Below, piece after piece: positions 1 to 64,000 of a stretch of DNA of 64,000 bases. Origin of the DNA: Henckelia pumila. Taxonomy: Eukaryota > Streptophyta > Magnoliopsida > Lamiales > Gesneriaceae. A model generated the notes under the pieces. It was given only the letters and a program-made list of their open reading frames with translations, was not told the origin of the DNA and made no database searches. Position numbers and translations under genes: made by a program. The stretch covers positions 2,232,001 to 2,296,000 of the forward strand of contig NC_133123.1 of NCBI RefSeq assembly GCF_033568475.1. Reading direction: 5' to 3'. Each line of letters begins with the position of its first letter. Position 1 is the first letter of the stretch.

Positions 1-1224
1 ATGTGCTGAAGTGTTTATTTTTTGGTTTCCTTAAATATTTGGTTAACTTCTCTTTTTCCTCATGAAATTGACGAACTTGCTTTTGGATGAAGGTCCTAGA
101 AATAACAGTTTTTTTTCTTATGTGAAAACATTCATAAAAGGATTTCCACTGGTATATTAATTGATTGTTATTAATGTATGATGATATAATTTCAAATAAC
201 AATGGTTCATGACTACAACATATGTCGATTTTCTATTTTAGATTATTAATAAACATTGTTTTTACTTCTTTGGGACCTAGCTACCTCTTGCTTGTTAGTG
301 TGTTTCTTAACCTTTCCCACTTTTTCTTCTTAACCTATGTTGAAGTGTATGAAAAACCTTGTAAACCGAATGTTATGTGGTTGTGCGTTAAGCCAATAAT
401 TTTATATTCAAATTAATAATATCTGTTATTATCATATTATTTAATCCATCTGGAATTTTTCAATATTTGGTTCCCCTATGCATAACTTAGTTGAGTTTTG
501 TGATTGTATATCGGTATTTGGTTCAGCTATGCATGACTTAGTTCACTTCCATGAGTGAGTCAAGGTTTTCATCCAGAAGTTAGAATTTGTTAGCTGTTCG
601 ACTATGAGCCTCAAAAAGTCCACTGAGAAGATTGCTCCTCTGAATTATTAGGTCGAAAATCATCGCAATTATTTTTAAAAAAATTAATTTAATGACTTGG
701 GCCAACCAGACCCAATCTTTTTATGTGTCGATGTGCCTATACACACACGTAAATATATCATATATGTATAATGTATGTATATAATTTTTTTTTACATTGA
801 ATCATATCATTTTATCATAAATGGGATATCAAAATCCAAATCATAAAATTTTATTATATTTTCTTTCTTTCTTCCCTGCTCTGTTTTTTACTGCTGGAGA
901 TGCCACTCCGAGGGAGGATATATTGAACATTAATTATAATTATTGAAAGCATAATTTATTCATAATCTTATCTTTGATTATTTATTATTTAGGTGTTGAA
1001 TCAGTACTAGCAATATTAGAGGGGCAGCAGAAAAATGAAGTGGTGGCGATTGTTAATTAGTGTGTTCGTGTTAATTAATGTGTGATTAATTATTAATTAA
1101 TTGCTTAATATTTGGAATAAGTCCTTCGATCCCTTTCATTGACACGACAATGTGGTAATTTGTTTATAGGTTGTATAAATAATAATTCAATTATTGATTA
1201 ATCATATCCATATAATATATATAT
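1..1224. other. AT-rich intergenic DNA, no gene seen
   Basis: No open frame here looks like a protein; the 64-codon frame near 222-416 has no recognisable domain and lies in AT-rich DNA. The stretch ends in a TA-rich run that served as the target of the copia element. Confidence 0.6.
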
Positions 1225-1487
1225 TGTTGTGGAAAAGTAAAAATTTACGGTAAAAAGTAAATACTCCAAAACTCAAAATATATCAAACTCTACACTTTAT
1301 AATATTTTTCTCTCAACTCAATTGTATTTTTCATCACAAATGAAGACCTATTTATAGATCCACATTTGAGATTAGTCCAAAAATTAAAACATCATCATCT
1401 ACATCATCACACACTAATTTTCCACATTTTACAACTCAATATTCAACATTCAATATTCAACAATAATAAAATAATATATTTTCAACA
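1225..1487 (-). repeat. 3' LTR of the copia element
   Basis: 263-bp direct repeat that begins TGTTG and ends CAACA. It matches 6773-7035 except at two positions by eye. On the minus strand it carries a TATAAATA box (within forward 'ctatttatagatc'), as expected for the U3/R promoter. Confidence 0.95.
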
Positions 1488-4400
1488 CTCCCCCTTGTGA
1501 TGATGATCGTCATATGATGATTGTCTTTATTATGTGTTTTATACTGCCTCGTTAAAAACCTTACTAGAAAAAACCCAGTGGGATAAAAACCATAGTAAGG
1601 GAAAAAGAGTACAGCCACGTAAACTCCCCCTCATGTTAACATGAGTGATTCTTCACATATTCCGCAGATTGCGCATCCCAATGTTGTATATATGCTTTCT
1701 GAATATCGTCGTGGGAAGTGCCTTTATGAAGAGATCTGATGAGTTCTCACTTGATTGAATATAACAGATATCAATATCTTTATTCTTCTCAAGCTCTTGA
1801 GTGTAGGCAAAGAACTTTGGGGGTATATGTTTTGTTCTGTCACTTTTGATGTATCCTTTTTTCATTTGAGCAATACATGCAGCATTGTCTTCATACAACG
1901 TCACAGGCTTCTTGTCTACTGATAATCCACAAGAAGTTTGGATATGTTGTGTCATTGATTTTAGCCAAACACATTCACGGCTTGCTTCATGTAGCGCAAT
2001 AATCTCAGCGTGATTTGATGAAGTTGTTACGAGTGTTTGTTTCTGTGAACGCCAAGAAATTGCGGTGCCTCCACGAGTAAATACATATCCGGTTTGAGAA
2101 CGTGTCTTATGTGGATCAGATAAATATCCAGCATCAGCATAACCAATGATACTTTGATTGGTGTCTTTTGAGTACAAAAGTCCCAAATCTGTTGTTCCTC
2201 GTAGATAACGAAATATATGTTTAATTCCGTTCCAATGCCTCTTTGTTGGATATGAACTGAATTTTGTCAATAAATTTACAGCAAAAGATATATCAGGTCT
2301 AGTGCAATTTGCAAGATACATAAGGGCACCAATGGCACTTAGATATGGTATTTTTGGACCAAGAATAACTTCATCATCTCCACATGGACGGAATGGATCC
2401 TTTTCTATGTTTAATGATCTTACAACCATTGGAGTACTTAATGGATTTGATTTATCCATATTAAAACGTTTAAGGATCTTTTCTGTATAATTTGCCTGGT
2501 GAACAAAAATTCCACATTCTTTTTGTTCGATTTGCAAACCCAGACAGTACTTGGTTTTTCCAAGATCCTTCATTTCAAATTCTTCCTTCAAGTACATCAT
2601 AATTTTTTGAATTTCTTTATTCGTTCCAATGATGTTTAAATCATCAACATATACAACAATAATTACACATCCGGATGTGTTTTCTTAATGAAAATACAAG
2701 GGCATATTGGATCATTTACATATCCCTTTTTCATCAAGTGCTCACTTAGCCGATTATACCACATTCGGCCGGATTGCTTCAACCCATATAATGATCCTTG
2801 CAATTTTACAGAATAAAATTCTTTGGGTTTTGAACTTTGTGCTTCATGCATCTTAAATCCTTCAGGGTTTTTCATATATATATATCGCTATCAAGTGATC
2901 CATATAAGTAAGCCGTAACAACATCCATCAGACACATTTCCAAATTTTCAGAGACTACCAAACTAATCAAATATCGAAACATAATTGCATCCATAACAGG
3001 AGAATACGTTTCTTCATAATCAATTCCAGGCCTTTGAGAAAAACCTTGTGCAACAAGTCTAGCTTTATATCTGACTATTTCATTTTTCTCATTTCGCTTT
3101 CGAATAAAAACCCATTTGTATCCAACAGGTTTTACACCTTCAGGTGTGAGGACTATAGGTCCAAAAACATTGCGTTTATTTAGCGAATCCAATTCAACCT
3201 GGATGGCATCTTTCCATTTTGCCCAATCATGACGAGTTTTACATTCACCAAATGATTTTGGTTCATGATCCTCGTTTTCATTTACGATGTCACAAGCCAC
3301 ATTATAAGAAAATATCTCATCAATATCTTCTATGTCTTTTCGGTTCCATATTTTTCCAGTATTAATATAATTGATAGAGATTTCACGATTCTCGTCAGTT
3401 TGTGGTTCTGACAAAATATTTTCATCATCAGGTGATTCTTCTGGAACACCATTTTCTATTTTATGATCGTCGTGTTTTTCTATGCCTTTTTTTTTCCGAG
3501 GATTTTTGTCCTTGGAACCGATTGGTCTTCCACGCTTCAAGCGTTTTATGACATCATGAGTGTCTTCAATTTGTTTCTTTGGAATTTCAATTCGAGCAGG
3601 GGCATTTACAGCATGTATATATGATTTTGTTACCCCTTTTGTGTCTGCAAATGCATCTGGCATTTGATTTGCAATTCTTTGCATGTGCACAATTTGCTGT
3701 ACATCTTTCTCACATTGTTTGGTCTTTGGATCCAAATGTAACAATGATGGTACATACCATGTGATTTTTTTTCGATGTGTTTCTTTTCTCCCCCTAACAC
3801 TGGGAAGATTTCTTCATTAAAATGACAATCAGCAAAGCGTGCTGTAAACACATCGCCTGTTTGAGGCTCAAGATATCAAATGATTGATGGGCTATCATAA
3901 CCGATATAAATACCGATTTTTCTTTGAGGACCCATTTTTGATCGTTGAGGTGGTGCAATAGGCATATACACCGTACATCCAAAAATTCTCAAATGAGAAA
4001 TATTTGGTTCTTTAACAAATGCAAGATGCAATGGGGAGAATTTATGATATGCACTTTGTCTGATGCGAATTAATGCTGCAGCATGTAAAATTGCATGTCC
4101 CCATATAGAAATAGGGAGTTTTGTTCTCATAATCATTGTTCTAGCAATCAGTTGTAGACGTTTAATCAATGATTCAGCTAATCCATTCTGTGTATGAACA
4201 TGAGCAACAGGATGTTCAACAGTAATTCCCATTGACATACAATAGTCATTGAAAGTTTGGGAAGTAAATTCTCCAGCATTATCAAGTCTTATTTTTTTGA
4301 TTGTATAATCGGGAAATTGATTCCACAATTTTATTATTTGAGCCATTAGTCTTGCAAATGCCACATTCCGAGTTGACAATAAGCATACATGTGACCATCT

Positions 4401-6223
4401 GCTGGAGGCATCGATCAATACCATAAAATATCGAAATGATCCACATGGTGGATGAATTGGCCCACAAATATCACCCTGAATACGTTCAAGAAATATGGGT
4501 GATTCTGTTTGGATTTTAGCTAGCGATGGCCTTATAATACTTTTTTCAAGAGAACATGCTTTACATTGAAACTTATTATTCTGAAAGATCTTCTGGTTTT
4601 TCAATGGATGACCATGCGTATTTTCAATAATTCTTCGCCTCATTATTGAACCAGGATGTCCCAATCGATCATGTCAATTTGTTAATATTGAAGAACTATT
4701 AACCACCATATTTGATTCGATTGGCCTTATATGTGTATAATGCAATCCAGTATGGAGCATTGATAATTTTTCAACCACATATTTCTTTCCTGATTTATAT
4801 GTGGTAAGACACATATATTTTTGATTTTCATCAGTTATCGTCTCAGTATCATATCCATGAGAATATATGTCATTAAAACTCAACAAATTTTTTTTCGATT
4901 GTGGTGAATATAAAGCATCATTTATCAGAAATTTTGTACCATTTGGTAACAAAAATTGTGCTTTACCACAACCTTCAATCAAGTCTACAGGACCTGATAT
5001 GGTATTCACCATTGCTTTTGTTGGTTTTATTTCCAAGAAATATCTTTTATCTCGCAGAATAGTGTGCGTTGTACCACTATCTGGTATGCAAATTTTCATG
5101 ATATTATTTCCATGTTTGCTCATAACATTTTCATATCAAACTTCACAAAAATATAATAAAGAAAAATCAAGGATAATATATATATGCAAAATATATCATG
5201 TTTCATAAGAAAGCATGAAAAATATAGCATGTTACATTCTAGTCCCACCAATATATTAATCAATGTTCTCGAAATCATTTGAAAAAATCGGCAGCATTGA
5301 AATAAGTTGAACCACTTAAATGGTTACTGTTTTCAACAAAATTGGTCTCTTTTTATTTCCCCTTTATCGATACTTTAAAGAGCTTACATAAGTGCTCAGA
5401 GGTATATGACCAATGTCTTGGAGTGCCACATTTATAACAAACACTCTCATATCTTTTTGAGTGATTTTTATTTTCACTCATATTTTCATGCTGCCTTTTT
5501 GGGTGGTTCGTGGCGTCCTTTTGAGATTAGTTATTGAAGTAACTATCTCGATTATTTTCATATTCACGGCCATAACCACGACCACGATCATTTCTACATC
5601 CACGTTCATGACCACATCCTCGACCTCAACCAAAATCTAGTTTATTGCCTTTGATTTTGGTTTTCATTTTTACTTACGACATTTGCTTCTGGAAATGCCG
5701 TAGATACATTGAGTCGGGATTGATGATTTCTCATTAACATTTCTTTGCTCTTTTCTAATGATATCGAGAGCAACGAATTTAAACTTTGCCAATTTGACAT
5801 GGTGGTACTAGAAAAATAACAATGCATTTTATAAGTTAATTTTCATTAATATGACAATACAAAATAATGGATAAACGATGAGTACAAGTACGTGTACAAA
5901 TAGAGAAAAAGTATGTGGTGAAAAATCGTTGGTGAGTACAAGACTCGTGAGCATGATGATCATAGTCGTTATGAAAAATAGCCTTATAAATGCCATCATC
6001 TTCATCTTCGAAAAAAACCGAGGAAATTTATTATTTTTTTTTAGAGAAAGAGTTAATTTGGTGTGATTGAAAATGAGTTTGAGTGAACATATTTATAGAC
6101 CAAAAACTAGCCGTTTGTTACCGTTTGTGACCGTTGGGGGTAAGAAATAAAATCGAGTATGTGTTGAATAAAAAATTGTGATAATCATGTGATGCATATA
6201 ATGATATCATAATTAAATAATTA

Positions 6224-6490
6224 TGTATATCATATCACATTATTATAAGATTGGTGTCGTAGACAACCTTTTATATAATATTGTGAAATTATACCAATAT
6301 AGTTAGTATAAAGTCAGGTATAGTATATCATATCACATTATTATAAGATCGGTGTAGTAGACAACCTTTTATATAATATTGTGAAATTATACCAATATAT
6401 TTAGTATAAAGTCAGGTATAGTATATCATATCACATTATTATAAGATCGGTGTCGTAGACAACCTTTTATATAATAACATGAAATTATAC
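6224..6490. repeat. 98-bp tandem repeat in the copia leader
   Basis: Nearly three copies with a 98-bp period (the GGTGT anchor occurs at 6253, 6351 and 6449), each with the phrase 'agacaaccttttatataat'. They lie between the primer site and gag, so they belong to the untranslated leader of the element. Confidence 0.85.
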
Positions 6491-6772
6491 AAATATGATT
6501 ATATTGTTTAAGAACCTTAGAGGCTTTTATACTTGTCGTATCCCTTACCGGGAGTGTGGGATGTCGTCTTAACATCCTCCCAGGATTTATAACAAGTTTT
6601 GAAAAAAAACTTATTTTTTTTTCATAACATGATATCATATATTAATATATACATAATAAAAATATATAAACAGTAAAATAAAAATTCTTATTTGTTGAAT
6701 ATTTTTGACTTCTTCTTGTATTTTGAAGCGTCGGAAAATATAGAGAACCTTCGAGCGATCGTGCTGATAACA

Positions 6773-7030
6773 TGTTGTGAAAAAGTAAAAATTTACGGTA
6801 AAAAGTAAATACTCCAAAACTCAAAATATATCAAACTCTACACTTTATAATATTTTTCTCTCAACTCAATTGTATTTTTCATCACAAATGAAGACCTATT
6901 TATAGATCCACATTTGATATTAGTCCAAAAATTAAAACATCATCATCTACATCATCACACACTAATTTTCCACATTTTACAACTCAATATTCAACATTCA
7001 ATATTCAACAATAATAAAATAATATATTTT

Positions 7031-7035
<5 letters not shown>
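6773..7035 (-). repeat. 5' LTR of the copia element
   Basis: 263 bp, TG...CA ends, near-identical to the LTR at 1225-1487. The adjacent minus-strand TGTTATCAGC resembles the tRNA-iMet primer site TGGTATCAGAGC. The outer edge abuts a long TA repeat. Confidence 0.95.

Positions 7036-7091
<56 letters not shown>
7036..7091. repeat. (TA)n microsatellite
   Basis: About 28 uninterrupted TA dinucleotides directly outside the copia 5' LTR. A smaller TA run also flanks the other LTR, so the element inserted into a TA-rich site, or the repeat grew after insertion. Confidence 0.95.
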
Positions 7092-7093
<2 letters not shown>

Positions 7094-7447
7094 CCGGAGA
7101 ATCAATATACACAAATTTGAAAATTACTTTGGTTTGCAGTATTCATTAAGTGATCCACAAGTTGAGGAAAAAAATAGCGCAAATGTAACATTTTGGACAT
7201 ATATACTGACTACTGTAATAAAATAAAGTGCGTTGGTGTGTAATTAATTAATTTGTCAACTATAATAGGATAGTAAATAATAATCGTTTTTTCGTACTTA
7301 GGTACTATATATGTTTAATCATGTTTAGCTGTCTACTTATTAAGATTAAAATGGGAAAACGGATATTATATGATATATCAATACATATGCATCTATGGAA
7401 GAGCCAAAATGACCTGTTCCTCCTTTATAAATAAGATAAGATGATAG

Positions 7448-7585
7448 GTTTTGATATGATGAGTATTTATCATGTGCATTTATGTATGTATCATTGACGT
7501 GACATCTTCTACATTTAATAGATGAACGTCACATCAGTAGGTGCACACATAAAATGTGCATAATAGTTGCTCACCATATCAAAAC
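7448..7585. mobile_element. Small MITE-like inverted repeat element
   Basis: About 138 bp with terminal inverted repeats of roughly 40 bp. The left end reads GTTTTGATATGATGAG; the complement of the right end reads GTTTTGATATGGTGAG. No coding capacity. The transposon superfamily is not identified because no clear target duplication is seen. Confidence 0.6.
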
Positions 7586-7605
7586 TTTATATATGTATAA
7601 ATGTA

Positions 7606-7703
7606 TGTATGTATGGTTGCGTTTATTGTGGGTTGTGATTAGACTATATATATGGATAAATCATATTGTAAGTATTAAACTAATTTTAAGATGATGGAAA
7701 TAA

Positions 7704-7735
<32 letters not shown>

Positions 7736-7820
7736 ATGATTGCGTTTATTGTGGGTTGTGACTAGATTATATATGGATAAATCATATTGAAACTATGAAA
7801 CTAATTTTATAAGATGTGGA
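7606..7820. repeat. Direct duplication, about 123-bp period
   Basis: The phrase 'tgcgtttattgtgggttgtga' begins at 7618 and recurs at 7741. Each copy continues into 'ggataaatcatattg' and 'aaactaatttta'. A TA run at 7710-7736 separates the copies. Apart from this, 7092-8600 holds no gene that I can see. Confidence 0.75.
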
Positions 7821-10270
7821 ACAATTATGGATAATAAGTAATAACATGCATGCTTAGTTTGATTTATCAATATTGTAATTGAAATTATGATTTTATAATA
7901 TATCATTTTATTTTTATTTTGTATCTGTATTTTAATTTGAAATTGCGATTTTTATTGAAGAATGTAAATTATTCTTAATCACTAATAAGTTATTTTAATT
8001 CACCAAAATTATTGGGTATCAATATTAGTTACATTTAAAAAAAGTCCACAAATAAGGAGAAAATAAAATGAAATTTATTTTATTCATGTTTTATTATTTT
8101 TAAAATGGGGTTTTTTATATATTATTTTTTTTGAAAAAAAATAAAGGGTATTAATGTGATTTCTATTCGTTGGAAATAATATAGTAAAAATGATTATTTA
8201 TCACATATTTTATTATAATAATCATCATGTTTTTAAGGTTTAATTTAGGTTGGATAGACCTTACGATTAATACACGCCACAAAAAAAATGAGATTGATAG
8301 GATTTAGTATAATTATATTCTTATCATAAAAACTACACACAACTATAATAAATAGAAAATTAAATTACTTTTGTATCGGTATGCTTGTTACTGTGCTACT
8401 GCTGTTTTGATTTCTCATAATATTATTATTCAGGTGAATCTTTATCTTTTGGGTTAATTGTCAATCACTCCCTAAATCAATTTATCACTTATTTATAAAT
8501 CCCTACATAAATAAAACTTACTTTCAACTCCCTGGAGAGAGAAACTTTTGTTTATAAATACCAATTATACTCTTATCTCCTAAAATTATTTTTTTAAAAA
8601 AAAAAGAATGGATAATAAAAACAAACTAATCCAAATAGTATATATATAAAAATTCAAATTAAAATCAAAGAACATAAACCATATCATATACATGCTTATG
8701 TTGATACAGGAGCAAGTATGTATTTAGGAAGCAAACATATACTTCCAAATTATTATTGGAAGAAATATGATAAAGGATTAAAAGTTCGAATAGGAGATGG
8801 ATCAATAATCATGCTTGATACAGTAGCAGAAAAATTAAAAATAGAAATTGAGAAAAAAAAATTTGTAATACCCATTATATACCAAATAGAATCAGGAATG
8901 AACATTATAATATGAAATAACTTTTTAAGAGAATATCTTCTTTTTACACAATTTGAAAATCATATAACTTTAAACAAAAGATCATCAATGATTTATATTC
9001 CTAAAATACGAACAGCATTTCGTGTAAGAAATGAAGGATTTACAAAGAATTTTCATAAACGAAATACAAATCTAATAGAACTAAAAATAGAAAATATTTT
9101 AACAATTAATCATGAAAAATAAATCATGAAGAAATTTCATGATATTTGTTCTGAAAATCCTCAGGACAAAATTAAGAAAAGAAAACAATTCATTGCTTCA
9201 ATAAAACTTAAAGACCCTAATATCACAATCCGTAAAGCACCAAGAAGATGCAAAATGGATGATGTAAAAATATTCGAAAAAGAGGTTTAAGAATTACTAA
9301 AACTTAAGATAATCATCCCAAGCAAGAGTCCACACTCTTCACCAACCTTTTATGTCAGTAAGAAAGACACTGATAAGAAAAATATGGTAATTGATTATCA
9401 AAAATGAATAATGCAACAATTATGGATGGATATTACATCCCAAACAAGAATGATTTACTATCTTACATAGGAGGAATGAAATATTTCTCCAGTTTAGATT
9501 GTAAATCAGGATTCAGGCAAATTCAGCTAGAACCACAAACTCAACTACTTACAACATTCAGCTGTCCAAAAGGACAATATCAATGGACTGTATTATCTTT
9601 CGAACTTAAACAAGCTCCAGGTATCTTTCAAAGATACATGGATGAATCTTTTAAACCTTATGTAGATTTTTGTTGTGTTTACATAGATGACATATTAATT
9701 TACTCAAAAACATTAGATCAACATTATAGAGACCTTATGACAGTATTAGATATTTGTCATAAAGATGGAATTATACTTTCTGAAAAGAAAGCACAATTGT
9801 TTAAAACAAAAATAAATTATCTAGGATTACAAATAGAAGACGGAAAACATTGTTTGCAACAACATATACTTAAGAAAATTCATGATTTTTCTAGTGAAAT
9901 CAAAGATAAAGATCAATTAAGAAGATTGCTAGGATTATTAACTTATTCTGAAAATTACATTAAGAAACTTGCAGAAATCAGAAAACCTCTTCAGGTCAAA
10001 CTTAAACAGGACTATAAATGGAAATGGTCAAAAGAAGATACTAATTATATAGACACTATTAAAAAAAAAAAAATTAGTAATCTTCCAGAATTATATTTTC
10101 CTTCATATAAAGACATAATAATAATTGAAACAGACGCCTCAGATGAATACTGGAGAGCATGTTTAAAAGCTTATACAGGAGAAAAAAATTTAGAAGGACT
10201 TACTAAAACGGCTACTAGGAATAATGAAAAATTATGTAATTATACATCAGGAACTTTTCAAGGTGCACAA

Positions 10271-11802
10271 TGATAAGTGCATTTTGTATGCATTAGTTTG
10301 TGTTATTTTTATATTTATTTTGTGTGCATTCATATTATTTTTATGTGTGTTTATATGTTTTAATGCATGTCTGTGTATTTCACTTTCCCGGTTAATTTTG
10401 TAGGAAAATGGATTTTTGAAGAGTTAATTATGGAGCAGCTTTGATCTAAAAATCATATTTAATTTTATAAAAATCCAAATCCGATCTTCACCAATGATAA
10501 TGAAGTTCAAGATGTTTTGAAGCTGATGTCCAAATTTTAGCTCGATCCGACGGCTAGAACTCAAGATATGAATTTTTTAAAATTGTCGCTCGAGCTGGTT
10601 GAAAGTTGCGCTGATGGTGAGTGTGTAGCGCGTTTGCCCTTGTGTTTGGCGCTAACAAGAAATGGTGGAGGCGCTATCGTGCTAAGGAAAGGGAGTTTAG
10701 CGCATGAAGTCTGTGCATGAGTTTTTCTCGGGCAGAAAATGTCTCGCTCGAGCGAGAGTTGATGCTCGCTCGAGCGAGCGAGACGTGATTTCAAATCCTC
10801 GGAGCAAAAGAGTGTTCGCTCGAGCGAGCCGCGCGACCAGAGTTTTATTTTTGGAAAATTATTTCTCGGAAAGGATATTATTTTTTTAATATTTGGGACC
10901 TATAAATATATTTGAGCATCAGAATAAGGGTTCCAGAGTTGGAGAGTTCCAGATTTTCAGAGGTGGCTACAGGCTACACGCTTGGGAGAAGATTTCTTAT
11001 TCTTTTTTTTATTTTATTTTTACTTTTCATGATTAAAAATCTTGTTTGATCATGAATTTATTTATTGAGTAGTTTTCTATTTCGATCAAGGCCACGTGAT
11101 TAGGCCAGACAATTTATGTATAAAACTCGTTTGTTTATTTGAGATTTTTAGACTTGATTTGATTTTATTGATTATCGAATTTATATTTGTCTTACGAATT
11201 TCTTGGCCAGTTATTTGTTTGCTTGTTAATCGATTCCAAGTCGACAGAGGAGGTCTCGAATTCGATCACTTTGATAGTCAACATAGTGTAAAACTGACTA
11301 GAAATAGAATTCGGTTTCATTATGCGGTTTGGGTGTAAACCGAATTTTCACAGTTATTCATGCATTCAAGTTTGATTAGAATTACGAAATATTAGTTCAT
11401 CAATATTTGAATAGGTTTGATTGTTCTAGAAATAGTCCTTCGAACAAATTAGGAAAATTCTCGTGAATTAAGATTAAGTCTGATGTCTTAGATCGACTGC
11501 TTGTTACATGAATTGTCTGGTACCTACGCGAGTCCTTGATCGAACTTTTCCCAAATTTGAAGTAATCCAAAATTTTCCAGCTGCGTTTTTACTTAATTTA
11601 ATTTTAATTGCAATTTTTAATTATTAGTTAAAATCTGAAATCGCTATTTTTGATTAGTCTAGATTAGGTAGAAATAAATATATTTTGGTAATCATTTTTA
11701 TACAGTCCCTGTGGGTTCGACACTTGGACCTTTGTCCACTATATTATTACTTGACCTGGTACGCTTGCCAGTTGAATTTATTCACACTGATTAAAGCGGT
11801 CA
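10271..11802. mobile_element. Solo LTR (probable Ty3/gypsy) inside the viral polymerase
   Basis: A 1532-bp sequence that starts TGATAAGTGC and ends GCGGTCA, flanked on both sides by the 5-bp duplication CACAA (10266-10270 and 11803-11807). No primer site, gag or pol lies inside, so it is a solo LTR left by recombination between two LTRs. A TATAAATA box at 10901 marks a plus-strand promoter and suggests plus orientation. The centre is GC-rich, with repeated CTCGAG-centred palindromes. Assignment to gypsy rests on the general look of the ends and is the weaker part of the call. Confidence 0.85.
10742..10827. repeat. Cluster of GCTCGAGC palindromes in the solo LTR
   Basis: Three perfect palindromes centred on CTCGAG: TCTCGCTCGAGCGAGA at 10742-10757, GCTCGCTCGAGCGAGC at 10764-10779, and TCGCTCGAGCGA at 10816-10827. 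A shorter relative, TCGCTCGAGC, is near 10587. They stand out in AT-rich DNA and lie 70-160 bp upstream of the TATA box. Confidence 0.9.
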
Positions 11803-12145
11803 CACAACTAAATTATCATTCAAATGAAAAAGAATTATTAGCTTTAATATATACAATTAGAAATTATGAGATTTATCTTATTTCTAAACCGTTTTTAGTA
11901 AGAACGGATAATATGAATTTAACATATTTCAAGGCAAGAAAAATATCAAGAAATGCAAGGAGAAATGCAGCAAGGTTAATTAGATGGCAATTGGAATTGA
12001 ACCATTATCAGTTCGAGATCCAGCATGTCAAAAAAACGGACAATTCATTACTCGACGCATTAACTAGATAACTTCATCCAAATTATACTATCCGTAGTAC
12101 CAGAATAACAAAAGAGATCCTAAGTGATCTAGAAAATGACTACGA

Positions 12146-12414
12146 GTCATCCGAACATGCCTTAGAAAGCATGGGGAATATAAATTGATGAAATGAGATT
12201 TATATTCAAAAACATGAATTATTTTATGACTTCAATTCATCCGAACATGCCTTAGAAAGCATGGGGAATATAAATTGATAAATTGAGATTTATATTCAAA
12301 AACATGAATTATTTTATGATTTCAAGTCATCCGAACATGCCTTAGAAAGCATGGGGTATATAAATTGATGAAATGAGATTTATATTCAGAAACATGAATT
12401 ACTCTATGAGTAAA
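12146..12414 (+). repeat. 90-bp tandem repeat, three copies, between viral pol and the TAV-position ORF
   Basis: Three copies with an exact 90-bp period; 'ccgaacatgccttagaaagc' starts at 12151, 12241 and 12331. They differ at few positions. In caulimoviruses the promoter of the second (19S) transcript lies in or before this interval, so the repeats may carry transcription signals; that link is inferred. Confidence 0.9.
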
Positions 12415-12528
12415 ATAATCAATCTCATGAAAATTGGTTCAATTCTTGAAAAAGAATTCATAAATGCAATGATACGCATAAAAAAAAAACTATCCGAATT
12501 ACTCACGATAAAGAGTTAAATTTCTAAT

Positions 12529-12529
<1 letters not shown>

Positions 12530-12566
<37 letters not shown>
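12530..12566. repeat. (TA)n run upstream of the TAV-position ORF
   Basis: TA dinucleotide tract about 60-90 bp before the ATG at 12624, inside the viral sequence. It may have grown after integration. Confidence 0.85.
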
Positions 12567-12569
<3 letters not shown>

Positions 12570-12623
12570 TCTTGTGCAGGATGGAACAATTAGATCAATT
12601 AAAAGAATAATTGATTGACATAG

Positions 12624-13715
12624 ATGAAGAAATTCAGATTCTTCAACAAAGAAAAAAAGAATATAAATAAAAAAATTCAGAGGATAAAAGAAAAGATGAC
12701 AACGTCGTCATCATCATCCTCACCAAGAACACCAATCAAGTTAGCAACTCCATTTGACAAAATAATGGAGATGAATGAAAAACAGTCAGTGGTCACAGCC
12801 AACACTGATAACAAAGAAAAAGAAAAAGGAAAAGAAAAAGAAAAGAAGAAAGAACCGGTGGTCACAGCCAGCACCGAGAAAAATGAAAAAGAAGAAAGGA
12901 CGTTTAAAAGCGCCCTTGAAACAAGAGAAAGAAAGATGGTCAATCTGCGACCACAAAAACCAATTTTTGAAAAAACAAATTTTCCAGAAAAACTCAAAAC
13001 TGAATTCTTTGAAACACCAAACTATTTGAGAATAACCAAACCATCTGCAGGATATTGGCTACAAACTTGTGACACACAGAGCATATCAAGAGCAAGAACA
13101 CTACAAGGTGCTCCAGCGCATGAAGTCGCAAGATTCTTTTCAAATAGATTATTAAGCGGATTAGAAATCAGTCCCAACAATCAAGAGATAAAACTATTTT
13201 TATATCAACTGAGAAATAGTATTATCCAGTTCAAGAAAGCAGTCTTCAAGGATGAACCAGTGTTAACATTAAGTATTCGTTCAACCCTTCCAGATTGGAA
13301 AAATGACAAATTCTATCAACCGATGATATACATTCAATGTCGAAAAAATAAAGACAAGTTCTTATTTGAAGGATCAAATGAAGAGAAACCAGTAATGGAT
13401 ATCTCAACACTTCCTGAGATAAGAATAAAGACATTGATTGACATGATCTCAAAGACAGGAAAGATTGATGGAAACTCAAAGGTTAAAATAAATTTTGCAA
13501 CCAGTAAAATTTTATTAACCACTGGACACAAGGAGACAATCCAAAAGAAAGAACAAGCCATGTTAGCTCAATTCGAAGCTCCAATCTATGAAGCAAGAGT
13601 TGACATGACCCGAGAAACCCAACAAATGTTATGTCAAAGACTAAGAACAATGAATTCCACTCACAAATGTGTACATTGCCAACCCATTCAGACAGAAGAA
13701 GAATCTGTCAAATAG
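12624..13715 (+). CDS. Caulimovirid TAV/inclusion-body-position ORF (363 aa, fossil)
   Basis: This open frame follows the polymerase and precedes the 35S-like promoter, exactly where caulimoviruses carry ORF VI, the transactivator/inclusion-body protein that allows reinitiation on the polycistronic viral RNA. The N-terminal 100 residues are low-complexity and rich in Lys and Glu, including a Ser run. Residues about 115-330 look globular. A CVHC pair lies near the C terminus. The identification rests mainly on position and size; I did not recognise a specific TAV motif. The frame still looks whole, so this part has decayed less than the polymerase. An upstream Met-rich stretch means the true start could be the ATG a little further in, at MTTSSSSS. 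Confidence 0.65.
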   Translation: MKKFRFFNKEKKNINKKIQRIKEKMTTSSSSSSPRTPIKLATPFDKIMEMNEKQSVVTANTDNKEKEKGKEKEKKKEPVVTASTEKNEKEERTFKSALETRERKMVNLRPQKPIFEKTNFPEKLKTEFFETPNYLRITKPSAGYWLQTCDTQSISRARTLQGAPAHEVARFFSNRLLSGLEISPNNQEIKLFLYQLRNSIIQFKKAVFKDEPVLTLSIRSTLPDWKNDKFYQPMIYIQCRKNKDKFLFEGSNEEKPVMDISTLPEIRIKTLIDMISKTGKIDGNSKVKINFATSKILLTTGHKETIQKKEQAMLAQFEAPIYEARVDMTRETQQMLCQRLRTMNSTHKCVHCQPIQTEEESVK

Positions 13716-13779
13716 GACAAACCAGCTATCAAAGAAGACAAACCAATAAAGAAATGGTCCGAATGTACCAGTGATTCAG

Positions 13780-13960
13780 AAAGTGACACAATGTAAAAAC
13801 AAATAAAATCATGGACCACACCACATGTGAAAGGCATCCACTCAGATGTAAAATGAGCTGTTTTCCATTATGTAGTATCGGATGGTCCCCCTCTTCCTTT
13901 ATTTTTACTACTGTATGCATTTCTCCACGCCTATAAAAGGAGATGTTTGTGTTGTAAATG
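13780..13960 (+). promoter_or_regulatory. 35S-like viral promoter with TATA box at 13932
   Basis: TATAAAAGG at 13932-13940 follows a stretch with short GC-rich phrases ('ggatggtccccctcttcc'). About 45 bp downstream comes a CT-rich run ('gagtatctctctcttctt') like the transcript start of caulimovirus 35S promoters. It lies between the TAV-position ORF and a long leader ending at the primer site, the standard pararetrovirus arrangement. Confidence 0.75.
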
Positions 13961-13964
13961 AATA

Positions 13965-14634
13965 AGTGAAGTTTGAGTATCTCTCTCTTCTTAAGTTTCT
14001 TACAATCTGATTCATACAAGACGTATGAAAACTATCAGAAACTAAGAAACATAAAATCAAAAACAAAATTAAGCCTTATGGCTAATAACTAAACAAGCAG
14101 GGCATAAGGAGGATAAGGTTGGAAGTCAACCATTGAAGATTCATGGTTAGAGTAAACCTGGAAATCCATAAAGCAAGTACCAGTTGATCAAGTGATCGTT
14201 AAGGGAAAGCAAGGATTTGGCCTCTGCTCAAAACCAAGACTCATTCAATCAAGGTAACCTTTCCAAATCTCCTGCAGCCCTTAATTTAAAGAAATAGTCA
14301 AAATACATTAATCATGTCATCATTCTTTATGATTAATAATAAAAAACTGGTTTGAAATAGAAGATGATCATGAATATGATATATTTCATGAATATCATTT
14401 GAATACTTCTGATTTAACCATATTTGAATCAATTTATCAACTAAAATTTGTAATAATAACCTATGAATGGAACCAAATTAATCAAAAAACATTTATCTGT
14501 TATAAATGAATCAGATCTGTAAAACATGAATGAGAAATTCATAAGAATTCCGCAACCAATGAGAAATTCATAGATCTGTAAAACATCATAGATCTGTAAA
14601 ACATGAATGAGAAATTCATAAGAATTCCGCAACC
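13965..14634 (+). other. Viral leader, about 670 nt, with a 44-bp direct repeat
   Basis: The length between the TATA box and the primer site (about 700 nt) fits the long structured leader of caulimovirid pregenomic RNA. A 44-bp block starting GATCTGTAAAACATGAATG occurs at 14514-14557 and again at 14591-14634, the second copy ending exactly at the primer site. Several short ATG-led frames occur, as in other caulimovirid leaders. Confidence 0.7.
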
Positions 14635-14650
14635 TGGTATCAGAGCGGTT
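14635..14650 (+). other. Viral tRNA-Met primer binding site
   Basis: TGGTATCAGAGCGGTT is complementary to the 3' end of plant initiator tRNA-Met, the minus-strand primer of all caulimovirids, and by convention nucleotide 1 of their genomes. The small ORF at 14669 starts 19 nt beyond it. Confidence 0.93.
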
Positions 14651-14668
14651 AAATAAAGCAGATTATTA

Positions 14669-14827
14669 ATGCCTGGATTAACTTTAGATATTGAGATTAA
14701 AAATTTATTTGATAAAATAATCTTACTAAAATATTTACGTCAAATAGATCAATTATGGAATAAAATAAAAGATCTCCAAATCTTTTATTCCAAAAATCAT
14801 AAAAAAGAACATTTTTCAAGCAACTGA
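14669..14827 (+). CDS. Small viral ORF after the primer site (ORF VII-like, 52 aa, fossil)
   Basis: Begins MPGLTLDIEIKN and is rich in Leu, Ile and Lys with a helical look. Its place, just after the primer site, corresponds to ORF VII of caulimoviruses, a small protein of unclear and often dispensable role. The assignment is by position only. Confidence 0.5.
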   Translation: MPGLTLDIEIKNLFDKIILLKYLRQIDQLWNKIKDLQIFYSKNHKKEHFSSN

Positions 14828-14983
14828 AAAATGATAATTCAAATTTCTGAAAACGATGAAATTGAAGACATAACAATATGTTATGACAATATGTTATGAA
14901 TAAGAACAAACTTTGTTATCGAAATCCGATCAACAAAAACAAAAAAATAAAAGTAACAATTTTTACTAAATGGAAAATGTATG

Positions 14984-15121
14984 TGATGCATCGGCAAGAC
15001 AGGGGAGCAGGGCCACGAATGCCCCGGGGAGCTCATATATTACTTCCATTAGCCCGGTCACCACGTCAGGCCCACAACACTACCCTGATAGCTCGGGCCC
15101 TGGTTTTACAAACCATCATCA
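14984..15121 (+). repeat. Left LTR of the gypsy element (short form)
   Basis: 138 bp, TGATG...CATCA. It matches the two outer parts of the 726-bp right LTR at 23471-24196 with four differences by eye. Confidence 0.9.
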
Positions 15122-15140
15122 TTGGCGCCGTCTGTGGGAA
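15122..15140 (+). other. Primer binding site of the gypsy element
   Basis: TTGGCGCCGTCTGTGGGAA directly follows the left LTR. The TGGCGCC start is the common primer-site form in plant gypsy elements of the Tat/Athila branch. Confidence 0.8.
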
Positions 15141-18100
15141 AGCTTGTTCTATAGACGTAGATATGGCTTCTCATGATCAAACATTACCTGGAGACCATCA
15201 GCCAGGACGAATTATTACCATTCCCTTGGAGCAGTTAGAATCATTTGTCCAAGATGTGGTACGGAAGTCGTTGATAGCTGCAAAGCAGCCACAATCAAAG
15301 GACATAACAGTGGAGGAAGAAGGGAATGAGGGTAATCCAAACCCTACTGCCCAGGTTCAAGAAGGAGAAGAAGAAGAAAGCTCTTGGATGCACTCAATAC
15401 AGCCGTCCATGGCAGATGAGTTGCATGAGCTCAGGAGGAAGGTACAGAAGTTGGAGGAGGGGGGTTCCCAAATGGCTTGCCCTATCAAAATTTCGGGTTG
15501 CCCTTTTTCACAGGAGGTGATAGAGGAACCCTTGCCACTGAATTACAAGTCGGCTAAAATCCGGGAGTACGATGGGAGCACAGACCCAGAGGAGCACCTG
15601 GCTTGGTTTGAAAATGTAGCCATGTTACATTGCTATGGAGATAAGATCAAATGCAAAGTCTTCCTAACCACTTTGGTGGATTATGCCCAAAGATGGTTTG
15701 AGAAGTTGGAGCTCCAGAGTGTTCAATCATTTGCAGAATTCAAGCAAGTGTTTTTGCAGCACTTCGGCAATAGCAAGAGGTATAGGAAAACTGCCTATAG
15801 CCTTTTTGATGCAAAGCAGTCAGGAGAGGAGTTTTTACGAACCTAAATCAAAAGGTTTAACAAAATTGCTTTGGAGGTCCCGACTTGTGCCCAGGAGACC
15901 AAGATCACGGCTTTCACTCAAGGTCTTCGGGAAGGGGAACTTTTCAAATCACTAGTGAAAAAAGCACCCCGGACCTTCGAATATTTGCTGGCTCGGGCTG
16001 AAAAATACATTAACATGGAGGAAGCTCAGAGGCAGAAAAAGGAGGTGGCCCGGCGGGAGGGAGGCCGGGAACAAGGAAGAAGTAGATAACCATGATCCCA
16101 TGGGGCGATTGTCCCGGTATGCTCCATACCGAGGGACCCGAGATAAGGCTGTTCATATGTGTGAAGAAAGGGTGGACACGCAGGCCCCTGTTTCTAAGGA
16201 GAAGCTCTGGAAGTACTTTGCACTTCATCAAGAGTGCACTCATGACACCAGTGAGTGCCGAACTCTGCAGCAAAGACACCAAATGCCTTATGTTAGAGAT
16301 GGTAGGTCGGTCCCAAAAAATCCCCGAAGCGTGCCTTGGTTTTGGGGGTCACAGACGTCGATTCCTCCCCGGGATGCCACCAGCTCTCGGGAAAAGGGAA
16401 ACAAGAAATGGATCATGCAAAAAAAGACAAAACATCTGGGGACGGGCCAGCCAAAGGTATCATTAACATGATATCGGGAGGATCTACGGATGGAGATTCC
16501 AACCGGGCTAGGAAGGCCTGGAGTCGGAGGGAAAGTTTAGGGGTGGAGGAAGGAAGGCAGGGTGCGGGGCCAATCATCACATTTGGACCCCAAGACCTGG
16601 AGGGAGTAAACTTACCCCATAATGACGTCTTGCTTATACAAGCTCGGATCGCCAATTATGATGTTCGAAGGGTGTTCTTTGACTCGGGAAGCTCAGTGAA
16701 TGCCCTTTTTCAAGAAGCATTCGAGCAGATGGATTTGCAGGGGTATGAGTTGAGCCCGGTAAAAACCGCCTTGTATGGTTTTGCCGGGCACACTGTCCAA
16801 CCCAAGGGGAAATTTTGCTGCCTATCACCTTGGGATCAGGAGATGAGAAGAGGACGGTCATGACAAGATTCACATTAGTGGAAGCACCTTCTTCCTATAA
16901 TGTCATCTTGGGTAGGCCGGCTATGAACTCTTTCAAAGCCGTAGCCTCAGCTTACCATCAAAAGATCAAATTCCCAGTGGGAGATAAGGTCGGAGAAGTT
17001 CGAGGAGATCAGCCTTCCTCTTGAAAATGCTATGCCGAGACAGTGAAGATAGACTACAAGAGGGCAAAACAGAATGGAAAGGAAGGAGCCTTGGGGGGAA
17101 GAGAAGTCTGTTCTGTGGAGGAATCTAAAAGCGAGTATGAAGAGGTAGAGATAGAGCTCGGGCAAACAGGGAAGTCTGTTAAAATAGCTCGGGATTTAGA
17201 CGCATGGTTGATTGAAGCATTGAGAGGCTGCCTCATTCAGAATAAGGATGCGTTCGCCTGGGCTCAGGGTGATTTGGTGGGAGTTTCATCTCGGGTGGCA
17301 GAACACAAACTAAACATCAGCCCGGGTTCCCGACCTGTCTTACAAAAGAAGAGGCATTTTGGGGCCGAGAAGGATAAGGTGATAGCGGAGCAGGTTCAAG
17401 AGCTACTGCGGGCCGGGCACATCAAGGAAATACAATTTCCTACTTGGTTGTCCAACGTAGTGCTAGTACCAAAGGCTACGGGGAATTGGAGAATGTGTGT
17501 GGATTTCCGGGATTTAAATAAAGCCTGTCCCAAAGATTGCTACCCTTTGCCCCGAATTGACCAGTTGGTGGACTCCACATCCGGGTGTGAGTTGCTGAGC
17601 TTCATAGATGCATACCAGGGCTATCATCAAATTCCTTTAGCCCTGGAAGATCAAGACAAAGTCAGCTTTGTCACCTCGGGAGGTACTTTCTGCTACGTAG
17701 TGATGCCATTTGGTTTGAAAAATGCAAGAGCTACGTATCAGCGGATGATGGACAGAGTGTTCCGGGAACAGGTGGGTCGAAATGTGGAGGTATATGTGGA
17801 TGATATATTGGTGAAATCCAGGACCCGGGATAGTTTCTTACCCGACTTGGAGGAAACCTTTGCGACAGTTCGGCGATATGGGATCAAATTGAACCCGGCC
17901 AAGTGTATGTTTGGGGTGAAAAGTGGCAAGTTTCTGGGGTTCATGGTCACTGAACGGGGGATAGAAGTCAACCCTGAAAAAGTGAAGCTGTTGGGAGAAA
18001 TGCCTTCACCAACATCTATTAAGGAGGTACAGCGATTAACCGGCCAGATTACAACCCTGGCTCGGTTTATAGATCGATCAGCTCATCGCAGCTATCATTT

Positions 18101-20360
18101 TTTCCAAGTGTTGCGTAAAGCCCAGAGGTTTGGCTGGACTGAGCAATGCGAGCAGGGCTTTCAGGAGTTGAAGGAGCATCTGGCTAGCTTGCCTATATTG
18201 GTTAAGCCAGAACCAGGGGAACGATTGTGGATATATCTATCCTCTACAGAAAAGGCGGTCAGCACTGTCTTGATAATAGAGGAAAAGGGAGATCAGAGGC
18301 CTGTGTACTACGTCAGCCATGCTTTGAAGGGGGCGGAGGTTAGATATACGGAGATTGAGAAGATGGCCTGGCTCTAGTAATAACGGCCTGGAAATTGAGA
18401 CCTTATTTCTTGTCTCACCCGGTAACTGTTCTTACTAATAGCCTCCTGGGGCGCATTATGACTCATCCAGATGCCTCGGGGAGACTCGTGAAATGGTCGG
18501 TGGAATTAGGAGAATATGATATTGAGTACCAGCCACGTAAGGCCATCAAAGCCCAGGATTTATCTGATTTTTTGACAGAGGTGGCCGTTTTTGGCCAAGA
18601 GGAAGTATGGAGGATTTTTGTAGATGGAGCAAGTGGTGTTGGAGGCAGTGGTGTGGGGATCATCCTGATCTCACTTGCCCAAGAGAAGATTGAGATAGCC
18701 GTGAAGCTAGACTTCCAGGCCTCCAACAACGAAGCTGAATACGAGGCTGTGATAGCTGGGATGCAATGAGCCCGGGATGTCGGGGTAAGTCATATCATAA
18801 TTTATTCTGACTCTCAGTTGGTTGTTCAGCAAGTAAACAAAACCTTCTGTACTCGAGAGGAGAAATTGATAAAATATTGTAAGATGATTGAAGAGCTCGG
18901 GGCCAGTTTCAACACTTGGAGTATAGAGCAGATACCCCGGGAAAAAAATATGGAAGCAGACGCCTTGGCTAAAAGAGCGGCCGCGGGGGAAGGTGATAGT
19001 AGAGAATCCCTTATGCAAAGGGAAACGGTGGCTGCCATAGAAGCCTGGGAGCCGGTCCTCCAAGTAAACACATGGAAGGCCCCGATTGTCAAGTACCTAA
19101 CTCAGGGGAACTTCCCGGAGGACAAAGGACGAGCTCGGATCATACGAAGACAGGCAGCCAGGTTTGCTATCTTGGGAGGAAGCCTGTATAGGCGTTCATA
19201 CCAGGGCCCTTTGCTCAAATGTTTGGGGGAAGGAGAAACCGAATATGTCTTGCGGGAAGTGCACGAGGGATGTTGTGGAAACCATGGAGGGTCTATGAGT
19301 CTGGTCCGAAGGGTGTTGCTGTCAAGATACTGGTGGCCCACTATGCAGGCAGACGCATCCAAGATTTCCCGGTCTTGTGAAGGATTTCAGAGGTTCGGAA
19401 ATATACAGCATAGCCCGGCAAGCAACTTGAATCCGATATGGGCATCCTGCCCCTTTGATCAATGGGGTCTGGACATAGTGGGACCTTTTCCACTAGCCCG
19501 GGCACAGAAGAAGTTCTTGTTGGTAGCTGTTGATTATTTTTCCAAGTGGGTGGAGGCAGAGCCTTTGGCAAAAATAACAGAGGCCGAGGTGATGAAGTTT
19601 TTATGGAAAAGCATAGTATGTCGATTTGGGCTACCGAGAAAGCTGGTCTCGGATAATGGCAGGCAATTTCAGGGCCAAAAATTGGCAGACTGGTGTGCCG
19701 AGATGGGCATTAAGCAGGTTTTCACCTCGGTCGCCTATCCTCAAAGTAATGGCCAAACAGATGTAACCAATCGTACTATTGTTCGATCTTTACAGGCGCG
19801 ATTGCATGGAATGGGGAAAGATTGGGTTGAAGAGATCCCGAGTGTGTTATGGGCCTATCGCACCACTCCACACACTGCAACACAAGAATCACCTTTTAGC
19901 CTGGTATATGGGTCGGAGGCTATTTTGCCAGTAGAGATCGGACAGCCTTCAGCTCGGATTAAAGCATATGAGGACACAGACGAAGGAGCCCGGGCACAAG
20001 AATTGGATCTCATTGAAGAACGAAGAGAGAAGGCGGCTCGTAGAATGGAGGCCTACAGAGCTCGGGTGATGAGAGCCTATAATCAGAAGGTCAGGCCTCG
20101 GGAATTCCAAGAAGGAGAATTTGTGTTGAAAAGAGTTAATCCAGCAGGGGAAGTAGGGAAGCTAGATGCCCGATGGGAGGGACCATATAAGCTTATCAGA
20201 AAAGTCGGTGCTAATACTTGGTACTTATAAGATGGCCAGGGACGCCCCCTCAAGCGACCATGGAATGCTTTACATTTGAAGAAGTATTTTGTGTAATGAT
20301 TTGTATTCAATGTTTTATTAATGAAGGAGTTTTATCATGAAAGAAGGATTTCCATTATAT

Positions 20361-20570
20361 AAGCCCGGGAGGTTCCAGGCACCGGCACCCATCATAAGCC
20401 CAAGGCATATATAAGCCCTTGGCATTATATAAGCCCGGGAGGTTCCAGGCCCCGGCACCCATCATAAGCCCAAGGCATATATAAGCCATTGGCATTATAT
20501 AAGCCCAAGAGGTTCCAGGCCCCGACAACTATCATAAGCCCAAGGCATATATAAGCCCTTGGCATTACCT
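20361..20570. repeat. 70-bp tandem repeat, three copies, after gypsy pol
   Basis: Units start at 20361, 20431 and 20501. Each contains 'aagccc', 'ggttccaggc' and 'aagcccaaggcatatataag'. The CCAAGG...CCTTGG pairs in each unit could form short hairpins. It lies between the integrase end and the antisense ORF region. Confidence 0.9.
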
Positions 20571-20684
20571 ACTCTTTTATTTATATATATCAGGCATTAA
20601 ATAATGGATAACAAGAACAGAGGAGTTACATTGACAACAGATTATGAGAGGTGGGGCTCCTACGGCCCAATTACAAATAATAAT

Positions 20685-23016
20685 TCAAAGTGCGGGGTTA
20701 TTAGAGGGACTGACATCTACAATTGTCTGACTCGGGGCAGCCTTTGCATTTTCAGCTCCTTGGGTGGCGGGGAGGGAGTCGATGGCCTTATCCAAGTCGG
20801 GAAAATCTCTCTTGTCAGAAGACCATAGGCCAGCTTCCTCGAATTGATCTCGGCATTTGTAAAATCCGACCTGGAAAAAGGTGTACGATCTATCCACCAC
20901 TGCCTCTTGAAACTCAGCAGAAGATAGGAAAGTTGCTTTGAGCTCTTCCTCTGACTTCAGGCGAGTTTCCAGAGCTGACACTGCTTTCTCCGCTTTATCC
21001 CTCGCACTGGCCGCTTCAGCTTGAGCCTCTGCAGCTCGGTTTTCAGCCGCCCTCAACTCATCCGTAGTGGTGGCTAGAGCATCTCGAGCCTGCCCTAGAT
21101 CAGCTTCAGAGCGGGCACGGTCTAGCTGAGCAGAGTGAAGACCTTGCTCGGCTGCCTCCAGGGCTGAACGGAGACTAGACGCCACTTGATCATGACTTTG
21201 TTGTGCCATCATCAAGTCCTGTTCCAATTTTTTGATCAACTCCGCGGCAGCCCGAGACTTCTCAGCTTCTACGTGTGCCCGATCAGTCTGAATCCGACCA
21301 AATTTGGTCGCATCTTCATAGCTGTCCACCAGCATATGCAGTCCCTGAAAGCAGAGGTATTAGAAATAGAAAACAGAACACGTTCGAGACTAGGAGAAGT
21401 AAACTTACGGATATAACCCGGTTGGTGCCCTCGAAATACTTCACGTTCGGGTTTTGGTTATAGAGGTGGAGCTGCTCCGCAGAAGTCAAGAGGTCCTTCA
21501 GCATCCGCACTCCCCGACCAGAGGCCCCGGCTTGGAATATATTTTCCCTCGCACCGAAGGGACTAGATCCCTGGGCAGCCTGGTAAAAGGGGGCCAACGG
21601 GGGGAAAGAGGGAGAGGAAGGAGCCACCTCTTTTGGGTCACTAAGAATGACCATTTCTGGCTCCTCTATGGCTTTTCTCTTCCGCGTCAAAGGAGAGGAG
21701 GGACCGGCAGCAGAAGGAGCCTGATCATTCGTCCACCCTGCCTCCACAGATGGAACTGGCAGGGGAACAGCAGAAGGTGAAGGAACGGAGACCTCGGGGG
21801 TGACCACTGCAGTGGCAGCCTCCTCACCTATGGCTTGTTGAGCCCTGCGTTCCTCCGCTAGTTGAAGGACTCGGGTCTTTCTAGCTGCCTCTGCAGCCCT
21901 GGCTTCTTCCTTTTCCCGGGCAGCTGCCTTCTCGGCTGCCCGTTTCTGAGCAAAGGCCTGCTTCATCAGTCGAGATTTTTTCTTCTTAGGCGGGGCTGGG
22001 GATGCTGCGCAAAAATGATAAAAATCGGTACATTAGAAACAACATGTAAGAGAAGCAAATAGATGGTAACAGTAAAGCATACCAGTGACTGGGGCCGACT
22101 CATCATATTCATCAATAATCCGGTCATCCGGATCCGTTACCCGGGCACCCAGCCCGTAATCATTCAAACTTGTTTCCTCCAGGAGAGGGGCTGAAGGAAA
22201 CTTCTGGTTTTCCACTAGCTCTTGGGTTCGGAGGTAGGGTTCCTCCAACTTATAATTTTTAGGGAGCTCGGGTTGAAGAGGAAGGGCCGTCAAGAATTGG
22301 GTAGGTCTGGTTCGGGCACCAGGGAGTTGAATATAAAAGAATCTTTCTTTCCATCCCTTCCACGAGGAAGGGGTATCATCTAGAAACCGGGCATTCTGCC
22401 GGGCATTCAAAGAGAAAGCCATCTTCGTGAAACGGCAGGCATAATAGTAGTGAAAGATGAGAGGGGTGATGGCTAAGTTGTTCGCTTTGAAAAGAACGTA
22501 AGTGGCAGCCATCATACGGAAGGCATTGGGATGAAATTGGTTCAAGGAAACCTTGTAAAAAGAAGCAATTTTGTAATAAAAAGGATGAATAGGGAAACGA
22601 AGCCCATTCATGAGCTGTTCCCTGAAGAAGGTATAGAACCCCTCGGGCGGCTGGTCAGCCCAGCCTAGGGGCCCCGGAATGAGAATAGAGTACGCAGGAG
22701 GAATGTTACCCATAAGCCTAAGTTCCTCTATGGATTCTGGGCGGAGGGTACTGGTAAAGTGGGAGAACCAGGGACCTTCGGGGTTTGGTTTGGGCAAAGG
22801 AAGGAGAGGCCCAGAGTCGGATATTTTAGCCTTACCCTTGTCCTTAGAAGGCCCGATTTTAGCCTTCTTCGGACGAGATGAGGAGGGAGCTACTGTGGAT
22901 TGGACATGGGAGGTGACAGGATGGGGAGAATCGTGGCGTAAGGCCTCGGATTCTATATCAGAGGAGCCACGAACGTGGCCACCGGAGGTTGAAGATGTGG
23001 AATTTGACATGTTCAA
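20685..23016 (-). pseudogene. Antisense ORF region of the gypsy element (putative gypsy-type transposon domain, then coiled coil)
   Basis: Open stretches on the minus strand lie opposite to gag-pol. The first, starting at 23016, has a Ser-rich N terminus and then a globular part (PPEGFYTFFREQLMNGLRF, HPNAFRMMAATYVLF) resembling the plant 'putative gypsy type transposon' family (PF04195). Next comes a low-complexity part rich in Pro, Ser and Val and an Ala/Glu/Arg-rich coiled coil of some 200 residues. Extra antisense ORFs between pol and the 3' LTR are known in Tat elements. Whether the stretches are separate or spliced in this family cannot be told here. The function is unknown. Confidence 0.65.
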
Positions 23017-23404
23017 AGGACAAGGAAACTTTAAGGTAAGATAGACAGAAAACTTACAGAAGAAAGCAAGCTTTCTACGCGGAGTCGCCGGAGCCGGAGA
23101 AGCTTAGAAGCAGGGAGGGAATACGTAAATAGGGAAAGTAAAGAAAAAGTGAAGAAAGGGGCCTCGTTTTTATAGGCGAAGAGCTTTAATGCTGGCCGTA
23201 GATGAAAAGATGATCGAAGGGTAAGGGTGATCTTGGGAAGTTGAACCGGGCAGCGTAATGATGACGCGGGCAGTCGAAAGGACAGGTAACGTCCTCTGAC
23301 ACCTGCCCGTCTTTTCAAATTCTAGGGTTAACGTCAGCCCTAGAATTTTTGGACATTACTGAACGATACCCCCAGAAGGCCGGGGAAGCAAGGCTTTGAA
23401 CAGC

Positions 23405-23676
23405 CAGGGGCAGGACTGTAAGTCAGGACAGCGAGTAAGACTCTAGCCTGACTATTTTTGGGATGAGTAGTGATGCCCCGGCAAGACAGGGGAGCAGGGC
23501 CACGAATGCCCCGGGGAGGAGGGACATAAAGAGTCAGGGATTACAGGGTTGTATTAAAGCAAGGGTGGCGGAACTGTAAGTCAGGACAGCGAGTAAGACT
23601 CTAGCCCGACTATTTTTGGGATGAGTAGTGATGCCCCGGTAAGCCAGGGGGGCAGGGCCACGAATGCCCCGGAGTG
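23405..23676 (+). repeat. 158-bp direct duplication across the internal/right-LTR boundary
   Basis: The block containing 'gtaagtcaggacagcgag' and TGATGCCCCGG starts near 23419 and recurs near 23577 (TGATGCC at 23471 and 23629, a 158-bp shift). The true LTR start is the first, because the left LTR matches the sequence after it. The second copy therefore lies inside the LTR together with sequence that resembles the internal 3' end. Confidence 0.85.
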
Positions 23677-24196
23677 GTAGGGCCGTATTAAGGCAGCCCA
23701 GTAGCCTCAGGAGCCCGGGAAACCAGGTCTGCAGGACTTATATAAAGCCCGTGTTTTAGGGGCATGATCCCCACGATTATCATCAACCCGAGCTTTTCGG
23801 GTTCATCGTACGTGACAGGCAAACATGGGCAACTACCGCACCCACGATCCAGATCGTGGCCACTACCCTGGAATTGTGGAGTGACACTCTCACTCCAAGG
23901 CCTTTAAATACCTGGTCACAGATATTTGTAAAGATATGTTCATCTAAACTTCCAAAGCACTATACTCATTTCTCTAAAAAGCCCACTCTATTTCTAAGCT
24001 AACTTAAGCATCGGAGTGGCCCCGCCGGAAACTCCTCCGGCGCCCCACTAACGTGCTTTTTATTCCCTTTCTTGGTGTGCAGATCATCTTGATTAAGGAA
24101 GGACAGCTCATATATTACTTCCATTAGCCCGATCACCACGTCAGGCCCACAACACTACCCTGATAGCCCGGGCCCTGGTTTTACAAACCATCATCA
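23471..24196 (+). repeat. Right LTR of the gypsy element
   Basis: 726 bp, TGATG...CATCA, followed by the target duplication GTATG. It contains the second copy of the 158-bp duplication and then GC-rich sequence with many CCCGGG-like words. Confidence 0.9.
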
Positions 24197-24212
24197 GTAT
24201 GAAAATACAAAA

Positions 24213-24407
24213 ATGAATATCTTTAATTTATATTATCAAAATATAAATTTTGATATAAAAAATTGTGAAAACAATTTGAAACATCTTAAAAATTGTCAAT
24301 CTTCAATTGATAGTTTCGAAGATTTTCAGAATTTATTAGAACAGATAGATTCAACAAAAAGACTTTTAATAGCCTTAAGAAAATTAAGAAGTTTTATCAT
24401 CTGTTAA
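24213..24407 (+). CDS. Small viral ORF before the movement protein (64 aa, fossil)
   Basis: Starts MNIFNLYYQNINFD and is Asn/Leu-rich with heptad-like spacing. It lies just past the gypsy insertion and ends one base before the movement-protein ATG. I do not recognise it. It belongs to the short-ORF zone between primer site and movement protein. Confidence 0.45.
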   Translation: MNIFNLYYQNINFDIKNCENNLKHLKNCQSSIDSFEDFQNLLEQIDSTKRLLIALRKLRSFIIC

Positions 24408-24408
24408 A

Positions 24409-25350
24409 ATGACAGAAGTAACAATTCCAAATCAAAATAGTCAGATTGATGAATCTGAAGAGAACCAAGAGTATAATTTGAATATTATATTTAATCAGAA
24501 TAAGTTTGCTCAGATACAGAAAACAGGGTTTTCTAATTCAAAAAAAAATCTAATAGACCAACCAGGAATATTAAGCAAGATTTCAAATTTTATTAATCCG
24601 AGAAAAAATTTAATTTATTATTCGATTCGTACAAAAGAACGATCTTGTAAAATAAATAACGAATCAAGGTCTAATACTCTGAAGTTATTAACAACTCAAG
24701 ATATTGATACCATCATGACAAAAGCCAGTGAAAAAGAACGATCTGAACTGAAATATGTTCACATTGGAGGAATCGAAATAATAGTATCAGCTCACTACCG
24801 AGAAGGAATAGATACACCAATTGAAATCACAGTTCGTGACAAAAAGATACGTAATTTTGAGGATTCTATCTTTGGAAAAATTGAAGGAAACTTATGTCAC
24901 AAAAAGATGAAATTTTGTATTTATCCACAATACAATATATCTCTTTTTGATAAAAACATAAATGACATTTTAACATTAGATTATTACTTTTATAGAAATA
25001 ATCTTATGTTAACAGGAAACCATCCGATCAATATAAGTTATGTTGTCGGTTTAGCAATAAGTAATAATTTTCAAACAGGAATAATTTCAACAAAACCAAC
25101 TATTTCTGTTGAAAGAATGTTCGAAAATATTACAAGAATTGAACACCCTCGAAAAGCATTTATTGAGGAAATAAATCCCTATAAAAGATGGAGTTCAGAT
25201 GACCTCCAAATCACAAAACAGTCTGTACCAAGAAGATCATTATCATTTGCTAGAAATGATGAAGATATTCTTGAAAAGATTGGAACCATGAATCAAAATA
25301 TTCTTAAAATTAAACAAGCTATTGTTAATGAATCAACCTCATCGCAATGA
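24409..25350 (+). CDS. Caulimovirid movement protein (313 aa, fossil ORF still open)
   Basis: It resembles caulimovirus P1, which forms tubules through plasmodesmata for cell-to-cell spread. Shared stretches include HIGGIEIIVSAHYREGIDTP, a KKMKFCIYPQYNISL block and ISYVVGLAISN, matching the order and spacing of the 30K-type movement domain at residues about 115-235. The C-terminal 30 residues (EKIGTMNQNILKIKQAI) look coiled-coil, as in caulimovirus P1, where this end binds the virion-associated protein. The family is usually about 320-330 aa, so the length is normal. The next ORF overlaps its stop by four bases (ATGA). Confidence 0.9.
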   Translation: MTEVTIPNQNSQIDESEENQEYNLNIIFNQNKFAQIQKTGFSNSKKNLIDQPGILSKISNFINPRKNLIYYSIRTKERSCKINNESRSNTLKLLTTQDIDTIMTKASEKERSELKYVHIGGIEIIVSAHYREGIDTPIEITVRDKKIRNFEDSIFGKIEGNLCHKKMKFCIYPQYNISLFDKNINDILTLDYYFYRNNLMLTGNHPINISYVVGLAISNNFQTGIISTKPTISVERMFENITRIEHPRKAFIEEINPYKRWSSDDLQITKQSVPRRSLSFARNDEDILEKIGTMNQNILKIKQAIVNESTSSQ

Positions 25351-25640
25351 CGTCCTTAATAAAATTAGAAAAAGATCTAGGAGATTTAGAAAATAATATT
25401 AATAAGATCAATCTATCAATACAAGAATTAGAGAAGAATTTCAAAGAACATATTGATTTAGCAACGACTAGATTAATAATTGAACATGAAAGACATAGTA
25501 ATGAAATATTAAACTATCTTAAAGAAGTTATTCCAATATATAAAGGAAAAAGGAAAATGAAAGAAGAATCACCATTCAAAATTGAATCATGGTATAGAAA
25601 TCCCCTTAGTTTTGGCAAACATAAGTATAGAGATGTTTAA
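25347..25640 (+). CDS. Virion-associated-protein-like ORF (97 aa, fossil)
   Basis: The ATG overlaps the movement-protein stop (ATGA). The first 60 residues form a heptad coiled coil (LEKDLGDLENNINKINLSI), as in the caulimovirus ORF III product, which links virions to movement-protein tubules. The C-terminal tail (SWYRNPLSFGKHKYRDV) is basic. CaMV ORF III is 129 aa, so this is somewhat shorter. No ORF equivalent to the aphid-transmission factor (ORF II) lies between it and the movement protein. Confidence 0.75.
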   Translation: MTSLIKLEKDLGDLENNINKINLSIQELEKNFKEHIDLATTRLIIEHERHSNEILNYLKEVIPIYKGKRKMKEESPFKIESWYRNPLSFGKHKYRDV

Positions 25641-27018
25641 TGAAACAGACTCATCTGATTTTGAACAAATAGGAGTAAATACAGAAGAATTATATCATTC
25701 ACATCAGAAATCAGAACAATACAGAGATATGGATATTTCAGAATCAGAATCTGAAGATGATTCTAGACCACGATTAAATCTACGAACGAATGTAGAAGGT
25801 AGTGGTGGAAGAGATGATGAAGAATTTAAATATAACAGAGACCAATACTCTGGATCTTATAAAGATGTTAGAGATATTCTTAGAAAATCAAAAACATCAG
25901 GATTTGTGAAACAGAATATCTTAGATTTAGGTTGTTCAACAGCCAAAGAAAAAAAAATCAAAGATAGATCATTGTGCAAATGAACTATCAGTACAAATTT
26001 AATTAACATTATTATTAGACAAAAGTGAGAATATTCAAGTTTTAACTCATGGGATGATAAAAATGACACTGGTAGGAGCAGTAAGAACTTGGGTTGAAAA
26101 CCTCGTAATTACTAATCTACCACAAGGAATGACAGGACATCGATATTTCGAACTATTTGTTGATGTCTTGTACCAAGAATTTTTCGGAGTTTCTAATAAT
26201 GACGCTAATTTAGTAGCCAAAAATATAGAACAAAATAGAGCAATTTTTATTTTGGATAATATAAAATTATGTAATCTATGTTATCTAGAAGAATTTATAT
26301 GTGATTATGAAACAAACTATTATCAGTTAATAGATGCTGATAAAAAAAACATTATAAATTAAGTATTTTTAATAAAATACCTAATATACCAATAAATAGT
26401 AAAGATGAATTCTTAACTAGTGCTTATGCCAAAACACTAGGAGGAGATATTAAATTTATTAAAGACGTTATAACAAAAAAATGTCATGAAATAACATTAA
26501 ATAAAAGAATATCCAAATATTACAAACAAAACAATAAACTTTATTGTGACAAAATGAAATTCACAGTAAAAGAATACGGTTGTAAAACAAATATGTCACA
26601 CAAACATTTAAAACGACAGAAACATAAAAAATTAAATAAACCTTATAAATCTTTTAATAGAAAATTTATTCTCTATAAGAAAAAGAAATTTAGAAGGAAT
26701 TTCTTCAGAAAACCTTATAAAAGAAAATTTTATAAAAATTTTGATAATAAAAAACCACCTTGCCCAAAAGGTAAAGGAAAGAACTGCACATGTTGGTTGT
26801 GCAATGAAGAAGGTCATTATGCAAATGAATGTCCAAAACGAAACGAAAAGAAAAATAAAGTTAAAATTCTTGAAAAAATATATACTAATGGATTCTATCC
26901 AGTAAAAACAATTGAATTTTCATCCGACGATGAAAATATTTATTATCTTGATGAATCAAGTGAATCAGATTTTGAATCTTATTCCACATTTGATAATTCA
27001 AGAAATAATAATGATTAA
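25633..27018 (+). pseudogene. Caulimovirid coat protein region, broken
   Basis: It starts at an ATG overlapping the preceding ORF's end. The N terminus is acidic (ISESESEDDSRPR), the middle has the capsid-like stretch with GAVRTWVENLVI and FFGVSNNDANLV, then a strongly basic Lys/Arg segment, a CCHC zinc knuckle (CWLCNEEGHYANEC, about 26.79-26.83 kb), and an acidic Ser/Asp/Glu tail. This order is that of caulimovirus ORF IV. The region is broken in a few places. Confidence 0.88.
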
Positions 27019-27035
27019 AATAAAACAAGGGCATT

Positions 27036-28022
27036 TTCGAAAATACAAATATAGGAAATAAATTGAAACTTATGTTTGATTTAGGGAGTTATCTACAAGT
27101 TGCCCTTATCTTTTTCTCGAAATTTTAGATGTTTTTTTTAAAAAAATGTGAAGTTGATGGGATGTCAATATAGTGATAAATCAATTACGTGTTCTGGCCT
27201 TGGCCCAACTTCTCTCTGGCCCAGTAGTAAGGCCCATCTCTTATGTACTCTTGTGTTAGACTCTTTAGAGTGAGAGCCCTCATTTCTGTTGTGTGGGGAG
27301 CGGTAAACTACATTCGGTTAAGGAAATTAAAATCATATTAAAAAATAAAAATATCAAAACGTTGTGACCGTCTAATATTTCTTTTCGATATATCCTTAGC
27401 CTTTTTTTTTTAGATCAGTTTTATGCACATTTTCAATATTTTTCATGCACATAAGCATCAACTTGATTGTAAATAGTTTTTTCAGACAATCATTCACATC
27501 AGACATACGCTATGTATCATTAATCAATTACCATTTTCTAGATCTATATATACTTGTTGTTGATAAAAAAAATATATTTAAAAAACAAAAGATAGAATAC
27601 TAATTAAATCGCACAGCGATGAACATATAAATTATAAAATCAAAATTGTAATTTATCACCAACATGATTAGGTTTCTTTATTTAAATAACTAAAAAAATA
27701 ATACTTGTTAGTATAAAATATAAAGGAATATTTATTTTATTTTATTTTTGAACAAATCCATAGCAGCAAACCTCGGGCCCTTGAGATTCACTAACGTGAA
27801 TACGTGTTTTCTTCTGTAGAGAGAAACACATAATTAAATTCTCCTCTCCAATCATCTCTGCTTCGCTGGAACCTCTCGATAATCATTGACTCCTTATTCT
27901 TTGCGAATACATACCACTTTCCTGATTCATCTTCACAATTCACGAATTCCAGGTTTCGGTCTCTTTCCCGATCCAGATTTTAATTGGGTTTCTGGTTTAG
28001 GGATTTACCTAAAAAAAGAGTC
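27036..28022 (+). promoter_or_regulatory. Intergenic DNA and RAB2-gene promoter/5'UTR
   Basis: No coding frame is recognisable. A CT-rich stretch from about 27,800 ('ctctcctctccaatcatctc') looks like the 5'UTR of the GTPase gene. A GC-richer block at 27.19-27.32 kb ('ggcccaacttctctctggcc') is unlike its surroundings and may be a transposon remnant. Confidence 0.45.
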
Positions 28023-30141
<2,119 letters not shown>

Positions 30142-31261
30142 GATACACCTGGAAGCCTTAGTGAATTATTCTTTTAAGCAATTCAACATTTTATGTTTAT
30201 ATTTCATTTTATGGTCTCACTTCTTGCCAGTTCCTGTTCACTGTCTTGGTTTCGTCTGGAGTATAAATTCGATTGGTACATTGTCAATGATTGTGTAAAG
30301 GTCGTAAAGTTGGTACATGTTGTATCAAGCTGCAAACTAGAAACAAGATCGGTTAAAATTGTTTTATATGGTCAAGTTTTCTCTGTTTCCCCTGTTTATT
30401 TATGGAGTGTGGATAGATATGCCGGCCGGTTGCTATATATTATTCGATAGAATATGATGATGGCTGCAGTCTTGAAACGAAAAATTTGTAAAATAATATC
30501 ATTTAAAATATTTGTATTTCTCCTCGTGGACTTTCGTACACCCGGATTAGGTTGATCGCAATCACTCAAATGTCGACGTGTAATATATGGATATGGATGA
30601 TATATTGTCTGTTACCAACAAAAGGAGAGAAAAACTTAAAAGGGCCTTAAACCACTTGAAATGAAAGAGAAAGACCCTTAAACCCCTTTAAAATTAGAGG
30701 AAAACATTTTCCCCTCAATGAAATTAAAGTGTGCACCAAGTTTTATAACAAACTATTCGAAGAAAGAATGAGCGCAAAATGAGCACTTTTTATTATCTTT
30801 CTCATCCAAAGCTGTTTATTAAAGGGAGTGAGAAGATCCCGATGAGGGAAAGAAGCGTAAATATAGGATTTTGGTTATCCCAAATTTCATGTGTATCCAT
30901 ATGTGTATACACACTGTCAGAAAGAGAAATGCAAAGGGTGAACGGTGTGTAATTGTTTGCACTCCCTCACTCTCCATGTGTCCATAAAACGGTTTTAATT
31001 AGCTTCGAATCACATAGCGTGTGACTCAAAAATGATCTTCATTTTGAAGCAAACGCAAACCCAACACAGCTCCCATGAAAATTGCCCACAAAAGAAGGGA
31101 TAAACACACAAGCCAAACAACAGAAACCAGGCATAATTAAAGATCCTCTCCTCTCTTTCATCACTTCCATCTATTCTTCTTGAAACAAAAACATTTTCAT
31201 GTAAGAACTTCACATCTCTTTCTTTGTCATTTTCTTGTTTTTCATACAGCGGCCAAAAGAT
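30142..31261 (+). other. RAB2 3'UTR and intergenic promoter region of the next gene
   Basis: The first 350 bases are the likely 3'UTR of the GTPase gene. Further on lies AT-rich DNA and a CT-rich 5'UTR-like stretch ('gatcctctcctctctttcatc', about 31,140). A possible very short 5'UTR intron (GTAAGAA at 31201, ACAG at 31250) would be only 50 nt, which is short for plants. Confidence 0.4.
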
Positions 31262-31747
31262 ATGGATCAGGGTGGAGAGATAGAGCACACACAAACCAGG
31301 AAGAGGACAAGAGATCAAGGAGAAGACAAGAAAGAATCCAAGAAAGGTAAGAAATCCGAGTTTAGAGTCGTGGATGATTCGATGCATAAAGAAAAGAGCT
31401 ATGATTTCGGGGATGGCGTAGGAGTATTTGATTTCCCTTGGCTGAAAGAGGGCGTGATCTATAAAGGGAACGAGTACTTCGGAGAGCCGGAAGATACATT
31501 TGCATCATGTAATTACATAGACGAAGAAGTTTCGAACACTCTTGCGTCCAATCTTGATCAATCATGCGCACAAAATCTAGTTGTTTCCCCGGCCCGTGAT
31601 CAAAATTTGCATTGTAAGAAGTCTGATGATGACAGTTTGCGGTCATTGTTCCAAGCTGATGATCTAGAACCCGTTGATTGCATTTGGAGCTTTGCAATGG
31701 ATCAGCCTCTTGATGTTGGCTTGAACAAGGACAGACTAGAGATTTGA
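31262..31747 (+). CDS. Single-exon gene of unknown function, 161 aa
   Basis: The ATG at 31262 starts MDQGGEIEHTQTRKRTRD. Residues 10-40 form a Lys/Arg-rich stretch with two bipartite nuclear-signal-like clusters (RKRTRD, KKESKKGKK). The middle part, FDFPWLKEGVIYKGNEYFG (about residues 58-76), is followed by acidic and Ser/Asp-rich sequence ending near CIWSFAMDQPL. Codon use and the conserved-looking aromatic core argue that it is a real gene. The make-up, a basic N terminus and acidic remainder, suggests a nuclear protein, but I do not recognise the family and assign no role. Confidence 0.65.
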   Translation: MDQGGEIEHTQTRKRTRDQGEDKKESKKGKKSEFRVVDDSMHKEKSYDFGDGVGVFDFPWLKEGVIYKGNEYFGEPEDTFASCNYIDEEVSNTLASNLDQSCAQNLVVSPARDQNLHCKKSDDDSLRSLFQADDLEPVDCIWSFAMDQPLDVGLNKDRLEI

Positions 31748-33165
31748 TGATCTAAATATTGCTTATAAGTTATAATAAGTAAAATGTCAGTGGCAAAAGC
31801 ACGCGTGTTGTGTATGTGGTTCCGTTTTTGGTCATCTTTTATCCCACAAAAATGGTGATACTGATCTATATTACCATAAGGAGATGGGCAAGCCGATCCC
31901 GTACATTCTTGATGCGTGTGGGCACTTATTCGGGACAAGTTTCGGGCAGACCCCTAGGATAAGGATAGCACTTACAGCCCCAAAAAATATACCCAAAACA
32001 AGAGTCTTGTTGTATTAATGATTGTGCCATAATCAAACATCATGAAACTCGACAGAATTGAATTTCTCAGTTAATGTAATATTTTTATACACTGGAGACT
32101 GGACTTGCAAGTTGCAATTATAACCAATTAATGTTACAAAATTACGTGCTAGACGAAAAAGAAGGGATGAACCACTTCAGGCCAAGGTTTGACAGAATTG
32201 AATTTTTTTTAAATGATTTTTGTGAAAAAATATAAATTTACGACACCGTATTAGGTAGTAGCAAATAAAACATAGATTATTTTTCCAAAAAAAAAAACAT
32301 AAATTACTCTGTTAGAAATTCAATTATTTTGTTTAATAAGTACTACTAATACTAATAATAAAAAGATATCTCCATCAAAAACTTATTTGTCTAGTAACTA
32401 TGATGTGATTTGTGAATGAGAGGCATATTACCAACTCATAAAATGATGATAGACGTCTCAAATAAGGACGAAGTTTTTGGATTCAAAATCTAAGTTTCAA
32501 CAAATTTTCTCTCGAGGTAAGTAGCAGTAACAATCATGACGATGATGATAGACACAATGTTTAAGTAAGTTTTTTTTTTCTTTTATCTCAATTTTTTTGC
32601 TAGACCATTTATAATTTATCTCGTTACGAAGATGCACGTTAATTCTTGAAAGTTCTATTTTTACAAAAAAAAATTTAAAATCACGTTTCTTGGTAGAAAA
32701 TTTAGAAAGAAACCAAAAGCAATTGGTGCTCGTCGACCAATTAACCTCAATTATTTTGAAAGGTAATAGAAAATAATATGTATCATTTTGAAATTAAAGT
32801 AATATTTCATTTATGAGTACTTTAAATGGCATACAATCAATCACATAGTTATCTGACCATTTATCCAATTCCGACGCATTCTGTCGTTACATACGATGCA
32901 CAATTCTTGTCACTTTAACGGTAAAGACATGTACCATAAGCTGCAAAATATCAACATAATAATAAAATTAGATCATGCATCTTCAATAATTAAATATAAA
33001 TATACAATATTAGTAGGAAAAAATATTGTGTTATTCATGTCCTCAGATCTGAAATACCCTAGTTTACATATTTACATGAGAATTTAGCGTAACCTATCAA
33101 GAATGTGAACATAAAGTTATTGAGTTGAAAGATATTTTCAATTTACTTGCATGAAAATATCTTAC

Positions 33166-33207
<42 letters not shown>

Positions 33208-33338
33208 ATTTGACCACAAAACTAATAAAATCAAGAATTTCAAATTAATTTAATTACTTGGGTGAAAATATTATGAATAATCAAATATAGTATGTAGAAT
33301 ATTAGAATTAAATCTACTATTGATATAAGATGTTCTCA
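31748..33338. other. Intergenic DNA holding a copy of the PMEI promoter block
   Basis: No gene is seen. The block at about 32130-32345 ('acaaaattacgtgctagacg' to 'aaattactctgttagaaatt') matches the sequence upstream of PMEI-3 (42308-42530) and in part that upstream of PMEI-1 (34576-34680), although no PMEI gene follows here. From about 32590 the sequence is the left part of the X8 duplication (partner from about 39838). A TA run lies at 33171-33202. Confidence 0.6.
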
Positions 33339-33913
33339 TTATAAAAAATAATGAATATAATAACAAAACCGAGAGAGAACATTTTTACATGGATCTTGCA
33401 CAATAAGAAGACCAGCTCCCCGCCAACAATTGCCCGTGAGACTGAAGTATGAATTGAGATTAAAAGATGCATGCAAAAACAATTTTTTGGGCTCATAGCA
33501 CATGCCCTTCGGCCTAATCGGGTCGCATTGTACTATTGAGCTACAAGCAAAAATTTTAAACCGTAACAAGTTAGCATAGGGAATGGTCGGGTCTGCAACG
33601 CACCATTTCTTTGAAAACTGTAATAAAAATTTATCGTTAAATATGACATGGATATATATTATGATTATGTGACTCTGAAATAAAGATAATTAAAATCACA
33701 AAAAATTGTTAGCATATAAGATAATCACAAAGTTTTAATTCTGTTTTTCGAAAAAATAAGTTGAATTAACAAAATCATATATATTGAAATTAATTTAAAT
33801 TCATGAATCAACATCGAACTACGACTACTTACTTGCCCTTGTGCATGACATTTAGAGGCAATGACTACGAGAATAATTGAAACAATAAGCAAATATATAT
33901 TTTTCTTTGTCAT
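33339..33913 (-). CDS. X8 (CBM43) domain small secreted protein, copy 1, two exons, 119 aa
   Basis: Exon 1 (33833-33913) encodes MTKKNIYLLIVSIILVVIAS and ends at a GTAAGT donor; this is a signal peptide with a likely cut near CHA-QG. Exon 2 (33339-33617, acceptor TTACAG) encodes a single X8 domain: WCVADP, FACSSIVQCDPI, GMCYEP, HASFNLNSYF and a final DPCKNV, with the six spaced cysteines of the fold. X8 domains bind beta-1,3-glucan (callose) in the cell wall; plasmodesmal PDCB proteins are the best-known examples. This protein is short and no clear GPI-anchor tail is visible, so it is probably secreted. It is transcribed away from PMEI-1, and an almost identical gene lies at 40716-41295. Confidence 0.88.
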
Positions 33914-34755
33914 TTTTTTTAATCTAGTAATGTTTTTTTGTAAATAGTCTTGGAAGTTGTTTGACTTTAAATAGGCGCGAATTATAAATGTTCTGACGTA
34001 TTTACCATAATAATTAAATACATAAATTGGAATCAGATTAATGACATAAATATCTTTAGAATTCATTAAATCATTTTTAAAAAAAGTTATATGCATCATG
34101 AATATTACATATTGATATTTTTGAAATTACAAAATCATACATTTTTTACTTTGAAAAAAGTTTTTTTTTAAAATAAATTATTGGAATAATTACAATTTCA
34201 ATGATAATAACATCATTATCATTTCTTCAAAAAAAAAACATCAATATCATTTTAAATATATCATGTAATTTGCTATTTCCATTTGCAAGGCATTTATGTT
34301 ACCAAGAATATATGCCTCATATTAAAGTCAATTGTTTGTGATTTATTTTTAAAATACGTTACAATAAATTAAATCATATTACAAATTTAGAAATTATATT
34401 ATATGATAAATCATATTACGTTTTTTATATAATAATTATATTTTAAGTTATTTGGCTTTAAATAGGCTTGAGATTAATGACATAAATCTTTCGAATACAT
34501 TAAATCATCTTTAAAAAAATGTTATACGCATCATGACTATTACGTACCGATCGACCTTACCTACGTACACATTATTGTTGCAAAATTACGTGCCAGACAA
34601 AAAGAAGGGATGAACCATTTTTGGGGGTTTGACGGAATTGTATTTTTATTAATGAATATATATATATATATTGAAAATTCAAATTTACCACTACTTGATT
34701 AATTTGTCACGGATTTGGAAAAGAATCCTCCGTGTCTTCGTAACCAACCCCGGCC

Positions 34756-34762
34756 TATATAA
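34756..34762 (+). promoter_or_regulatory. TATA box of PMEI-1
   Basis: TATATAA, 46 bp upstream of the ATG at 34802, fits a short 5'UTR. The 180 bp before it belong to the promoter block repeated at 42308 and 32130. Confidence 0.6.
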
Positions 34763-34801
34763 TTTCCATTAAATGTATACACAATCGCATCTTTGAAATC
34801 A

Positions 34802-35344
34802 ATGGCAGTTTCTGCAGGCTATCTTCCCCTGTTTCTCTCCTTCTTCTTCTTGGTCTGTTTCTCCAAAAATCCAATCCCAGCCCTCTCAGACACCACCGGA
34901 TTAGCCACCAAAGTATGCAAAAGCACCACCATATTCGACTTCTGCCACGCGGTCATCTACTCCGACCCACGCGCCCCGACGGCGGATCGAGTCACTCTTG
35001 CGTTCATTGCCTTCGAGCTGGCCTATGCAAACACGAGCAAAGCTGCGTATCAAATTGCTTCCAGGGATAAAGATGTTGGCATGCAAAAATGCCAGCGGCT
35101 TTACGGTTGGGCGGCTCAGTCGTTCAGCGAGGCCATGGGCAACATGTACTCGCAAGTGTATGGTGGACTGGATCGACTGGCGGTCAAGGGGGAAGGGTAC
35201 GCCAGAGATTGCGAATCCAGTTTCAGCGATCGGCCATCGCCCCTGTCTGTGATGAATCAGGACTTGATCAACTTCTCCAATATTTGTGACGCTGTTTCTC
35301 ACCTCTTTCCACAAGATGCAGACGGTGATTCACTCATCGTTTGA
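34802..35344 (+). CDS. Invertase/pectin-methylesterase inhibitor-like protein, PMEI-1, 180 aa
   Basis: A single-exon gene of the plant invertase/PME inhibitor family (PF04043): secreted four-helix-bundle proteins that block cell-wall pectin methylesterase or acid invertase. Residues 1-29 are a signal peptide (cut near ALS-DT). The mature protein has the family's two disulphide pairs, Cys39-Cys48 in the N-terminal hairpin (KVCKSTTIFDFC) and Cys97-Cys137, plus a fifth Cys162. The typical LINFSNICDAV C-terminal helix is present. Length is typical (150-200 aa). Which enzyme it inhibits cannot be told from sequence. It is roughly half identical to PMEI-2 by eye. Confidence 0.92.
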   Translation: MAVSAGYLPLFLSFFFLVCFSKNPIPALSDTTGLATKVCKSTTIFDFCHAVIYSDPRAPTADRVTLAFIAFELAYANTSKAAYQIASRDKDVGMQKCQRLYGWAAQSFSEAMGNMYSQVYGGLDRLAVKGEGYARDCESSFSDRPSPLSVMNQDLINFSNICDAVSHLFPQDADGDSLIV

Positions 35345-35869
35345 CACGGATGCTACATGTGCACGCAATGTTATTCGTTGAGTTACAAGTTATACTTGAA
35401 ATTTTTTAAAACAGATATTTCAAATAAAATGGATGAATAATTTTATAATTTTATGTATAATATGTAACTCAACGTATACATGTAACATTTATTTATTTTG
35501 TTCTATGTTAATGTAATGGAATTCGACATGCAGCTTGTCTTGATCATTTCTCATCCTTGCCCGCAATATTGATTCTCTATTTTGATCTGGTTTCATTTTT
35601 GCCAGTTTTATGGTTAATAAATCATATTAGAGCTCAACACGAGTAGCATAGTCTATTGATTATTCTATCATTAAAAACTATTTACTTCACCATAATTTTG
35701 CTTATAATAATTCATAAAGACAGAAACTTCGCGTCTATTTGAATTTAAAAGGAAAGATGTAAAGTGGGCATGTAAATCCTTAACCAATGCATTGAATACT
35801 TAATTTATTTTTTGAAATGAATACTTAATTTATTAGATCGACACCCATTCAGATCCAAGGGCCCCAGGC

Positions 35870-35905
35870 CATTGTGTACATCACATCATGGTGATGTGCA
35901 CAATG
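35870..35905. repeat. Hairpin, 15-bp arms with 6-nt loop
   Basis: Left arm CATTGTGTACATCAC and right arm GTGATGTGCACAATG pair at 14 of 15 positions around the loop ATCATG. It lies just left of the MITE at 35922. Confidence 0.8.
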
Positions 35906-35921
35906 CCCGAACAGTTAGATT

Positions 35922-36105
35922 ATCCTTCAAGCACTATCTAGAGGATACTCATGGGGTAATACCTCATGAGTGGTATGAAATGTTGTGATTTGTTTAAATT
36001 ATGTGGGCCCATATTTTTTATGCGGATCCCACATGATTGGACCAATCATGTGTTTCACACCACCCATAAGATATTATCCCATGGGTAGAATCGAAGGAAC
36101 TAACC
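35922..36105. mobile_element. MITE, family A copy 1
   Basis: Imperfect terminal inverted repeats of about 50 bp: left GGATACTCATGGGGTAATAC, right complement CTACCCATGGGATAATATC. The same ends occur at 42004-42182. No coding capacity. Confidence 0.7.
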
Positions 36106-37049
36106 TGAAAGGCAGCTAAGAACTTTTCGTTGGATGGATGGTCACAGCAATTTCTTTAATAATTCTGATATGTAATAGTCGAATTATTAGAAATCATATA
36201 ATATAATATATAAAAGTATCGTATAAATCAATTATTAGAAAAACAAAATTAGTGTAATATAAAACAAAAACTGAATCAGGAATCACGATTTATGGATCAT
36301 TTTGTTGGAATGAAAGGTTGTGGTTCGTGAGAGTTCTGTGATCTGTCAATGGACCAAGAAAGGTCAAATGTTAATAAATGCATCGTCCGTGTAATGTCCC
36401 AAACATCATTTAAAAAAAAATTGTATTTTGAAAACTCATCCTAAACATCATGAACACCCAAGAACGTAATATATGTCTTTTATCATTGCCCTATTATAAT
36501 TTTTTAATCAGATTTAATAAATTTATCTCACTGCCTTCAAATTTGGGCAAAAATTCGTACTACACAATCGCACGGATTAATTTTACGAAATGATTATTTT
36601 ATTTGGGTTATCTATGAAAAAAATTATTTTTTATGATAATATCACTTTGTGCTATAAATATATAGGTAAAATTCACTCGTCCCACGATAAAGATTTGAAA
36701 TCGTCTCACAATATATCTACTCTAAATTTTATATAATATATGTTATGTCATATAGTTTGAATGTTGTAATTAGGGGTGTTCATTTGTACCGAATCGAACT
36801 GAACTTTCGGTTAATCGAACCAAATTTAACCGAAAATCCAAACCTAAATTCACAGTTCGGTTTGGTTAAAAACCAAATTATTTTTGTTTTTTCGGTTTGA
36901 TTAGCAGAAAAAACCGAATTGAACCAAAAATAAAAAATCTCAAGATCTGAAAATCAAACCGAAAATTCGGTTTGATTTTCGGTTCAAATCGAATTTTCGA
37001 TCTTGACTCGGTTCAGAAGGTTAACCAAATCTTAGATACACTTAGAATC

Positions 37050-37425
37050 GTTTGATTGAGAGATATGATAAATAATACATAGATAAATAATATAATGTAA
37101 TTAAATATAAATAAATAAATAAATAAATAATGATAGTTAATATAACATTTGATTTAATTGTTAGATTATAGTTATTTGATTTGATTGACTAAATTAATAT
37201 AAAAAATTTAAATGATCATTTTGTCTTAACTTTAAATAAAGTATAAATAATATTATTTATAAAATATAATATAATAATTTAAATTCAATTATTTGCTTGA
37301 TGTAAGATAAATTATTAATAATTTGATTGATGTAAAATTAATAATTAATAGAAAAAAATACGCAAAATTTTATGAGATAAATTATACATAAATTAATAAT
37401 ATTATGTAGTTTAAAGTTGTTGTGT
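37050..37425. mobile_element. MITE, family B copy 1
   Basis: Shares a long AT-rich body with 47753-48123 and 59740-60050, for example 'gattatagttatttgatttg' and 'tttgattgatgtaaaat'. Its own ends are decayed; the left begins GTTTGATTGAGAGATATG. Confidence 0.75.
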
Positions 37426-37957
37426 GCTTGGTGTGATACCGGGCTACATTTCTTAAAATAAAAAAAATCATCAATACTTTGATCAATTTTCAAATTATTA
37501 CCGTATGAACAAAAAAATCCAATAAAATAAATGCCTTGTAATCCCACAAATCAAACATGAATTTGCCAGTTTTCAACACCCATTATCCAACAAGATTTCA
37601 CAATTATGTCTTTTCATTCACTGAGATTCTACTAACACCAAAAAAAAATCATCATTAAATTGGAATTCAACGAAACCCACATAAATTTACAAAATCCCAT
37701 CTTTAATTTTATATATATTGCGCACATGGGAAGTAAATTTAACATCTGACACGAACATTCAGTATTAGATCAAATTAATTTCTCAAAATGCATGAACTTA
37801 TATCATAATAATAGGAGAGAAACATTGCACCTTGATTTTGTGTGAATTTGGGGAAGAATCCTTCCGTCTTCAACCTGTGGCCAATTAATTGCTTCGACCC
37901 CTATTAATTTCCCCAATAGTATCGAATCCCTAATTGGAGCTCTGAAAACTTGAATTC

Positions 37958-38503
37958 ATGGCGGTTTGTCTCCCCTGGATTTTCACCCTCGTCGTCTGTT
38001 TGATCTCCACGAATCCAATCCCAGTCCTCTCAGACACCAACACGACCGACGAATTAGTGAACAAGGTGTGCAAAAACACCACGATTTTCGACTTCTGCCG
38101 CACGGTCATCTACTCGAATCCACTCGCCAAAAACGCCGATTCATTCACGCTCGCGTACATAGTCTTCCGAGAGGCGTATACCAACACAAGCAAGGCCACG
38201 GATTACATCGCTTCATGGATCGAGACCAAGAAAGCAGGCGATAAAAATGAAACCCCAGTGGGTATGAAAAAATGCCTACGTTTTTACAAGTGGGCGTTTC
38301 ATTCGCTCGGCGAAGCGCTGGATAATATCTACTCGGACAGCTACTACGAGCTGGATCGCTCGGCGGCTGACGCCGAAGGCTACGCCAGAGATTGCGAAGC
38401 GACTTTCAATGGCCGGCCGTCGCCCATGTCTGCCAAGAATCGGGATTTAATCAACTACTCCAATGTTTGCCTTGCTGTTTCCCAGCTCTTTCCATACGAT
38501 TGA
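37958..38503 (+). CDS. Invertase/pectin-methylesterase inhibitor-like protein, PMEI-2, 181 aa
   Basis: A single-exon, secreted inhibitor of the PF04043 family, like PMEI-1. Signal peptide 1-25 (MAVCLPWIFTLVVCLIS, cut near VLS-DT); disulphide cysteines 38-47 and 106-146; a further Cys171; N-glycosylation-type NTT and NTS sites. Compared with PMEI-1 it has a longer loop (ETKKAGDKNETPVG) before Cys106. The start is the only in-frame ATG before the signal peptide. A MITE begins 10 bp after the stop, so the 3'UTR is probably transposon-derived. PMEI-3 is a near-identical but broken copy. Confidence 0.92.
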   Translation: MAVCLPWIFTLVVCLISTNPIPVLSDTNTTDELVNKVCKNTTIFDFCRTVIYSNPLAKNADSFTLAYIVFREAYTNTSKATDYIASWIETKKAGDKNETPVGMKKCLRFYKWAFHSLGEALDNIYSDSYYELDRSAADAEGYARDCEATFNGRPSPMSAKNRDLINYSNVCLAVSQLFPYD

Positions 38504-38513
38504 TATAAAAGTA

Positions 38514-38951
38514 GGGGTGCAAACGAATCGAGTCAGTTTGTGAATGTTATGAGTTTGTTCAATAAATATTTGATTTGTATTCGTGTTTATCGAACTCGAG
38601 TTGAATTCGAACATGTTTGAACTTTTTTTGAGCCGAACTCGAACCAAATTATTATGTTTGATAGTTCGCGAATAATTTACGAGCCTTAATATTTAATAAA
38701 TATATATACATTTTGAAATATTTGGAACATTTCGAGATTTTCGAACCATAATATCGATAAATAATTCACGAATAGGTTCAAAATTTTCGAACCAAACTCG
38801 AACTCGAACTTCATTTTGAGTCAAGCTCGAGCCAAAATATTTGAAATTATCGAGCTTCGAATCGAGCTCGAACTCGAATATCTCTTATCGAGCCGAATTC
38901 TAGCCTTAAAATTTTACCATTGTTCGTCTCGATTTGGTTCGTTTGCACCCC
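38514..38951. mobile_element. MITE with GGGGTGCAAACGAA ends just after PMEI-2
   Basis: Left end GGGGTGCAAACGAATCGAG and right end complement GGGGTGCAAACGAACCAAAT form good terminal inverted repeats. Inside are many CGAAC/GTTCG words. Flanks TATAAAAGTA and TATATAAGTA may be a 9-10-bp target duplication, which would suit a Mutator-like or hAT-like origin. It is about 438 bp and non-coding. Confidence 0.8.
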
Positions 38952-40715
38952 TATATATAAGTAGGAATAATGAATTCATTGAGAATAGGCGGATCTCGTA
39001 CTCAAGAATCAAAACAGAATTCTACTAAAATAGTGCAGAAACAGGCTACTAGGTTGCTTGAATCTTATATAGAAAGAAAGGTAAAGCAAACAAAGAGGTT
39101 TCGGAATGTCGAAGGATAGAGTCTTTTACGTCTCATAGTTTTTCGTTTCGAGAAGATATCCCTATAAGATTTAATGAGTACACAACCTGATAAAAACTCA
39201 CTTTAGTGGGACTTATCTTTGCCTACAAAACTCCTAGAACTCTTGAATATAGAAGATAGTAGACACAAATATCTTTTGAGACAAGAATTTTTTTCTCAAA
39301 TTTTACAATACAATCACTAGATCGATCTTCATAAATTTCACATAGTAGGCACAATATGATCCCAATATCTAATGTATTTTTTTGAGTGTGCAAGAGTATT
39401 TTTCGAGTACTTGGTTAGAGACTTGAAGATTGATAAATATTTTGTAACAGATATTTCTTTGATTCACTCGATGGAGTCTTGAAGCATTATATATTTTTTT
39501 CTTCAACGTTCAAAAAATGGCTCTTTAAAACTCTCATTTAACGTACTTGTATCAACAGATAGACTTTATTTATATTTTAATATCTTTCATACTCAAAATA
39601 AATTAATAAATTCTACAGTACTTTGCATTAAATATGGCATACTATATCAGAACGTCTAATAAATAAGGTGGTTAGAACATTATAATACACCTAATGTATT
39701 AGATGGTAAGTTTACTGATTTTAACTTCTGTGGTTACTGATTTTGTTCGAATTTATTTAGCTTTCTTTTACTAATGTTTATTATCTACTGGCTATGATTA
39801 TTAAAACTTAAAATACTCATACACAATTATCTCAAATTTTTTTGTTAGACCATTTATAATTTATCTTATTCCGATGGTGCACGTTAATTCTTGAAAGTCT
39901 CACCTCACTTTTATGTATTCATTAAATTAGATTTATGGTCAAGATTATATTACATTGAACTCTACCTTGTTGACCCCCTAAAACATAATATTTAATAGAA
40001 GAAGGGAACAAATTTTGGAGCTAAAGAAACCAATGCCGAAATTTTGTTATTTTTACAAAAAAAAATTCTTAAAATCACGTTTCTTGGTAGAAAATTTAGA
40101 AGGAAACCAAAAGCAATTGGTGCTCGTCGACCAATTAACCTCAATTATTTTGAAAGGTAATAGAGAATAGTATGTATCATTTTGAAATTAAAGTAATATT
40201 TCATTTATGAGTATTTTTAAATGGCATACAATCAATCACATAGTTATGTGACCATTTATCCAATTCCGATGCATTCTCTCGTTACATACGATGCACAATT
40301 CTTTTCACTTTTACGCGAAATGACATGTACCATAAGCTGCAAAATATCAACATAAAAATAAAATTAGATCATGCATCTTCAACACTTAAATATAAATATA
40401 CAATATTACTAGGAAAAAATATTGTGTTATTCATGTTCTCAGATCTAAAATACCCTAGTTATTTACACGAGAATTTAACGTAACTTATCAAGAATGTGAA
40501 CATAAAGTTATTGAGTTCAAATATATTTCCAAGTTACTTGCATGAAAATATCTTAGAAATACTAGTTTACCCAATATATATATATAATAATTTGACCACA
40601 AAACTAATCAAATCAAGAATTTCAAATTAATTTAATTACTTGGGTGAAAATATTATGAATAATCAAATATAGTATGTAGAATATTAGAATTAATCTACTA
40701 TTGATATAAGATGTT
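38952..40715. other. Intergenic DNA, left part of the second X8 block
   Basis: No gene is seen in 38952-39830. From about 39838 the sequence matches 32590 onward ('tagaccatttataatttatc') and continues through the X8 gene, with a stretch here that is absent from the other copy. Confidence 0.6.
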
Positions 40716-41295
40716 CTAATTATAAAAATAATGAATATAATAACAAAACCGAGAGAGAACATTTTTACATGGATCTTGCATAATTAGAACTCCAGCTCCC
40801 CGCCAACATTTGCCCGTGAGACGAAAGTATGAATTGAGAACAAAAGATGCATGCAAAAACAATTTTCTGGGCTCATAGCACATGCCGTTCGGCCTGATCG
40901 GGTCACATTGTACTATTGAGCTACAAGCGAAAATTTTAAACCGTAACAAGTTAGCGAAGGGAACGGTGGGGTCTGCAACACACCATGTACTTGAAAACTG
41001 TAATAAAAATTTATCGTTAAATATAACATGAATGTATATTATGATTATGTGACTCGAAAATAAAGATATAATTAAAATCACAAAAAGTTGTTAGCATATA
41101 AGATAATCACAAAGTTTTAATTAAGTTTTTCGAGAAAATAAGATGAATTAACGAAATCATATATACTGAAATTAATTTAAATTCATGAATCAACATCGAA
41201 ACATGACTACTTACTTGCCCTTGTGCATGACATTTAGAGGCAATGACTACGAGAAAAATTGAAACAATAAGCAAATATATATTTTTTTTCGTCAT
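40716..41295 (-). CDS. X8 (CBM43) domain small secreted protein, copy 2, two exons, 120 aa
   Basis: Near-identical duplicate of the gene at 33339-33913, with the same two-exon plan: exon 1 41215-41295 (signal peptide MTKKNIYLLIVSIFLVVIAS, GTAAGT donor) and exon 2 40716-40997 (acceptor TTACAG). The X8 domain carries WCVADPTVPFANL, CSSIVQCDPI, GMCYEP, HASFVLNSYF, CWRGAG and DPCKNV. Both copies keep open frames, splice sites and all conserved cysteines, which argues that both are, or recently were, under selection. Callose or beta-1,3-glucan binding is the family role. It is divergent from PMEI-3. Confidence 0.88.
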
Positions 41296-41907
41296 TTTTT
41301 TAATCTAGTAATGCTTTTTGTAAATAGTATTGGAAGTTGTTTGACTTTAAATAGACGTGAATTATAAATGTTCTGACGTATTTAACATATAATAATTAAA
41401 TACATAAATTGGCATCAGATTAATGACATAAATCTTTAGAATTCATTAAATAATTTTTAAGAAAAATGTTATATGCATCATGAATATTACATATTAGATT
41501 ACATAATATCTTTGAAATTACAAAATCATACATATTGTACTTTAAAAAAAATTTAAATAAATTATTGGAATAATTTACAATTTCATTAATGATAATAACA
41601 TCAATATCATTTTAAATATGTCATGTAATTTGCTATTTCCATTTGCAAGACATTTATTTTACCAAGAATATATGCCTAATTAATATTAAAGTCAATTGTT
41701 TGTGATTTATTTTTAAAATATGTTACAATAAATTAAATCATATTACAAATTTAGAAATTATATTATATGATAAATCATATTACGTTATTTTTATATAATA
41801 ATTATATTTTAAGTTATTTGGCTTTAAATAGGCTTGAGATTAATGACATAAATCTTTCCAATACATTAAATCATCTTTAAAAAAATGTTATACGCATCAT
41901 GACTATT

Positions 41908-42283
41908 TTTTTTTTTTAAAAAAAAAAAATTAGATTCATTATCACAAAGGTCGATCAAATATTACAGTTGTTTTCAAAAAGATAGGAATAGCCTCAAGGG
42001 TAGGTTAGATCCTACCCCATGGGTATTATCCCATGTGGTATATGACAATCACTGATTGGTTCCCATAGGATAGATGATGGTTCAAATCATGTGAATCCCA
42101 ATGAATTATATGAAACCAACATGATTTGAACAAATAAGATACGTACACCTATTCTATGGGGTAATACCCATGGGCTAGATTGAAATTTTTCTAAAAAAAA
42201 AATATTACATTTAAGCTGTAAACATCTAGAAGCTAATAGATGGGCAACTTGATTAATCTTTTTTGAACAATGAATGATCGAAA
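41908..42283 (-). mobile_element. 5'-truncated LINE (L1-type) fragment with nested MITE
   Basis: Flanked by a 13-bp target duplication CATCATGACTATT (41895-41907, 42284-42296); the orthologous spot in the other X8 block has one copy. On the minus strand it ends in poly(A) preceded by 'gataatgaatctaatttttt', a typical plant L1 tail. The far end still encodes INQVAHLLASRCLQL, the usual C terminus of LINE ORF2 RNase H. A family-A MITE sits inside it. Confidence 0.85.
42004..42182. mobile_element. MITE, family A copy 2, nested in the LINE fragment
   Basis: Ends ATCCTACCCCATGGGTATTA and, complemented, ATCTAGCCCATGGGTATTAC. LINE sequence continues on both sides, so it inserted after the LINE. Confidence 0.75.
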
Positions 42284-42594
42284 CATCATGACTATTACGT
42301 ACACATTATTGTTGCAAAATTACGTGCTAGACGAAAAAGAATGGATGAACCATTTTTTGGGATTTGACGGAATTGTATTTTTATTAATGAATATGCATAT
42401 ATATATTTTTTGAAAATTCAAATTTACGACATCGTATTAGGTTGTAGCCAAATACAACATAGATTATTGTTTTTTTTAAAAAAATAAAAAACATAAATTA
42501 CTCTGTTAGAAATTCAATTTATTTTGTTTAAACATACTACCACCGAACCCCTAATCGAATCCCTAATCGAAGCTCTTCTGAAAACTTGAAATCC

Positions 42595-43190
42595 ATGGCG
42601 GTTCCCGTCGGCTATCTCCCCTGGATTTTCACTCTCGTCGTCTGTTTAATCTCCACGAATCCAATTCCAGTCCTCTCAGACACCAACACGACCGACGAAT
42701 TAGTGAACAAGGTGTGCAAAAACACCACGATTTTCGACTTCTGCCGCACGGTCATCTACTCCAATCCACTCGCCAAAAACGCCGATTCATTCACGCTCGC
42801 GTACATAGTCTTCCGAGAGGCGTATACCAACACAAGCAAGGCCGCGGATTACATCGCTTCATGGAGACCAAGAAAGCAGGCGATAAAGATGAAATCCCAG
42901 TGGGTATGAAAGAATGCCTACGGTTTTACAAGTGGGCGCTTCATTCGCTCGGCGAAGCGCTCGATAATATCTACTCGGACAGCTACTACGAGCTGGACCG
43001 CTCGGCGCGCGCGGCTGACGCCGAAGGCTACGCCAGAGATTGCGAAGCGAGTTTCAATGGCCGGCCTTCGCCCATGTCTGCGAAGAATCGGGATTTGATC
43101 AACTACTCCAATGTTTGCCTTGCTGTTTCTCAGCTCTTTCCAGTTTCCATACGATTGAAAATGCTGATTTCATTCGTTCAAAAACCATAA
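42595..43190 (+). pseudogene. PMEI-3, frameshifted copy of PMEI-2
   Basis: A host gene copy of the secreted inhibitor family, nearly identical to PMEI-2 through the signal peptide (ATG at 42595) and first helix. Relative to PMEI-2 it lacks four bases (ATCG) after TACATCGCTTCATGG near 42866, which shifts the frame, so the first frame ends by about 42909 while the rest of the domain, including both later cysteines, continues in another frame. It also has a 6-bp insertion (SARAADAEGY for SAADAEGY) and a 7-bp repeat GTTTCCA near the end that alters the C terminus. A truncated peptide or a sequencing error cannot be excluded. The promoter block upstream is that of the PMEI-1 region. Confidence 0.85.
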
Positions 43191-44362
43191 TAATTAAATG
43201 GTGATTAGTTTGGAAAATCACCTTGTTCAAACATTTTTTTTCGTGATCGATTACTTTATTCAAGTCCATAGCCATTGGGATTGTCTTTTCTTAAAAAAAT
43301 TTCTAATTTTCTTACTATTGTTTACTCATTATTATTATTATTATTATTATTTTATGACTCGAGAACTGCAGGCGGGTCAATCTTAGAGTTAATGCAATAA
43401 TTGTAAATCAAGTTAGTCAGATAAATCACAATGATTAAGTGTCGTACAACAAAACTCGCATGGGAAAATATTGGTAAAAATCCTTCCGACTACTAATCAA
43501 ACATTTATCTATTTCACTTATTCAAACGCTTGCTTGGTTTTTATTTAACTGAATATTTGGTGTCACAAGTGAACTTTTTTATTTTTAAATTTAACACCCG
43601 GAACAAACATCCATCGAGCTATTTATTACTACTGGGACATTACTACAATATTTGTTTTACACAAGATCAAACTATTTATATATTATTATTATTATCTGAT
43701 TCTATTCCAAAATTGATACAGTAGTAAAAAAATTCGTGGCCACGAGAATTCCCATGATACGTCAATGGGCCAAGCAGAAGCTGGTCAAAGGTTCGTGATC
43801 CATTTGTCTGTGTACACGTAGTCTAATTTCTCAAGAAGAGAATAATGCAATTTCACGTCACATCCAAGGACATCAACGGTTCTGATCAATCCATCTCAGG
43901 GAAAACAAGAAACACTATAAAATTCTTCACTGGTCTATTTGAACATTATGGAATTAAATTCATCTAATTGCTTTTATTACAGAGGGATCATTGCTATAAA
44001 ATATAAATAATTTATCACATGTAATAAAATTTATCTCTTTGCGTTACATATATAGCATCCTTTTGTCTTTGGTTTAATGTCATATGTCCGATAAACTTGA
44101 CTAATTATTTGATTTGGGGAATGTGCACAATCGAGTTACTTTATCTTTGTTTTTCAGTAGTTTTAAATTATATATCATTTAAGACAAATTTGACCATTTA
44201 ACTGTGTAAAATTTTCGATTAAACAATAAATTAAAGGTTGTCATAACATTTATGAGATTCACCTGTGTGTACTATGACAGATATAACATCTATATATATA
44301 TATATATATATATAGATAAATGAAATATATGTTCATTTTATGATGCCATATATTAGCCACAC

Positions 44363-44428
<66 letters not shown>

Positions 44429-47081
44429 AATCAAACAATAATATTAAAAATACATCCAAATGAGCGCTGGCCGCTGGATCTTGAAAAGGACATTGCAGCT
44501 TGGTATTAGTGGGTCAATTGTTGCCTGTTTGCGTTTAATACCATAGTCTTGGAAATCAGTGGGCTTGCTAGGCCCAATTAATTAATTAATTAATTTTTTA
44601 AGACGGGCCCAACAATTATTGAAACCGTGTAGTAGGTAATAATTGTTGTTATTATTATTAAAGATTAAGATGAATTAATGTACGCGATAAATTTTTGGTC
44701 GATTTTTTAAAAATGGATTTAATTTGTATGAATTGCCAAAATATTCCTACCAAGTGAAGAAGATTCTTCCTCTTTTGGTTATTTTTTTAAACCTTTTTTG
44801 GGTAACGAACTCATACTTCATTTGAATTTGAGATCATGATATATATATTAGATGAGCTACAAGTCGCCACTTTGTTATTTCTATAGTTTTTGTGGCAACT
44901 ACAAGGAAGAGCTGCATCATACCACGACAAAAGAAGGATTTGTATGGCAATATAAATTTACCATGAACATGTTGATTATTTTGGTTTCATAACGAATACA
45001 AAGTTAAGGTGGTGTTTGATATTGTTACTAGACTAGAATTGATATAAGGGTGCGAAATCCTATTTTTCGTTGTCTAGTACATTCAATATATTAGGTATAT
45101 ATATGTTTTGAAATGTGTATGTCCTTGGCATAAAAAGAAGAATTGTTGTTCCTTATTTGCATATAAAGTTTAAACGAACATGAATGACATTAAACTATAA
45201 TTGATTATAATTAGAATCAACTAAAGCCTGCCCAAACAATCATTAGAGGATCAATGTCCAATCGAATCATAACCTCGAGGAAGATTATTATAAATTACTA
45301 TGTTAATCGCAAAAGATGAGTTTCAACCTGAAAATACATTAATTTAATCCATCCAATAATACTTAATCGTTTCCCTTAATCCAGGTTTGACTTGGTCAAA
45401 GATCACGAGCTTTTTTGTGCATCGATGCCACCACAAGTTCTTTTCCTAAATGTGGATGATATAACAAGTCATTTGAAGGCATTTTCGTACCAACATTGAA
45501 GAAACTATATAATTTGTCAAAATCATCTAATTTTTTTATAGACATTTTAAAAGTAAATTACATCCCTTGAATGAACATTTTGTGAAAATGTAAGTGTGGG
45601 TTTGGTGTAATTTGAGACAGAGGTGAGTAGGTGACCACAAAATCTTTACATCTTTTTATTCTTTTGAGGGACAAAAGTGGAGGACATCCCCCCACTAAAT
45701 TGAATTTAATCGGAAGCCAAAAATTTTTGATTGGATTCCCTCAAGAAAAAGCCTTGATCCTGTCAATATGTGCTTTAAACCCAGAGACAGTCCATTTCCC
45801 ATCTTTTGAGATCAAAATGGTTAAAAGTAAAGAAGTTTCTTTGAGGATTATTTGGAGTTGTTTTGGTTTAGACAAAGATGAGATTGTCTTGTCACCTTGA
45901 ATTTTGCACTTAAAAATCATCAAGATTTGAGATTTGGGTTGGGAACATATTGTGCTAATTTGCATTGTTTTTGTTAAAAAATGGATGCAATAAAACATGG
46001 TGACTTTTGTTATGATTTAGCGATTTTTTGTTCCCATTTTAGCTACCATCAATTATCATAATATTTATTTAATAATAAATAAATAAATGGCATGTTTTTA
46101 TTAATTTTTTTGGTGACCCAAATGAGATTGGAATGCAACGGGTGGAAGCAAAGTGAATAAAAGTACATTGGCACCATTATGTGCCTTTTGTGTTCATTAA
46201 GCTGCGTTTGACTTTAAAGTTGCAAATGGGTTTTGGGCATGAGGCATGGGTCACAAACCCCATTATTGTTGTTTATTTATTTACATTTTCTTGAATTAAA
46301 ATCACATGATAACGGTCCTTTTGTTATTTTTTCATCGAGCTACCTACTTTTTATCAAAGGAAATCATTATTATGGTTTGAAATTTGAAGGGTTGATAAAG
46401 TTACAAGATTTTGTGTTGGTAATACTTTGGTTATAATTACATTTCTTTCGGAGATAATTTTTTTAAAATTCTCAATCTTGCAAAGCAAAATTAAAGGACA
46501 AATTGCATTAGCACTCAATATAAAAATTCGACACAAAAATTGAGTTAGCCGACAGTCTCATGCCCCAAGTTGAGAAAAACAAGAGTATGCCAAAAAAATT
46601 TCCATACTATTATTTTGATTTTAAAATATTATATTTTTGGTATAATAGAGTATTTTTGAAAAATAATTAAGAAATTGAGTTTTTAATGAAAAACAATTAC
46701 GAAAATAGTTAAATTAATTAATATTCTTGTCATTTGTGTTTAGCGTGGGGAGGTAGAGGGACGCATTATCCCAAGAGACAAGGGGGATGGCTGCCATTCG
46801 TCTTCTGTCTACTATGTTGGACTGACCTCGTAACAATTTCCATTAAATTTTATTTTAAAAAAATAACATACGAGAATTTACATTTACAAGAAACTCAGAT
46901 TCACAAATTGTCCGTAATCTAGGAGACAACATTGACAAAACCTGTTTGATTTGGCTCTCTAGATTGCACGTCTCGTGTCTCACTTGGTATGTTTTAAAAT
47001 GTATAGCAATCGACATTTATTTCTATTATTAAGTGCAAAATATATAGTTCAATTATTATTAAAACTCAGTATTATTTTATA
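43191..47081. other. Gene-poor AT-rich intergenic DNA
   Basis: No convincing gene. Microsatellites: (ATT)n at about 43328-43352, TA runs at 44290-44315 and 44369-44425, AATT repeats near 44577-44597. The 89-codon frame at 45631-45900 has no recognisable domain, and an equally long frame lies opposite it. Confidence 0.6.
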
Positions 47082-47343
47082 CTCCCTTCGTCTCAATTAT
47101 ATAGTTCATATTTACTTTTTTGTTTGTCCCAAATATATAGTCATATATCATATTTAGTAATATTTTTTTACACTCATTTACTAATATACCCCTATTAACT
47201 ACACCTTAAAAATTGTGCAATCATTTTTTTAATACATTAAATATGGATAAAATAGAAAGTTTGTATAAAATTTACTTTCCCAATAATTTTTTCTTAATCC
47301 GTGTGAAAAAAAAAGTAGGACTATGTATTTGAGACGGAGGAAG
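47082..47343. mobile_element. Stowaway-like MITE (Tc1/mariner)
   Basis: 262 bp with inverted ends CTCCCTTCGTCTCA and, complemented, CTTCCTCCGTCTCA, flanked by TA on both sides. The CTCCCTCCGTCCCA-type terminus is the hallmark of plant Stowaway elements. Confidence 0.88.
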
Positions 47344-47752
47344 TATATTCTTTTATTAATCCACCTCTATTAATTAAATACATTAGTCATTTCTAAAATT
47401 TTATATTATATTAAAACACCTATTAAATAATAATAAATGAGAATTTTCTCGGTAAAACTTGATTTCCAATAATTTTGTTAATAATACGTGTAAAAACGTA
47501 AAATTTATTAATATATATGAAGATATACATAAACCTAAACACATGAGATGAGAGAATAAAATGCAAACGTGCATCCAAAACACACACTATATTTTGGTTA
47601 ACAATTATTGAAAGTGAGTTAAATTTGAGTATATAGATCTATATTTAAAGACAATTGACAAACTCAAATATTTACTCCATGATGATGATTGAGTCTAGCA
47701 TACAAAAAAGAAAAAGAAAAAACAGAAAAGGAAATTATCATACTCAGGTACC

Positions 47753-48123
47753 GTTTGGTTCAAAGATATGATAAATAATATTTGGATAAGTAATATAATG
47801 TAATATAAAATAAACAGAAAATGCTAGTTAATTTAGTATTTGATTTGATTAATAGATTATAGTTTATTTGATTTGATTGATTGAATTTTATATTAAAAAT
47901 TTAAATTATTATTTTGTCCTTTTGAGTATAAATAAAATATGAATAATATTATTTATAAGGGTAATATAGTAATTTAAATTCAATAATTTGATTGATGTAA
48001 AATAAATGATTAATGATTTGATTGATGTAAAATAAATAATTAATAGATGAATAAATAATATAGAAAAAAACGCGAAATTGGATAGAATAAGTTGTATAAG
48101 TATTAATTGTACTTGTACCAAAC
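47753..48123. mobile_element. MITE, family B copy 2 (best-preserved)
   Basis: 371 bp. It begins GTTTGGTTCAAAGATATG and ends in CTTGTACCAAAC, giving GTTTGGT inverted termini. The body is AT-rich with repeated 'tttgattgatgtaaaataaa'. Two further copies are in the window. Confidence 0.8.
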
Positions 48124-48640
48124 TGTACATCAGTATATAAGAATTGTAAATAAATAATGTTTAACTGCATCTCATTAAATTTGCAGACCTATCTTGCAAG
48201 GAAGAATAAAGTATACTGTAATTAAAAATCAGAGAGATATATGGTCCAAAAATTGAAAATGGTGAAAGCAAAATTAAAATGAAATAAGCAGGTAGAATAA
48301 ATGGGGCAGCGGTGGTTTTGTATTTATAGTGGTAGGCTATCACATAGCTGCAGCAGCTCACAAAAGTGGCTACAGTTAAAAGATGGTGGGAGCCTATCAA
48401 TTTCAATCATCATCAAAAATAATAATAATAAGGGAGAAACAAGACTGAGCAACCATTCAAACAGGTGGAGAGAAAGAGAGTGAGAGAGGCGAAGATTGTA
48501 CTTTTTTTATATCAAATTTTTATAATGGAAAATGGCACAGAATTCCTGTAAACCTTTTGTCTTCTCCACCTGCATTCCATTTCAGGACAATCTCGTTCCA
48601 TACAGCTGTTGAAAACTTGCCAGGAGTTCAGGTGGTGGAG
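48124..48640 (+). promoter_or_regulatory. Upstream region of the RING-VWA gene
   Basis: Intergenic sequence leading to the ATG at 48641. A purine-rich GAGA tract lies at about 48469-48494. No clear TATA box was picked out. Confidence 0.4.
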
Positions 48641-50780
48641 ATGGGCGGAGAAGGTGGCTGCGCGCCGTGGAAATTCAAGAAAGCGGCCAAGAGAATCTTT
48701 GTGCAGACGTGTGGTTCTTTCTGCCAGACTCCACAATCCCATGTTCTTGATGCATCTGTTGCCCCCAATGTGAGTCTTCATTTTGGCCATAGATTAAATC
48801 CCATGTTCTTGACGGGAACTTGCAGGTTAGGAGTTGTGTGAATTTTGATTTTGAATTTTTTTTTTGCCAGAGATTCTGTGGTTCGCCCGATTATGCTATC
48901 CCGCCGGGGAATCAAAAGAGGAACTTTTCTTGCAAGAAGGTCTCCGCAGAGATCTCGGAGCGAGGTGATTCAAGCACGAGCCCTTCTTCTAATAAGGTAT
49001 GTTTTCATGCCATTTAATGTTCTTCTACTCTTTTCTTGAGGAATTATTTTCATTTATGGAGTTATTTTACCGGACACTTTGAATCAACTGCATGCTCAAT
49101 CTATCAGCAGTTTTTGTATTTAATTCTGAATCTACTAACAGTACGGGACAAAAGGTTTACTTGTGGAGCATTTACTCGGATGACGTTCAAGAAGTTTCCG
49201 CATTTATGGCCAAAATGTGGTTTTTACTAGAGGAGATGATTGGGTTTATTTGACACTCCGTAGGGGGTTAATTACCGTACTTTTTGGGACGAAGATTGAA
49301 TTTTTAGGAAAATCAGACACGAAAAAGATCTGGCTTGCAATGCATCGAGTGTCTCTTTTTCATCTCATCATATATCTGATTACTGGATTTCTTATGCCCT
49401 TTTTCACAATGCTTGTTGCAGAACTTGTGCGCAATATGTCTTGATCCGTTGAATTACAGCTCAGGTAACAGCCCTGGGAAGGCGATATTCACAGCTCAAT
49501 GCTCCCACGCATTCCATTTTGCTTGCATCGCTTCCAATGTACGTCACGGTAGTGTCACCTGCCCGATTTGTCGTGCTCAATGGACACAGCTACCGCGCAA
49601 CCTTAATACCCGGTGTTCCATCCATTACGATAAGACAGACCCAGTTTTACGAATCATCGACGACTCCATAGCCAATTCTCGGGTTCACAGGCGATCCTTT
49701 CTGCGTTCTGCACGGTACGACGATGATGATCCAGTTGAGCCTGACCACACAAGTGATCAACCCCGTCTTCATCTCGCTCTTTTGACTGCCTCTATGGTTC
49801 CACCAAGCTTCAATGCGTGCTCATGTCAAGATCCTGGAACTAGTTCTTGCCACTATTGTGGGATTCCATCCAATCATGTATCCGGGTCATCTTCAATGGC
49901 AGGTTCACCTCTGGCTGCACATCTTTTTCCGTCAACTGGGGCAGAAACTCCCTTTTTGTTCTCCCCAAACAACGGCGCTTATCTTCGTGTGAGATCATCG
50001 CATCAGCCTGCAACTGACTTGGTCTTAGTGACGAGCCCGAATGGGCCACATCTGAGGCTTATGAAGCAATCCATGTCATTGGTTGTTTCCTCGTTACGTC
50101 CTATTGATCGTTTAGCCATTGTCACTTACTCTTCTGCGGCATCAAGAGTCTTTCCCCTTAGGCGCATGACTTCTTATGGTAAACGAACTGCATTACAAGT
50201 CATCGATCGTTTGTTCTACACGGGGCAAGCAGACCCAATGGAAGGGCTCAAGAAAGGAGTGAAGATACTTGGAGATCGTGTCCACAAGAACCCACGATCT
50301 TGTATTTTGCACCTCGCGGACACCCCATCTAGATCCTACCACCAGTTTGACATGGAAATCCCGGTGAGAGTGTTCCATGTGGGTTTTGGCTTTGGTGCCT
50401 CAAATGGCTTCGTCATGCAGGAATTCGAGGAATTTCTGGCAAGAACTTTGGGAGGCGCAATCAGAGATATACAGTTGAGGATCGGGGAAAGCTCAAGGAT
50501 TATTAGTATCGGAGAGCTGAGAGGCGGTGAAGAGAGGAATCTTCCTGTGTATCTAGGTGAATCCGGACATGTAAGCGTGGAATATAGCTACATAGATGGT
50601 GGAGAAGAAGGCGAATGCGTGAGAAGGGGTGACATTGTCGTGCATTTGGAGGATAAAAGAGAGAATGTGGATGGTCATGTCCCAGTAGATGGAAGGATTA
50701 GCAGTGCAGAGAGTTGGGATTACCATGATCCTTTCATGGCTAGAAGATGGGCCAAGCATTTGCATGGCTATAGGCTGTAA
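48641..50780 (+). CDS. WAV3/EDA40-like RING-H2 plus VWA protein, three exons, 537 aa
   Basis: Probable E3 ubiquitin ligase of the WAV3/EDA40 group; Arabidopsis WAV3 and its paralogues act in root gravitropism. Coding exons are 48641-48769, 48871-48996 and 49422-50780, all GT-AG, phase 0. Order: basic N terminus (KFKKAAKRIFVQTC), RING-H2 at residues 88-135 (CAIC...CSHAFHFAC...CPIC), a linker with a Cys-rich patch, then a VWA-like domain from about residue 283 (DLVLVTSPNGPHLRLMKQSM) to about 400, and a C-terminal beta-rich region ending ARRWAKHLHGYRL. The MIDAS metal motif (DxSxS) of the VWA domain is replaced by TSPNGP, so metal binding is unlikely. At 537 aa it is shorter than most members (640-740 aa). 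The RING cysteines and histidines are complete. Confidence 0.92.
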
Positions 50781-51299
50781 TATTATTTTACATCACTTCC
50801 ATTTGTGATTCTTTACGTACAGAGCTGCTGAATTTATCGATCTGTCGGCTACTAATTTCATGTAGGTTCGATCTTTCATTTTTCTTGTTGGGGACTTGAT
50901 CAATGGTTATATTTACTCTTTTCTTTGTTTCTTACATTTTGATCCTCGTACAATAACTTCTTTCATTGATGGGTTCTTCTACAGAAGAGCAGAAATCGAC
51001 CGCTAAATTTGAAATCAAGAAATCATTCGAACACAAAATAATTCACTTCTAAATTCAGATTGAATGCAAACTAATAAGCGAATCTAGTACCGCTGCGAAA
51101 CCATAAGAAACAATTAAATGAATCATGCTTTATCCCCCCTTCATGCTACTAAGAAACAAAGAAAACCACAAGTATAAACAAGGAGGAAAACTACAAGACT
51201 ACATTGGAAAAAAAAAACATAGAAAAACAGAAATTAGAAAAGATGGAAAGAAAAGAAAAACACCGTCCTAGTCTATAATACAGAGGTTGTAGTGATGGC
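50781..51299. other. Shared 3' region of two convergent genes
   Basis: 519 bp between the stop of the RING gene (plus) and the stop of the hydrolase gene (minus). It must hold both 3'UTRs; several AATAAA-like words occur on both strands. Confidence 0.6.
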
Positions 51300-54200
51300 T
51301 CATGATGAACAATGTCTCCTATGATTAACTTTCTTGAGGATGCAAAGACGTAATCGCTGGCTCAGAGCTTCCAGCTTCTCAAACCTGTCCCGTTTGGCCT
51401 TCTTGGTGTCCAAGGAGGAAGCTTTATTCTTCTTCTTCATGTCGTTGTCCTTGGGTGTGCTTAAAGAACTTTGTTGCGAATCTCGAAGAGGGGTTGCAAG
51501 CACCTTTATGGTTTTCTGCCAATCAGAAAAAAATGAAGTTGCTTCTCCTTAAGCGTTAACCCATAACCCAATAGATAGATAAGAGAAGAAAGTAAGAAAG
51601 GGAGGGGAGAAATCGCATCCCTCGAACAGAGGATGGATAAATACCTGATCGTAGTTACTGGCACTAGTACAATCCATTGAAGGTACGTCACTGCCAAGAG
51701 ACGAGCATCGTCCCCAACTTTCTCTATTTGAGCTTGTATATGAGCAACACTCGTCATTATGGCCATTTGGTTTGTCCTACTCAATAAAAAATAAAACTAT
51801 AAAACTAAAGATATTTTACCATGCGGAGATGGCTATGCGCCATCAATTATTCATTGAACTGAGAGAAACAAATCTAAGATATATAAGCGAAGTTTAATTT
51901 TTCTTTACCACCAATGTACCTGTAAAGGCAATTCATCAATGTCGTGAAGTTCCGCAGCTTCAGTAGCCAGGCCATCCTGCAATAATAAATTAATTGTAGA
52001 TACATTTGTGAGACAAACTTTAAGGATTAAAATAGGAAGTATATCCTAAACATACTGATTAACCACTTGAATATAAGAGTAACTTAAACCAGAAACAGTT
52101 AAAAGTTTACACTAGCAACTGGTGCAATGTCCGAAAGGAGGTCCCCCACAGACTTGACTGATGAAACATTACATGGAGCGGAAGAAGAACTCGCTGTATC
52201 AGCACTGACATTTCGAATCCCAGCAATTATCTCATACAACAGATCCTGAGGGAAAAGGTACAAGTATACATCAGGTAATGAGAGGACGAGCTCCACATAA
52301 AGCATAGAAATAATGGTGTCAAAAGCAAATCCACCATAAATAATAAGGATCGAGAAAAGCTGAAGAATTTTAGTATCCACTGGCAAGCTATGGTATAGCA
52401 CAAAATGGAACTTGCCAAATATAATTTGAATAGGTGATTTTTTAACTATGAAGATTATACCTCGTTGCTTTCACAAAAAGCAAGAATAGTCATTCAGATA
52501 CCAGTTCACATGGTGCTTGTGCGAAATACCAAAAAGAAAAAAGTAATACTACTTGCAGAATTCAATACGAGTATACACCAGTTTGATACTGGGTCACCGC
52601 TCCAAAGCCTGGATATAGCTCACGGACACACCACACACAGTAAGCTGATATTCGAGTGACTAGAAGGTCCCGAACAAGTTTAAGTGTCAGCCAAACAGAC
52701 ACAATAATTTCAACATTATTTAAGTTTTACCATGCGTCACATTTAATCGTTGAACTTGACCATCGAGAGATAAGGCAATATGTTATTACAGGTTCTTACA
52801 ACACCACTGCCAATATACAGTACAATTCACATGAATAACAAATATGCATTTAAAAAATGCAATATACATGAGACTAAAGCATCTTCAACTTTCAACTTGA
52901 ATGTTGCATCGAGCCTGGTGAAATTTGAAGTAAGAACAATAAACCAAAAAAAATATGTAGACATGTTGATTTGCTATGTCAAAGATAAAATTGAACCACA
53001 CTATCCAAAATTGTAGCCCAACATTTCGAAGTACCCCGTGAAAGAAACAATTTACTAAACAGTGTGCAGTATAAATTACCTCGTCCATACCAGAGTTAAC
53101 CTTCAGATCTCCTAGATCATAATATTTTTCAATCTTTGCTGAATTCATGGATGGAAGCCGAGGAGGATGTAGGACATTGTAGAAGAAAATTGATACAGAA
53201 TCATAATAAAACTGGGGTCGGGATGAGTTATGATCACCGTCAAACTTGATAATATTTTTATCACCCTGCATAACCAATTAATTTAAGTGTTTCATATTAA
53301 AATATTTATAGCACTAAACAGGTAGAAAGTTCCCATACCACATATGACTTAAAAATAATATCTGAATGCCGAGGCTGGATAAATTTATCATCTTTTGCAT
53401 GCCCAAACAAAGCAGGAATAAATGTCTTTGGTGCAACCTGCATAGTTAAATTAACATTAGATCATGGTAAGTACCAAAATCAGTTCATCAGAGATAGATA
53501 AATTAACTGAGAAATTTTTAGCTGGGGCTCTAAAAGGCTGTTTCACCTCATCAGAGAGCGCAAATAAAAAACGAGGGACAAAATAAGCTTGCTAAAGAAT
53601 CCAATGGATATGTACAGAGTACGGACCTGTACACAATCAAGCCGCATGATATCAAACTTGGCCTTCCTCTGAATTATTCTTCGCATGTACTGGATACCCA
53701 CCTTAACCTATAATACATGAAGAAAGTGGTAGCACTAATTAACCAGAAGGAAAATGGTAAATTTAAAATCATTCTTCAGAAATTTGAGAAACCTTATAAA
53801 AATGAGAATATCGATCATAAATATGCATGTAAATTTTTTTGACGCGGGAACTGAAAGAGATGAAACAAACTAAGAAGACGCAAAACTTGTCATCATATTA
53901 GCGTACTAAAGAACATGATGTCGGTCGGTCAATATATTTTTATGTATCCACTAAAATATGTTGAACATTTTTTATCTGGATGTCCAAAGACGCGCTGAAT
54001 TCTTACTTGAATGGATTTTCATCCTAAGTAGTTAAAGAAACATAAGGGGGAAAAGAATTGCAAAAGTGCATTGAGACAGTTTAATTTGTGTACTATGCAT
54101 GAATGTTTTGGGTTCAGCCACACATGCAACTTAAATTGTGCAAAAAATTAAAGGATAAGATGGCAGCATATGGCAACATACTGTAAACTTTGGAAGCCGA

Positions 54201-56939
54201 ATTTTGTACACGTCAGCAAGTTCCATCATAAGATTAAACAAATTAGAGAAGGCACTGTCTAACACCATTCCAGCTATAGAAGGATCTTCAGCTCCATAAA
54301 GAAGGCTGCAGTACATTAATTTCATTATATTAGTGAAAAAAGATGTCCCTTCAAAATGTTCTGGGAACAAGGGAACATAACATGTCCAGAAAATGCACAG
54401 ACCTAACCAAGCATAATACCAAAAATTTTGCAACAAATAAATAGTAGGCCTCCAGGTGTCCCAAAATCAAATTGAAAAATCCTAAGACTCCTCTGATAGT
54501 CATGAAAATATTTTTAATGTGGTATTTCTGGTAGTTAATGTTAAATTCATAGTCTTAGTCATTTCAGGAGAAAGACAACTTCAACAGATAGTTCACAGAA
54601 AATTATTGAACTTCGTTGATTTGCATCAAATCTAGGCGACGGCAAAACAAAGTCCCAAACCTCCTTTCTTCACATTCTCTTCTGGAGTTTTATTCAGAGT
54701 TTTTGGGTTTGGTTTCTACATTCCACTACCATTACATAGTTCCAATAAAATACGACTCCAAAAACTGGCTTAAAGTTTTGTGACTGATTACTGGCAATAA
54801 TTAGCATTCAGGGCCCGTATTTTTCTCGTAGGTGTTGGTACATCCTCCACAATATAATGCACACATTCGTCAAAAAAAGTCAACACCAGACTCATGTATC
54901 TACCCAACTGGAACTCTTCTAAATGAAACTATTGCACATATATGTTGATCCCCATTGGAAAATTATCAATATAATGAATAAGAGGTTAAATCAGAGCTTG
55001 AACATTGCATTGTTATATGAAGCAAAAAAAAAAAAAAAAAAAAAAAGGAATACATCTGGAGCACAAACTAACATTCCAAAAACACAAGGCAAAAAACAAT
55101 CACGAACCTTGTCACAGCACCCATTGACCTCCCCCAAAGACCTATACGAGATACTTTCTCGTTACTCCTTAGATATGATACAACAACTTTTAGGTCATTT
55201 TTCTGAAAATTCAGGCAAGAAATGCATCATCCAAATAAGATACTTGGAGATTTCATATTAACAAAGGGAAAACTACCTCATGCCAACCAAGACTGACATA
55301 ATCTCCATCAGACAAGCCAGAACCTGAAAAATCAAGAGTGAATACAGTAATATTCGAAGGCAGGAGAACCACAGCTGCCTCATTTGCATCCGCTCGACAC
55401 CCACTGCATGAGAAGAATAAACAAATAAGTTTCACAATCTCGCAAACCGAGCCTCAATAATTAGTTTTACACAACTGTGTTTTTCTTGGAAAGCAAATGT
55501 ACTCCATTAAACATGTGTAAGTTTGTACTTTGAAATGTACTTTACATAAGAAAAATATTATCCTTCAAGTAATTGTGAGATTCACTCCTGGCAATCTAGT
55601 TTTCCCAAGATCAATTGCCACTTCTATAAAGAAAGATATCGTTTTTTTGGCCAGTTCTGTAGAGAACCGACTTGGTGGTAACCAGCAACAATATTACACC
55701 AAAAAAGTAAAATACATAACCTGCATCGAACAAAAAAATTGTTTATAAAACTAACTGCAAAACATGCATCATAGACAAATAGAATTAAGCAAGGTTTTTT
55801 AATCTCAATGGTACAACACGTTATGATACTTCTGTCCCTCACTGAATTTCTATAGACGCCACTCAGAGTCTCAGACTATATGAGGCAATACATTCAGTGC
55901 ATTCCATGATGGGCAGCAGCACATATGTTCTAACATGGTAATTTAGAAGGCAATTGAATACCTGTTTCCATGGCAGTAAATAACACAGGGAAGGGGAACA
56001 TCCTCAGGAACCTGTGAAGGGACATAATGACTACACCTCAAGCTATGGCCTCTTTCATTTGTAAGCTGCAAAATCAAGCAGTTCATAGTTTTGAAATTTT
56101 TAATACAATCAGAACCTCACGGATGGAAAATAAAACAAACATCTTATATTCCTATAAATTCATTGCAAAATAAATGTTCTGTTGACTGATGCCCATACTT
56201 GCCTCCAGGTCTTCTCTTATGTATTTTCTTCCTCCCAGAGTAAAATCCTTTTCCCAGAGATACTGATCTGGGTTATATTCAGCCCTGTTTTAAAAGCAGG
56301 TGGACAGTTACGAGTAAAACCTTATGCAAGGAAAGAGCTCAGATGTGCGGCATATGCTACAAGGTATGACAATCAATGATAATTTGCAAATAACAAAGTC
56401 ATTACAGAAGAAAAAAATAAGAAGGTGAACAGATTATTTGAGGTTTAAAACCTATCACGTAAAATAATTATTTCAAGGGACCAGACAACAGTGTATACAC
56501 AAGCAGCAACATCTACAAGAAGCTCTACCAAGAATCACTTCGTTATGTACAATTGCAAATTTTTGTTCCTCCAATTCCTGTCCTTTTGAAAAATAAATAA
56601 AAGAACAATTTACATCCAAGTTGTGTAGTCAATGTCACAACCAATTTTCATCATCGCTTGACGCCTTGACCACAGAAAAAGGAGGCAGCTCACCAAGGGG
56701 TGACGAATGTGAACAAGACACTGATTCAAGAATGAGTTGATCTATATTTTCAATCACTGACAAGATAATTGATATACGATCCAATTTATACCACAACAAA
56801 AAGCACAAATTTTTACTTAACCGGTAAGCCATGTACAAAAACCAACATCCTGACAAGAGTAAACAAGAAACTTGAACAAGAGAGACGAATGAATGTACCT
56901 GGGTGGCCGAATAACGAAATTAATGAACTGATCGATCAT
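51300..56939 (-). CDS. Alpha/beta-hydrolase (serine aminopeptidase S33-like), 13 exons, 492 aa
   Basis: Plant alpha/beta-hydrolase of the S33-like group; substrate unknown. Coding exons on the minus strand are 56899-56939, 56203-56284, 55962-56065, 55277-55403, 55108-55202, 54182-54305, 53627-53707, 53339-53437, 53080-53265, 52111-52245, 51920-51976, 51645-51776 and 51300-51515; the frame closes across all junctions. The start gives MIDQFINFVIRPPR. Fold landmarks: oxyanion HGNSG (73-77), nucleophile elbow GRSMG with Ser144, acid in HAKDD (Asp234 or 235), catalytic His263 in GDHNSSRP. The hydrolase domain ends near residue 300; the last 190 residues are a low-complexity Ser-rich tail ending in a basic stretch (KKAKRDRFEKLEALSQRLR). 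The intron after exon 2 has a GC donor. An upstream non-coding exon near 57.7 kb is likely. Confidence 0.93.
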
Positions 56940-57800
56940 CTTGAATGGAAAACTAACTCAAGCAGTCACTCCCAAAATGATAGGATTCATTTTTTTTCCC
57001 CCAAATTGCAAATGTGGAGGCTGACTTCTGTATCTTTATTCGTCAAATATAGGAAAAGAAAATCCAACTCAAGTTTAAGGAACTAAGCTCAAAATCATAA
57101 AAGGCAACATCCTAACTAATAGAACTTGTCAACACAATCTCGTATCATTTTTTTTAAAAAAAAAACAAACACTCACAGCAGCTACCACCCCGGAGATCAA
57201 CTTTATTGAACAAAGGCTGAATCTTGGAGTAAAGATACGGAATTTATGGTTCAAACGCCTAAATTTCCAACCTTTTCAGTATTTTCCTTCTATGACATCA
57301 ATACTCGACAACTGGAGCTCCTCTCACATCTGGATTAAATGGGGTAAAAAAGGAAAACGTCTTATCTCAAAATCCCATGTGAAAACCCAAACATAACCAA
57401 GAAAAGAATCTAAAATTAGTTCAATCGAGACAGATCTCCAAACCTAATTTCCCAAAGTTCTTGAATCAAGAAAAGAAAAGAAAGAAGGTAAGATGAAGAT
57501 TGAAAGGAAGAAGTACAGAAGGCAAACAAAGGGTTCGATCCAAAGAACTAGAGCTCAAAACCACAAAAATAACCCCTGAATTTAGCTAAAACTAGCTCCG
57601 CGGAGGAATAAAAACAAATAAATACAGACAAATATCAACCGATACCAATAACAATTAAAAAGAGATTCCAGCGAGCGAGAGGAGGAGCTCTGATGAAATT
57701 GAAGGAAAAGGAAGAATCAGGTAAACAGAGAAGAGACAAAGAATTGAATTAAAGTAACGCGGAGTCGCTGACGTCTCAAGGTGCTGCTACTGCGCCCATA
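56940..57800 (-). promoter_or_regulatory. 5'UTR, first intron and promoter region of the hydrolase gene
   Basis: No coding frame is recognisable. The stretch at 57660-57770 looks like the first non-coding exon on the minus strand (CT-rich when complemented). Between it and the ATG at 56939 a UTR intron is likely, but I could not fix its borders. Confidence 0.45.
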
Positions 57801-59739
57801 ACAACTGCCTCCACTTTCCAAAATTATTTCGTTACGAAAATGTGACAATTACACTAATACGGATATAAATAATGATTAAATGAAGATACTCCGTATAGAA
57901 ATTTGTTCTGACCCTTTTTCTTTTTTTCTTTTTATTGAAATCCGATAGGTTCATAAGGGCTCATCTGTTCTCTTCTGCTAAAAATAAATGACAACATCAT
58001 TACCATTGGAACACAACTTGTTTAAAGATAGTGACAGATGAGTTACATTTACCACACAATATACTGTATATGGACAAATCCCAACTCAGGACGCACATTG
58101 TACACAGACACAAACCTTCTTTGCTTTCCCTTATTTCTTGCATTGGCGTACAAGACTACCCACTTCTTGGAAATTCTCTCACATTTATAAACTTCAAATG
58201 CTATTAAAAATTTTGGAAAAAGTTAGAAACTTTGGACGAACAAATTACAAGATAAGATATTTATCGTTATACCGAAAGCAACACAACATAAACTTGTACG
58301 GTTTTAAAAAAATAATGGCACGTCACATATGGAGCTTTATTTGCAAGGTTTCATGCATCCATGAAGCATTATGTGTTGGGCGCCAGCCAAAAGGTACAAC
58401 CTCCAAGTACGAAACTAAAAAAACCAATTGTAAACTTCAAATGCTGCCATAAAAAGTTCTCATATTTGGGCACTAGTACATTACCGTCGTGTATTTTCGA
58501 TCCTGTACGACTTGCCATTCGATTCCCCTGAAGAAAATGTTGATATAATTTTTTACACTGATAAGATATATTAGTACAACAAACATCCAAATTAGGAGAT
58601 TAGATATATATTAAACTTAATAATGTGTTTAAGGCTCAATGACGGCCAATTACTTGCTTCCAGCCTTCCAGTGTATTGATTTAATGGTGTCTGATAATTT
58701 AGATACTGTCCAGTTTGGTCTGTTCAAAATGTTGATTGTATTGATCAATTAATTGCTCGTAGTGTAGAGTTGTTTTTTTTCTAGTCCAGCTGGATTGTGT
58801 TATAGGCATGTTTAAACGGCCATTATATACCTATGCCCATTGTCGATGGCCTCTACATATATAACCATAAAGTACAGAAGCCATTTGCTATAAATTTCAA
58901 GTTTCATCTCCTTGTAGATTTCTACGGAGGCCCCATTCAAGTTCAGCTCTAACAAATTGTTTGGCCAATATACAATGCATCCAACCATTATATGAAAAAA
59001 ATTAATGGCACACATCAATTAACTTGCTCATCATTCTTGACACCACTCTTACTACATACTTCCTGGCAGCGTGGGAGGAAACAAACAACACCGCATCAAA
59101 TACATACATGCGTCACAACTCGGCCAACTTTGATCACGTACCGGCCTATTGAAGAAGACTCAAATTCATTCTTGATCAAGGGACCAACCTCTAGCTCAAG
59201 AAACCACAGAAAATCACCTTTAGTTCTCAAGCATGCAATCAGCCGGTGTTTGTTTGGTTGAAGTCAGTACTGTTGATTAGATCCATCACGGGTCAGAAAA
59301 AATTCTAAGATTTTGATTCAACTACCAAGTTATAACGTTGGATCGAGTTCAAAAGGTTAATTTATAAACTATCTATCATATATCGACAAGTGTGAACATA
59401 ATTTGAGTTACTAACAGTAGTGTTCAAAATGGTGTTTTATTTGCTTGATTGTTTGCACAGGAATTCTTTTTGTACTATCTCCATGCAACTTAATGAATTA
59501 TCATGAATGAATATTCTATTCTACCCTATTATGTATTTAACACTAGTAACTGATTAATATATAGTTACTAGTGTATCGTGTATGCGATGCTTGATGCTTG
59601 TATATATATAAATTTTTTTAATACACAATGTTTTATGTTGATTAAATTTTATATTATTTTTAGGAGGGACTGATATGAACAACAATAATAAGAATAGATA
59701 AGTGAGGAGATATTGGATATAAGTTTGAGATTAGACACC

Positions 59740-60050
59740 GTTTGGTTTGAGTGATAGTATAAGTAATACATAGATAAGTAATATAATGTAATAAAAAATA
59801 AATAAGAAATGATATTTAAAATAGTATTGGATTTGATTGATAGATTATAGTTTATTTGATTTGATTGATTAAATTTTATATAAAAATGTTAAATGATTAT
59901 TTTGTCCTTTAAACAATAAATAAAATAAAAATTATATTATTTATAAAGGGTAATATAGTAATTTAAATTCAATGATTTGATTGATGTATTATAAATAATT
60001 AATGATTTGATTGATGTAAAATAAATAAATACATATATTAGTAATATGGT
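59740..60050. mobile_element. MITE, family B copy 3
   Basis: Begins GTTTGGTTTGAGTGATAG and shares 'gattatagtttatttgattt' and 'tttgattgatgtaaaataaa' with the copies at 37050 and 47753. The right end is decayed. Confidence 0.75.
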
Positions 60051-60456
60051 GTACAGAACGATGCCTGAAGTTTAAAAAATGATGATTTGACCATTTCTGT
60101 AAAAAAAAAAAATTAACTAAAATTTCACCAAATTGATTAGAAACCATTCGGATATATTTTTATTAAAATAAGTAATATATAACATAATGATTTATTGGAT
60201 TCTAAATATTAGAAATTATTTACATTGCCTTGTAATGCCTCGGAAGCAAAGATCGCAGAAATTTGCAAGAATTAATCAAGGGGACACTTGAATCTAGCCC
60301 ATAACAGTGGCAAAGGGAATACGTAAACTTGGGTGGTTAATTGGGAATAAATGAAAAAAACGAGGGGCTAAGAAAATTAATTGTAGAAAAAATTTCTACA
60401 TTATCTAGTTTCCCACATCATTACCTTGTATTTACCTAAATTCGTTTTTTAAGCCA

Positions 60457-60463
60457 TATAAAA
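60457..60463 (+). promoter_or_regulatory. TATA box of the WD40 gene
   Basis: TATAAAA in 'gccatataaaatgcgg'. The inferred first (non-coding) exon runs from about 60,490 to 60757, followed by a 5'UTR intron 60758-61315 (GTTAGA donor, GTGCAG acceptor). Confidence 0.6.
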
Positions 60464-61346
60464 TGCGGTGAAGATTTTCCTCACATCCAAAACAGCACAA
60501 ATCAAAACCTAATTATTGTATTTCTTTACCGCAATCAAAATCGACAATTAAAAAAGAAAAATAAAACTCCTTGTTGTCGTATATCATGATTTTGGCGTTC
60601 TGAATTGAGCCCCATAGATCATCATCTCTGAATTTGATCGAAGGCGAAGAGACTTGGACCCAAGCTCTTCGATCGGAGTCCGGAGACTCCCTTCTTGTAA
60701 TTTTCGCTTGGCAATTCAATATATCGTTGTAAATAAATCAATCAACAGGATTTGCAGGTTAGAATTGAAGTTTTGATTTTTATGCCATCCTTTTTTTTGT
60801 TAAGTCCATACAGTTATGTTTTCTGTGTTGTGGATTTGTTGGGTAATGCTGTGTTCGTCAATTTGTTAGCTTTTCGGTACCTAGGGTTCCATTGTGAGGG
60901 CAGAGTACTCCCTATGCGTTTTCCCCTTGGATCTCTGTTCCATTTTGCTAACTTCCGAGTCTTTAAATTTTAATTTGGTTACAAAGATCTTTACTTTTCA
61001 TACCGAACATGAATTTCATTTTGCAATTTCTTTTATTTTGTCGTTTGTGGTTCTTGGGATTCTCTTGCTTTGATTATGAAATGTGTATGCCGCGAAACAG
61101 CAGGATTAAACATAGAATTTGTTTTTCCATATAGCTCTTTTCTTTCAATAATCCTTTAGTGGCTTGTGAGTTGTTGGGCCTGTCTTCGGTAGTAGTTCAA
61201 AACTTTATCCATTCCATATATGAGAAGGTCTCAGTTTTCTTTGAAGTCTGTGGGTTTCCTTCCACATTTGAGTAATGTTATCCATTTAAAAATGTCATGA
61301 TTGCATGTGGTGCAGCTAATTAGCCATCAAAGTTTCATACTTGGAA

Positions 61347-64000
61347 ATGTCCTTTCAAGAGGAAGAAATGGATTACGCAGCTGCTGACTATGAAATGGGT
61401 GAAGTAGAAGAAGATATGTATTTTGCTGGTCGTTTAATGGGAGATTCGGAGTCCGAGGAGGAAGAGGAGGATGAATATGACAATTTGGTCAGTTCAATCT
61501 TCCCACAAATCTTGCATGCACAATAATATGTTGTTGATTTAAAAGTTCTCCTTTTCTCGTTTTCTATTGAACATGGATGATGCAAACTAACTGATGTGTG
61601 AAATTAGGACAACAAGATTACAGATACTTCTGCTGCTGAGGCGCGGAAGGGAAAGGACATCCAAGGCATTCCATGGGAGAGGCTAAGCATATCCCGGGAG
61701 AAGTATAGGCAGACTAGACTAGAACAGTATAAGAATTACGAAAATATACCCCAGTCTGGAGAGGGATCAGAAAAGGTAAATGTCAGTTTTAAATGATTGC
61801 AGCGATGTGGTGACTCTTTCTGTAACACTTGTTGGTGCATAAAGTTTGCACATTTTGCTTTTGACTTAACAGGAATGCAAATTTACAAGAAAAGGTGGAG
61901 TATATTATGAGTTCTGGCAGAACACAAGATCTGTCAAATCTACTATTCTTCATTTTCAGGTTATATGACATTTTCCTCTCCTAGCATTTCTCTTTTTCCT
62001 GCCGATGACTACCAATTGAAGCTTTTGATCCGTGAATAGAATCTCCTACTTAGTCTTTCACTTTGCATTATCAACCCAAATAGATAATCTGAATGCCTTA
62101 AGCAAGATGAAAATAGATGTGCTTCTTTTATTTGTCTAGAAGGGCACTAATGGATTTCTTGTTAGAGCTAAGTGAGTTTGAAGTCATAAATTGATTGTTC
62201 TGCTAAGATTTTGAAGATCGGAAGTGAGAAGATTTTGGAAGAATAATTGATTATTAACCTTTCAGGGCCATCATTCTCAACAGTTTCATCACTTACTAGG
62301 ATCAGGGCCAATGATTTGACTGATCTTAATGCTTTTTAGTCCTTCATTTCACATGCCTATCTTTTCTATAATTTTTGGGTGATGTGATCAATGATGACTT
62401 TGTTTTATATGATATGATATTAAAAGTGTTTTGAGAAAAAAGTATGATGTAATCCAAGTTAAAATTACCCTCTAAGAATGTAATGTTACTGAAAACGTAT
62501 TCTGGTTGCTTCTTGACTGCTTCATTGTTGATGTGGAGTAAACTTTTAAATTTTCATGAGTCTTGTCTGCCTTTGCAGTTGAGGAACCTGGTTTGGTCAA
62601 CCTCAAAGCATGATGTTTACCTTATGTCGCATTACTCAATCATTCATTGGTCGTCATTGAGTTCCAAAAAGACCGAAGTTCTTAATGTTTCTGGTCATGT
62701 GGCTCCTCGTGAGGTGTGTATATCTGATTTGATCTTATTGTTTTCGCTTATGTTTATTTTTCTTTTCCTGGGAATTATGACAGCTAAACTAATTTATCTT
62801 TGTTTTAGAAACATCCTGGAAGTTTGCTGGAAGGATTTACTCATACACAAGTAAGCACCCTTGCCGTCCGTGACAATTTGTTGATTGCTGGGGGATTCCA
62901 GGGGGAGCTTATTTGCAAGGTATATTCTCCTTATTCATTGATTTTTAATGTTTGACTTAGTATGTGTTTTTTCAGATGATGTATGGTGTTGCCTTAGATC
63001 AATTTTGTAGCGTACCCTTTCCTCTTATTTGTATAATATCATTGATAGAAACAAGTTTATTAAGTAAGGCGCGATTTGATCGAAGTTCCGATGAAACTCT
63101 GTTTCAGCTAGTTGTCTCCTTTTCTTTATTTCATTCGCCCTTGTAAAGGTAGAAGTGATGCTAATTGACCCTGTGGTCACTTATGCTCTTAACTTTTTCT
63201 GTATCGTGCAAAATATCAACTGTGTTTGCCAATTGCTGCTTCTTGATAGCTGGATATTATTTTCAAACTGTGACTGATTATTTCGTGATTGATGTAGTAT
63301 CTCGATCGACCTGGGGTTAGCTTTTGTATGAGGACAACTTATGACGATAATGCTATCACAAATGCAATTGATATCTATGGCAGTCCAAGGTGACCTTTTT
63401 CATTTTTTAATATCAAAGCAAATTCTATTGTGTGCTTTAATGTGCTGCAGCATTGGCAGTTCTTACCATCTCTACTAATGGGTTTAAATAATTATCAGTG
63501 GCGCTGTTCATTTCACTGCTTCCAATAACGACTGTGGCGTGCGAGATTTTGATATGGAGAGATTTCAGCTTGTTAAGCATTTCTCTTATCCATGGCCTGT
63601 AAATGTAAGTTTTGATTTTGTGAAAATGCTTATAAAGTTGACAACATTCCCCTTTTTTTATTCTGATTGGCCATGACAGTTTATTTTTTGTCGCGTAAGC
63701 TGATCTGCTTCTGCTACGTGAGCTGGCATTATAGTCACCTCTTTGAGTGCAATTTATGTTATTTTGCATAGCCTAGGGCCCCTAGCCATGTGGTTACTCC
63801 TTCATCCTTTGCTAGAGGAAGCTAGATATTTCGAGGGGTATGACCTGGGGCAAGATTATTGACTTCATCCATTATCTTGAACTTATTATATTTGTGAGTT
63901 TTGGATGTTCAATCGACATGTTTGCAAAGCTTTAAGCTCAGTTTGTGCTGCCATCGTATCCTAGGCAAAAATTAATGATAAAGTTGCTCACTTGAAGTCG
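61347..64000 (+). CDS. WD40-repeat protein, 5' part, runs off the window
   Basis: Coding exons seen are 61347-61487, 61608-61775, 61873-61959, 62579-62713, 62809-62919, 63298-63389 and 63499-63604; all borders are GT-AG and the frame is kept. The N terminus is acidic (MSFQEEEMDYAAADYEMGEV, then a Glu run). Next comes the stretch GIPWERLSISREKYRQTRL, then the first repeats: RNLVWSTSKHDVYLMSHYSI, NVSGHVAPRE, TLAVRDNLLIAGGFQGELIC and AVHFTASNNDCGVRDFDMERF. These match the plant relatives of the fission-yeast 'uncharacterised WD repeat-containing protein C2A9.03', a scaffold-type protein without known biochemical role. A GTAAGC inside the fifth exon (62851) is read through, since the frame continues as VSTLAVRD. 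No further exon is visible before the right edge. Confidence 0.9.

What the first reader, a model, noticed from the sequence alone, without database searches (positions are those of the whole stretch)
8605..27035. A full-length, permuted endogenous caulimovirid hidden under two nested retrotransposon insertions
Seen: every caulimovirid module is present on one strand in circular order, and the three viral segments left after removing the two insertions sum to about 7.6 kb. Known: caulimovirid genomes are circular, 7-9 kb, and have no integrase. Inferred: a single whole genome copy was captured by the host chromosome and later hit twice. The movement-protein similarity to Caulimovirus is clear, but the genus may be new.
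Basis: partly seen in the sequence, partly recalled or inferred. Interest (0 to 1): 0.88.

Follow-up and report, generated by a model that had tools for sequence, protein, structure and literature searches.

The report
Plant virus genome inside Mutator-like transposon
A plant-virus family that has no integration enzyme of its own is present here as a whole genome sitting between the ends of a jumping gene, in hundreds of copies, many of which show the footprint of a transposon insertion.

Summary
In detail: 8605-27018 carries one genome-length caulimovirid, interrupted by a solo LTR (10271-11802, TSD CACAA) and a Ty3/gypsy element (14984-24196, TSD GTATG). The inference 'one captured copy' fails. 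The unit runs from 8451 to 27105, with 30-nt terminal inverted repeats (24/30 paired, GGG..CCC) and a 9-bp target duplication. The host genome holds 276 matches to its right end. Of 41 copies examined (window plus 40 of 126 listed), both ends were readable in 22: 15 have a perfect 9-bp duplication of their own, 4 have 8 of 9 (shuffled pairings: 0 of 462 perfect). These are hallmarks of Mutator-like DNA transposons. Pairwise dN/dS is about 0.2 overall, nearer 1 between recent copies and 0.10-0.15 between old ones, so viral genes were under selection while lineages sharing these ends diverged. Best reading: a caulimovirid-Mutator chimera that inserts as a DNA transposon and probably also replicated as a virus. 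The transposase is untested (search did not complete), no circle junction and no empty element were found. RT is 51% identical to a Caulimovirus-type RT, below published genus cut-offs.

The parts
8442..8450 (.). left target-site duplication TTATCTTTT
   Evidence: exact copy at 27106-27114
8451..8480 (+). left terminal inverted repeat (GGGTTAATTG...)
   Evidence: 24 of 30 positions pair with the right end; 20,000 random pairs: mean 8.2, max 20
8451..8604 (+). left non-coding end shared by sister copies, with purine run GGAGAGAGAAA at 8534-8544 (possible plus-strand primer site, inferred)
   Evidence: similarity in 13 of 20 left stretches starts near 8437-8451; 40 scored of 769 candidate places
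8619..9119 (+). aspartic protease, two open pieces
   Evidence: Peptidase_A3 3.6e-25 and 1.6e-5
9395..10270 (+). reverse transcriptase and start of RNase H, open piece
   Evidence: RVT_1 1e-28; PDB 8r0s_A 2.6e-94
10266..11807 (+). insertion 1: solo LTR 10271-11802 (TG..CA) with 5-bp duplications CACAA at 10266-10270 and 11803-11807
11808..12068 (+). rest of RNase H
   Evidence: RT_RNaseH 1.5e-14 on the open piece 11658-12068
12136..12416 (+). three 90-bp tandem repeats between pol and the next ORF
12624..13715 (+). 363-aa ORF in the position of the translation transactivator; identity not shown
   Evidence: no significant Pfam family, no homolog, poor fold model
13931..13940 (+). TATA-like CTATAAAAGG of a probable pregenomic promoter
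   Evidence: role inferred
13960..14634 (+). structured leader
   Evidence: z -3.55, 0 of 20 shuffles as stable
14635..14646 (+). TGGTATCAGAGC, Met-tRNA primer binding site
14669..14827 (+). 52-aa small ORF downstream of the primer site
   Evidence: no family
14979..24201 (+). insertion 2: Ty3/gypsy element 14984-24196, short left LTR 14984-15121, right LTR from 23471 (or 23629), duplications GTATG
24213..24407 (+). 64-aa small ORF before the movement protein
   Evidence: no significant family
24409..25350 (+). movement protein, open, 313 aa
   Evidence: PF01107 5.6e-34; 68% identical to a Primulina tabacum protein over 89%
25347..25640 (+). 97-aa helical/coiled-coil ORF overlapping the movement protein stop
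25561..27018 (+). capsid gene in three open pieces, broken twice, with CCHC knuckle in the last
   Evidence: zf-CCHC 2.9e-5
27019..27105 (+). right non-coding end, with right inverted repeat 27076-27105
   Evidence: shared in 17 of 20 right stretches; end 32-mer 276 times in genome at up to 2 mismatches, control 0
27106..27114 (.). right target-site duplication TTATCTTTT

Best explanation
SHOWN: the unit is a non-autonomous DNA-transposon-like element of the Mutator type (30-nt GGG..CCC inverted repeats, 9-bp AT-rich target duplications) whose interior is one caulimovirid genome opened between capsid and polymerase; its right end is present 276 times in the genome. INFERRED: a Mutator-like transposase supplied in trans cuts at the two ends and inserts the unit. 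INFERRED, less certain: because the viral genes were kept by selection while the lineages diverged, the inserted form alternated with a replicating circular viral form in which the two ends lie side by side between capsid and polymerase, so the transposon ends gave an integrase-less virus a proviral stage. The window copy is a dead member that later took two retrotransposons. My probabilities: structure 0.95, transposase in trans 0.8, viral replication of the end-bearing form 0.5; the confidence below is for the whole.
For: Shared ends: right end in 17 of 20 and left end in 13 of 20 stretches of the first batch; 34 and 23 of 40 with both batches. Both ends readable in 22 of 41 copies, window included: 9-bp duplication perfect in 15, 8/9 in 4, 7/9 in 1, one inside a TA repeat with ambiguous register and one better read as 8 bp; cross-pairings 0 of 462 perfect and 15 of 462 with 8 or more. 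Arm pairing 24/30 in the window. 276 right ends at up to 2 mismatches, reversed control 0; of 29 exact right ends listed on C1, 11 have a listed movement-protein copy 2.6-2.7 kb inside, and 10 of 10 sampled from the other 18 have the capsid gene beside them. Pairwise dN/dS: RT 0.91 at dS below 0.05 and 0.12 at dS 0.25-1; capsid 0.70 and 0.15; movement protein 0.63 and, at dS 0.15-0.25, 0.11; unsorted ratios of means about 0.22 (RT) and 0.20 (capsid), worked out from the table, and 0.26 (movement protein). A 9-nt duplication is called typical for MULEs in PMC4486113 (passage).
Against: No transposase was linked to these ends: the PF10551 search was asked ten times and never answered. No joined-end junction that a circle would have was found in the genome (0 exact matches). 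No empty element without virus among 40 scored of 769 places, so the ancestor is not seen. The two flanks compared with each other alone did not stand out: best inverted score 32 and direct 30, against 30 and 34 for the 95th and 99th percentile of 300 shuffles; the ends were recognised through the sister copies. Of 40 sister copies 17 showed no left end and 6 no right end in the stretches fetched. The left end differs 5-7% between the main groups while synonymous sites differ 0.2-0.3, which also fits cargo exchange. The arms pair only 18-24 of 30. Bins by dS exaggerate the trend, and pairs are not independent.
Confidence: 0.55

Rival explanations
1. Passive cargo: viral DNA was trapped once inside a short Mutator-like element, which then spread only as DNA, as Pack-MULEs do with gene fragments; apparent selection comes from cargo being overwritten by recombination with free relatives or from several captures.
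For: Fixed ends and duplications need no viral function; no circle junction; the window looks mosaic, 2-6% from copies 1, 4 and 5 per 150-bp bin before 9505 and 5-8% over 9505-9955.
Against: A single captured genome spreading passively predicts dN/dS near 1; observed about 0.2 overall and 0.10-0.15 in the highest dS bins of four genes. Copies 3, 9 and 31 have diverged ends at the same boundary.
Confidence: 0.3
2. The ends are the virus's own and are used by some other recombinase that happens to leave 9 bp, not by a Mutator-like transposase.
For: No empty element was found (40 scored of 769) and no transposase was linked to the ends.
Against: GGG..CCC inverted repeats plus 9-bp duplications in AT-rich targets are the Mutator signature (passage; superfamily traits otherwise recalled).
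Confidence: 0.1
3. One reading: accidental capture of a circular genome by break repair, once or many times independently.
For: Circular gene order and genome length; repair is one of the two widely held hypotheses for endogenous caulimovirids (PMC10377300 section 3.1).
Against: Random opening predicts different ends and no duplications; the same right end was found in 34 and the same left end in 23 of the 40 sister copies sampled.
Confidence: 0.02
4. Segmental or tandem duplication of one integrated copy.
For: High similarity among copies (92-96% in movement protein).
Against: Homology stops at the element ends where these could be read and nearly every copy with both ends readable has its own duplication; copies lie on all four large contigs.
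Confidence: 0.02

Closest known systems
Endogenous caulimovirids (ECVs), e.g. florendoviruses
   Same: Integrated, decayed, multi-copy pararetrovirus DNA without integrase; often in AT-rich or (TA)n sites (PMC10377300 section 3.1; PMC4241990 passages)
   Different: Integration there is described as accidental and copies as nearly all fragmented and rearranged (PMC4241990 passage); here constant ends, inverted repeats and 9-bp duplications
Genus Caulimovirus
   Same: RT closest among named references: 51% to PDB 8r0s, against 41% or less for the long BFVD matches such as Vaccinivirus, Rosadnavirus, Soymovirus and Badnavirus; RT tree puts it in a 12-row clade with 8r0s, support 99/97
   Different: Below genus cut-offs of 55% and 62%; one small ORF seen between movement protein and capsid; about 240 bp of non-coding ends between capsid and polymerase
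Mutator-like elements and Pack-MULEs; MuTAnT of Medicago
   Same: GGG/CCC-type ends, 9-nt duplications, AT or TA targets (passages)
   Different: Cargo is a whole virus genome under past selection, not gene fragments or a transposase
Teratorn (piggyBac-herpesvirus fusion, fish)
   Same: A whole virus genome fused to DNA-transposon ends and spread in the genome (PMC10175614 abstract and passages)
   Different: Different virus class (reverse-transcribing, 7.9 kb), different transposon superfamily, plant host, and no transposase found in the viral pieces scanned
Integrase-like motif of Petunia vein clearing virus (recalled)
   Same: Proposed way for a caulimovirid to gain integration
   Different: Protein motif in pol, not transposon ends; not tested here

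Membership tests
Caulimoviridae | AP-RT-RNase H polymerase without integrase | tested here: met
   no significant integrase match on the viral pieces scanned (one phage-integrase domain at E 0.39)
Caulimoviridae | 30K movement protein, CCHC capsid | tested here: met
   PF01107 5.6e-34, zf-CCHC 2.9e-5
Caulimoviridae | genome 7.1-9.8 kb (PMC7660458, whole text), Met-tRNA primer site | tested here: met
   7,900 bp unit; exact site at 14635
Caulimoviridae | translation transactivator | tested here: inconclusive
   ORF in the right place but no similarity found
Genus Caulimovirus | RT identity above 55% (Diop 2018) or 62% (Vassilieff 2026) | tested here: not met
   51% over 289 aligned residues of a partial, decayed domain
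Genus Caulimovirus | groups with it in RT tree | tested here: inconclusive
   same 12-row clade (99/97) but nearer Abeliophyllum copies with weak support 81/62; no Soymovirus or Ruflodivirus row was in the tree
Mutator-like element | 9-bp target-site duplication | tested here: met
   15 of 22 perfect, 4 of 22 with 8/9; 0 of 462 control pairs perfect
Mutator-like element | terminal inverted repeats | tested here: met
   24/30 in window, 18-24 in 22 copies
Mutator-like element | moved by MULE transposase (PF10551) | not tested
   search did not complete (ten calls from 117 to 137)
LTR retrotransposon | long terminal direct repeats and integrase | tested here: not met
   no long direct repeat of the unit's ends (best direct score 30 equals the 95th percentile of shuffles); no significant integrase in viral pieces
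Virus-transposon fusion of Teratorn type | transposase carried inside the fusion | tested here: not met
   no transposase match on the viral pieces scanned; inside the unit, integrase or transposase-like matches lie in insertion 2

The most novel reading that the evidence does not exclude
A pararetrovirus lineage acquired Mutator-type transposon ends between capsid and polymerase genes and thereby a true proviral stage: it replicated as a circular virus under selection, integrated hundreds of times through a host transposase, and could leave the chromosome by transposon excision.
Probability: 0.42. Interest if true: 0.97.

Novelty: new variant of a known kind. Interest (0 to 1): 0.88.

Why it matters
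How integrase-less caulimovirids enter plant chromosomes is called speculative in the 2023 review (PMC10377300 section 3.1), although endogenous copies are very common. This family shows one concrete route, insertion by DNA-transposon ends, and makes it testable in other plants: look for 9-bp duplications and inverted repeats at genome-length copies. It may also bear on the reported (TA)n bias of such copies, since a Mutator-like family is known to target TA repeats (this link is my inference). It would be a plant counterpart to the fish herpesvirus-piggyBac fusions.

Tried and rejected
Rejected or without result: repeats between the two viral ends (score 20, the median of 300 shuffles) and direct repeats between the flanks (score 30, the 95th percentile); an empty element lacking virus (none among 40 scored of 769); a head-to-tail or circle junction (0 exact matches); recognition of the 12624-13715 ORF by sequence or fold (its model had mean pLDDT 39 and was not searched). 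Three IMG/VR scans found no relative. The coiled-coil ORF matched only designed helical proteins and unrelated chains. Placement by movement protein was not possible: only one homolog was returned. Dating is rough: the LTRs of insertion 2 differ at 4 of 138 aligned sites, or 8 of 138 if the right LTR begins at 23629, about one to four million years at commonly used plant rates (recalled). Co-variation of the two arms is weak: diverged copies 3, 9 and 31 pair 19-21 of 30 within themselves and 17.6-18.3 on average across. Arm divergence correlates with capsid dS only at 0.31 (left) and 0.43 (right) over 91 pairs. Row labelled 11 in the movement-protein set is locus L012, not sister copy 11; one of 12 rows (L011, other length) was dropped there. 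Sister copies were picked by hand from the 126 others listed, mostly from the upper ranks: 40 of 126. In the protease, RT and capsid sets, copies with under 80% of the piece were dropped, leaving 14, 15 and 19 of 20 beside the window.
Full report
Searching only open pieces, the + strand between 8619 and 27018 gives protease, reverse transcriptase, RNase H, movement protein and a CCHC capsid piece, all in the circular order of a caulimovirid, with a TATA-like box at 13931, a leader more stable than all 20 shuffles made and an exact TGGTATCAGAGC primer site at 14635. The two insertions are simple: a 1,532-bp solo LTR with duplication CACAA, and a Ty3/gypsy element with duplication GTATG. The polymerase is broken by in-frame stops and frame changes before 9404 and by insertion 1; the capsid gene is broken twice; the movement protein is open.

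The decisive step was the host genome. The movement-protein search scored 127 places, the window included, out of 2,286 first-look candidates; the other 126 match over 310 or more of the 313 residues at 92-96% identity, many with stops, and lie on all four large contigs and some small ones. I fetched short stretches around the expected left and right ends of 40 of them and compared them with the window piece by piece. None of those 20 right-hand stretches runs straight from capsid into polymerase; one (L020) showed no match, and one (L032) has a diverged polymerase start 1.4 kb after its capsid gene.

Those limits are transposon ends. The outer 30 bases pair 24 of 30 in the window, while 20,000 random 30-mer pairs average 8.2 and never exceed 20; an earlier blind flank-to-flank alignment had not stood out from shuffles beyond the 99th percentile. 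On either side of the window unit stands TTATCTTTT. Both ends could be read in 22 of 41 copies, window included; the 9-bp duplication is perfect in 15, has one mismatch in 4 and two in 1; one copy sits in a TA repeat where the register is ambiguous, and one is better read as 8 bp. Pairing each left flank with other copies' right flanks gives 0 perfect of 462 and 15 of 462 with 8 or more. The duplications are 97% A+T. A 32-mer of the right end occurs 276 times with up to two mismatches, and its reversed control 0 times. Of 29 exact right ends listed on contig C1, 11 have a listed movement-protein copy 2.6-2.7 kb inside; of the other 18, ten were sampled and all ten have the capsid gene at the expected place. 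Results against: 17 of the 40 sister copies showed no left end and 6 no right end in the stretches fetched, perhaps through truncation, nested insertions or distance, and copy 20 looks different at both ends.

Were these just dead passengers? Pairwise dN/dS (Nei-Gojobori, own script) speaks against it for the history between subfamilies. For RT, 36 pairs with dS below 0.05 have ratio 0.91 and 23 pairs with dS above 0.25 have ratio 0.12; for the capsid end 0.70 (28 pairs) and 0.15 (57 pairs); for the movement protein 0.63 (34 pairs) and, at dS 0.15-0.25, 0.11 (6 pairs); for protease 2.85 at near-zero dS (34 pairs) and 0.10 (7 pairs). Sorting by dS exaggerates such a trend, but the unsorted ratios of means are still about 0.2 (RT and capsid from the table; movement protein 0.26). 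So recent copies decay close to neutrally, while the lineages separated under strong constraint, and copies of several lineages carry the same type of ends. The window copy also looks mosaic. This fits an end-bearing virus that replicated and recombined. It would also fit a transposon whose cargo is refreshed by recombination with free viruses.

Taxonomy: the RT piece is 147 of 289 aligned residues (51%) identical to PDB 8r0s_A 'Enzymatic polyprotein' (that this is cauliflower mosaic virus is recalled), against 93 identities to the Ty3 enzyme and 41% or less for the long BFVD matches of other genera. Some partial BFVD matches reach 43%, among them a truncated Dahlia mosaic virus piece and Sweet potato collusive virus. 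The tree holds 28 rows: the window, two PDB rows and 25 chosen from the 104 search hits. In it the window joins a 12-row clade with that RT (99/97), nearest weakly to Abeliophyllum copies (81/62), on a long branch. Published RT cut-offs for genus-level groups are 55% (PMC5766536, passages) and 62% (PMC13308828, one section read), so a new genus-level group beside Caulimovirus is likely but not proven with a partial, decayed domain.

Literature: the 2023 review gives double-strand-break repair and LTR-retrotransposon machinery as the two widely held hypotheses, mentions a suggested hijacked transposon-derived integrase, and calls the mechanism speculative (PMC10377300, first parts of two sections read); its main text does not contain the words Mutator, target site or TSD. 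The main text of the 2026 survey contains none of six such terms. Four searches for a pararetrovirus combined with Mutator, inverted-repeat or DNA-transposon terms (listings and starts of abstracts only, 20, 12, 3 and 12 papers shown) showed no such report by title or abstract; the library lacks most subscription journals, so this is not proof of absence. MuTAnT (PMC4486113, passages) documents 9-nt duplications and TA targeting in a Mutator-like family, and Teratorn (PMC10175614, abstract and passages) is the nearest known kind of virus-transposon fusion.

Noticed in passing
28023-29890: A Rab-type GTPase gene (Ras family 1.3e-14 at 28432-28650 and 1.4e-21 at 29543-29887) begins about 0.9 kb downstream of the element's right end; the start codon position is my reading.
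   Followed up: partly
3876-5135 (-): Decayed retrotransposon pieces left of the element: integrase core, SH3-like and gag-pre-integrase matches at 3879-4673, Ty1/copia-like by my reading.
   Followed up: partly
20685-23103 (-): Insertion 2 carries long reverse-strand ORFs between polymerase and right LTR (one matches Transposase_28, 'putative gypsy type transposon').
   Followed up: no
14984-15121 and 23471-24196: The left LTR of insertion 2 lacks about 590 bp present in the right LTR; the right LTR start lies in a 158-bp tandem duplication, so its exact start is ambiguous.
   Followed up: partly
6225-6518 and 7588-7809: 98-bp (2.8 copies) and 123-bp (1.8 copies) tandem repeats, and (TA)n at 7035-7091, in the AT-rich left flank.
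   Followed up: no
8534-8544: GGAGAGAGAAA purine run in the left end, also seen beside a diverged copy in L032; possible plus-strand primer site.
   Followed up: no
L032 and L052: Copy 20 shows no left transposon end and its right end differs; another diverged polymerase start (84%) lies 1.4 kb after its capsid gene.
   Followed up: partly
34763-35341, 37946-38500, 42582-43187: Three invertase/pectin methylesterase inhibitor (PMEI) matches on the + strand, the third below Pfam's cut-off; a RING/VWA protein at 49380-50777.
   Followed up: no
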